DNA of 43,626 nt from Candidatus Aenigmatarchaeota archaeon (GTDB lineage: Archaea; Aenigmatarchaeota; Aenigmatarchaeia; QMZP01; QMZT01). A model generated the notes under the pieces. It was not told the DNA's origin. It searched no databases and saw only the letters and a program-made list of their open reading frames with translations. Position numbers and translations under genes: made by a program. Below are positions 1 through 43,626 of this stretch, piece by piece; the first letter of the stretch is position 1, and each line of letters opens with the position of its first letter. The stretch covers positions 9,482-53,107 of the forward strand of contig WVZE01000004.1 in the NCBI GenBank assembly GCA_011772645.1, given 5' to 3'.

Positions 1-57
1 GACGATCAGAACCAGGAAGGTCGCTGCGAATAAAATCAGGAGCACGTAAATTATCAT
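1..57 (-). CDS. MrpD/MbhH-like antiporter subunit, N-terminal fragment (runs off left edge)
   Basis: Reverse-strand ATG at 57 gives MIIYVLLILFAATFLVLIV, open to the window edge; position directly after the MnhC/MbhG-like gene fits MrpD/MbhH. Confidence 0.5.
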   Translation of the reverse strand, partial: MIIYVLLILFAATFLVLIV

Positions 58-58
58 A

Positions 59-415
59 TCATCCCCTCAACTTATTCATTCTATCCGTATCCAGTGTTTT
101 CAGATGCCTGTATGCGAGCGTTACAATACCCAATGCCAGGGCGGTAACACTCAACTGTATCACTATCGATGTCAGGACGAGAGCCTGCGGTAGGGGGTCA
201 ACCGCACGCAAAGCGAAGTAATTTATGTTACCCAGAGTAACAATAGGAGGAATCCCCTCCGCTCGGAAACCGATTGCTATCAGCAAGAGGTGTATGGAGT
301 TCGTGAACACTCCCAAACCTATCACCTTCTTTATCATGTTCTTTTTCCAGACCATGCAGTAAATCCCTATTAATGCGACCACCACAGTTCCAACGTAAAC
401 TTCAAACATACTCAC
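59..415 (-). CDS. MnhC/MrpC/MbhG (NuoK-like) cation antiporter subunit
   Basis: 118 aa, three hydrophobic segments, NuoK/MnhC-like IGLGVFTNSIHLLLIAIG and DPLPQALVLTSIVIQLSVTALAL. Confidence 0.9.
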   Translation of the reverse strand: MSMFEVYVGTVVVALIGIYCMVWKKNMIKKVIGLGVFTNSIHLLLIAIGFRAEGIPPIVTLGNINYFALRAVDPLPQALVLTSIVIQLSVTALALGIVTLAYRHLKTLDTDRMNKLRG

Positions 416-807
416 TCCTTCATCAGCAGGAACACTATCAATATGAGTGCCATCGAAACCATCATACCTCCAACAACGTTAAGTAACAAAATCTGCTGGG
501 CGCTCCAGAGTTCGAAAACACTACCTGTTGGTATCAGGATATCCCTGACAAATGATTCGAACAGGACAATCAAAACCAAAAACAAAGCGACAAGACCCTC
601 CACTATATGAGCCGTCTCCTCTTTTATAACCCTTTCGGCCTTTCTCAAGCCGAATGATATCGCCAATAAAGCTATCCCTGAAGCTATTATCACCCCGCCC
701 GGGAAGGAACCGCCAGGGGTTAGGTGTCCGTGGAAAAGAATGTAGACTCCAAATAGTATTATGAATGGAAACAACCCCTTTGTCACAGTCCTTATTATTA
801 TATCCAT
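412..807 (-). CDS. MnhB/MrpB/MbhF-type antiporter subunit
   Basis: Internal ATG at 807 gives MDIIIRTVTKGLFPFIILFGVYILFHGHLTPGGSFPGGVIIASG, the MnhB signature; the upstream extension in the ORF track overlaps the neighbouring gene. Confidence 0.88.
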   Translation of the reverse strand: MDIIIRTVTKGLFPFIILFGVYILFHGHLTPGGSFPGGVIIASGIALLAISFGLRKAERVIKEETAHIVEGLVALFLVLIVLFESFVRDILIPTGSVFELWSAQQILLLNVVGGMMVSMALILIVFLLMKE

Positions 808-1079
808 TATTTCCGCCTCTTCATCCCGAACATCACGATCGTGAAAACACCAAGGGCAGCCGTGAACAGAACGGTTTCCTCCCCCAGCGTATCGAATCCC
901 CTGAAGTCCCACACTATCGAACTTACGAGGTTCGCCGATCCAGTGTCTTCAAGGGCGTTCTCCAGATAGTAGTTGGCAACGTGTTTTCCTTCCCACGCCC
1001 CGAAAACAGGCGAAAGAAAGACGTATAGGAAGATACCGCCAAGTACGAGCAGGCAAAGGACGAACAAAACGCTCTTCAT
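807..1079 (-). CDS. MbhE-like subunit (MrpA/MrpB C-terminal-type domain)
   Basis: 90 aa; VSSIVWDFRGFDTLGEETVLFTAALGVF resembles MbhE/MrpA C-terminal proteins. Confidence 0.8.
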   Translation of the reverse strand: MKSVLFVLCLLVLGGIFLYVFLSPVFGAWEGKHVANYYLENALEDTGSANLVSSIVWDFRGFDTLGEETVLFTAALGVFTIVMFGMKRRK

Positions 1080-1309
1080 TCCTCCAGCCTCCTGGTCTTC
1101 CTTATGACAATCATGTAGATCAGCGTAACCAGACCCGCATTCACAGCAGCCTCCGTGATGGCGATGTCAGGTGCCTGCAAAACGAAAAACAGCAGAGCGA
1201 GCGTGAGCGAACTGGAGGCCAGGAATATCACAGAGTATATCAGGTCCTTGAAGTGAACCGCTAAAACAGAGAACAGTATCATCAGCATTAGCAGGGGGAT
1301 AAATATCAT
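1076..1309 (-). CDS. MbhD-like subunit (DUF4040)
   Basis: 77 aa; FVLQAPDIAITEAAVNAGLVTLIYMIVIRKTRR is the DUF4040/MbhD motif; overlaps the next gene by 4 bp. Confidence 0.85.
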   Translation of the reverse strand: MIFIPLLMLMILFSVLAVHFKDLIYSVIFLASSSLTLALLFFVLQAPDIAITEAAVNAGLVTLIYMIVIRKTRRLEE

Positions 1310-1340
1310 ATTTATATTATGGGGTTTGTTAAATTAATTC

Positions 1341-1754
1341 CTACTTCCTTTTCCTTGCCAATTCCTGTATCTCCATGGCGGTTTCATTTATCTGGTTCGC
1401 TGTTTTCGCCATCTGTTCCTGTATCTCCTTGCCTGCCTTTTCGAGTTCCTTCTCCCTCTCCTCAAGAAAGGGGCCTGCGGATTCCAGCGTCTTGTTCGCC
1501 ATTACGTTCGCTCCCAGATTAATCAGGAAAGTTTTCAGATCCGTTACCTTCCCCTTTCCGTAGCAACCGCTGCCCAAGGGAATGAGAACATCATTCGTTA
1601 CCTTCCCCTTCTTCAAATCCTTTAAAACCTCCTGGGTGGTCTTGATCTCCATGAACTGCCTTTCAACGAGTTCAAGCTGTTCCCTGAGACTTTCCAGGTT
1701 CTGTTGCAGGAGCTGGTAGAGAACGTATTTCTCCTGGAGTTTTTCCTCTGACAT
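1341..1754 (-). CDS. pfdA: Prefoldin subunit alpha
   Basis: 137 aa from MSEEKLQEKYVLYQLLQQNLESLREQLELVERQ; two coiled-coil arms flanking VLIPLGSGCYGKGKVTD, typical of prefoldin alpha. Confidence 0.87.
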   Translation of the reverse strand: MSEEKLQEKYVLYQLLQQNLESLREQLELVERQFMEIKTTQEVLKDLKKGKVTNDVLIPLGSGCYGKGKVTDLKTFLINLGANVMANKTLESAGPFLEEREKELEKAGKEIQEQMAKTANQINETAMEIQELARKRK

Positions 1755-1803
1755 GGAAATCACGTAATAATAAATTCGGTTTTGCGTATTTAAATAAGAA
1801 GTT

Positions 1804-4800
1804 CTATTCGCAGTGAGCCGCTTCCCAGTAACACTTTCCGTTTGTGTAATCATTGCAGCTCCCCTTGTTTGTTATGTCAGCGCAGTCAAAGCTGAAAGGG
1901 TCGGTTCCGATTTTCCGGCAGTAGTCACCTACTGTTTCGTTGTTGTTAATCCACTTACAACCTACATTGGTGCATGTTGCCCTCTTCCTTACATTGCTGC
2001 AGGCAAACTGACCCCCTGCACAAGCGGCGTCTTCCCATGCACAGTCATTGTTCTCACAGGCAGCAGGATCTGTGATTGAAGTGCAGTAAGGATCATCTTC
2101 AGATTTCGCCGCACACGCCAGAGCAGGGGCATATACCCTGTCGTAACAGTTATAGTATTCTCGAACGTCTATCTGGAAGGTTCCTTTTGAAGTTCCAACA
2201 TTAGTCCAGAATTTCTTTTCGCTGTCCTCTTTGAATTTGGCAAAATAGTCTCTCCACTCACACGGAGAACATTCCAAGCTGTGTGTAGGGTTGTCTGTTC
2301 CTGCCGCGTTCGCGCTGCATAACCTATCATACTTCGGACGTTCAGTGTATTCTATCGCGCTCTGCAGTGGATCTTTGTTTGGGCATGAACACCACCAGTA
2401 TCTGATACGAATAGTCCATCCATCACAAGCTCCATTGCTAACGTCTGTTGCCATTATCCATATATCATCCGTGGCATTGTAAGGGTAAGTCCAGTCCGGG
2501 TTCATGTCATGCCCTACTTTTACATCAACTTCACAACCTTTCATGCAATTGGGATGGCATATGCTTCCCACCGGTTCACAATCAGCACACGTACAGTCCT
2601 CTTCTGAGCATGTTGAATATTCAGGGTAGTCAAGCCAGTTGGGGTATGTTTGGTGGCACTTATCTCCCGGGCAACCGCAGTCATCATTGGAATCGCATTC
2701 GGCTCCACACTGGCCCTTAACACACGAATATTCGAACGGGTCATACTCACAGATGCACTGCCCGCAGTCTCCGTAAGCGTCCCTTGTCCCCAACTTTTTA
2801 CCTGAACATTCGCTTGTCGTTTGTGAGCAGTAAAGGTTGTTGTTAGTCCCAGGCAGTTCGCACTCCTCGGGAGGAGTAACCATCCCGTCACCGCAGAATG
2901 CGCAATCATCCCAGGTCATACAGGAGGTTCCTGGTGTCCCGGGCTGGACTTTTTTGCACACAAACTGATCATAATCACATATCTTCTCATAACAGTCGCT
3001 GTTCACACTGCAGGAATCACCAGGCTTGGTTACAGGCTCCTCTTCGCAAGTGAACGTCGAATAATCACAGATATCATGGAAACAATTATCATACGTTTGG
3101 CACTCATCCATTCCAGGACCTTCCACAACCTTACACTGCTGCCCGACGTAATCACACACCCTGTGCTGTTCACAATCATCGAATGTTACGCACTCATCAG
3201 TCCCCGGAGCTTCAGCTGTATCGCAGGTCAAATCCACGTAATTACATTCTGTGTGCGTGCAATCACCGAATGTAGAACACTCATCAACACCCTCGCCTTC
3301 CACTATTTTACACTGGTCCAGTATGTAATCACATACCTTATGCTGGGGACAATCCCCGAACGTTACGCACTCGTCATCTCCGGGAGTCCCGACCAGCTCG
3401 CAGGTCAGTTTTTGATAATTACATTCCATATGTGACGGTTTGTACTGGCACATGTAGTTGCAATCCCCTGTGTTTGGCTCAAGCTCGTCACATTCCGGGT
3501 CTGATGTACACCCTGTATAATCGCTCTCGCAGTTGTTATCTTCCAATTCACAAACCTCGTTACAGTAATCCTGCAGATAATCATAACCGTAGTCACACGT
3601 TTCCAGATAAGTCATTGGAGGATGGCCGTCGCACTCAAAATCCCCAGAACAGTAATATTCACATTCGTTTACATGCTCATACTGGCAGTTCACGCAGTGG
3701 TAGTAGGTGTTGTCTCCCTTGCATGTGTACTCATGTCCCCACGGACCCCACCCTGCGTAGTCCCCTGCGATCTCGCATTCCTCTCCTGGGTCCAGAATAC
3801 CATCACCGCAGTAATAACAATCATCAAACGTTTCGCACTCATCCGTTCCATCCCCGGCAACAGGTTCGCAAATCCTATCTATGTAATCGCACTCATAATG
3901 CCTGCAATCATCATCATTCACACACCCCACCTGTCCTGTCCCAGCGACTGCGACGCAACTTATGTCCTGGCATACGTAATCAATACAGTCCGAATCTTTC
4001 GTGCATTCATCTATCCCTTGGGACTCGTCAATTATACAACTCATGCCGCTACAAATGGTGTGCACACAGTCATCGAATGTTAGACACTGGTCTTCCCCAG
4101 GACCTTCCACAACCTTACACTGCTGCCCGACGTAATCACACACCCTGTGCTGTTCGCAATCATCGAATGTCTGACACTCAACATAACCGTTTCCGGCAAC
4201 AGCATCACAAGTCAAATCCACATAGTTGCAAACGTAGTCAGTACAACCCGCGTCTGTTGAACACTCATCAGTCCCCGGGGACTGCGAGGTTATACAACTC
4301 ATCCCTTCGCACACATTATGTATGCAATCATCATAAGTACTGCACAACGTTCCTGGAGTACCGGGCTCAGCCTTCTTACACACCTGCTGGCCGTAATCGC
4401 ATATCTTCTCATAACAGTCGCTGTTCACACTGCAGGAATCACCAGGCTTGGTTACAGGCTCCTCTTCGCAAGTGAACGTCGAATAATCACAGATATCATG
4501 TAAACAATTATCATACGTTTGGCACTCATCAGTCCCTGCGCCTTCCACGATCTTGCATGCCTGCTGGTCATAATCACAGATTTTGTGATGAGGACAGTCC
4601 CCAAACGTTTCGCACTCATCTTCACCCGGCTCAAGTTCGATGACGCTATCGCATATCATATCAACGTAATTGCAAAACGTATGCTCACAACCGTAAACCG
4701 TCACGTAAGTCTCAGGGAATTCTTCAAAGACAGTTGTTTCGTTGTAATTCAGGTATTCAACTCCCGAATCCGGGTATACATTGGTTAGATTGTAACCAAG

Positions 4801-6201
4801 CTGATACAGGTAAACTTTGAAGGAAATTACTAAGGTCTCGTTTATGTTCACCGTTCCGAGCTCACATGTTATTTTCCTTTCACTCTCATTATATTCGCAT
4901 TCTCCCGGAAGAGTGGATACGTTCAATTCAACATAGTCAGGCATATAATCTGTGACAACAACATTAGTTCCCGCCACGGTTGTTATGACCTCTTCGGCTA
5001 TCTCCTCGTAGATTTCCTCCAGATCCTCGCTGTCCGGAACGTAATAAGATTTCCCACCCGTAAGGTTGGCGATATCCCCCATAAGACTCTGGTTCGCGTT
5101 CTCCCCTAGAGCGATGGTGTATATCACGATCCCGTTGTCCACAGCTTCCTGCACGCTTTCAAAAACTCTCTGATGACAATCTGGTGGTGGGCTCTTTGAG
5201 CCGCAGTTATTGTTTCCGTCAGAAAGCATGACCTGAACCCACGGAACGTCCACCCTTCCGTTTGCAACCAATTCCCGTGTTCCGTAATCAATGCCCTGGC
5301 TCATGTTGGTCCAGCCACCTGCGCCCATACCATCTATTGCGGATTTGACAGCATTTTTGTTAAATGTCAGCCCCTGCTCAAGTTTTGCATTGGTGTTGAA
5401 TGAAACCAGGCCCAGTTTATCATTTGAACCCAAGAAATCAACAAAAGTTTTCGCCGCGATCTTTGCATCGCCTATTGGCTGCCAATCGCTTATGTTATCA
5501 TCCCACCCATCATCATCCATGCTGCCCGAATTGTCAAAAACGAGAACAACGTCCACTGGATAATGCTGCTCGCATGCCTCCCCTTTACCTTCAATTGTGA
5601 GTGTTATCGTCGTCTCCTCGCAATACAGTTCAGTCGGGTTTGCCTCCTTGTCAACCTCCAGGTAAGGCGGTGTGCACTCATCCATGCAATCTTCATTGGT
5701 TTCACACCCATCTTCCCCAGAACAGTCAATCGTTAAGCAAACCTCCTCCTCATAATCGCATTCCGTGTGTATGCAGTCATCAAACTTTTCGCACTCATCC
5801 GCCCCTTCACCATCCACGATCTTGCATGCCCGCTGGCCGTAATCGCATACCTTATGTGTTGGAGGCGGACACTGAACATTCCCTCCGCCACCGCCAGAGA
5901 AACCGCCACCTCCTCCGCCAGAGACGCTAGTTTTTGGGATAGGATCATTTGTTTCCTCGGGTTCAGGAGGTTCTGGCTTGGGAGGAGCTTCCTCTCCGCC
6001 CTCATTATCCATCATTTCATAGAAACCCATAACCTCAACAGAGGGGTTCTCTCTAATTCCAGTCTCTCCGGTTAAGCCAGTTTCGTGCAGTTCCCCCTTT
6101 CCTTCGGCAGGTCCATAGAGTGCGAAAAGGATAAGACAGAGTCCTATGGCAATTAAACCCAGGCTGTACTTCACGAACCCTTTGTTTAGGATGCCCCTCA
6201 T
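1804..6201 (-). CDS. Large secreted or membrane-anchored VWA-domain protein with Cys-rich repeats
   Basis: 1465 aa; N-terminal hydrophobic anchor, Gly/Pro-rich linker, MIDAS-type DVVLVFDNSGSMDDDG, about 18 Cys repeats near C-x6-C-x10-C-x5-C-x4, CGDGxxxxGEEC motifs. Confidence 0.88.
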   Translation of the reverse strand: MRGILNKGFVKYSLGLIAIGLCLILFALYGPAEGKGELHETGLTGETGIRENPSVEVMGFYEMMDNEGGEEAPPKPEPPEPEETNDPIPKTSVSGGGGGGFSGGGGGNVQCPPPTHKVCDYGQRACKIVDGEGADECEKFDDCIHTECDYEEEVCLTIDCSGEDGCETNEDCMDECTPPYLEVDKEANPTELYCEETTITLTIEGKGEACEQHYPVDVVLVFDNSGSMDDDGWDDNISDWQPIGDAKIAAKTFVDFLGSNDKLGLVSFNTNAKLEQGLTFNKNAVKSAIDGMGAGGWTNMSQGIDYGTRELVANGRVDVPWVQVMLSDGNNNCGSKSPPPDCHQRVFESVQEAVDNGIVIYTIALGENANQSLMGDIANLTGGKSYYVPDSEDLEEIYEEIAEEVITTVAGTNVVVTDYMPDYVELNVSTLPGECEYNESERKITCELGTVNINETLVISFKVYLYQLGYNLTNVYPDSGVEYLNYNETTVFEEFPETYVTVYGCEHTFCNYVDMICDSVIELEPGEDECETFGDCPHHKICDYDQQACKIVEGAGTDECQTYDNCLHDICDYSTFTCEEEPVTKPGDSCSVNSDCYEKICDYGQQVCKKAEPGTPGTLCSTYDDCIHNVCEGMSCITSQSPGTDECSTDAGCTDYVCNYVDLTCDAVAGNGYVECQTFDDCEQHRVCDYVGQQCKVVEGPGEDQCLTFDDCVHTICSGMSCIIDESQGIDECTKDSDCIDYVCQDISCVAVAGTGQVGCVNDDDCRHYECDYIDRICEPVAGDGTDECETFDDCYYCGDGILDPGEECEIAGDYAGWGPWGHEYTCKGDNTYYHCVNCQYEHVNECEYYCSGDFECDGHPPMTYLETCDYGYDYLQDYCNEVCELEDNNCESDYTGCTSDPECDELEPNTGDCNYMCQYKPSHMECNYQKLTCELVGTPGDDECVTFGDCPQHKVCDYILDQCKIVEGEGVDECSTFGDCTHTECNYVDLTCDTAEAPGTDECVTFDDCEQHRVCDYVGQQCKVVEGPGMDECQTYDNCFHDICDYSTFTCEEEPVTKPGDSCSVNSDCYEKICDYDQFVCKKVQPGTPGTSCMTWDDCAFCGDGMVTPPEECELPGTNNNLYCSQTTSECSGKKLGTRDAYGDCGQCICEYDPFEYSCVKGQCGAECDSNDDCGCPGDKCHQTYPNWLDYPEYSTCSEEDCTCADCEPVGSICHPNCMKGCEVDVKVGHDMNPDWTYPYNATDDIWIMATDVSNGACDGWTIRIRYWWCSCPNKDPLQSAIEYTERPKYDRLCSANAAGTDNPTHSLECSPCEWRDYFAKFKEDSEKKFWTNVGTSKGTFQIDVREYYNCYDRVYAPALACAAKSEDDPYCTSITDPAACENNDCAWEDAACAGGQFACSNVRKRATCTNVGCKWINNNETVGDYCRKIGTDPFSFDCADITNKGSCNDYTNGKCYWEAAHCE
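2979..3108. repeat. Long intragenic direct repeat, copy 1 (partner 4401-4530)
   Basis: 130 bp matching 4401-4530 with one mismatch by eye (g3079 versus t4501). Confidence 0.92.
3113..3186. repeat. Intragenic direct repeat, copy 1 (partner 4097-4170)
   Basis: 74 bp matching 4097-4170 with one mismatch by eye (a3172 versus g4156). Confidence 0.9.
4097..4170. repeat. Intragenic direct repeat, copy 2 (partner 3113-3186)
   Basis: See 3113-3186. Confidence 0.9.
4401..4530. repeat. Long intragenic direct repeat, copy 2 (partner 2979-3108)
   Basis: See 2979-3108. Confidence 0.92.
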
Positions 6202-6280
6202 GCTATCAGATTGTGATAACCAAGTAGTTAATAATAGTAAGTTTTAAATACCTTGTATTTTCCAAGAAATTGCGTTAAAT

Positions 6281-6622
6281 TTATAACAATTTAAGCTCTT
6301 TAGTTAACCTGTCAATTCTGTCCTCTTCGACCGGTCCGATGCCAAGGGAGGTGACAGTTCCAGGTTCGATCTGTGTTTTGCCCGCATCTCTTATCACGGC
6401 GTACGGGATTCGCTCGCTCTTCACCCTCTCCTTAAGTTCCATGAGTTTTTTCAAATTCTCAACCTTGAGGACCACCTTCTTCGATCCTCCCTCCTCCCAG
6501 CGCTCCCTTGTTTCAAGATCAGTCTCCTTGTACGCCTCCAGGGAGGCGTGCGCCACCTGGGCGGCGATCTTTCCCTTGTCCATTCCCAGATCCTTCCTTA
6601 CGACGATCACCTGCTTGTACAT
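6281..6622 (-). CDS. pth2: Peptidyl-tRNA hydrolase, Pth2 family
   Basis: 113 aa from MYKQVIVVRKDLGMDKGKIAAQVAHASLEAY; AVIRDAGKTQIEPGTVTSLGIGP is the Pth2 signature. Confidence 0.95.
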   Translation of the reverse strand: MYKQVIVVRKDLGMDKGKIAAQVAHASLEAYKETDLETRERWEEGGSKKVVLKVENLKKLMELKERVKSERIPYAVIRDAGKTQIEPGTVTSLGIGPVEEDRIDRLTKELKLL

Positions 6623-6709
6623 ATTATTAGAATAGATCAAACTGGATTATAAAAAGACCTACCTAAAAATAAAAAAATCAAATAAAGATGGGAAGGGCGG
6701 TTATTATAT

Positions 6710-7183
6710 TTAACTGACAGTTCCTGTCACGGTTCCTGTTTCAGTGAAACCCTTCAACCCTGAGTCAAGATTGTCATACGTTAGACTCACTGATGCCGTG
6801 TAGGTGTTTCCCGATGTGAACCCTGGGCAGTCCGCTTCCACCTTAAATGTTCCTCCTATTCCAGCCTCCACGTAAGCAGCACCATTAAAGTCCGGGTTAT
6901 TACAGGATGTTGCACCTATCGTCACCGTAACTGCCGTGAAGTTCAACCTAGAAGCCAAGTTGTTCTTGAGATTCAGTTCGAAGTTGTCCGTTGCCGATGT
7001 ATTCAATTTCCAGTTACCTGTTGCCGGTGCTCCTATGTTGGCAAATCCGGTTGCCCTAGAACCTGCGTACGTCGCTGGATTGAACACCCCCAAGGCGTAG
7101 AGAGCCGCTGCCACTATTATGACGATCAGTATTGCCCAACCGTATGTCATCAAATACTCCATTGCAGATTGTCCTTTCTTCAT
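6710..7183 (-). CDS. Archaeal type IV pilin with class III signal peptide
   Basis: MKKGQSAMEYLMTYGWAILIVIIVAAALYALGVF at N-terminus, followed by a beta-rich Thr/Ala-rich domain. Confidence 0.9.
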   Translation of the reverse strand: MKKGQSAMEYLMTYGWAILIVIIVAAALYALGVFNPATYAGSRATGFANIGAPATGNWKLNTSATDNFELNLKNNLASRLNFTAVTVTIGATSCNNPDFNGAAYVEAGIGGTFKVEADCPGFTSGNTYTASVSLTYDNLDSGLKGFTETGTVTGTVS

Positions 7184-7213
7184 GTTGATCACTTTATAAT
7201 TGGTCTAAACTGG

Positions 7214-7222
7214 TATATAAAT
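7214..7222 (-). promoter_or_regulatory. Candidate TATA box for the pilin gene
   Basis: Reverse strand ATTTATATA about 30-40 bp upstream of the pilin ATG at 7183, just after the stop of the preceding gene. Confidence 0.4.
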
Positions 7223-7223
7223 T

Positions 7224-8174
7224 TTAGGCAGGCAGGAAACCTGCAAACATGCTGCTTATAACCATCCTCGCACCGAAGAAGACGAGCAAGGCGATTATCA
7301 TGAAAATAGGAATGTACTTTATCCCACCCTTCTCCTTCCCGGTGTCTATCAGGCCTATTATTATCCCGGAGAAGAACGTTGTGATTATTATCGAAACCAC
7401 CGAGAACAGCAAAAGGAAGTCAGGGGAAACCGAGATACCGAACTTGAAAAACGGGATGTTGGTCGAGAAGGATTCCGGTAGGTTTCCGGCAGAGGAAAAC
7501 ATGGTTAGGGTCGTAATGAGATAGAGCGAGAGAGCGTAAAGGACCGGGGCTCCCAGTATCCCCGCGAAGACTATGAATATCCCGTACATTATTATGTTCG
7601 CCTTTACCTCCTTCTTCAATGCCTGTTTCCTTCTGATATCTATTGCATTTTCCTCGAGCAGGGCGACCAGCTGGCCTCCTGATCTTGAACCCTCGCTTAT
7701 CAGCTTTACCGCCCTCTCCAGAATCTCCGATCTTATATACCTCGGAATCTGCTGCAGGCCGTCCGCCAGGGATTTGCCCGTCATTATCTCTTTGCCAGAT
7801 CTCTTTATCGCCTCTGCAAGCGGTCCGAATTCGCTCCTGGCTGAGAGAAGCAACGCCTTGCTCGGTATGAAGCCAGACCGTATATTAGCAGCTGTTAACT
7901 CCAGTGCGTCAGGAAGAACGTTCTCCACAAAATTCCTTCTCCTGTCCACCGCCAGTATGAGCCACCCGTTGAGAAGGAAGAAGATGCCGCAAAAGACACC
8001 AATGAAAACGTAAACCATGTAGGCACTCACGAAGAACGCAATTACCCCTGCGATTATCAAGCTCATTACCAGGGAATTGGTTATGTATTTCTCAGGGGTC
8101 GTTTTCATGCCTGAGAACTCTATCATTTTCCTTACCCAGTTTCTGTAGCGTGGTGGGAAAAATTTATGCAGCAT
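7224..8174 (-). CDS. Type II/IV secretion system F-domain platform protein (TadC/FlaJ-like)
   Basis: 316 aa; LPDALELTAANIRSGFIPSKALLLSARSEFGPLAEAI followed by C-terminal TM segments. Confidence 0.87.
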   Translation of the reverse strand: MLHKFFPPRYRNWVRKMIEFSGMKTTPEKYITNSLVMSLIIAGVIAFFVSAYMVYVFIGVFCGIFFLLNGWLILAVDRRRNFVENVLPDALELTAANIRSGFIPSKALLLSARSEFGPLAEAIKRSGKEIMTGKSLADGLQQIPRYIRSEILERAVKLISEGSRSGGQLVALLEENAIDIRRKQALKKEVKANIIMYGIFIVFAGILGAPVLYALSLYLITTLTMFSSAGNLPESFSTNIPFFKFGISVSPDFLLLFSVVSIIITTFFSGIIIGLIDTGKEKGGIKYIPIFMIIALLVFFGARMVISSMFAGFLPA

Positions 8175-8175
8175 A

Positions 8176-9069
8176 TCAATCTATCCCTATCGGCCTCCTT
8201 GACTTTATCAGACCCACGAACATGAACTGAAATAACACAAGCATCCCTATTATCCCGATCAGTATGAGCTCCAGGTTTATTGTCAGGCCTGTGAAGGAGG
8301 CGAGAACCAAGAGAAATGTTATGCCCAACGTGGGAAATATGACAGCAAAAAGCATGTACATCAGGGCGAGAGGATTCAGCTGGGAGCCGTACTTCTTTAT
8401 GGACACCCTCTGCTCCACTGCCAGATTGTCAACTATCTCCCTCATCGTCCCTCCTATGTCCGCCCCTGATTTCAGGGCGTTGATCATCTGCCACATCACA
8501 CGCCTAAAGAAGAAGGAGGGGGTTTCCCTTGTCAGGATTTCCAATGCCTCAGCCTCGGATTTCCCTGTGTTTATTTCGTTCACGACCCTTCTTATTTCAT
8601 GGGAAAGCAGGCCGTACTCACTTCTTGCTATCGAAATCAGCGTGTTGTAAAGAGGGACGCCAGCCCTCACCTGAACCAGAACATGGTGAAGCATGTATGG
8701 CAGATTCTTCTCTATGTCCTTGATCTTTCTGGTTGCGGAAAGTTTCGGATAGAAGGAAAGGAAGAGAAAACCCGCAAGGCCTATGCTGCCCCCGGACAGG
8801 AGAGATATTGATAATGCCTTCAATAACTCTGCCCTCGCAGCGATTGTCACGATAAATATCGCGGAGAACACGATAATGAAATAGAATATCAGCGTGAACA
8901 TCGCTATGGACATCCACCTTCTGGGGCTTATCCCAAACCCCGCTTGTTCCAGTTCGAACTCCAGCGAGGGAAAGAATTTCGATAGGTTCTCACCTAACCC
9001 TAGAAAGTGCTCTGAGATACTCCTGACCTTATCGTAAGGCAGAGGCAGGAATGGGATTTTGTTTTTCAC
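8176..9069 (-). CDS. Type II/IV secretion system F-domain platform protein (TadB/TadC-like)
   Basis: 297 aa; LPYMLHHVLVQVRAGVPLYNTLISIARSEYGLLSHEIRRVVNEINTGKSEAEALE; start 1 bp from the next gene's region. Confidence 0.87.
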   Translation of the reverse strand: MKNKIPFLPLPYDKVRSISEHFLGLGENLSKFFPSLEFELEQAGFGISPRRWMSIAMFTLIFYFIIVFSAIFIVTIAARAELLKALSISLLSGGSIGLAGFLFLSFYPKLSATRKIKDIEKNLPYMLHHVLVQVRAGVPLYNTLISIARSEYGLLSHEIRRVVNEINTGKSEAEALEILTRETPSFFFRRVMWQMINALKSGADIGGTMREIVDNLAVEQRVSIKKYGSQLNPLALMYMLFAVIFPTLGITFLLVLASFTGLTINLELILIGIIGMLVLFQFMFVGLIKSRRPIGID

Positions 9070-9106
9070 ATAGAATATTTGTTTTAGATCGAATATAAGT
9101 TTTGGG

Positions 9107-9760
9107 CTAGCTGAGTTCCAGACGGAGGATTCCGTTTCTGAAACGTTTGCCGGTGACGCTTGTTTGCGGTGGTTTGGTGAGGATTTTGAAATACGCTTTG
9201 TCCCCTGCCCTTGCCTTAATCTCTATGGAATTCTCAAGCGTTTTCAATTCTATATCACTCTCATCCTTAACATCCGGTAGTTCGACCTCGACCGCTATCC
9301 TGTCCCCTATCCTCTTAACGCACGTTTTGGGCTCCTCTGTTGTTTTCGCCCCGCTGATGCAAACGCCTCCCCTGGATTCAAAATTCTCAGCTTTTGGCTC
9401 TTCGGATTCCCTGACCCTTGGCCTGAGCGTTCCAAGCCTCTCCCTGAGTCCAAGCTTCTTCACCTCTTCCTCTATTTCCTTTATGTCCACGTTCCCGAAG
9501 GTCTTCACTGAAACCCTTGGCTTCTCTCCGGAACTCCTGGTTATGTTTATCGAGAAGCCCCTCCCCTTCACGGGTTTTCTGAAGAAGGGAGAGAGATCAA
9601 AGACCTCGAGATTCCTTTCAAAAACCCTGTCCATCTCCTTCAATTCGCGCTCCATCCTCGAGAAAACGCTAGCGAAAAGGTCCTCCCCTAGAATAGACCC
9701 GCATCTGGGACAGAACCTCCATCCTTCCCTCGTATCTGCCCCGCACTTCCGGCATTTCAT
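9107..9760 (-). CDS. Zinc-ribbon protein with C-terminal Hsp20/CS-like domain
   Basis: N-terminal CRKCGAD...CPRCGS ribbon; C-terminal DRIAVEVELPDVKDESDIELKTLENSIEIKARAGDKAYFKILTKP resembles an Hsp20/CS beta-sandwich. Confidence 0.65.
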   Translation of the reverse strand: MKCRKCGADTREGWRFCPRCGSILGEDLFASVFSRMERELKEMDRVFERNLEVFDLSPFFRKPVKGRGFSINITRSSGEKPRVSVKTFGNVDIKEIEEEVKKLGLRERLGTLRPRVRESEEPKAENFESRGGVCISGAKTTEEPKTCVKRIGDRIAVEVELPDVKDESDIELKTLENSIEIKARAGDKAYFKILTKPPQTSVTGKRFRNGILRLELS

Positions 9761-9792
9761 GTTATCATCTTCTAAATCCTAACATAAAAAAT

Positions 9793-10281
9793 TTACCTCA
9801 GTATGTCCGCTGTGGCAGCTCCTACCGATGCGAAAAAGGAAACGAAAATAAATATCCTGAAAGACCATGCAGGATCTCCAACGTGATTCATCACCCCGAA
9901 CAGCCAGAGTATGAACCAGGTGACGCTGTAGGAGATCAGGAACAGAGAAACCAGCCTTTTGGGTATATAGGTTTTTCCAACTATGTGCGTGTTGAACTCC
10001 GCTATAGCTTCCTTCGCGACCCTCTGGAATTTCGTGTAGTAGATGATTATCGTAACGACAGCGATGGAAAGCAGAATGAACATAACAAGCCGCATTGGTT
10101 CAAGTTCCCTCGCCAGGGTCCAGACCTCTTCCGTGACCGAGAGCGGTGTTGCGAGAATAACAGCCCCGAATATCTGCTGCGCGACATCGTCCATCTCGAA
10201 CTTTTCCGGCTTTATTCTTTGGGCTAAGGAAGTTATCTTTGTCCCGTTCTTCCTTATTCTCTTTATTACCATTGCATTCAC
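9793..10281 (-). CDS. DUF2391-like integral membrane protein
   Basis: 162 aa; MDDVAQQIFGAVILATPLSVTEEVWTLARELEPMR resembles DUF2391; about four TM segments. Confidence 0.6.
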   Translation of the reverse strand: MNAMVIKRIRKNGTKITSLAQRIKPEKFEMDDVAQQIFGAVILATPLSVTEEVWTLARELEPMRLVMFILLSIAVVTIIIYYTKFQRVAKEAIAEFNTHIVGKTYIPKRLVSLFLISYSVTWFILWLFGVMNHVGDPAWSFRIFIFVSFFASVGAATADILR

Positions 10282-10382
10282 CTGTGCTGGGTGGTTCCAA
10301 GCTTTCGAAGTCCATTCCCTGACAACCTCAAAAGATATTATAGACTGTTTCGTATTTAAATAGCTTCAGAAATGATTTCCAA

Positions 10383-11576
10383 TCAAACAAGCTTCCTGGC
10401 TATCGTTATCAGCCTGGGTTTCTTCATGAGAATGAATCCCAGTTTTTTGAATCCGGAAGACCTTGCCAGGTTAATTAGGTCCTCCCCCTTGAGATAATTA
10501 ACCAGCCAATTCAGCTCTTCATCACTCAGGCTTTCCACAACCCTCCTGAGCCTCAGGAGCTTTTCCATCTTCTTCCCCCTGGTCTCCCACCATTTTTTAT
10601 TGTACTCGGAAAGCATAACCTTTGAGTAGTTCCCTTTCTTTATTGCCTTGACTATAACCTCCCCTGCGATCTTTCCAGCTATGTACGATTCTGATATCCC
10701 CCCTCCGTGAATGGGGTTCACCTGATGAGCAGCATCACCGACTATCAGGAAGTTATCCGAAACCATGTCTTCCAGAAGTCCGCCAACGGGAACGCCACCC
10801 GAGTTAACCTCTATCACAGAACCATTCCTCAATCCCTCTCTCTTTCTCACAAAATCCCTAAGGTATTCGATCGCGTGCTTTTTGGAGAAAGGCTTTCTCA
10901 CCCCTATCCCAACGTTCGCCGTTTCCTTCCCCTTTGGGAATACCCACGCGTAACCTCCCGGAGCGATTTCCTTCCCGAAATACATCTCGATCCTGTCCGG
11001 GTCGATCTTAACGTTGGTCATCTCGAACTGAACACATGAAGCTATGTCATTCAAAGAAAGCGTGGTCTTCATCCCCATCATCCTCGCGATCCTTGATTCC
11101 ACACCATCGCAGGCGACAAGTATCTTACAGGTTGTTTCGAAATTCCGATCACCCGATCTCATTTTAACATTCACTTCCGAACCCTTCCTCTCCACCCCGA
11201 CAACCTCTGTTTTCGTGATAATCTTCGCTCCTCCCTTGGCTGCAAGTTTTGCCAGGTATTTATCAAACATCTTCCTCTCGATCACCCACCCTTCCGGGCC
11301 TTTAAAGTCGACCGTGATTTTCTTCCCGTTCGGTGCGTAGGCCGCAGCTCCCTTAACCATCTTGGCAACCCAGGATTTTTCAAGCCCTATGCCCATCCTC
11401 TCCAGCGAAGATTTTGAAAGGCCCTCCCCGCACCTCACGGGAACGCCTATCTCCTGGCGTTTTTCAACCGCGAGCACCTTCAGCCCTTTCTCCCCGCAGT
11501 ACCTGGCGACCGAGCTTCCCGCAGGACCTATGCCTACAACTATTACGTCATACTCCTTTTCGGGGTTTTCAAGCAT
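10383..11576 (-). CDS. Geranylgeranyl reductase family FAD-dependent oxidoreductase
   Basis: YDVIVVGIGPAGSSVARYCGEKGLKVLAVEKRQEIGVPVRCGEGLS and FLIVGDAAHQVNPIHGGGISESYIAGKIAGEV motifs; start taken as MLENPEKEYD. Confidence 0.92.
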   Translation of the reverse strand: MLENPEKEYDVIVVGIGPAGSSVARYCGEKGLKVLAVEKRQEIGVPVRCGEGLSKSSLERMGIGLEKSWVAKMVKGAAAYAPNGKKITVDFKGPEGWVIERKMFDKYLAKLAAKGGAKIITKTEVVGVERKGSEVNVKMRSGDRNFETTCKILVACDGVESRIARMMGMKTTLSLNDIASCVQFEMTNVKIDPDRIEMYFGKEIAPGGYAWVFPKGKETANVGIGVRKPFSKKHAIEYLRDFVRKREGLRNGSVIEVNSGGVPVGGLLEDMVSDNFLIVGDAAHQVNPIHGGGISESYIAGKIAGEVIVKAIKKGNYSKVMLSEYNKKWWETRGKKMEKLLRLRRVVESLSDEELNWLVNYLKGEDLINLARSSGFKKLGFILMKKPRLITIARKLV

Positions 11577-11636
11577 GATCACACCTAATAAATCTTTTTA
11601 ATAAAAAAACTATTTATAAAGCAATCTGGTGGTGTT

Positions 11637-12098
11637 ATGTTTTTCAAGAAGAGGAAGGAGAGAGAGAAGAAAAATCTCGCCCTGTTCGTGGACGGGCCGA
11701 ACATCATAAGGAAGGAATTCAACATAGACCTGGACGAACTGAGGAAAATCGCTGGAAAATACGGAAGGATCGTAACAGGCAAGGTTTTCCTCAACCAGCA
11801 CGCCTCTGAAAAACTGATAGAGGCGATTGCGAACCAGGGATTCGAACCAAAAGTCGTTCTCGCAGGGGAGATAGAATCGGATGTTGATGTGAGCGTGGCA
11901 GTGGATGTAATCAGGGCGGCGTACACAGACAACATCGACATAATAGCGCTGGCCTCGAGGGATGCGGATTATCTGCCTGCGATACAGGTTGCAAAGGAGA
12001 AGGGAAAAAAGGTTCTTGTCATTGCAACAAAACCGGGCTTTTCCAAGGCCCTGCAGCACGCGGCCGATTACGTTGAACTCCTCTCCAAAAGGTTTTGA
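11637..12098 (+). CDS. NYN/LabA-like domain protein (TIGR00288-like)
   Basis: NLALFVDGPNII, ESDVDVSVAVDVIRAAYTDNIDIIALASRDADYLPAIQVAKEKGKKV carry the acidic NYN/PIN-like positions. Confidence 0.87.
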   Translation: MFFKKRKEREKKNLALFVDGPNIIRKEFNIDLDELRKIAGKYGRIVTGKVFLNQHASEKLIEAIANQGFEPKVVLAGEIESDVDVSVAVDVIRAAYTDNIDIIALASRDADYLPAIQVAKEKGKKVLVIATKPGFSKALQHAADYVELLSKRF

Positions 12099-12126
12099 AC
12101 GAGACTAAACGGAATTCTGTAGATAA

Positions 12127-12159
12127 TAGTTACCATTTATAAATAGTTACATTTATAAA
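12127..12159. repeat. Tandem direct repeat TAGTTACCATTTATAAA / TAGTTACATTTATAAA
   Basis: 17-bp unit followed at once by a 16-bp near copy; the second copy ends in a TATA-like tract. Confidence 0.8.
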
Positions 12160-12160
12160 A
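12152..12160 (+). promoter_or_regulatory. Candidate TATA box for the 49-aa ORF
   Basis: TTTATAAAA 21-29 bp upstream of ATG at 12181, the spacing expected for a leaderless archaeal promoter. Confidence 0.45.
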
Positions 12161-12180
12161 TCTTAAATTAAAATATATAC

Positions 12181-12330
12181 ATGAAAAAAAGATATGGTGG
12201 AGTCTCAAGAAGAGATAAGTCACCTTCTTATAAACATAGTAAGGTAAACCCGAATTACCCAGGGGAACCAACAATACCGCGCTATTTAAAAACCGTAATA
12301 AGGCCAAGACAGTTTTTAGCTAGTTATTAA
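12181..12330 (+). CDS. Putative small basic protein (49 aa), absent from the supplied ORF track
   Basis: ATG...TAA gives MKKRYGGVSRRDKSPSYKHSKVNPNYPGEPTIPRYLKTVIRPRQFLASY; promoter-like sequence upstream. Confidence 0.5.
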   Translation: MKKRYGGVSRRDKSPSYKHSKVNPNYPGEPTIPRYLKTVIRPRQFLASY

Positions 12331-13239
12331 TTAAACCCCTGTTGAAAACCTGCTCTTTATGCCCACAACGAAGTACGCCCCTATCAATATCAATGCGCTG
12401 CCCATGAGCTGAAGGTTTGGGGCGGGTTCACCCAGCCACAGAACACCGACCACCAGCGAAACAACCGGAGCGATCAGGAGAAGGGAAGAGGCCTTCGAGA
12501 CGTTGATATGGAGGATGCTCCAATACCAAAAGAGGACGTAAACGAAAAGGATCGCGACGGATATCGAGATGTTAAACCATTGCTGCGCGCTCAGGGAGAG
12601 CAAGAGGTCGAACTTCCCGAGCAGGAGAACCACCCCGAAGAGGATGATCCCGCCGAAGAACATCCTCGCGAATGAAACCACAAAGTTCGTTTCCCCCTTT
12701 ATCATCGCCTTCCTAGCGATCACGTTCTCCAGCGCCCAGAGGATTGTCGCGCCTATAACGAGCGCATCCCCTAACTGAGGGTTCATCCATAAATCAGCGG
12801 GGTTTATCTGGGCCGAGAACAAGACAACGGTTCCTATCAACATTATGATCAGAGCGAAAATCTGCTTCTTTGGGATTTTCTCCCTGAGCAGGATAAACGC
12901 GAATATTGCTACGTAAAGGGGAAGGGTCTTGTGTAGGAAAGCCGCTCTCCCCCCTGTTGTGAACTTCAACCCGGTGAAGAACAGAAGGAAGGCGAACGCC
13001 CCTCCTATCACGGCGATTAGCAAGAGATATCTCCAGTCCATCTCTTTGATGTTTCTCAGCGAGAATCTGTTGGTTAAAATTGACAGGCCAAGGAAGATCA
13101 CGCCTATTATTATCGCTCGTACGGCGGTGAAAACCGTCGGGTCCAGATCGACCACGAAAATCTTGTTTACTGGTATCGCGAAACCGCTTATTACCGCAGC
13201 GATCAGGGCAAGAACCGTCCCGAGGGTTTCCTTATTCAT
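12331..13239 (-). CDS. EamA/DMT-superfamily transporter
   Basis: 302 aa, about 10 hydrophobic segments, two EamA-like halves. Confidence 0.85.
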   Translation of the reverse strand: MNKETLGTVLALIAAVISGFAIPVNKIFVVDLDPTVFTAVRAIIIGVIFLGLSILTNRFSLRNIKEMDWRYLLLIAVIGGAFAFLLFFTGLKFTTGGRAAFLHKTLPLYVAIFAFILLREKIPKKQIFALIIMLIGTVVLFSAQINPADLWMNPQLGDALVIGATILWALENVIARKAMIKGETNFVVSFARMFFGGIILFGVVLLLGKFDLLLSLSAQQWFNISISVAILFVYVLFWYWSILHINVSKASSLLLIAPVVSLVVGVLWLGEPAPNLQLMGSALILIGAYFVVGIKSRFSTGV

Positions 13240-13753
13240 TTTTCCTCCTCCTTAACATCCTGTTCACGTGATTCTGCTTTATCCTTTCCGAAACGTAATC
13301 ATAGTGGACGCTCACCCTATCCCCATTCTTCAGGTTCCCCACAAAATCGTTCCTGAAGAACTTCTCGCCCAGCTTGGTCCTGACCAGAACTTTATCTGGA
13401 TCGATCCTCAACACCCTTCCGGGGTAAACCAGGCATTCCCTTACATCCAGATCAGGCCTGATCTGCTTCCTCCATATTATCGCCTTTTCATGCTCCAAAA
13501 GGAAATACCTCCGGATCACCTCATCATCTATCTCTTTCTTGCCCATCCTTTTCGCCAGTATCGAACACATCCTTGTGGCGACCTTGAAGATCCCTTCAAC
13601 CGGGAAATCAATTTCCTGCCTGTTTTTAACGGAATCATTCAGTTTTTTCAGCAGCTCCTCCCTGAGCTCTCCCCTGTTCACCAGAACCTCGCCGCACGGG
13701 ATGGCGTAGCGAAGAAACAATTCCTTGTTCCTGATCGGCAATATCTCGAACAT
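13232..13753 (-). CDS. Protein with C-terminal HypC-like domain
   Basis: C-terminal ECLVYPGRVLRIDPDKVLVRTKLGEKFFRNDFVGNLKNGDRVSVHYDYVSERI aligns by eye with a HypC fold; N-terminal ~115 aa of unknown type. Confidence 0.5.
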   Translation of the reverse strand: MFEILPIRNKELFLRYAIPCGEVLVNRGELREELLKKLNDSVKNRQEIDFPVEGIFKVATRMCSILAKRMGKKEIDDEVIRRYFLLEHEKAIIWRKQIRPDLDVRECLVYPGRVLRIDPDKVLVRTKLGEKFFRNDFVGNLKNGDRVSVHYDYVSERIKQNHVNRMLRRRKNE

Positions 13754-13754
13754 C

Positions 13755-13958
13755 CTACAACCTCTCCATATCGAAACCTCCAGCGGGTTTCGATCCTTCC
13801 TGCAACCTTTCTATTACGAAATCGTTGAACACCAGGACCTTCTCCCCTTTCCTTACCTTAAAAAACTCCGAATTGACCTTTCTCCTGACCCCTCCGAAAT
13901 CCACCAGTGCTTCCTTGCCTTTCGCATCCAAGACCTTTCCCTTCAGAGCGATACACAT
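13755..13958 (-). CDS. HypC/HupF-family small protein
   Basis: MCIALKGKVLDAKGKEALVDFGGVRRKVNSEFFKVRKGEKVLVFNDFVIERL, with Cys2 as in HypC. Confidence 0.75.
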   Translation of the reverse strand: MCIALKGKVLDAKGKEALVDFGGVRRKVNSEFFKVRKGEKVLVFNDFVIERLQEGSKPAGGFDMERL

Positions 13959-13959
13959 C

Positions 13960-14874
13960 TCAATCATCCTTTAAAAGGTAGAGCAGCAGGGCCTTCTCCG
14001 TGTGCAGTCTGTTCTCGGCCTCATCGAAAACAACCGAATTTCGCGAGTCTATCACATCGTTCGTTACCTCGTAACCCCTCAGAGCCGGAAGACAGTGAAG
14101 GAATATGAAACCTTGTTTTGCGTGTTTTACAAGCTCGGAGCTGACCTGGTATTTTTTAAAATCCCTGGTTCTTTGTTTTTCCTCCTTTTCCTGCCCGGGA
14201 GAAATCCACTTGTCCGTTATCACGACATCCGCATCCTTCATCCCCTTCACAGGATCGTTCTCTATCCTTACGTTACCTTTGACGTACTTCCTAACCTTCT
14301 CCAGAAATTCCGGGTCAGGCAGGTATTTCGCCTTGTCCGGGCAAACCAGGAAAACGTTTGCCCAGAGCTTTGAAAAGCCGATCATTGTTGACCTTCCCAT
14401 GTTGAACGCGCAGTCACCGAAGAAAGAAACCTTCAGGTCCTCGATCTTCCCTTTCTTCTCGATAACGGTCAGAAGATCCGCCAGGGTCTGACACGGGTGG
14501 TAGAGATCGCTCAGCCCGTTGATTACGGGGATTTTTGAAATGCTTGACATCTCCTCGAGGTCGGAATGCCTGTAAACCCTCGCCATTATCGCGTCGCAGT
14601 ATCTCTCAAGAACGCGTATCGTATCTTTCAGGGTCTCTTTTTCAGCGAGTTTGGTTGTCCGCGAATCGAGATAGGCCGCATGACCTCCCAGCTGATTCAT
14701 GGCGACTTCGAAAGACACTCTCGTCCTTGTGGATGTCTTTTCAAACAACATCGCGAGAGTTTGCCCTTCAAGCCTCCCCTCGGAATTCCCGGCCTTTATT
14801 TTTTTTGCCAGTTCCAGAATTTTTCTTATCTCCTTCTCCGGGTAATCCATCAACGTCAGGAAATTTTTCGCCAT
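13960..14874 (-). CDS. argF: Ornithine carbamoyltransferase
   Basis: 304 aa from MAKNFLTLMDYPEKEI; STRTRVSFE, HPCQTLADLLT, HCLPA motifs. Confidence 0.92.
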   Translation of the reverse strand: MAKNFLTLMDYPEKEIRKILELAKKIKAGNSEGRLEGQTLAMLFEKTSTRTRVSFEVAMNQLGGHAAYLDSRTTKLAEKETLKDTIRVLERYCDAIMARVYRHSDLEEMSSISKIPVINGLSDLYHPCQTLADLLTVIEKKGKIEDLKVSFFGDCAFNMGRSTMIGFSKLWANVFLVCPDKAKYLPDPEFLEKVRKYVKGNVRIENDPVKGMKDADVVITDKWISPGQEKEEKQRTRDFKKYQVSSELVKHAKQGFIFLHCLPALRGYEVTNDVIDSRNSVVFDEAENRLHTEKALLLYLLKDD

Positions 14875-14891
14875 ACACACCCCAATTTTTA

Positions 14892-16169
14892 TTATTGCGA
14901 AACCATCTTTAAAACCTTGACAGCATCCCTTACCGAATCGTATACAGGGAGGGAATCCCTCAGGAAAAATTTCACCTTCCTGAAGTCCTCCGATCCAGGA
15001 GCGCAATCAACAATTATTTTCCCTGTCTTCACGCCTTTCAGGATCTCGAGCTCTTCGGGACGAAGCAAACACGATCTAAGCTGGTTTATTATCAGAACCC
15101 CATCGACATTCCTGTCCCTGACCACAACCTCGACGATGTTTTTGAACCTCTCCCCGTCCGCATCCGCGCGTATGTCAAGGGGGTTTATTACCTCAAGCCT
15201 TGGGTATTTCTTTTTGATCCCCCTCCTTGTCCTTTCGGAAAACCTCGAAAGCTTCAATCCGAATCTGTGGCAGAAATCGCTCGCTATTATCGAGGACCCT
15301 CCCGTGTTCGAAACTATCGCCACGTTCTTTATCCTCCCCCTCCCTTGTCTTTCCAATATCACTGCATAGTCGAGCAAGTCCTTAACGTTATCGACTTCTG
15401 TTATTCCTGCCTGTTTGAAAGCGCCCGAGTAGATCTCACACGAGGTAGACAGCGAGTCCGTGTGCGTCAACGCTCGCTCTTTAGATTCCTCTGAAATCCC
15501 CGATTTCAAAATAATGATCGGTTTCTTGGATGATTTCGCGATACCCATAAACCTCCTAGGCTCCCTGATGGATTCCAGGTAAAGAGCGACAACCTTTGTT
15601 CTTTTGTCCTCCAGAAGGTATTTCAGGATATCGGATTCATTCAAATCGAGCATGTCTCCGACCCAAACAAATTTCGAAATTCCGATGTTGTTCGAAACCA
15701 TGCGATCAAGCAGAATGGCTCCAACGCCTCCTGACTGCGAAACAACGGATATCCCACCCTGCCTGATTTCCAGTTCCCTTTCAAACGTTGTGTTCAATCC
15801 TATTCCCGGGTTTATGAGACCGCAAACAGTTCCGGGCCCGAGGATCCTGAATCTCCCCTTGGACGTTTCTTTCAGCTTCCTCCTCTGATCCGGGCTGAAA
15901 CCTCCGGAGAGGATCAAAAGAAAACTTGTTTTCAGATCCTTCGAAACTCTCAGGATATTTTCCGGGGGAAGGCTCACCACCGTCAGGTCCGCTGGCGGGT
16001 ATTTATGGGATTTCTCAATATCCGAGAGAAATCCGTGCCCATCAAATTCGTGGAGATTCAGGCAAACCCTTTCGAAGATATCGGGGGAGACCATTATTTT
16101 CGAAACGTTCGATTTCGAGGAGCCGATCAGAAGGACGGATTTCGGTTCGAAGAGACCTTTCAAACTCAT
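14892..16169 (-). CDS. ADP-forming acetyl/acyl-CoA synthetase, alpha subunit
   Basis: 425 aa from MSLKGLFEPKSVLLIGSS; Rossmann CoA-binding, VVSQSGGVGAILLDRM, THTDSLSTSCEIYSGAFKQAGI motif with conserved His. Confidence 0.9.
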   Translation of the reverse strand: MSLKGLFEPKSVLLIGSSKSNVSKIMVSPDIFERVCLNLHEFDGHGFLSDIEKSHKYPPADLTVVSLPPENILRVSKDLKTSFLLILSGGFSPDQRRKLKETSKGRFRILGPGTVCGLINPGIGLNTTFERELEIRQGGISVVSQSGGVGAILLDRMVSNNIGISKFVWVGDMLDLNESDILKYLLEDKRTKVVALYLESIREPRRFMGIAKSSKKPIIILKSGISEESKERALTHTDSLSTSCEIYSGAFKQAGITEVDNVKDLLDYAVILERQGRGRIKNVAIVSNTGGSSIIASDFCHRFGLKLSRFSERTRRGIKKKYPRLEVINPLDIRADADGERFKNIVEVVVRDRNVDGVLIINQLRSCLLRPEELEILKGVKTGKIIVDCAPGSEDFRKVKFFLRDSLPVYDSVRDAVKVLKMVSQ

Positions 16170-16199
16170 AATATTAATATGAAATCTTATAATAATAAT

Positions 16200-16838
16200 A
16201 TGAAGCTCGATCAATCCGAATGCAAAAAACTCACGAGGAAATACGGAATCCCCACAGCGAAAGAATTCCTCGCGAAGAAACCCGAACAAGCGATCGAATT
16301 CGCGAAAAAAATAGGCTATCCCGTTGTTATGAAAATCGATTCTGAGGATGTGGTTCACAAAACGGAAACGAAGACTGTCGTGACGAACATAAAAAACAAG
16401 GAAGAGGTTCTGGAAGCATTCGAGAAAATAATCAGGAACGCGAAAAAACACAAACCGAAAGCGAAGATAAGGGGCGTGATCGTTCAGGAGCACGTTGAAG
16501 GTTACGAAACGATAGTGGGGGGAAAGATAGACCCGCAGTTCGGGCCAATAATCCTTTTCGGAGCCGGCGGAATCTTTACAGAGGTCCTGAAAGACGTGGC
16601 GATAAGGATATGCCCCATCGAAAAAGAAGACGCGGAAGAGATGGTTGGTGAGGTAAGATATTCGAAGATCTTGAAGGGCTTCCGAGGGGAGCCTCCGGTT
16701 AAAATTAACGAGATAACCGATATCCTCTTGAGGGCCAGCAAGATAATGATGAAGGAGAAAGTGAAAGAAATGGACATAAACCCCCTGATTGTTTCTCACA
16801 AGGGAGCTAAGGCTGTTGACGTGAGGATAATAAAATAG
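16200..16838 (+). CDS. ADP-forming acetyl/acyl-CoA synthetase, beta subunit (ATP-grasp)
   Basis: 212 aa from MKLDQSECKKLTRKYGIP; GYPVVMKIDSEDVVHKTE, GPIILFGAGGIFTEVLKDVAIRICPI, KEMDINPLIV. An alternative start is the ATG at 16179. Confidence 0.93.
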   Translation: MKLDQSECKKLTRKYGIPTAKEFLAKKPEQAIEFAKKIGYPVVMKIDSEDVVHKTETKTVVTNIKNKEEVLEAFEKIIRNAKKHKPKAKIRGVIVQEHVEGYETIVGGKIDPQFGPIILFGAGGIFTEVLKDVAIRICPIEKEDAEEMVGEVRYSKILKGFRGEPPVKINEITDILLRASKIMMKEKVKEMDINPLIVSHKGAKAVDVRIIK

Positions 16839-16849
16839 ACGGTTTTGCC

Positions 16850-17305
16850 ATGGACTGGAAGCTGCATTTGATCCTTTCATTTATATTGTATTTCGCGATA
16901 ATTTTGATTTCTCCACTTTCCCTTGCCTACTCCGTACAGGCGTTAATCATACTTATTTTCTCCTCTCTGCTTCCCGATCTGGATCACCCGAAATCGTTAA
17001 TAAGGATTGCGATCTTCGCAGTGGTTTTTTATCTCCTGATGGTGTTCGTGATAATCCAGGACCTCGCCCTGGAAGTTAAAATCCTGACGATAGTTATCTT
17101 GCTCATTCTTACCTATTATTCCTACAAGCACCTCCCGCTGAAACACAGGGGAAAACATTCCCTCCACCTTTGGAGATACCCCTTCCTGTTCACAGCGGTT
17201 TTTTCTGTTTTGTTCGCAATCGCAAACATTAATATTTCCCTGATCCTATTTATTCTTATAGGGTACGGTTCGCATCTGTTTGCGGACAGGATAAAGAAAT
17301 TTTAA
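16850..17305 (+). CDS. DUF457/YdjM-like membrane protein
   Basis: SSLLPDLDHPKS near N-terminus, HRGKHSLHLW and YGSHLFADRIKKF with conserved His/Asp between TM helices. Confidence 0.7.
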   Translation: MDWKLHLILSFILYFAIILISPLSLAYSVQALIILIFSSLLPDLDHPKSLIRIAIFAVVFYLLMVFVIIQDLALEVKILTIVILLILTYYSYKHLPLKHRGKHSLHLWRYPFLFTAVFSVLFAIANINISLILFILIGYGSHLFADRIKKF

Positions 17306-17313
17306 TTACTGGG

Positions 17314-17628
17314 GTGATCGATTTGGAGAGGCAGCAGACCTTGCTGAAAAAATACGAAGCTCTGGTTTCGGAATGGAACACCATTTCCCTTGTATGTTCA
17401 GTCGCTTTTTCGGCCTGTTTTATCGGCGTGGTTCTCGGCCTGATCTTTTACAACACCAGCGCAATCGCAATATCGATAGTGGTGATGTTCGTTTTCGGCG
17501 GTTTCGAATACAAGTCAAGGAAGGAGTACGTGGAGATAAAGGAAGATCTGGAAGAGGAGATGTTCAAGCTCGCTGGCATGAAGAAGGCGAGGACAAAGGA
17601 ACTGATAAGAAAGGGATTGTGGTGGTAG
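17314..17628 (+). CDS. Hypothetical protein with two TM segments
   Basis: 104 aa, GTG start, paired central hydrophobic segments, charged tail. Confidence 0.6.
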   Translation: MIDLERQQTLLKKYEALVSEWNTISLVCSVAFSACFIGVVLGLIFYNTSAIAISIVVMFVFGGFEYKSRKEYVEIKEDLEEEMFKLAGMKKARTKELIRKGLWW

Positions 17629-17629
17629 T

Positions 17630-17947
17630 TTGTTCACGTTTTTGTTTGGCTGGAACAGAAAGATCAGGAAGCTCCGGAAGCGCTGGGACAGGCTGAGGGA
17701 GAAGGCTTTGAAAAAGAAACAGCCAATGAAGGGCGACATCCTGACTAAAATGGACGTGATAGAGCAGAACTTGCGGGTTCTGGAGGAGCGAAGGGTCAGC
17801 AGGGTCGAGAGATCGAGGCTCGCCAAGGAGATAGAGATAGACCTGGAGGGGATAAAGGCGATGATCAAGATGAAGGAGGATGAGTACGCCCAGCAGAAAT
17901 CCGCTCCGATGCCCTCCCAGCAGAAATACCAGACAAGACCCGGATAA
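17630..17947 (+). CDS. Hypothetical basic helical protein
   Basis: 105 aa, TTG start 1 bp after the previous stop; Lys/Arg-rich helical sequence with Gln/Pro-rich tail. Confidence 0.55.
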   Translation: MFTFLFGWNRKIRKLRKRWDRLREKALKKKQPMKGDILTKMDVIEQNLRVLEERRVSRVERSRLAKEIEIDLEGIKAMIKMKEDEYAQQKSAPMPSQQKYQTRPG

Positions 17948-17963
17948 CCCATTTGAAACAAAT

Positions 17964-17974
17964 CTTTTTAAATT
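17964..17974 (+). promoter_or_regulatory. Candidate TATA box for the DUF1846 gene
   Basis: CTTTTTAAATT centred about 25 bp upstream of ATG 17994. Confidence 0.45.
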
Positions 17975-17993
17975 ACTTTCTTGATAAATTATT

Positions 17994-19526
17994 ATGCCTA
18001 GGAAGGCGAATAAGAGATTTAGTTCTGTGAAAAAATCAGGCTTTGATACCGGAAAATATCTGGAAGCGCAATCATCCGAAATCCTGAACAGGGTCAAGAG
18101 GTTCGATAAAAGGCTGTATCTTGAATTCGGGGGGAAGCTATGTTATGATTTTCATGCGGCAAGGGTCTTGCCGGGTTATGAGCCCGACACAAAGATAAAG
18201 CTGTTCAGAAAACTCAGCAATAACATGCAGATAATCTACTGCGTGAGCGCGAAGGACATACAGAGGGGTAAGATGAGGGGGGATTTTGGCTTGCCGTATG
18301 ACCAGCAGACATTGAAGGATATCAGAGACCTGAAGGACAAGGGTTTGAATGTCTCCTGCGTTGTGATAACCATTTACAACGGAGAAAGTTTAGCCGACAG
18401 GTTCAAAAGATATCTGGAAAACCTCGGGATTAAAGTCTATGTTTTCACAGAGATAAAAGGCTATCCGGATGATCTTGATTTGGTTGTCAGCGATAAGGGC
18501 TACGGAAGTCAGCCATACATAAAAATAGAAAAACCACTGGTTGTTGTTACCGGAGCTGGTGGAGGAAGCGGTAAGATGTTTTTGTGTCTGTCACAGATGT
18601 ATCACGATCACAAAAGAGGGATAAAATCCGGCTTCTCGAAATTTGAGACATTCCCCATATGGAACCTCCCTATTGATCATCCCGTTAACATAGCTTATGA
18701 GGCCTCAACAGCCGACCTTGGGGATTACAACATGGTTGACCCTTTTCATGAAAAGAAATACGGGACCACAGCAATAAACTACAACAGGGATATTGAGAAT
18801 TTCGAATTGATGAAAAACATTTTGGAAAGGATTCTCGGGAATGAGAAAATCCCTTACAACTCCCCCACAGATATGGGAGTTAACAAGGCGAAGATTGGAA
18901 TAATAAACGACAAAGTATGCAGGGAGGCCGGAAAACAAGAAATAATAAGGAGACATTTCAGGTATAAGGAAGAAATGATGTTGGGCATAGAAAGCAAGGA
19001 GACTGTCGAAAGAGCGAAGGAAATAATGGAGAAGTTAGGTTTGAAGCCAGAAAGAAGAAAGGTCGTTGTGCCAGCAAGAAAAGCTTCAGAGGAAGCCAGA
19101 AAGAAGGGCAAAGGTAATAAAGGTGTATTTTGCGGGGCGGCGATTGAACTGCCGAACGGGAGGATAGTTACAGGTAAGAATTCTCCTTTACTTCACGCGT
19201 CTTCTGCCGCTGTTCTTAACGCAATAAAGGTTCTGGCAGACATGCCTGATAATATCCATCTGATACAGCCCAATGTTCTTCAGGGCATAGATAAGCTGAA
19301 GACAAAAACCCTAGGCATGAAATCAGAAAGCCTTAACCTGGACGAAACCCTAATAGCATTATCAGCAAGCAGTTTGGCAAACTCCAAAGCAGAGAAGGCA
19401 ATAGGGGAGTTGGTGGAGCTTAAAGATTGTGAAATGCATATCACGCACATACCAACAAACGGGGATATGTCGGGGTTGAGAAAGATAGGTTTAAACGTGA
19501 CAAGCGATGCGATACTAACCAAATGA
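17994..19526 (+). CDS. DUF1846 family protein
   Basis: 510 aa; FDTGKYLEAQSSEILNRVKRFDKRLYLEFGGKLCYDFHAARVLPGYEPDTKIKLF, ITIYNGESLADRF, VVTGAGGGSGKMFLCLSQMYHD match DUF1846. Confidence 0.9.
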   Translation: MPRKANKRFSSVKKSGFDTGKYLEAQSSEILNRVKRFDKRLYLEFGGKLCYDFHAARVLPGYEPDTKIKLFRKLSNNMQIIYCVSAKDIQRGKMRGDFGLPYDQQTLKDIRDLKDKGLNVSCVVITIYNGESLADRFKRYLENLGIKVYVFTEIKGYPDDLDLVVSDKGYGSQPYIKIEKPLVVVTGAGGGSGKMFLCLSQMYHDHKRGIKSGFSKFETFPIWNLPIDHPVNIAYEASTADLGDYNMVDPFHEKKYGTTAINYNRDIENFELMKNILERILGNEKIPYNSPTDMGVNKAKIGIINDKVCREAGKQEIIRRHFRYKEEMMLGIESKETVERAKEIMEKLGLKPERRKVVVPARKASEEARKKGKGNKGVFCGAAIELPNGRIVTGKNSPLLHASSAAVLNAIKVLADMPDNIHLIQPNVLQGIDKLKTKTLGMKSESLNLDETLIALSASSLANSKAEKAIGELVELKDCEMHITHIPTNGDMSGLRKIGLNVTSDAILTK

Positions 19527-19535
19527 GCTATTCAA

Positions 19536-20213
19536 CTATCCATACTCCTTGTTCAGCAGATCCCAGATCCTTTTCGCCTTTTCCTTCCCTATCCCTTCAA
19601 CCTTCATGAGTTTGTCCTCTTTCGCAGAAAAAACGCGTTTCGGGGTTTTGAACTTTTTCAGCAGATTTCTGCTCAACTTCGTGTTTATATGGGGCAATCC
19701 CGCTATCAGGAATTCCTGCCGGTCTCTAGTGCTGGCGGACTTTCTGGGACAGCGGATCGCTACGCCTCGCTTCTTCTTGGCCTGCTCCCTGTACGCGATC
19801 CAGTAGATCTGGTTCGCCGTTTCTTTCGCGTTCCTTGTCCAGATTATCGGGATCTTGTAATCTATGGCTAGCGATGCGAGAGCTCCTCTGATCATGTTGG
19901 GGTGGACGTTCCTCTCAAGAAAGAGCAGATCGGGGTTTCCCTCCAGGATCATCAAAGGCTTCTCGAAACAATCCGAGATCTCGCTGACCTGCTTGAAGAT
20001 CCTCTGGTCGATTATCGACTGGATAAAATCCGAGATGGTCTTCCTCTCCACGCAGACCCTGTCAGAACATATGTAATCCCCGGTTTTCAGTTGCTTCCTA
20101 ACGAGAAGGACATCAAATTCCCTGAGATTCCGGAATACGTGGTTTTTGGATTCCCTGTGGTCAACCACTATCTGAACCTTCCCGGCATCCAGAATTTTTT
20201 GGGATTTTACCAT
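19536..20213 (-). CDS. XPF/ERCC4-type nuclease with helix-hairpin-helix (no helicase domain)
   Basis: VDHRESKNHVFRNL, GDYICSDRVCVERKTISDFIQSI (ERKxxxD) and C-terminal LMKVEGIGKEKAKRIWDLL HhH. Confidence 0.87.
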   Translation of the reverse strand: MVKSQKILDAGKVQIVVDHRESKNHVFRNLREFDVLLVRKQLKTGDYICSDRVCVERKTISDFIQSIIDQRIFKQVSEISDCFEKPLMILEGNPDLLFLERNVHPNMIRGALASLAIDYKIPIIWTRNAKETANQIYWIAYREQAKKKRGVAIRCPRKSASTRDRQEFLIAGLPHINTKLSRNLLKKFKTPKRVFSAKEDKLMKVEGIGKEKAKRIWDLLNKEYG

Positions 20214-20305
20214 TCGAATTAAATTAGGACAGGAATACATAAATTTTTGATCAGTAACCGAAGAATTTGGTTAAGTTTTTATACGGGCTTCCCGAAATAT
20301 ATATT

Positions 20306-20902
20306 ATGAATAATAAAGGAGCCATACAATTGAGTTTAGGGTTCATAGTGGCGGTTGTTTTCGCCGTTGTCCTTCTGAGCCTGGCGGTCACATGGTTGCA
20401 GGGAATAATAATAGGAATAGGGACCTTGACCGATGATCTCACCCAGAAGGCGCACGACACGCTATCGGAGACCTTCAACAGAAAAACAACCAACTTCGCC
20501 GTTTATCCCAAGGAATACAGGCTTGATCCGGGACGCGGAATCAAACTTTCAGTCGGCGTCAACAACGACGACAGGGACGGCCAGCCCCACAACTTTGTGA
20601 TACGCCTTTACCCAGCGATGGCGAGCAGTGACATAATAAGCACGTACGGATGCAGTTCATTCGCCGGATGCAGTTCCCTCAATGAAGACATGATAAGCTG
20701 GGTCACGTACTCCCACGAAACCTACAGGATACAGCCGAATACCTACAGGTTCTGGGACATGACCGTGACCTTTCCAAACAACATCGTGAAGGGGACTTAC
20801 CAGTACGACATAGTTTCATGCGAGGACATGGATTACAGCAACTGCGACAGGGCAACAACGAACTGGGGATCAACACTTTCGCTCACAATAACCGCTCAGT
20901 GA
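20306..20902 (+). CDS. Pilin-like membrane-anchored protein
   Basis: MNNKGAIQLSLGFIVAVVFAVVLLSLAVTWLQG class III-like N-terminus, then a ~160-aa extracytoplasmic-type domain. Confidence 0.65.
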   Translation: MNNKGAIQLSLGFIVAVVFAVVLLSLAVTWLQGIIIGIGTLTDDLTQKAHDTLSETFNRKTTNFAVYPKEYRLDPGRGIKLSVGVNNDDRDGQPHNFVIRLYPAMASSDIISTYGCSSFAGCSSLNEDMISWVTYSHETYRIQPNTYRFWDMTVTFPNNIVKGTYQYDIVSCEDMDYSNCDRATTNWGSTLSLTITAQ

Positions 20903-20936
20903 TTGATTTTTATTCCCGGAAACCCATCTATTAATT

Positions 20937-21392
20937 ATGAACGTAGGGCTGGTTTTCGGGATAATCTTCGCAGCGATTGTAATAGGTTTTCTCCTCTTTT
21001 TCGGGTTCAAATACATAAATGAGATGTTCGAGGTAAACTGCGATGCGATACTCGGTGACCAGATCATAAAGCTCAGGGATCAGGTAGAAAAGACCTTCCA
21101 GCTGTCCCTGGGCTCCAGCCAGGAATTCATACTTAACATCCCCTCGTGCACAGAGAAGATGTGTTTTGTGGATTATGACGACCCCTCTTCCTACGGGAAC
21201 TGGGAAACCGACAACATCCTGACAAGAATGATAATTCAGAATAAGTACAGCTTGATAGTTTTCGACAGGGACAAGAACTTCGAAGGATACGAGATAGAGC
21301 GCCTGAAACCAAATTATAACTTTTGCGTTTCCTCGAGAAAAACGCTCCTGCTGAAGAACGAGGGGTCCTTTGTCAATGTTAAACCCAGTTGA
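20937..21392 (+). CDS. Hypothetical N-terminally anchored protein
   Basis: 151 aa; MNVGLVFGIIFAAIVIGFLLFFGFKYINEMF anchor, soluble Cys-containing domain. Confidence 0.65.
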   Translation: MNVGLVFGIIFAAIVIGFLLFFGFKYINEMFEVNCDAILGDQIIKLRDQVEKTFQLSLGSSQEFILNIPSCTEKMCFVDYDDPSSYGNWETDNILTRMIIQNKYSLIVFDRDKNFEGYEIERLKPNYNFCVSSRKTLLLKNEGSFVNVKPS

Positions 21393-21404
21393 TCAGGTGT
21401 TAGA

Positions 21405-22454
21405 GTGCTTAGCGTGATGCAGATATTCAAGATAATTTTCGGGGTAATACTTTCAGCCTTTATACTGACGATACTTTTGAGATTCTCTCTGTCCTACGAA
21501 GAGATAGGGGAATCAAGCAGGGAAGTTGAAATTTTGATGGGGTTAAAGAAGACAATAGAGGATGTGTACACAACCGGAATATCAACGGATTTCGATCTGG
21601 GTTCCGAGGACCTGGTCAATTTCTATTCGCCTCCAAACCTTGTGACATCCGTTACGGACGTGAATCTCGATCCCGTCCCTACACTTTTCGTTCCCGGGGA
21701 AAGAATCTCGATACACAGGGGCGAATACGACCTGGGCTGGTGGAAGTTCTACTTTGTTCACGCCCTGCCTGAAATGAGGATAATTTTCGTACCGCTGGGC
21801 ACGTCTGAAACCGTCTGGAAGATCGCAGAGAACATAACGAAATACCTCCCTTCCACGGAGAACACAGACGCGAAAGTAAGGTTCGGGGTCGGCTGCAACG
21901 AGACAGGCGAGACTCAGACGTATCTTTTCCTCAACTGGGAAAGGGACTACTTCATCAGGACAGTGCTGACGTATTTGTTCGTGGAAGGTTACGAGTTCGT
22001 TCAGTGCAAGCCCATCGAGGGTTACAGGATTATAACGATCTCCGAAACCCCGGTGGATGCGGACTTCCAGGTAGTCCCGATTGACGATGATATGGGTTAC
22101 GTTTACGTGAGAGACATCCAGGAAGGTTCAAAGACCTATCTCTACAAGAACCCCCTGGACATTGTCTCCATTCTACTCGGAGGGAGCAAACTTTACGATT
22201 ACGAGAACGAGAGGTTCCTTAAGGAGTTGTCCATAGCGAGCTCGCTCGCTTCCAGGGAATCGAGTCTTCTCAGGATAAAGGCAAGAAACCCCGACTGCAA
22301 CATAATCTATTCAAGGTTCACACAGGTTCTTGGCTCGCTTAAAAGCGAAATCGAGGAGGGGAATTACAGGAACGAGGATGACATGAAAGAACTCAACAAA
22401 AGGATCAGGGAATCCTCCGGAATTTATCAGGAACTGGAGGAGATGGGATGCTGA
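21405..22454 (+). CDS. Hypothetical N-terminally anchored protein
   Basis: 349 aa, GTG start (alternatives at 21414/21417); MQIFKIIFGVILSAFILTILLRF anchor. Confidence 0.65.
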   Translation: MLSVMQIFKIIFGVILSAFILTILLRFSLSYEEIGESSREVEILMGLKKTIEDVYTTGISTDFDLGSEDLVNFYSPPNLVTSVTDVNLDPVPTLFVPGERISIHRGEYDLGWWKFYFVHALPEMRIIFVPLGTSETVWKIAENITKYLPSTENTDAKVRFGVGCNETGETQTYLFLNWERDYFIRTVLTYLFVEGYEFVQCKPIEGYRIITISETPVDADFQVVPIDDDMGYVYVRDIQEGSKTYLYKNPLDIVSILLGGSKLYDYENERFLKELSIASSLASRESSLLRIKARNPDCNIIYSRFTQVLGSLKSEIEEGNYRNEDDMKELNKRIRESSGIYQELEEMGC

Positions 22455-22921
22455 GGAAAGGGCAGATGCATTTAATGGAGTACGTGCTGTTGGCGTTCTT
22501 CATACTGATGGTGATATTTCTGATAATATTTTTCCTCATGGGATGGAACATAGGAACAACTTCATCAAGACAGCATGCATTACAACAGCAGAGGGCCACC
22601 TTCCTTTTGAAAACGTTTTCCAATTCCCCCTACCTGAATAAAGAGGGCTTCAAGGAAGGTGGGATGCTCGAGGATTCGAAGTTAACTGTTCTGGAATGCA
22701 GCGATCTTGAGGAACTGGTAGGAAGGGGAATTTTTGCGGAGGTCAAGATTATAGATTCCATAACCGAATGCGAGCAGGAAAACTACCCCAGGTGCGGGGT
22801 CTGGAAATTCTGCAGCCCCGGAAACAAACAATTCACGGCGTACGACACGCCCGTGAATGTCTACAGGACCCTAACTAGGGACGTTGAGATAGGCATATTG
22901 ACGGTGGGTTTTTATGAATAA
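22448..22921 (+). CDS. Pilin-like membrane-anchored protein
   Basis: MLRKGQMHLMEYVLLAFFILMVIFLIIFFLMGW resembles the KGQxxxEY class III motif; overlaps the previous gene by 7 bp. Confidence 0.7.
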   Translation: MLRKGQMHLMEYVLLAFFILMVIFLIIFFLMGWNIGTTSSRQHALQQQRATFLLKTFSNSPYLNKEGFKEGGMLEDSKLTVLECSDLEELVGRGIFAEVKIIDSITECEQENYPRCGVWKFCSPGNKQFTAYDTPVNVYRTLTRDVEIGILTVGFYE

Positions 22922-23423
22922 TCGAAAAGCTCAGGCCAGTCTGGTGATGATAGTCCTGATAATAATAATCTTTATAGGCGTTGGCCTGTTCCTCCTGATA
23001 TCCTCCCTGACAACAGAGGGAACCGAATACTACAACCTGTACACACACGACCTCCTGGTCTCTGTGATGAGGGTGAAAACAGGCTATAAGAATCCGTGCG
23101 AGACCGTTTCGGACACGCTTTACTGCGCGATGACGAGGGTGGAGAGGCAATGCAAATATTCGATGGACGAAACGATCAAAAAGGACTGCAGGGAGGTCGC
23201 GGACGAGGTAACGCCTGAAGTGATAAGGAAGGTATTGACAACTAAACCGAGCCTGGATTACTACATGATCATCCAGCCGGAGGATCCCGAACACCTAGGA
23301 GGGGAGATCATAACCTACGGGAACCCGGACGTCCAGAACAGGGGAAAAACCTGGACAGCGAACGAACGCGTGCTCCGCTACCAGACGAATCTCCAGATCC
23401 AGCTCATCCTGACGAGCATTTAA
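22914..23423 (+). CDS. Pilin-like membrane-anchored protein
   Basis: MNNRKAQASLVMIVLIIIIFIGVGLFLL; overlaps the previous gene by 8 bp. Confidence 0.68.
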   Translation: MNNRKAQASLVMIVLIIIIFIGVGLFLLISSLTTEGTEYYNLYTHDLLVSVMRVKTGYKNPCETVSDTLYCAMTRVERQCKYSMDETIKKDCREVADEVTPEVIRKVLTTKPSLDYYMIIQPEDPEHLGGEIITYGNPDVQNRGKTWTANERVLRYQTNLQIQLILTSI

Positions 23424-23467
23424 GGATAAAAAGTTTTGGAATATTATTTTAACCGTTAGGTGTTTTC

Positions 23468-24454
23468 ATGAGTAGATATGTGACCAGCTCACAAGCGACT
23501 AGATATACAGGAATGAGCAAGAGGTGGTTAAGAGATCGTCTGGACCCTGTAACTGACGATTTGGAAAATCAGATCAGAATCGGGAGAGAGATAGCCTATC
23601 ATACTCCCCATGTTAGACAACTGAAAATAGAACTTGATAAAGAAACAAAATCAAGGAAGAAAAAAACCCTAAGGCCGGAAGATCTAAGTCCTGAGAAAAG
23701 AAAAGAATTAGCGAAAGAAACGGTTAAATACTACGTTCTAGGCCAAATAAGAGGTGATGTTGAAGAAACTCGAAGAGATTCTGGTGATTTAATTAAAAAA
23801 ACCATGGGAGTAAATACTTCTTACACGGGAGATGGGGAAGTTGTAAAAAGCATTTCTCATTATCCACGAAAAGAGACAGAAGTTTCTGTTAAAGGATTGT
23901 CAAATCTATTTACCCAAGAAGAACTTTTAGATTCTGGAATTGCATCTTTGGATGCAAATGTAAAAATATTAAGAGCTAGAGGACCTAGGAAACTCAAGGA
24001 AAAATTAAGATCAATGTATGATGAGTTTTTAAAATTTTTCAATTGGAGCTATGCTTTGGATGAACTTCATTCTATCGATGATGAACAGCTTAGAGAGCAG
24101 GCAGTTAAATTTTTAAGAGAATATGACAAATTGGAAAGTGATAAATTAGGAAGCCGCCCTTTAATCTCCAAAGGAGGTAAATTGATACCTAAACACAGAA
24201 TGAGAATTGGTATTAGATATTTCTGGCCAATTCTCAAGGATGCCAAGAACAAAAGACTCGGAGAGAAGAGATTGGCTATGCATGCACGTATATTGATAGA
24301 AAGGTATATTACTGAAACACTTAAGCCAAAATCATTAAGAATAACATTAACTGAAGAATATGCAAAAATGGCTGAAGAAGTTGCCGTAGAAAGCCTTGAA
24401 AGTTTAGATTTATCCAAACTTGATGAAATGACCGAGCAACTACTTGTTGAATAA
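23468..24454 (+). CDS. Uncharacterised protein with N-terminal helix-turn-helix-like segment
   Basis: 328 aa; SSQATRYTGMSKRWLRDRLDP resembles an excisionase/MerR-type HTH; visibly AT-richer than its neighbours. Confidence 0.55.
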   Translation: MSRYVTSSQATRYTGMSKRWLRDRLDPVTDDLENQIRIGREIAYHTPHVRQLKIELDKETKSRKKKTLRPEDLSPEKRKELAKETVKYYVLGQIRGDVEETRRDSGDLIKKTMGVNTSYTGDGEVVKSISHYPRKETEVSVKGLSNLFTQEELLDSGIASLDANVKILRARGPRKLKEKLRSMYDEFLKFFNWSYALDELHSIDDEQLREQAVKFLREYDKLESDKLGSRPLISKGGKLIPKHRMRIGIRYFWPILKDAKNKRLGEKRLAMHARILIERYITETLKPKSLRITLTEEYAKMAEEVAVESLESLDLSKLDEMTEQLLVE

Positions 24455-24483
24455 TATTTAAAGTTGGGTGAATATTTCTCATT

Positions 24484-25734
24484 ATGAAATCGATTTACAT
24501 CGAAACCTATGGATGCTCAGCGAACCAGTCTCATTCGGAGGTTATGGCAGGGATCCTGGAAGACAATGGTTTTTCGGTAACCGAACGTATCGAAAAAGCG
24601 GACGTGATCGTGATAAATACATGTATCGTGAAAACTCCGACAGAGAACAGGATCAGGGACAGGATAAGGTTCATTCGAAACAAATACCCCAGGAAGAAGC
24701 TCGTGATCGCCGGCTGCGCAACCGATGGCGAATATCGGATATTCAGAAAGCTCGCTCCCGATGCGGTTTTTCTTTCCTCCCACAATTCGAAAGATATCGC
24801 CGGCTTGCTTTCGAAGGAAACAAAGGAAACGAAAAGGAAGATCAGGATAAACCCTCTTGTGGGGATAACAGAGATCGCCTCCGGGTGTTTGGGGAAGTGT
24901 GCGTATTGTATAGTGAAGCTCGCCAGAGGGGATCTGAAATCCAAAAATCTGAAAGAAATAGAAAGGAGTATAAGGGATTCTCTGAAAGATGGATGCAAGG
25001 AAATCTGGATAACCTCCCAGGACTGCGGATGTTACGGTCTTGACATCGAAACCAACCTCGCGAAACTCCTAGAGGGGATAGTCAGGATAAAAGGGGATTT
25101 TCACATACGTGTGGGCATGATGAACCCCACGCACATCAAACCGATCCTGAAAGAACTTATCAGGGTTTACGAAAACCCGAAGATCTACAAGTTCATCCAC
25201 ATACCTGTCCAGTCAGGGTCCGACAAAGTTTTGGAAAAAATGAAAAGGGGTTACAAAACGAAGGATTTTGAAAGGATCGTGAACATGTTTCGGAGGAAAT
25301 TCCCCTCTATAACGCTCTCCACGGACATCATAGTGGGGTTCCCTGGGGAAACCGAAAAGGATTTCGGTAAGAGCCTGGATCTGATTAAAAGAATAAAACC
25401 AGACATTGTTAACATCTCGAAATTCTCCCCGAGGCCGAAGACAGCGGCTTCTAGGATGCGAAGGGTTGACAACAAGGTCGTGAAGGGAAGATCGAAATTA
25501 ATGGCCGAGATCGTGAAAGAAACAGGATTCGAAAGGAACAAAAAACTTATAGGAAACGAATGTCCTGTATTGGTCAACGAAAAGGGTAAGAGGAAGAACC
25601 AGTTCATGGGAAGAAATGAATCCTACAAGCCAGTGATACTAACGGACAGGAAGAACCTCATGGGCAAACTTCTAAGGGTGAGAATAACTTCTGCCGGAAG
25701 AACCTACCTGACCGGGGAGATTTTAGACCGGTAG
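24484..25734 (+). CDS. tRNA threonylcarbamoyladenosine methylthiotransferase (radical SAM, MiaB/MtaB family)
   Basis: MKSIYIETYGCSANQSHSEVMAGIL, ASGCLGKCAYCIVKLARGDL, IHIPVQSGSDKVLEKMKRGY, TDIIVGFPGETEKDF, C-terminal TRAM-like domain. Confidence 0.93.
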   Translation: MKSIYIETYGCSANQSHSEVMAGILEDNGFSVTERIEKADVIVINTCIVKTPTENRIRDRIRFIRNKYPRKKLVIAGCATDGEYRIFRKLAPDAVFLSSHNSKDIAGLLSKETKETKRKIRINPLVGITEIASGCLGKCAYCIVKLARGDLKSKNLKEIERSIRDSLKDGCKEIWITSQDCGCYGLDIETNLAKLLEGIVRIKGDFHIRVGMMNPTHIKPILKELIRVYENPKIYKFIHIPVQSGSDKVLEKMKRGYKTKDFERIVNMFRRKFPSITLSTDIIVGFPGETEKDFGKSLDLIKRIKPDIVNISKFSPRPKTAASRMRRVDNKVVKGRSKLMAEIVKETGFERNKKLIGNECPVLVNEKGKRKNQFMGRNESYKPVILTDRKNLMGKLLRVRITSAGRTYLTGEILDR

Positions 25735-26145
25735 GAAACCCATCGCCAGACCGATCAGGTAAGGAACCACGAAGAGCGTTAGCAGATAACCTATAACCCC
25801 CACGAGAATCGCATGGCTTATCGCGAGTTCCTTGAAAAAGAACTTTACAAGGATTATCCAGATCAGCACTGGCAGAATCACCGGCAGGAAAGGTATGAAC
25901 GAGGCGAAGGACGTCAAAAGACCGAATATCACCGGAAGGTTTATTATGTTTATGACCAAAACCAGGAGGAATGCGTTCACCGGCTTGACTTCCTCGGAGA
26001 AATGCTTGCCCACGATCTCCAGAAGGATGAGAAGAACTATCCCGCCTATGATGGTGGACAGTATAATGTTGATTGCAAGTGTTACCGGGTCTCCGAAACC
26101 AACTCCCAGATCGCTTACGAAATCAGTCAGAAAATCAACGGCCAT
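25723..26145 (-). CDS. Hypothetical polytopic membrane protein
   Basis: 140 aa, about four TM segments; convergent 12-bp overlap with the methylthiotransferase. Confidence 0.6.
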   Translation of the reverse strand: MAVDFLTDFVSDLGVGFGDPVTLAINIILSTIIGGIVLLILLEIVGKHFSEEVKPVNAFLLVLVINIINLPVIFGLLTSFASFIPFLPVILPVLIWIILVKFFFKELAISHAILVGVIGYLLTLFVVPYLIGLAMGFLPV

Positions 26146-26178
26146 GTTAATAGTTTGGTGAAGGACATTTTTAAAGTT

Positions 26179-26949
26179 TTAAATTCCTTTCAGAAGTTCT
26201 AGAATCCTGTCATGAACCCTTCCGTTGCTTGCGAGAAAATCCTTACTTTCAGAATTAAATTCCTTCCCTTCGAAGTCCGTAACCCTCCCTCCGGCCTCCC
26301 TTACGAGCAGCGTTCCCGCGGCGACGTCGTAAGAATGAAAACCGCATGTCAGGTAACAGCCAACTCTCCCGGCAGCCACGAAAGCTATTTCCAGAGCTCC
26401 GGCCCTCATTTTGTTGAAATCGATAGGCAAAGGTTTAATCCTCCTGAAAACCTCTGTTATCCTCATCACGTTCCTATCATCGCTGTTGTGGCAGTAGGTG
26501 AGAAGCGTTTTCGATATGTCAAATTCTTTCGAGACGCGAATTCTCTTTCCGTTGAGATACGCTCCCCTTCCCTTTTCGGCATAAAACATCTCCTTCGTCG
26601 CAGGAGCGTGCACGACGCCCACTACCGGTTCGTTGCGTTTCATAAGGGCTATCGATACATCGAAGAAGGGGTTTTTAATGGAATAGTTGGTCGTCCCGTC
26701 AAGCGGGTCAACAACCCACATGTATACTGAATCCTTCATCTTCTTCCCGGACTCCTCGGAATATATACTGTAATGAGGGAAGCTTTTCCTGAGTATTGAA
26801 AGGATCCTTTTCTCTGATTTGAAATCCATCCCGGTTATGAGATCCCTCCCGGTTTTCATCCTTACCGTTTGAATGTCATGGAAACCCCTTTCAAGAATCT
26901 TTCCCGCTTCCTTCGCCGCTTTGATCGCGACGTCAAGTTCCTTTGGCAT
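26179..26949 (-). CDS. Inositol monophosphatase / FBPase-like family protein
   Basis: SEESGKK, VVDPLDGTTNY and YDVAAGTLLVREAGGRVTDFEG motifs. Confidence 0.93.
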   Translation of the reverse strand: MPKELDVAIKAAKEAGKILERGFHDIQTVRMKTGRDLITGMDFKSEKRILSILRKSFPHYSIYSEESGKKMKDSVYMWVVDPLDGTTNYSIKNPFFDVSIALMKRNEPVVGVVHAPATKEMFYAEKGRGAYLNGKRIRVSKEFDISKTLLTYCHNSDDRNVMRITEVFRRIKPLPIDFNKMRAGALEIAFVAAGRVGCYLTCGFHSYDVAAGTLLVREAGGRVTDFEGKEFNSESKDFLASNGRVHDRILELLKGI

Positions 26950-26978
26950 AAAGAAGTATTTGGGGATTTAATTTAAAA

Positions 26979-28748
26979 CTATTCCACGGTCACGCTTTTC
27001 GCGAGGTTTCTCGGCTGATCTATGTCGCAGCCCCTTAAAACCCCCAGGTGATACGCAAGCAGCTGAACCGGTATGATATTCACTATTGGAGAAGCCAGAC
27101 CGACGTCCGGGGTTTTCAGCCAGTAATCGAAGACCTCGTTCCTTTTCGGTCCCACGCCTATTATGAACCCCCCTCTCGCCCTGACCTCCATTGCGTTTCC
27201 TATTATGTTGTTCATCCCGTCGTTCGCAGTCAGAACAATGCAGGGAGAGCCTTTCTCTATCAGGGCGATGGGTCCGTGTTTAAGCTCGCCGCCGGCGAAG
27301 CCCTGGGCGTGTATGTAGCTGACCTCCATGATCTTTATCGCACCTTCCAACGCCATCGGATAATTCAATGCCTTTCCGATTATGTAGACATTTTTCTCCC
27401 TGCAGATTTTCTTCGCGAGTTTTTTGATGTACTCTTCATATCTAGGATTAAGCATGTCGTTGATCTTGGAGGCGGTCTCCAGGAGAAGTTTCTTACCCTC
27501 ATTAAGTTTACCTGCGCACGCATACGCAAGGAGATAGAGGATCGCGAGCTGGGCTGTGGTCGCCTTTGTGGAAGCGACTGCCTTTTCCGGTCCTGCCTTT
27601 ATGAGGAAGGTTATATCTGAAACCCTGTCGAGTGTCGAGCCCTTGACGTTAACAAGCGATATGACTTTCACTCCTTTCTCCTTCGCCGCTTTGACGGCCT
27701 CCAGAACATCCGCTGTCTCCCCGCTCTGCGAGACCGTTATGAGAAGGGTTTTCTTGGTAAGGAAATTTCTGTAGTTCGGGAATTCGGATGAAACCACGTA
27801 ATTCACGTGTTTGTTCGCAACGTTCGAAAACACGTATTCCCCTGTCTGGCATACCTTACCCGCGGTCCCGCATCCCGTCAGGAACACGCCGAACGCCTTG
27901 TTTATCTCGTTAGCGACCCTCCTGATCTCTCTTTCATCCTGGTTTATCGCTTTCATTATGGTCTCCTTCTGCTCCAGTATCTCCTTTATCATGTAGTGTT
28001 CGTGCTCGCCTTTCTCTGCCTGTTTCGCATCCCAGTCTATCGTTATCACCCTCTTCTCGATCCCTTTTCCGTCAGTCAGGTTTCTGAATCTCGGCTCTCC
28101 CTCCACAACAACCATCTCACCATCATCCAGGTACATCACCTTCCTGGTGTGATTCAAAAAAGCAGGGACATCTGATGCGATAAAATATTCGTCTCTACCG
28201 ACCCCGAGAATTAGAGGAGAACCTGTTCTCGCTGCAATAAGACCGGGGAAACCCCTTTCAGCGACTATTATCGCCGACCTTCCCTTCAGGGAGTTCATAC
28301 TCTTTCGAACTGCTTCCTCAAGGTCAAGACCCGAGCGAAGGTTATCCTCTATCAAATGCGCTATAACTTCCGTATCGGTTTCGCTCCGAAACCTGTGCCC
28401 CTTCCTTTTCAATCGTTTTTTCAGTTCGGAAAAATTCTCTATTATCCCGTTGTGTATCACCGCGATCCTGTCTTTGCAATCTGTCTGGGGATGCGAATTA
28501 CGTTTGGAGACTTTCCCGTGTGTCGCCCACCTTGTATGTCCGAACCCTATATTTCCGGGAAGATTCTTCAAGTCCATTTTCCCGTCCACATCATCTATCT
28601 TCCCCATATCCTTCTTTATCCAGACTTTTCCCCCATCCAGCGTTGCGATCCCACAGCTGTCATACCCCCTGTATTCCAGCCTCTTAAGAGAATCAACCAG
28701 TAAGGGAGCCACCCTTCGCTTGCCTACATATCCTGCTATCCCGCACAT
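26979..28748 (-). CDS. glmS: Glutamine-fructose-6-phosphate aminotransferase (isomerizing)
   Basis: MCGIAGYVGKRRVAPLLVDSLKRLEYRGYDSCGIA, HTRWATHG, two SIS domains, C-terminal DQPRNLAKSVTVE. Confidence 0.97.
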   Translation of the reverse strand: MCGIAGYVGKRRVAPLLVDSLKRLEYRGYDSCGIATLDGGKVWIKKDMGKIDDVDGKMDLKNLPGNIGFGHTRWATHGKVSKRNSHPQTDCKDRIAVIHNGIIENFSELKKRLKRKGHRFRSETDTEVIAHLIEDNLRSGLDLEEAVRKSMNSLKGRSAIIVAERGFPGLIAARTGSPLILGVGRDEYFIASDVPAFLNHTRKVMYLDDGEMVVVEGEPRFRNLTDGKGIEKRVITIDWDAKQAEKGEHEHYMIKEILEQKETIMKAINQDEREIRRVANEINKAFGVFLTGCGTAGKVCQTGEYVFSNVANKHVNYVVSSEFPNYRNFLTKKTLLITVSQSGETADVLEAVKAAKEKGVKVISLVNVKGSTLDRVSDITFLIKAGPEKAVASTKATTAQLAILYLLAYACAGKLNEGKKLLLETASKINDMLNPRYEEYIKKLAKKICREKNVYIIGKALNYPMALEGAIKIMEVSYIHAQGFAGGELKHGPIALIEKGSPCIVLTANDGMNNIIGNAMEVRARGGFIIGVGPKRNEVFDYWLKTPDVGLASPIVNIIPVQLLAYHLGVLRGCDIDQPRNLAKSVTVE

Positions 28749-28770
28749 AGATATTCCTAATTTCTTTCAA

Positions 28771-28782
28771 CATATTTAAAAT
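28771..28782 (-). promoter_or_regulatory. Candidate TATA box for glmS
   Basis: Reverse strand TTTTAAATATG about 24-34 bp upstream of ATG 28748. Confidence 0.4.
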
Positions 28783-28825
28783 TTTTACCCGCATTTTCAC
28801 CCAAATTTCACCAGAATACGCCTCT

Positions 28826-30070
28826 TCACTCAAATACCAGGGCGCTCACGCCCTTCTTGTAGGTCTGGACGTTCCTCGAGACCTCGTCCAGCCCGTCCTT
28901 GAGGACCTCGAACCTCCGTTCGTAATTGTCCACAAGATCGTTCACAAAACCCCTTATATGTTCCTTGAAGTTCTTGATGTCCTCTATGTTTTCCACGAGC
29001 GCCTTGTTCAGTCGTTCCTCATTCCCCCTCAGGTGGTTCAGGATATTGTCGTTCGCTTCCTTCAGTTTCGTTATAACAGCTTCTTCGAAGTATCGGTGTT
29101 TGCCTTCGAGGGAGTTAACCTTTTCGTTCACCTCTTTCTTCAGACCATCCGTGGTTTTCATGAATTCGAGTTTTGTCTGCTCAATATCTTCCACGCTGGT
29201 TTTGATCTTCTCCTCGATTGCCTGCAGACCTTTGTTTATCTCCTTCGAAACCCCTCCCCTTATCTCAACCTCCATGTCATTCTTTAGCTTGTCCATGCTC
29301 TCTGCCTGGGAAGAGAGGATCTTCAGCTTCTCGTCAGCCTGGGACTTGACTATCAGGAATTCCTTCACCATCCCATCGAATTCCTTCTTCTTGTCCCTCT
29401 CCTTGCGTTCGAATTCCTTCTTTAATTTATCAAGCATGTCCGTAAAATTCACTCTAAAGCTTTCTATTTTTTCAAAAAACTTTTTACTTTCATTCTCCGT
29501 GTTCTGTATCCTGTGATCAAGATCGGAGTCCTTGTCCCTGAGCTTTTCCAGACTCCCTTCCAGGTCCTTGAAGTCGGAAATTATCCTGTTGAATTCTTTG
29601 AACAAACTCCCCTTCTCCATCCTTATCTGGCCCATCTCGATAACGAGCTTTTTCTCAAGATCATCAACGCTTTTCTTCTGTTCTTCAAAATTCCTTTGGA
29701 ACTCCTCTATACGTCCTTCCACGTCCTCCTCTATCTCCTCGAATTTCCTCTCTCCGGAGTCCATCCTCTTTTCCACAGAATCAACCCTGTTCAAAAGCTT
29801 TTCCCTGAAAAGTGATTGCTTGTTTTTCAGATCCGTGAGTGATTTGTTCAGGACCTTAACAGAGTCCCTCAATTCAGAAAATATCTCATCATCCTTCTCC
29901 CCTCTCTTGCTCAACTCCCTTGTTAATGTTTTTAATTCCGTTATCTTGTTCGAATTCCTTTCAACCAGCTTTCTCAATTCTTCCAGGAGATACCTGTATT
30001 TACTTTTCCACTCCTCCTTCTCTTCCTTGATGTCCTTTATCCTCTCGCCAAGTTTTTCGAATTTGTCCAT
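28826..30070 (-). CDS. Long coiled-coil protein (414 aa)
   Basis: Nearly continuous heptad-like Lys/Glu/Leu sequence with no TM; start overlaps the previous stop in TAATG. Confidence 0.8.
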   Translation of the reverse strand: MDKFEKLGERIKDIKEEKEEWKSKYRYLLEELRKLVERNSNKITELKTLTRELSKRGEKDDEIFSELRDSVKVLNKSLTDLKNKQSLFREKLLNRVDSVEKRMDSGERKFEEIEEDVEGRIEEFQRNFEEQKKSVDDLEKKLVIEMGQIRMEKGSLFKEFNRIISDFKDLEGSLEKLRDKDSDLDHRIQNTENESKKFFEKIESFRVNFTDMLDKLKKEFERKERDKKKEFDGMVKEFLIVKSQADEKLKILSSQAESMDKLKNDMEVEIRGGVSKEINKGLQAIEEKIKTSVEDIEQTKLEFMKTTDGLKKEVNEKVNSLEGKHRYFEEAVITKLKEANDNILNHLRGNEERLNKALVENIEDIKNFKEHIRGFVNDLVDNYERRFEVLKDGLDEVSRNVQTYKKGVSALVFE

Positions 30071-32430
30071 TAACCCTCGGCCTCCTCTATCAGTTTGTCG
30101 AGCTCCTTAGAACTTTCCTTCTTCAGGGACCTTATGGATTTCGAAAGGGAATCTATCTTTTTTCCGAGGCTGCTGATGGAATCCCTGAATTCCCTATCAA
30201 TCTCCTTGACCCTGTTCTCATTAACAAAGCTTCTCTCTCCAATGACTTTTAAAAGATTCTCCGTTTTGGACAGGGTATCCCCAAGCCTCTTTAAAGAGAC
30301 TTCGGATCCGGCGACCCTGTTTTCGAAACTATTCCTGAACTCCTCCTTGAATTTGTCGAGCTGATCAAACTGTTCGGTTAGCTTTTTCATCCGCTCCTCA
30401 ATCTGCGCCCTGATACCGAAAAATTCCCTTACACTCCTGTTAATTTCATCCTTTTTAACGCTCTCCGCCCCCTTCATTTCCTTCCTGAGAGAACTCAGCG
30501 TGCCTTCGAGGTTGTTCTTGATCGTGTTTAGGTTGGTCTCCACTCCCTTGATCCTGCCCTCCAGATCCTCCTCCACCTCGCTTATGTCCTTCTCCATCCC
30601 CTTCTCCTTCCTCTCGCTGAGCCTGTCAACGTCCTCCCTGAGCGAGTCCAGGCTCTTCTGAAAACCATCCCTCAGTTCGACCATGGAGGCATTAAGGACC
30701 CCTTCCAGGTCACTGATCCTTTTGTCTATTATTTTCGAATCGCCCTTGGAAGCCTTGACGGAGAATACGATTTCACTCAGATCCCTCAGATTCGAATCTA
30801 CATCATCAACCCTTTTCTTGATCTCCTCCTCCACTTCCGATATGCTTTTTCCCAGTTTCTCCTCCTTCCTCTCGCTGAGCTTATCAACATCCTTCCTTAT
30901 GCCTGACAAAGAATCATGAAATTCCTTTCTTAACACAGAGATGTTCTTCTCTGTCTCTCTCATCCTCTCCCCCACTTCCTTCCCGCCAACCTTAACCGAT
31001 TCCATCCTCGAAATCCTTTCACCAAGCTTTCCGAATCCTTCACCAAGTTCCTTAACAGCGACGTTGAAACCCTTCTCCATCTCCTTGATCCTCCCCTTCA
31101 GCTCGCTCTCCACCGCTGTTATGTCCTTCTCCATCCCCTTATCCTTCCTCTCGCTGAGCCTGTCAACGTCCTCCCTGAGCGAGTCCAGGCTCTTCTGAAA
31201 ACCATCCCTCAAATCATTAACACTACTGTCAAGTTTGCTCAACTTCTCATCAGCCATTTTCGAATCAACTTTCACGCCCTCAAGCTTTAGAACCATACTT
31301 CCTATTTCCTTTAAGTTCGAATCCACATCACCAATCTTTTTCTTGACCTCTTTCTCCACCCTGCCTATATCCTTCTCCACCCCTTTCTCCTTCCTCTCGC
31401 TGAGCCTGTCAACGTCCTCCCTCAGGGAGTCAAGGTTGTCCCAGAAACCTTCCTTCATCTTCGCAATCCCTTCATTGAAACTGTCCTTCATGCGGTTGAT
31501 GCTCTTCTCCAGGTTACTTATTTTATCATCAACGACCTTTGAATCGCCTTTGGCAGCCTTAACGTTCAGAAGCATATCGCTGAGTTCATTTATCTTCCCA
31601 TCCATCCTCTTTTCAACGTCCGTTACCCCTTTCTCCAAACTCCTCATCCTCTCCCCCACTTCCTTCCCGCCAACCTTAACCGATTCCATCCTCGAAATCC
31701 TCTCGCCAAGCTTTCCGAATCCTTCACCAAGTTCCTTAACAGCGACGTTGAAACCCTTCTCCATCTCCTTAATCCTCCCCTTCAGCTCGCTCTCCACCGC
31801 TGTTATGTCCTTCTCCATCCCCTTCTCCTTCCTCTCGCTGAGCCTGTCAACATCCTCCCTGAGCGAGTCCAGGCTCTTCTTAAAATCCTCCCTCATCCCG
31901 GCAACCGAGCTGTTAAGACCCGCCTTCAGATCGTTAACCGTTTCCCCCAGTTCAGCGATTTTCGAATCAAATACTTTAGAATCAACCTTAACGCCCTCGA
32001 TCCTGAGAGCGGAATCCCCGATCCTCCCGGTTTGCTGTGAGAGGTCTTTCAAAACACTGTCAAATTCAGACTGTTGTTTTTCGAGATTGAAAACCCCTGT
32101 TTTCAGGGAATTAAGAACATCCTCGAAGCCCTCGATCTTCTCGAGACCATCGCTTACGGACTTTTTGTAATCTGAAATTTTCTTGTAGAGGGAATCGAAT
32201 TTATCCAGACTCTTCTTTACAGGCCTTACCTCTGTGTTTACAAATTCAAGTATCCTCTTGCCTGCGGCGGAGTAAGCGACCGATGCTTCTTTGAGCCTGT
32301 CCGCGAGATACCTGTTCTTTTCCATCAGGAACGTTCTGTCGCCCTTAAGCTTTTTTATGGTCTCCTTTCTGGCCTCGTTTTCTTCCTTAAGCTTCCTCAG
32401 CCTGTCCCCCAGCTCTTTCAGCTCTTTCAT
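30070..32430 (-). CDS. Long repetitive coiled-coil protein (786 aa)
   Basis: Five copies of a segment like LDSLREDVDRLSERKEKGMEKDI; starts 1 bp after the previous stop. Confidence 0.82.
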   Translation of the reverse strand: MKELKELGDRLRKLKEENEARKETIKKLKGDRTFLMEKNRYLADRLKEASVAYSAAGKRILEFVNTEVRPVKKSLDKFDSLYKKISDYKKSVSDGLEKIEGFEDVLNSLKTGVFNLEKQQSEFDSVLKDLSQQTGRIGDSALRIEGVKVDSKVFDSKIAELGETVNDLKAGLNSSVAGMREDFKKSLDSLREDVDRLSERKEKGMEKDITAVESELKGRIKEMEKGFNVAVKELGEGFGKLGERISRMESVKVGGKEVGERMRSLEKGVTDVEKRMDGKINELSDMLLNVKAAKGDSKVVDDKISNLEKSINRMKDSFNEGIAKMKEGFWDNLDSLREDVDRLSERKEKGVEKDIGRVEKEVKKKIGDVDSNLKEIGSMVLKLEGVKVDSKMADEKLSKLDSSVNDLRDGFQKSLDSLREDVDRLSERKDKGMEKDITAVESELKGRIKEMEKGFNVAVKELGEGFGKLGERISRMESVKVGGKEVGERMRETEKNISVLRKEFHDSLSGIRKDVDKLSERKEEKLGKSISEVEEEIKKRVDDVDSNLRDLSEIVFSVKASKGDSKIIDKRISDLEGVLNASMVELRDGFQKSLDSLREDVDRLSERKEKGMEKDISEVEEDLEGRIKGVETNLNTIKNNLEGTLSSLRKEMKGAESVKKDEINRSVREFFGIRAQIEERMKKLTEQFDQLDKFKEEFRNSFENRVAGSEVSLKRLGDTLSKTENLLKVIGERSFVNENRVKEIDREFRDSISSLGKKIDSLSKSIRSLKKESSKELDKLIEEAEG
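30961..31200. repeat. Intragenic repeat, copy 1 (partner 31645-31884)
   Basis: 240 bp with about six mismatches by eye to 31645-31884; offset 684 bp, in frame. Confidence 0.88.
31645..31884. repeat. Intragenic repeat, copy 2 (partner 30961-31200)
   Basis: See 30961-31200. Confidence 0.88.
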
Positions 32431-34965
32431 TCAACCTCTCAACTCGCCAAGGAGGGAATTTATCCTCTCCTTCTGTTTTTTTGACATTTCCTCAAGCTTT
32501 TTCCTGTCCATAAGGCTCTGCTCAACAACGTTCTCAAACTGCGCCCTTATGTTCACAAGCTCCTTTTCAAGTTTAGAAATTCTCTTTTCCATCCTTTCCT
32601 GGAAGCCCCCGATTTCTTTCATTTCCTTCCACTTCTCATCAAGGTCCTCGATGGATTTTTTGGCAGAGGAGATCCTCTCCCCCAGATTCTTGGCCTTCTC
32701 GTTCATCCTTTCGAACTTTTCCACGAACGATTTCCTGGAGCCTTCCAGATATTCGACACCCTTCTGAAGCTGTGAGATATCCTTTACGTAGGACTCGAGC
32801 ATATCCAGTCTCTTCAGGAAATCCTTATCGTTCGACCTCATCTCTTTTATTTCCTCCTTCATCCTGCCTTGAGCCTCCTTAGACCCCTGTATGTCATCGT
32901 CAATCTCACCAAGATTGTTTTCGAGAATAGCCAAAGTCGGTTTAACCACGTTCTCTAATTGAGATTTTTCATCCCTGAGGCTGTCAATACCCTCTTCGAA
33001 GAGATTTTTGTTGTCCTCTACCCTTTTATCTATGGAAAGCAATCGGTCACTAATCTTGCTGATCTCAACTGAGAAATCATCCATGACGTTCTCAATCTTT
33101 TCAACCCTTCCCAGGACCTTCTTTTGCGCTGACAACCTTTCATCCAGGGTTTTCAGCTTACCGTCAAGTTCGCTGATCCTTGTATCAAGCAAACCCTTCA
33201 GATCATCAATCTCCTTGGTTTTTCCGTCCAAGATTTCTATGTTTTCTCCGAGCTTTTCGAGGGAACCCAGGGTCTTGAACAATTCCTTGTTCTCGATTTT
33301 CATCTCCTTTATCCTGTCACTTAGGTTTGACTGGGATTCATTGAACTTCTCAAGCCTCCCGTCAAACTTCTCGAGATCTCCTTTGAACATTTCCAACGTG
33401 GGGTTAACCACATCCCTGAACTGCGAGAGCTCCGATTTAAGGCCCTCTGTCCTCCCGTCAACCATCTCGAGGATTTTGGAAAATTTCCCCTCGATTTCTG
33501 AGAGCGCAGGTTTTGAGATGTCCGTGAATTTTTTCTCTATGCTCTTCTCCACGTTCAAACCCAGCTTTTCCTGGAAGCCTTTAACCCCTTCCAGAACCTT
33601 TCCGAAATCTTTAACCTGTTCCTTTAACGCATCTATGGTGGGGGTTATCGTGTTTTCAAACTTGTAAAACCTCGAGGCAATGATATCCATCTCGTCTTTG
33701 ACGGAAACAAGCTCCTTCGAAGTCTTATCCTTTACCTCGGAAAGTTTGGATTCGGCCATCTCTGTGAACAGTTTACTCACGAGCTCCTTGACAAATTCAG
33801 AGTAATCCTCCCTGAAGTTCTTTATGCTTTCGGAAAGTTCCTCTGACCTTCCCTTCAGCTTGGTTTCCAGGTCAGATATTTTCTCCAGAAGTTTCGCTTC
33901 CCTTTCCTTCAGATCCCCTTTTGCCTTCTCCCTGTCCGTTTGCAGTTCAACCACGTAGTCGCCCAGTTTATATAGGTTTTTCATTTCACTCTTGAAATAG
34001 CTCATTTCGCTGTAAAGCCTTTTTATCCTCCCGTTCAGCTTCCCGGCCTCGTCTTTTAAACCCTTTACATCGCTAAGAACGGGCGATATTTCTTTCGACA
34101 TGCCCTTGCTTATCTCCTGTGGTATGATCTGGCTTGAAAGTTCCTCTGTTGAGAATACGAGTTTTTTCAGCTTTTCTATGTTTTCCGGTCCAAGCTTTTC
34201 GATCAGTGCCTGAACTTTGTCCTCAAGGCCCGGAAGCTTCTCAAGACGCTTAAGTTGTTCCTTAAACCTGGAGAACCTCGTTTCATTCTCGTCCCTCATT
34301 TCGGTGAACGTTCTCTCCAGATCCTTCAAGGATTTTTTTACCTCATTCAGATCACTCTGAAGTTCAACAGTCCCTCCGAAGGCAGCGAGGCCTTTGGAAA
34401 CCTCCTCCCCTCCCCTGGTTGGAACTTCAGGCGTGGTGAGCTTGTCAGAAAGTTTTTTAATACTGTCCTCGATGGCGGATATCTTGCTCGTGGTTTCACT
34501 CTGTATCTTATCAACCAGTTTCCTGACCTTCCCCTCTTCAGGTTTTTCGGTTTTCCCGATCTTAGTTCCAATCGCCGTCATGCTGTCCTTTATTTCCTTG
34601 AGCTGTGCCTGAAACTGGTCGGTCATCTTTTTTTCCAGATCCTTGAGCTTGGGTTCCACGGGCTCCGGCGGCGGCGTGGCTGGGGCGGGTGGCTTAGCTT
34701 CCTCGGCCTTGGAGGAAACCTTCTCTATTATTTCGGCCAAGCCTTTGCTCTTCTCCTCCAGATCCTTTCTCTCTTTCTCAAGCGATTTTGTTTTGCTCTT
34801 TTCCTCTTCAAGTTGCTTTCTGAGGGCATCGGCTTCTGATCCCCCGGTATCCTGCTTCGTTTCTTCGGGTTTCCTTTTCGCTTCCAGCGGATCACCCAAC
34901 TTTTTCAGGCCTTCAAGCCCTTCAGCAACCCCCTTTTTCTTCTTTTGAACCTCTTCATTAACCAT
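32431..34965 (-). CDS. Long coiled-coil protein (~844 aa)
   Basis: Extended charged heptad-like sequence with Pro-rich break APATPPPEPVEPK; start set at MVNEEVQ because GGGGTGGTT precedes it (ORF track starts at 34986). Confidence 0.8.
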   Translation of the reverse strand: MVNEEVQKKKKGVAEGLEGLKKLGDPLEAKRKPEETKQDTGGSEADALRKQLEEEKSKTKSLEKERKDLEEKSKGLAEIIEKVSSKAEEAKPPAPATPPPEPVEPKLKDLEKKMTDQFQAQLKEIKDSMTAIGTKIGKTEKPEEGKVRKLVDKIQSETTSKISAIEDSIKKLSDKLTTPEVPTRGGEEVSKGLAAFGGTVELQSDLNEVKKSLKDLERTFTEMRDENETRFSRFKEQLKRLEKLPGLEDKVQALIEKLGPENIEKLKKLVFSTEELSSQIIPQEISKGMSKEISPVLSDVKGLKDEAGKLNGRIKRLYSEMSYFKSEMKNLYKLGDYVVELQTDREKAKGDLKEREAKLLEKISDLETKLKGRSEELSESIKNFREDYSEFVKELVSKLFTEMAESKLSEVKDKTSKELVSVKDEMDIIASRFYKFENTITPTIDALKEQVKDFGKVLEGVKGFQEKLGLNVEKSIEKKFTDISKPALSEIEGKFSKILEMVDGRTEGLKSELSQFRDVVNPTLEMFKGDLEKFDGRLEKFNESQSNLSDRIKEMKIENKELFKTLGSLEKLGENIEILDGKTKEIDDLKGLLDTRISELDGKLKTLDERLSAQKKVLGRVEKIENVMDDFSVEISKISDRLLSIDKRVEDNKNLFEEGIDSLRDEKSQLENVVKPTLAILENNLGEIDDDIQGSKEAQGRMKEEIKEMRSNDKDFLKRLDMLESYVKDISQLQKGVEYLEGSRKSFVEKFERMNEKAKNLGERISSAKKSIEDLDEKWKEMKEIGGFQERMEKRISKLEKELVNIRAQFENVVEQSLMDRKKLEEMSKKQKERINSLLGELRG

Positions 34966-34995
34966 ACAACCACCCCGACCCTTCATTCGAAATAT

Positions 34996-35265
34996 TTATT
35001 CACTTGATAAGGCTCTGGCAAGCCTTTTGACGTTCCTTTCCTGTTCCTTCAGTCTACCCTCGATTTCCGAAATTCTCGAATCGATTTCGTTTAACCTCGA
35101 GTTAAGTTTCAAGTCCTGTTCCGCGTTCCCCCCCGCTTTGATTTCTGGTATAAACATACTATTCGATTTGGTTCCGGTATATTTAATTTTATAAAGTTGG
35201 TATAATAAAAAGCAAATTATAACGACCAGCAGCAGGATGATCACCAAAAACGCCGACTCCAACAT
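34996..35265 (-). CDS. Small membrane-anchored coiled-coil protein
   Basis: 89 aa; one N-terminal TM (SAFLVIILLLVVIICFLLYQLY), C-terminal coiled coil LNEIDSRISEIEGRLKEQERNVKRLARAL. Confidence 0.72.
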   Translation of the reverse strand: MLESAFLVIILLLVVIICFLLYQLYKIKYTGTKSNSMFIPEIKAGGNAEQDLKLNSRLNEIDSRISEIEGRLKEQERNVKRLARALSSE

Positions 35266-35298
35266 AAGTATTATTTTGATCTTGTTATTGAAATATGT

Positions 35299-36075
35299 TT
35301 ATTCTCTGGGTTTGATCCCGAACAATCTCAGGAAACCTGAAAGAAGGTTCGGCGGCCTGTATTCCTTGCCTATCAATTTTGCAGCAAGCTTCTTCATTTC
35401 GATGCTTGCAGGAGAATTCGGAGAGAAGAGGTAAACCGGAACTTTAAGGGCGAGACTCCTCAAAACATTCTTGTCCATGGGTATCAGGGATATCACAGGG
35501 ATTTCTGCTATCTGCTCCACCTCTTTTCTCCCCAGCTCATACCTTTCCTTCCCCACCATGTTCAGAACGACACCCAGCGGTTTTATTCCCATATCGTTTA
35601 CCACCTGATGGCATTTCATTATATCCATGGTGGATGGGACGAAAGGCGTGTTTATGAAGATAACCTCATCCGCCGCCTGAAGGGTCGCCATTGCCTCCCT
35701 CCCCAGGCCTGGAGCGGAGTCCAGGAGAACGATATCTGTCTTTCCGAACAGACTCTTCAGAGAATGCTTTAGCTTTGCTATGTCCGTCCCCTTCAGATCC
35801 CCCAAGGACAGGGAAGCGGGTATCACGCGCAAACCGCTTATGTGGTATTCGTACATCGCATCCTCTATCTTCGCTTCGTTTTTCAGGACCTGGTTGAGCG
35901 TGACAGGACAATAATACATCCCCAGATAAAGCGCTAGATGAGAAGTCGTGATATTGCAGTCAACTATTATCACATCCTTCTTGAACTCGGAGGCGAGAAT
36001 CGTCCCCAGGTTTGCAACTACCGTTGTCTTTCCCACGCCTCCTTTACCCGAAATCACCCCGATTATCCTCGTCAT
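35299..36075 (-). CDS. MinD/ParA-family ATPase
   Basis: MTRIIGVISGKGGVGKTTVVANLGTILA deviant Walker A, DIVLLDSAPGLGREAMATLQAADEVIFINTP; C-terminal NLLSGFLRLFGIKPRE. Confidence 0.93.
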   Translation of the reverse strand: MTRIIGVISGKGGVGKTTVVANLGTILASEFKKDVIIVDCNITTSHLALYLGMYYCPVTLNQVLKNEAKIEDAMYEYHISGLRVIPASLSLGDLKGTDIAKLKHSLKSLFGKTDIVLLDSAPGLGREAMATLQAADEVIFINTPFVPSTMDIMKCHQVVNDMGIKPLGVVLNMVGKERYELGRKEVEQIAEIPVISLIPMDKNVLRSLALKVPVYLFSPNSPASIEMKKLAAKLIGKEYRPPNLLSGFLRLFGIKPRE

Positions 36076-36120
36076 TCGCTCTCACACTTTATTTTTATTG
36101 TTCGTCATTAAATAACCTTC

Positions 36121-36780
36121 CTACCATTTCAGAGTGCATAAAATTTTCGACAGTTCGTTTTCGTTCCTGGCCAATACCGGAAAATCGTTGATTTTGCTGA
36201 GCTGCGAATTCAGCTGATGAGTATAATTCAAAAGATCCCTTTCACCCGACAACGAAATGAGGGTTGATATTATCCTCGGAACAATATCAGCCTTGTATTT
36301 CTTGCAAAAGACTATCATGTTTGAAAACAGGACATAGAGAAAAACATCAGTGAATATGTTCGATCCGTATCTGCCGACCATTTCCTTGTCACCCCTGTAG
36401 AGAACCTTCAGGTTCTTGGGGGAGAACAGAAGGGGGTGGTATTTCTCAATGAATTTCTGAATAATGTTCCAATTGCCTACAATCAACGAATTAGGGGTCC
36501 AGGATTCCTCCGGAATTTTCCTGTGTTTCCCCCTCATGTAACCAGGTATCCATCCGAACAGGGGTTTCAGCCTCTTGCCCTCCTTTACTATGTAGTTTTC
36601 CTTTATCATTTGCCTGAACAGGGGTTTGCCGATTCCTGATTCTATGTGATAGAGATAGTTGGTCTTCACGCCCCATTCCGTCTGTATTCTAAACAGCGAT
36701 GTTCCCTTCTGATCGCTCGCGGCGTTTAGCCAGATAAGCCAGAAATTCTTGTACTCCGTAAGCTTCTTTTTCTTTATCAT
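36121..36780 (-). CDS. Hypothetical protein, possible winged-helix domain
   Basis: 219 aa; N-terminal LFRIQTEWGVKTNYLYHIESGIGKPLFRQMIKENYIVKEGKRLKPLFG looks like a wHTH with basic wing; rest unknown. Confidence 0.5.
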   Translation of the reverse strand: MIKKKKLTEYKNFWLIWLNAASDQKGTSLFRIQTEWGVKTNYLYHIESGIGKPLFRQMIKENYIVKEGKRLKPLFGWIPGYMRGKHRKIPEESWTPNSLIVGNWNIIQKFIEKYHPLLFSPKNLKVLYRGDKEMVGRYGSNIFTDVFLYVLFSNMIVFCKKYKADIVPRIISTLISLSGERDLLNYTHQLNSQLSKINDFPVLARNENELSKILCTLKW

Positions 36781-36913
36781 AATTTTTATAAATATACTAG
36801 TTTATCGTCCCGATACAGGTCGTTTTCTCCCTAAAGGAGCCTGAACCGTTTATTATTTCGATGTTTTATTATTAGAATTTTTTATATAAAAATAATAGTA
36901 TGAACATACAAAT

Positions 36914-39900
36914 TTATTTGAGCTCTGACATTTTCTTCTCAAGCGATGCAAGCTTCTCCTCGTTCCTCTTCTTCAGGTTTCCATACGCCTTCTCTGATAT
37001 CAGGCCATCCTTGAACTCCCTTTCCAGAAGGTTCAGAACCCTCCTCACGCTTGCCACTTCCCTTGCCAGTGATTCCTTCTCCTCGATTTTCTCAACAAGA
37101 ACCGTCCTCGGCTTCGCCCTTGGCAACTGAAGCTTGAATATGCTCTCCACCCTTCCCTTTATCTTCCTCACGAAGAACAGGAGTATGATTATAACCAAGA
37201 CCAAAATTACCAGAACAACAATTAACCATGGCGGTATAAAGGTTACCAGGGGCTGGATGAACGGGGCTTTCGAAAGCTGGTATTTCGCTCTCTCCAGAAG
37301 GTTCCATCCAACGTAGACCGCGCTGAGCGCGTCGTCATACATCTTCTTGTTGAGATAGTCTTTCGCATCATCTATCCTTTCCTTTATCTGGTCTATCAGA
37401 GGCGTGATTTCACTCACGTCCTTTCCCACGCCTTTCGCCTCCTCAACATCCATCTCAAAATCCCTGAGCGCTTTCTCAAGCCTCTCTATCTCCCATCTTA
37501 CGAGATCCTCCCTGGAGGTGAAAACCACTATCTTGAATATCTTTTCATCGCTTGTTTTGTTGTTGCGTGCAATCCCTTCCGCGATCAGCGTTCCGAAGTA
37601 TTCTTTCGGTTCCGCTATACTGGGCATGCTCAGTTTCACGTTAAAGATTGAGGTGTTTCCTCTTTGAAGATATCCAACAACCTTTGGCGTGATATCTATC
37701 CAAGGTGTTGGGATACCGACTATTCTCAACGTCACATTCTGGAGCCCCACACCTCCTGTGTTCTCAACCTCGACTGTTAGATATTTGGTGGCGCCGGTCT
37801 CTATTCCCACCTCCTGAAGGTATTTCGTGATCTCTATCTTGGGAGCCCTGACCTCAGGGGCTGCAGGCGCTGCAGGCGCTCCTGGAGCACCGGGAGGACC
37901 GGGAGGAGTTGGCGGACCCTCCTCTACGACATTGAAACTTGCGTTTGCTGAAGCCGTGGGCTGTGAAGGGTCGTACGTGACCAAAGCGTTCACATAGTAT
38001 GTTCCCAAGGGCTGGGTCGGTGTTATGTAAAGATTCTTCACCAGGGTCCTGTTGGAGAAGGCAGGAACGTTTACGTAATCATACTGGTAACTCCATGTCT
38101 GGTTTTGGCCGGACACCCAGTATTCAACCTTAACGTCCGTGTGAGAAATCTCCCCCCTGTTCTCCAGGTATATCTCAAAATCTATGTAGTCATTCTGATA
38201 CGTCTGACCTTCCAACAGGTTTATCGCCACGTCGTAAGGACCTCCTGCAGCTATCCTGAACACCTCCATATCCCAGCCGGGTTTACCCCCGAGCATCACC
38301 TCTAATACAGCAACGTACGTCCCTGTCTGTGTCGTGTTCTCATCCAGTATTTCCGTTAAATAATTATAGAAACCCGGAGAGGTCTCTGTGAAATCGCTTT
38401 TACTTAAATTTCCCCAGGGTCGGGTAACCAGCTGTAAACCATATATGGAGCCCGTGTAATACACTTTCAGGTCTATCGAGTCGGGTTCTGAAGGCACACC
38501 GCTCCCAAGAACAGAAACGCTTATAGGCATGGGTTGTGAAACGAGAGAGGGATCAGGGATCGCAACTCTCGCAGTAACCTCGCTATCCTCCCTCACCTCG
38601 AACTGGTAGGATGTCATGACCTGAACGGTTTTGTTCACACTGGCTTCATAATACGAGGAATTGGTCGTTATGTTATAGCTGCCGAAAACGGCATCATCGA
38701 TGATTTCGAATTCCGGCGGGATATCTATTCTCCCGTTGGAGGATGTGGTATGAACGGTTGAAGGATCGGGAGGGACAACAAGGTTCTGTAGGGGGTCTCT
38801 TATCGTGAATGTAGCGTTCACGCTACCCAAGGGATTACCCGTGAAATCTTCCACGCTGTAGTTTATCGCTCCCCTTTCCCCCTGGTAGTAAATACCGCTT
38901 TCCCTGAAGGTTCCAAGGTTCACGATAAGTTTAGTGTAGATAGTAAAGCTTGAGGCGTTCGTTCCGTTCTTACCCTGTATGTCGAAGGATATCACGCTCA
39001 CGTTGTAAATGCCTTTGAGGGAGGTGTCCCCCCAGAGTCCGTGATCTGCATCGTAAGGGAAGTATATGTCGTATTTATATGTGTCAGCCAGTTGCCCGAA
39101 GAAGTCCATCTGCGCCGTGTAGCTCGTCCCGTTGGGTCCTGTTATGTTTATCGAGGCGTTTTGGATAGGGTTCAAAGCGCTCAGGTCGGTTACGTTCGCG
39201 AATATCCGGATGCTCCCGTTCTGCCCTGTCTGGTTGGGGTATACCCCAACAACCACCTTGGGCTTGACGTAAGGATTGAGAACTATCTGGAGAATAAGGA
39301 AGTCAGGAGACGAACCAGCCTGAGTGGCGTTTATCGTGTAGTTCGTGAGGTGGAACTGTATGGGAGCGCCGGTAGCGTTGTAGAGAACCGAGAACCTATG
39401 GGATTCGAGCTTGTTTATCGAAAAGCTAGTCTCATTGGTCCACGTGTAGTTCACAGGGGACGATTCGGAAGAATACGGCGTTATGTTGAAATCAATTTGA
39501 ACGTTGCCGGTGTTGTTTATGGTTACATTCCCTGGACACACGAAACCGTATTCAGGGGTCATGGGTCTTTCGCAGTAGGGCGGATCCGGCGTGATGATCC
39601 ACGTCCTGCTCGTGGGGACGTTTACCTGAATGCTCAGATTCTTCCACCCCGCGTTTAAGGTTGTTATGTTCAGGGTCCCGTTATACAAACCCGGGGCGTA
39701 ACCTGCCGGGACGGAGACATTGACCAGAACGGTATGAAGTTCTCCGGCTGACATGTTCGTAACGTTTGGCGGGTTGAACTTGAGCGGGACGAAGGTGAAA
39801 TTGAAGTCACCCAATCCCGTCACCTCCAGACTCACGTTAATCACCACATCGTTACCGGAGGAATTCAGGGTGAGATTATCGAAGTTAACGTTCGTTCCGT

Positions 39901-42895
39901 GCGTGACATCCCCTGTCAGATTATCCTCTGCTATTTCGAAAATGACGTTTGATTCAACGGTTATGTTAAGAAGAGTGAAATTCACGCTTTTCCCCACCTC
40001 CGGGTTCTCCCACTCAACGCTTACGTTCACAGAATAGTTCCCGGGAAGCGTTCCGTTAAGAACGGTTATCAGGAAATATCTTACGCATGAATCCCCTGCC
40101 TGAACGTTCCCGCAGGGTTCGTTCGAAACGTTCGAGGTTATGTTCCCTGGAAGACCAAGGGTTATGTTCGTATCGAAAGCGACTCCTGTCTCTGTGTTGG
40201 TTGTATTTACGAACAAGGGGAAGCTCTGATTTACATACCAGGTTATGTTTTCCGCGGTGAAGTTGGTGGGATCTATGAAAATGCTCATGTTGGTTCCGGA
40301 GACCGACACCTCCAGGGTTATGTTCTTCCACCCATCGTTCCCGCTGGTTACGTTCAACGTCCCGTTGTAAGTCCCGGGGATCACATCAGGGGAAACGGTG
40401 AGATTTATCTGTACCCCCTTCAATTCCCCCGGAACCATGAAGGAAACGTTCGGCGGGATTAATTCGAAGGTGAAGTTCCCATCAAATCCCGAGATGTTGA
40501 AGGTGATGTTCTGAAGATAGGAGTTACCGCTCGAATTTATCGTGAAGTTCCCTATGTTCTTTTCCTTCTCCTTTGCCACTATTCCCGATATCTTGTTGTT
40601 AGGCAACGGGACTATGTCCAGTATGGAATTCGGAAGAACCGTTACGTTTACAGAGGTTGTATTTATGTCATAAGAGCTATCGGAATTTCTCCATTCAACA
40701 CTCACGTTGAAGGTGTAATTGCCCGCGGGCGTTCCCTCAAAAACGATTATTGAGAAATACCTTTCGCATGATTTGCCTATGAGTATATCGCCACAGCTTT
40801 CGGAGGTTACGTTTGCGGTTATGTTATCCGGCAAACCCAAAGTGATGTTCGCATAGTAGGCAGAACCGTTTTCCAGGTTTGTTGCGTTCACTGCAATCGG
40901 AAGGCTCTGGTCGGCATACCAGGTTATGTTATCATACGTTAGGTTGGAAGGTATGGAAACTACGCTTAGGTTCGTGGTAAAACCCTCAACCGTGAATTCA
41001 TCCCAATCTAAACCGCTGTTGTTGTATTTCGTGGCGCTGCAGTTAAGAACGTATGTTTTGTATTCGGACGGGGCGAAAAACTGGATGAAATACGTCCCGT
41101 TGTTGTAGTCCGTTATGTTGTTCTGATCGATTTCAGAGGAATCGTACGTGCAGTTTATCGTCGCATTAGGTATCCATGCATCCCTCCTGTAATTCTTCAC
41201 CTCCAGTGTAACGTTAATAAGTCTGTCGGGGAAACCCGTCTTGTTTTTAACGGACGTTATGTTGATAAAATAATCATCGGTAACGTTGAACGTGAAAAAG
41301 CTTTTATTCAAAAGATACCACGTGTCGTTGAACACCCAAAACGTAACATTCCACAGATCCACCGAGGCGTTTTCAGGTAGGAAATAACTGTTGTTGTAAA
41401 CATCATCCCCGTCACCGTCGTAGAGCGTGATGTTGATATCATCGTTCGTGCCGGCAGTTCCCATATCCAGGGTGGCGTTGACCCTTTTCGAAAGGTCGTA
41501 GGGATCGACCGTTACGTTAGCCCTGAATATAACGGTTTCATTCTTATTGAACACGCTTACGTTAACCTCCGAAGCATTATACGTTCTTCCCACGACAATA
41601 ACCTGCCAGGCTTCCAGGTTATCCCTTGTCAGGACAACGTTCTTGAGCAGACCATATTTCAGGTTTATTATCTGGTTCTCGTCACCGGCTGTCCCGTTGA
41701 ACTGCATGAAAGAAACCTGACTTATTAACCCGCCGGCAGAGATGTTTGTTGTATTCAAAGTTATACCTATCCTTCCGGTGTTGTCAACATCATTGTATGC
41801 GTAGAAGTTCGATGTTCCTGTTTCGTTCAGGTTTATTATCCCTGCTGACCAGCTTCCCTGCTCCTCTGCTCCCCATGCCCAGGAGCCAGGATCCGTTGTG
41901 TTCGAGTAGTTGGGAAAATCATAAGGAGGATTGCTGTAAGGGTTGTTGAAGGTTGTGTTTACGTTTATTCCGGGGACAGAGGCATACGTTGAGTTTCTTG
42001 AGATATCATAGCCTGCATCGTTCTCGTATACCTGTTCGATCTTCACAAACACGTTGTTCGAATAGAACACGTATCTTTTCGTAAGTAAACCCTCTCCTGT
42101 CTTGTTTTCAGTCAAATTCCACAGGGTCTCCTCACCAATCTGTTCGACAATTATCCTTATCGGGCCTACATGCTTGAAGGTCGCGTTGTTCCTGAAATCA
42201 AACCCGAAGTCGTTCGTTCCGTTTGAATATTTTGTGTATTCAGCCGTCCTGCCGTCCGGATCGGGCTTTATAATCTCGTTTGACGTCCCCAAGTCTATCA
42301 CGTGGTAGATACCCGAGGTGTTCTCCACTCTCTCGGTATCAACAAACCATGCCATTATGGAGTTGTTCACGTTAAACTCCTCGATGCTTCCCGCATAGCT
42401 GTATATCAGATCGCTCGAATAGTTCGGTTTTTCCTTGTTCCCGTTTTCAGTTATATCGAAGTAAACGTAGTAATACCTCACCGTGTTTTTCGGGGTTGTC
42501 CCGTTCAGCAGGAAGGAAAGAACACCAACAGCGTTGGTGGTTGGGTTATAACCATCGTCCTTGTCGAACTGACTTTTAACTTCCCAGAGAATCGAGCCTG
42601 TGGAGTTGTATTCGATCACTCGGGTGGAATTCTCATCGAACGTTCCCGAAATGTTCAGTTCCTTCAGGATGTTGGTGAAGTTCACCTCGTACTCAACTGG
42701 CCAGTCTATACGTGAAGTTTTGTTGTTCGGGCTGTAGAATTCGCTCGTATTTATGTCAAGCCTGAACCTGTGTCGCCACCTTTCGCTCCACCATTCGTCA
42801 TCATAGTTCTGGGACGAGATGTTCAAGATACCAAGGCTTACAAAGGTCAGGACTATGCAAACCAAAACGAACTTTTTATAACGAATTTTGTTCAC
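36914..42895 (-). CDS. Giant surface protein with repeated NEW3/CARDB-like beta domains, C-terminal TM and cytoplasmic tail
   Basis: 1993 aa; signal-like N-terminus, very many N-x-S/T sequons, two tandem ~230-aa repeats, Pro/Ala linker, TM PWLIVVLVILVLVIIILLFFV, charged tail. Confidence 0.87.
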   Translation of the reverse strand: MNKIRYKKFVLVCIVLTFVSLGILNISSQNYDDEWWSERWRHRFRLDINTSEFYSPNNKTSRIDWPVEYEVNFTNILKELNISGTFDENSTRVIEYNSTGSILWEVKSQFDKDDGYNPTTNAVGVLSFLLNGTTPKNTVRYYYVYFDITENGNKEKPNYSSDLIYSYAGSIEEFNVNNSIMAWFVDTERVENTSGIYHVIDLGTSNEIIKPDPDGRTAEYTKYSNGTNDFGFDFRNNATFKHVGPIRIIVEQIGEETLWNLTENKTGEGLLTKRYVFYSNNVFVKIEQVYENDAGYDISRNSTYASVPGINVNTTFNNPYSNPPYDFPNYSNTTDPGSWAWGAEEQGSWSAGIINLNETGTSNFYAYNDVDNTGRIGITLNTTNISAGGLISQVSFMQFNGTAGDENQIINLKYGLLKNVVLTRDNLEAWQVIVVGRTYNASEVNVSVFNKNETVIFRANVTVDPYDLSKRVNATLDMGTAGTNDDINITLYDGDGDDVYNNSYFLPENASVDLWNVTFWVFNDTWYLLNKSFFTFNVTDDYFINITSVKNKTGFPDRLINVTLEVKNYRRDAWIPNATINCTYDSSEIDQNNITDYNNGTYFIQFFAPSEYKTYVLNCSATKYNNSGLDWDEFTVEGFTTNLSVVSIPSNLTYDNITWYADQSLPIAVNATNLENGSAYYANITLGLPDNITANVTSESCGDILIGKSCERYFSIIVFEGTPAGNYTFNVSVEWRNSDSSYDINTTSVNVTVLPNSILDIVPLPNNKISGIVAKEKEKNIGNFTINSSGNSYLQNITFNISGFDGNFTFELIPPNVSFMVPGELKGVQINLTVSPDVIPGTYNGTLNVTSGNDGWKNITLEVSVSGTNMSIFIDPTNFTAENITWYVNQSFPLFVNTTNTETGVAFDTNITLGLPGNITSNVSNEPCGNVQAGDSCVRYFLITVLNGTLPGNYSVNVSVEWENPEVGKSVNFTLLNITVESNVIFEIAEDNLTGDVTHGTNVNFDNLTLNSSGNDVVINVSLEVTGLGDFNFTFVPLKFNPPNVTNMSAGELHTVLVNVSVPAGYAPGLYNGTLNITTLNAGWKNLSIQVNVPTSRTWIITPDPPYCERPMTPEYGFVCPGNVTINNTGNVQIDFNITPYSSESSPVNYTWTNETSFSINKLESHRFSVLYNATGAPIQFHLTNYTINATQAGSSPDFLILQIVLNPYVKPKVVVGVYPNQTGQNGSIRIFANVTDLSALNPIQNASINITGPNGTSYTAQMDFFGQLADTYKYDIYFPYDADHGLWGDTSLKGIYNVSVISFDIQGKNGTNASSFTIYTKLIVNLGTFRESGIYYQGERGAINYSVEDFTGNPLGSVNATFTIRDPLQNLVVPPDPSTVHTTSSNGRIDIPPEFEIIDDAVFGSYNITTNSSYYEASVNKTVQVMTSYQFEVREDSEVTARVAIPDPSLVSQPMPISVSVLGSGVPSEPDSIDLKVYYTGSIYGLQLVTRPWGNLSKSDFTETSPGFYNYLTEILDENTTQTGTYVAVLEVMLGGKPGWDMEVFRIAAGGPYDVAINLLEGQTYQNDYIDFEIYLENRGEISHTDVKVEYWVSGQNQTWSYQYDYVNVPAFSNRTLVKNLYITPTQPLGTYYVNALVTYDPSQPTASANASFNVVEEGPPTPPGPPGAPGAPAAPAAPEVRAPKIEITKYLQEVGIETGATKYLTVEVENTGGVGLQNVTLRIVGIPTPWIDITPKVVGYLQRGNTSIFNVKLSMPSIAEPKEYFGTLIAEGIARNNKTSDEKIFKIVVFTSREDLVRWEIERLEKALRDFEMDVEEAKGVGKDVSEITPLIDQIKERIDDAKDYLNKKMYDDALSAVYVGWNLLERAKYQLSKAPFIQPLVTFIPPWLIVVLVILVLVIIILLFFVRKIKGRVESIFKLQLPRAKPRTVLVEKIEEKESLAREVASVRRVLNLLEREFKDGLISEKAYGNLKKRNEEKLASLEKKMSELK

Positions 42896-43626
42896 CCTTT
42901 ACCAGACAAAATCATTTTTTTCGTCCGCTCGTACGCTTCCTTGCTTATGAATCCCTTTTTGTAGGTATCTTCAAGATCCTTTAACAACACTTCCTTCCTG
43001 TTCACGGGTTTCGCCGGCTTCGCGGTAGTTCCCATTTTCGGCTTTTCTGCCGCCTTTGGCGTTACAGGAGTTTCTGCCTCCGGAGCCAGCCCGCTTTTCT
43101 TCATTTTTTCCGCCCCTTTGATCTTCACCTCGATTTCTTTCAGTCTTTCCACGTTGGCCTTCTTTGTTTTTTCAAATTCATCCTTTGAAATCCTCTTGTT
43201 CTTGTATTCATCCTCAAGAGTTTTTATCAGCATGTTTATCTCCTCTTTTTGTATCTGCAGATCATCTATCGCGTCCTTCTTGGGTTCCGCCACTTCCTCC
43301 CCTTCCCCGGAAGGCTTTAGGCTCTGGCTGAAAGCCTCAAGGTCGTCCCTTGTCACGAACCTCGAAATTTTCGCGTTCATATCGTCAACGCTTCTCATGA
43401 GCTCATTCACGAGATCATCCATACGGTCCTGCTTTGTTCTGTAGAGCAGGAATTCCTCCATCCTTTCGCTCAGTTCAACGTATATCGATTGAACCCTCTC
43501 AGCCGATTTTTCGATATTCCCCTTAAGGGCTTCCATTGCCTGAAGATTTTCCGTCACGGTTTGACTGACCTTTATGACATTCTCCAGACTTCCCAGGTTG
43601 ACCAGGACCTTTCTCATCCTGCCCAT
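42892..43626 (-). CDS. Coiled-coil protein with two SHOCT-like motifs (may extend beyond right edge)
   Basis: LEDEYKNKRISKDEFEKTKK and LEDTYKKGFISKEAYERTKK; stop overlaps the next start by ATGA. Confidence 0.75.
   Translation of the reverse strand: MGRMRKVLVNLGSLENVIKVSQTVTENLQAMEALKGNIEKSAERVQSIYVELSERMEEFLLYRTKQDRMDDLVNELMRSVDDMNAKISRFVTRDDLEAFSQSLKPSGEGEEVAEPKKDAIDDLQIQKEEINMLIKTLEDEYKNKRISKDEFEKTKKANVERLKEIEVKIKGAEKMKKSGLAPEAETPVTPKAAEKPKMGTTAKPAKPVNRKEVLLKDLEDTYKKGFISKEAYERTKKMILSGKG

Follow-up and report, generated by a model that had tools for sequence, protein, structure and literature searches.

A MinD/coiled-coil gene module adjoining a giant surface protein in Candidatus Aenigmatarchaeota: a candidate SPEARE-type host-contact machine

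In one Candidatus Aenigmatarchaeota assembly, genes for a giant surface protein, a MinD-type ATPase and three long coiled-coil proteins lie next to one another, which raises the question of whether they belong to one physical system and what such a system would do. The question bears on how host-dependent nano-archaea, of which the source archaea, tiny and probably symbiotic, may be an example, stay attached to their hosts and exchange material with them; the SPEARE giants, leading candidates for host attachment and exchange, have so far been studied as lone proteins. The reading that we favor, with moderate confidence, is that the cluster combines a SPEARE-type host-contact machine with a MinD/coiled-coil positioning module and may thus build and place a structure that touches hosts.

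Results

The window, i.e., the whole stretch of 43,626 nucleotides analyzed, corresponds to positions 9482-53107 of contig C9 (53107 bases), and its 3' edge therefore coincides with the contig end. The cluster of eight genes occupies positions 28826-43626, and every ORF named by the sequence-only reading was found on the minus strand in the order that it had listed: SHOCT-cc, GiantB, Reg219, MinD, TM89, CC851, CC786 and CC414, followed by a glmS-like gene (Table 1). The junctions measure -4 bp (SHOCT-cc/GiantB), 133 bp (GiantB/Reg219), 45 bp (Reg219/MinD), 33 bp (MinD/TM89), 9 bp (TM89/CC851), 0 bp (CC851/CC786), -1 bp (CC786/CC414) and 77 bp (CC414/glmS). The widest gap, which had been suspected of dividing two transcription units, does mark a module boundary: in four loci of relatives (L046-L049), Reg219-MinD has the opposite orientation to the giant or to the coiled coils. 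The glmS-like gene is probably outside the system, since it lies away from the cluster in relatives (e.g., L039, L040 and L043). Pilin-like genes are present elsewhere in the window (6710-9069 and 20267-23423).

Table 1. Features of the cluster and its downstream neighbor, in transcription order (window coordinates)
Feature	Position	Strand	Description	Remark
SHOCT-cc	42892..43626	-	Coiled-coil protein with SHOCT-like motifs, C-terminal half; 2 of 3 motif copies visible	Contig end
GiantB	36914..42895	-	1993 aa; signal/anchor segment; NEW3-type repeats; single TM; one SHOCT-like motif in the cytoplasmic tail	
Gap, 133 bp, AT-rich	36781..36913	-	Module boundary; may hold the promoter of a second transcription unit	Sequence reading; inversion in L046-L049
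Reg219	36121..36780	-	219 aa; conserved, novel; predicted N-terminal helix-helix-helix-strand-strand (winged-helix-like), C-terminal part helical	
MinD-type ATPase	35299..36075	-	Walker A GKGGVGKTT intact	TIGR01969 above cut-off
TM89	34996..35265	-	N-terminal TM (4-22) and short cytoplasmic coiled coil	
CC851	32431..34986	-	Long cytoplasmic coiled coil, N-terminal half conserved	851 aa; 844 aa from second ATG
CC786	30070..32430	-	Long coiled coil, segments visibly repeated	
CC414	28826..30070	-	Coiled coil, 1-bp overlap with CC786	
glmS-like	26979..28748	-	77 bp downstream of the cluster	Named from sequence only

The characters first assigned to the individual proteins were largely borne out. 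GiantB (Pfam NPCBM_assoc, 63.8 bits) carries an N-terminal hydrophobic segment (9-27), an ectodomain with 119 N-glycosylation sequons, a TM at 1891-1909 and a tail of ~84 aa. The putative MinD-like ATPase passed the curated NCBIfam archaeal MinD model TIGR01969 (233.3 bits; cut-off, 201.75), and its top PDB matches were 1hyq, 1ion and 1g3q; orthologues of GiantB share 36-46% identity and those of MinD 55-76%. A hydrophobic-moment shuffle for a C-terminal amphipathic, membrane-targeting helix in MinD was not significant in the window protein (P, 0.23) and gave P values of 0.02-0.83 in relatives, a point against the reading that we favor. No MinC or MinE partner, as in the MinCDE division-site system, was recognized in the neighborhood. 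The coiled-coil character of the three long proteins is real: their hydrophobic residues recur with a periodicity of 3.45-3.65 residues and a power of 28-50 (other periods, ≤6), and shuffling of 28-residue blocks lowers the coverage from 0.76-1.00 to 0.28-0.44. CC851 is the ORF earlier taken to encode ~844 aa, a length obtained by starting at a second ATG, 7 codons downstream of the first; its orthologue HMM gave E values of 1e-63 to 1e-242 within the order. CC414 is equated with the third coiled coil in relatives on the basis of position more than of sequence. A TM89 family HMM found the window protein and orthologues in 7 relatives and nothing else significant.

Two proteins fared less simply. 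SHOCT-cc does carry SHOCT-like motifs, as claimed, but is incomplete: the ORF is truncated because the window stops at the contig end, leaving a fragment of 244 aa that aligns from mid-orthologue onward (family HMM E, 1e-72) to proteins of 484-692 aa. Reg219 had no sequence match in Pfam, NCBIfam or PDB, and a fold search with its AF2 model (pLDDT 86.5) returned no significant match, with weak IclR/PadR matches; its standing as a proven DNA-binding protein was therefore dropped, and the role of regulator remains a guess. Reg219 genes are present in L261/L262 when all ORFs are scanned, and in G047 a Reg-like gene precedes the giant HerA gene by ~2.3 kb, in line with the reading that we favor.

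The central component was missing from the sequence-only reading. In relatives, a far larger surface protein, GiantA, sits directly upstream of SHOCT-cc and consists of a giant ectodomain, a single TM and, on the cytoplasmic side, a HerA-like ATPase, in open frames of up to ~11,260 aa. According to its model and profile matches, the ATPase domain is a HerA/FtsK superfamily member: it exceeds the Pfam DUF87/HerA_C cut-offs (DUF87, 35.6 bits versus 23.2), matches the PDB HerA profile (E, 1.6e-11), and its AF2 model (pLDDT 84) has Sulfolobus HerA (4d2i) as top fold match (E, 1.1e-13). GiantA falls outside the window and had no match in the incomplete genome of the source organism, which counts against the reading that we favor.

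The association of HerA-giants with SHOCT-cc extends beyond the phylum. Within Aenigmatarchaeota, the way in which loci were collected can bias counts of HerA adjacency, and we therefore relied on 19 loci for which HerA was the sole criterion of choice (17 from outside the phylum and 2 second copies in G004); 18 of them have SHOCT-cc downstream of the HerA-giant. Among these 18 are genomes whose giants agree in length with SPEARE proteins published for Nanohaloarchaeota; when the SHOCT-cc HMM was made without members from those genomes, it recovered them (E, 1.5e-45 to 1e-35) and matched no unrelated coiled coil. The SHOCT-like motif is defined here by our own HMM, built from GiantB tails alone; membership in Pfam SHOCT (PF09851) was rejected, since the only match, in the MinD fusion at L245, reached 15.7 of the 27 bits of the gathering score (SHOCT-cc is present at L245 when all ORFs are scanned). 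The tail profile finds the SHOCT-cc proteins, with ~3 copies per protein, and also a motif-fused MinD in G290, outside the phylum (E, 3.7e-14), where the operon reads HerA-giant, SHOCT-cc, GiantB-like, MinD-SHOCT and MinD. The shortness of the common motif (~40 residues) counts against the reading that we favor.

Gene linkage is strong. The full order in relatives is GiantA, SHOCT-cc, GiantB, Reg219, MinD, TM89 and two to three long coiled coils. The succession GiantB-Reg219-MinD, then TM89 and coiled coils, recurs in six genomes (G004, G007, G012, G014, G016 and G018), except that TM89 was not called in G004 and other genes are interspersed among the coiled coils in G014; in the rearranged genomes G015, G019, G034 and G036 the inverted pieces are mostly still neighbors. 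Among 156 Aenigmatarchaeota genomes, Reg219 and GiantB occur together in 17 of the 19 Reg-positive genomes, against 23 of the 137 others, counts uncorrected for phylogeny. The window MinD falls within a supported group of 15 (98/89), every member of which lies in this gene context. That the module-linked MinD proteins all arose once was rejected, as the label requires 8 changes on the tree, although the clade of the window MinD is uniform. GiantB adjoins MinD in further Aenigmatarchaeota families (L164 and L168-L171). In G020, Reg219-MinD is kept and GiantB is reduced to a 141-aa remnant, which again counts against the reading that we favor.

Discussion

The cluster consists of two separable modules, because HerA-giants with SHOCT-cc (and GiantB) outside the phylum usually have no adjacent MinD, and because MinD and three coiled coils of family f12 in G047 lie ~20 kb from the HerA-giant. 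Independent occurrence, which the earlier reading had named as evidence against one physical system, was thus partly found; the genes do stay together over evolution, and the run from GiantB to the coiled coils is kept, but the cluster splits in two and Reg219-MinD is inverted in some relatives. It is possible, if somewhat unlikely, that the modules are independent neighbors, a giant surface/translocation operon (HerA-giant, SHOCT-cc and GiantB) and a MinD-coiled-coil cytoskeletal unit for shape or division, linked solely by chromosome position. The promoter-like gap, the inversions, the MinD-less loci and the separation in G047 agree with this, whereas the modules remaining neighbors despite inversions, the direct contact of GiantB and MinD genes in several distant families, the MinD-SHOCT fusion within the giant operon of G290 and the co-occurrence of Reg219 with GiantB argue against it.

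A second alternative concerns the cargo and is compatible with the explanation that we favor: the apparatus could be mainly a DNA import or conjugation-like (Ced-like) machine, with adhesion secondary. CedD is required for DNA import (PMC11868833), it is the top NCBIfam match of the HerA domain (E, 6e-10), and the top fold match is a DNA translocase; however, the CedD score is 38 of 600 bits, far under the cut-off, inspection recognized no CedA-like multi-pass channel next to the giants, and the giant ectodomain is typical of adhesion, so we hold this to be unlikely. That MinD regulates type IV pili in the manner of FleN, with the giant gene a bystander, is highly improbable and was rejected on gene context: archaeal pili do have associated FleN/MinD ATPases, with S-layer-like proteins encoded at some pilus loci (PMC4858521), the window has its pilin-like genes, and lower-scoring MinD paralogues in relatives lie in pilus-like clusters, but the nearest pilus-like genes are >11 kb away, none was read among the ORFs of the conserved cluster here or in relatives, and the 15 sequences of the window MinD's set share this gene context. 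MinD also adjoins NEW3-type membrane proteins in pilus-like clusters, so that such a neighborhood is not unique to the cluster, a further point against the reading that we favor.

We favor a SPEARE-type machine with a positioning module because of the linkage of HerA-giant and SHOCT-cc, the motif in the GiantB tail and the MinD fusion within the G290 operon. The gene content and its conserved order, the common motif, the HerA fold and the family of MinD are observed; the physical assembly, the positioning by MinD, the host contact and every interaction are inferences. The machine could work as follows: (i) GiantA and GiantB, anchored in the membrane, would reach outwards and bind a partner cell; (ii) SHOCT-cc would bind the GiantB tail via the common motif and couple it to the HerA domain of GiantA; (iii) the HerA domains may oligomerize and either translocate DNA or protein as a substrate or drive remodeling; (iv) MinD would undergo ATP-dependent cycling on the membrane and, together with TM89 and the long coiled coils, gather or hold the giants at one site of the cell; and (v) Reg219 might control expression or assembly. 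More tentatively, and on balance doubtfully, there may be a DPANN-wide host-contact organelle, with HerA-motor giants nearly always accompanied by the SHOCT-cc adaptor and often by a second giant, which in Aenigmatarchaeota would be placed at one site by its own MinD and coiled-coil cytoskeleton, by a logic like that of attachment organelles.

The giants thereby gain a cytoplasmic partner that is conserved in several lineages, another giant as partner and, within a single phylum, a MinD/scaffold module. Each of these is a concrete testable handle, and for SHOCT-cc cultured nanohaloarchaea are already at hand; if the proposal is true, a MinD system would be dedicated to a giant surface machine. 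In bacterial PomXYZ and HubP/FlhG, a cycling ParA/MinD ATPase and a coiled-coil scaffold position cargo, and the MinD/coiled-coil module may be likened to them by idea alone, not by sequence. GiantA shares the ATPase fold and Walker motifs with the HerA/CedD/VirB4 translocases but differs in that the domain follows a TM at the C-terminus of a giant surface protein and is not a stand-alone soluble translocase. In the haloarchaeon Haloferax, MinD2 and MinD4 influence where surface motility machines are placed (PMC11588486, PMC11621097); they are likened to the window MinD as members of the MinD family of ATPases, and the abstracts of both papers describe neither a giant-protein operon nor dedicated coiled-coil neighbors. 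Searches of openly licensed papers found nothing that directly links MinD, coiled coils and DPANN or that describes a giant system in Aenigmatarchaeota, and the partner set appears to be undescribed in that searchable literature.

The closest known system is SPEARE of Nanohaloarchaeota, here as far as excerpts of the two sources describe it (PMC6642349, PMC10266531). These giants have been proposed to be host-binding secretion devices (PMC10266531), one of them is expressed in culture, and Hamm et al. (2019) already noted similar intracellular sequences in Aenigmarchaeota (PMC6642349). Shared are a giant ectodomain, a TM near the C-terminus and a cytoplasmic HerA/VirB4-like ATPase with a homologous domain, an architecture that we found in one protein in orthologous operons only, with no match in the window's own assembly. 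SPEARE of cultured nanohaloarchaea has a second VirB4-like gene directly downstream, which we treat as a variable rather than a defining feature (a second HerA gene was confined to loci such as L249 and L252-L254), and the same excerpts describe no SHOCT-cc, GiantB, MinD, Reg219 or scaffold partners. The Aenigmatarchaeota operon, in contrast, combines one HerA-giant, mostly with SHOCT-cc directly downstream, with GiantB, MinD, Reg219 and the scaffold.

Results

The sequence-only reading had described eight genes lying on one strand, and all eight were found on the minus strand, in the order SHOCT-cc (a coiled coil with SHOCT-like motifs), GiantB (1993 aa), Reg219 (219 aa), MinD, TM89 (a TM-anchored small coiled coil) and the long coiled coils CC851, CC786 and CC414. 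Their spacing is tight except for 133 bp ahead of Reg219, and heptad periodicity, measured like the TM segments with simple scripts, bears out the coiled-coil character of the long proteins. Its SHOCT-like first gene is indeed present, but, judged by the longer proteins of relatives, as only the C-terminal half; the window (bases 9482-53107 of contig C9, from an incomplete [78%] genome of 775 kb) ends where the contig ends. Elsewhere in the window, genes recognized by eye are probably type IV pilus parts, and a cysteine-rich protein constitutes a further large surface protein (see table).

The cluster is conserved in relatives, whose genomes are fragmentary MAGs and for which the gene co-occurrence statistics take no account of phylogeny. 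MinD orthologues (55-76% identity) come from the family and the order, and from a part of the class, and the order SHOCT-cc, GiantB, Reg219, MinD is retained in six genomes (G004, G007, G012, G014, G016 and G018). The proposed association of MinD with TM89 and the long coiled coils finds support in the same six, in which these genes follow MinD, except that TM89 was not called in G004 and the coiled coils of G014 are separated by other genes. In G006 and G022 the gene order agrees as far as the contigs reach, and in G015, G019, G034 and G036 the Reg219-MinD pair is inverted, yet it remains a neighbor of the giant, of the coiled coils or of both. Named relatives of Reg219 are nearly all from Candidatus Aenigmatarchaeota, and within the phylum it is confined to a part (24/156 genomes, 5 of them with weak matches); GiantB is more widespread (53/156 at 1e-12, 40 with strong matches).

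Several loci depart from this arrangement (see table). The giants of G020 have apparently been lost or misassembled, and the two pieces of GiantB in G034, which lie on one chromosome, reflect either misassembly or an intragenic inversion. Distant Reg219 relatives were seen upstream of very large open frames in two genomes.

Coordinates of features in the window and in relatives (G, genome; L, locus; C, contig)
Source	Locus or contig	Coordinates	Length	Feature
Window		1804-6201	1465 aa	Secreted cysteine-rich protein with von Willebrand-like segment (by eye)
Window		6710-9069; 20267-23423		Pilin-like signal, TadC-like membrane genes, run of small pilin-like proteins (by eye)
G290	L245	13886-15244	452 aa	MinD-like protein, SHOCT-like motif twice
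G047	C2 (L265; L266)	317-19900; 3-14195	~11,260 aa	Single open frame ending in HerA ATPase; genome ~0.8 Mb
G249	C8		12,145 aa	Open frame
G047	L258	1770-2531		Distant Reg219 relative, ~2.3 kb upstream of very large open frame
G083	L264	7774-8526		Distant Reg219 relative, ~0.6 kb upstream of very large open frame
G020	L041	11399-11824	141 aa	GiantB tail remnant adjoining intact Reg219-MinD
G034	L214	10440-11684	414 aa	N-terminal piece of GiantB, with SHOCT-cc and HerA, at ~61 kb
G034	L047	4804-9654	1616 aa	C-terminal piece of GiantB, with MinD, at ~520 kb

In relatives, SHOCT-cc is preceded by GiantA, an open frame of far greater size (in G004 4388 aa up to where the contig stops, 4753 aa in G014, 5531 aa in G059 and ~11,260 aa in G047), with one TM segment ~400 aa before the C-terminal end, followed by a HerA-type ATPase domain. 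Among 20 HerA-giant loci picked by HerA alone (18 from outside the phylum and two second copies in G004), one lacked downstream DNA; of the other 19, 18 are followed by a SHOCT-cc gene, either immediately or with a second HerA or a small membrane protein in between. This count includes one fragment of 74 aa that lies at the end of its contig. A SHOCT-cc profile built without the nanohaloarchaea-like members recovered those members (E 1.5e-45 to 1e-35) and matched no unrelated coiled coil among ~1490 ORFs. A GiantB-like gene adjoins 9/19 of these loci, in three of them convergently (L247, L248 and L250).

A profile restricted to the C-terminal 50 residues of GiantB matched, beyond GiantB itself, the SHOCT-cc proteins, most of which have about three copies of the motif, as well as a single MinD-like protein of G290; the next best match outside these families (E 6e-5, L177) adjoins a GiantB. 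G290 belongs to a lineage other than that of the window, and its gene order is HerA-giant, SHOCT-cc, GiantB-like, MinD-SHOCT, MinD.

Discussion

Taken together, the gene neighborhoods and motif matches suggest that SHOCT-cc is a conserved putative adaptor of HerA-giants. The strongest single argument for what may be a functional tie of MinD to the giants is the MinD-SHOCT fusion of G290; since MinD adjoins only 1/19 of the HerA-chosen loci (L245), it is an addition to the HerA-giant system and not part of its core.

Sequence features support the following predictions: (i) GiantA and GiantB are displayed at the surface; (ii) the HerA ATPase is cytoplasmic; (iii) the GiantB tail and the adaptor both bear the SHOCT-like motif; (iv) MinD is an ATPase; and (v) the coiled coils are cytoplasmic, with one member TM-anchored. 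In such an arrangement the adaptor would bind the GiantB tail, HerA would oligomerize and transport, MinD would drive placement, and the whole could make contact with a host. For the HerA part of this scheme, a Ced-like role with DNA is a serious alternative. A placement role for MinD is plausible, since MinD2 and MinD4 of Haloferax are described as positioning motility machines in the available text of PMC11588486.

The closest known counterparts are the SPEARE proteins of Nanohaloarchaeota, for which the available text of PMC10266531 and PMC6642349 gives the same layout as that of GiantA; the authors of these papers already remarked on related intracellular sequences in Aenigmarchaeota. The frames of G047 and G249 exceed the largest archaeal SPEARE proteins given there. 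Outside the phylum, one family, which we infer to be Nanohaloarchaeota, encodes HerA-giant homologues in open frames 8891 and 9433 aa long, followed by a second HerA gene; these lengths are close to the 8880 and 9409 aa published for SPEARE, which likewise has a second HerA gene downstream.
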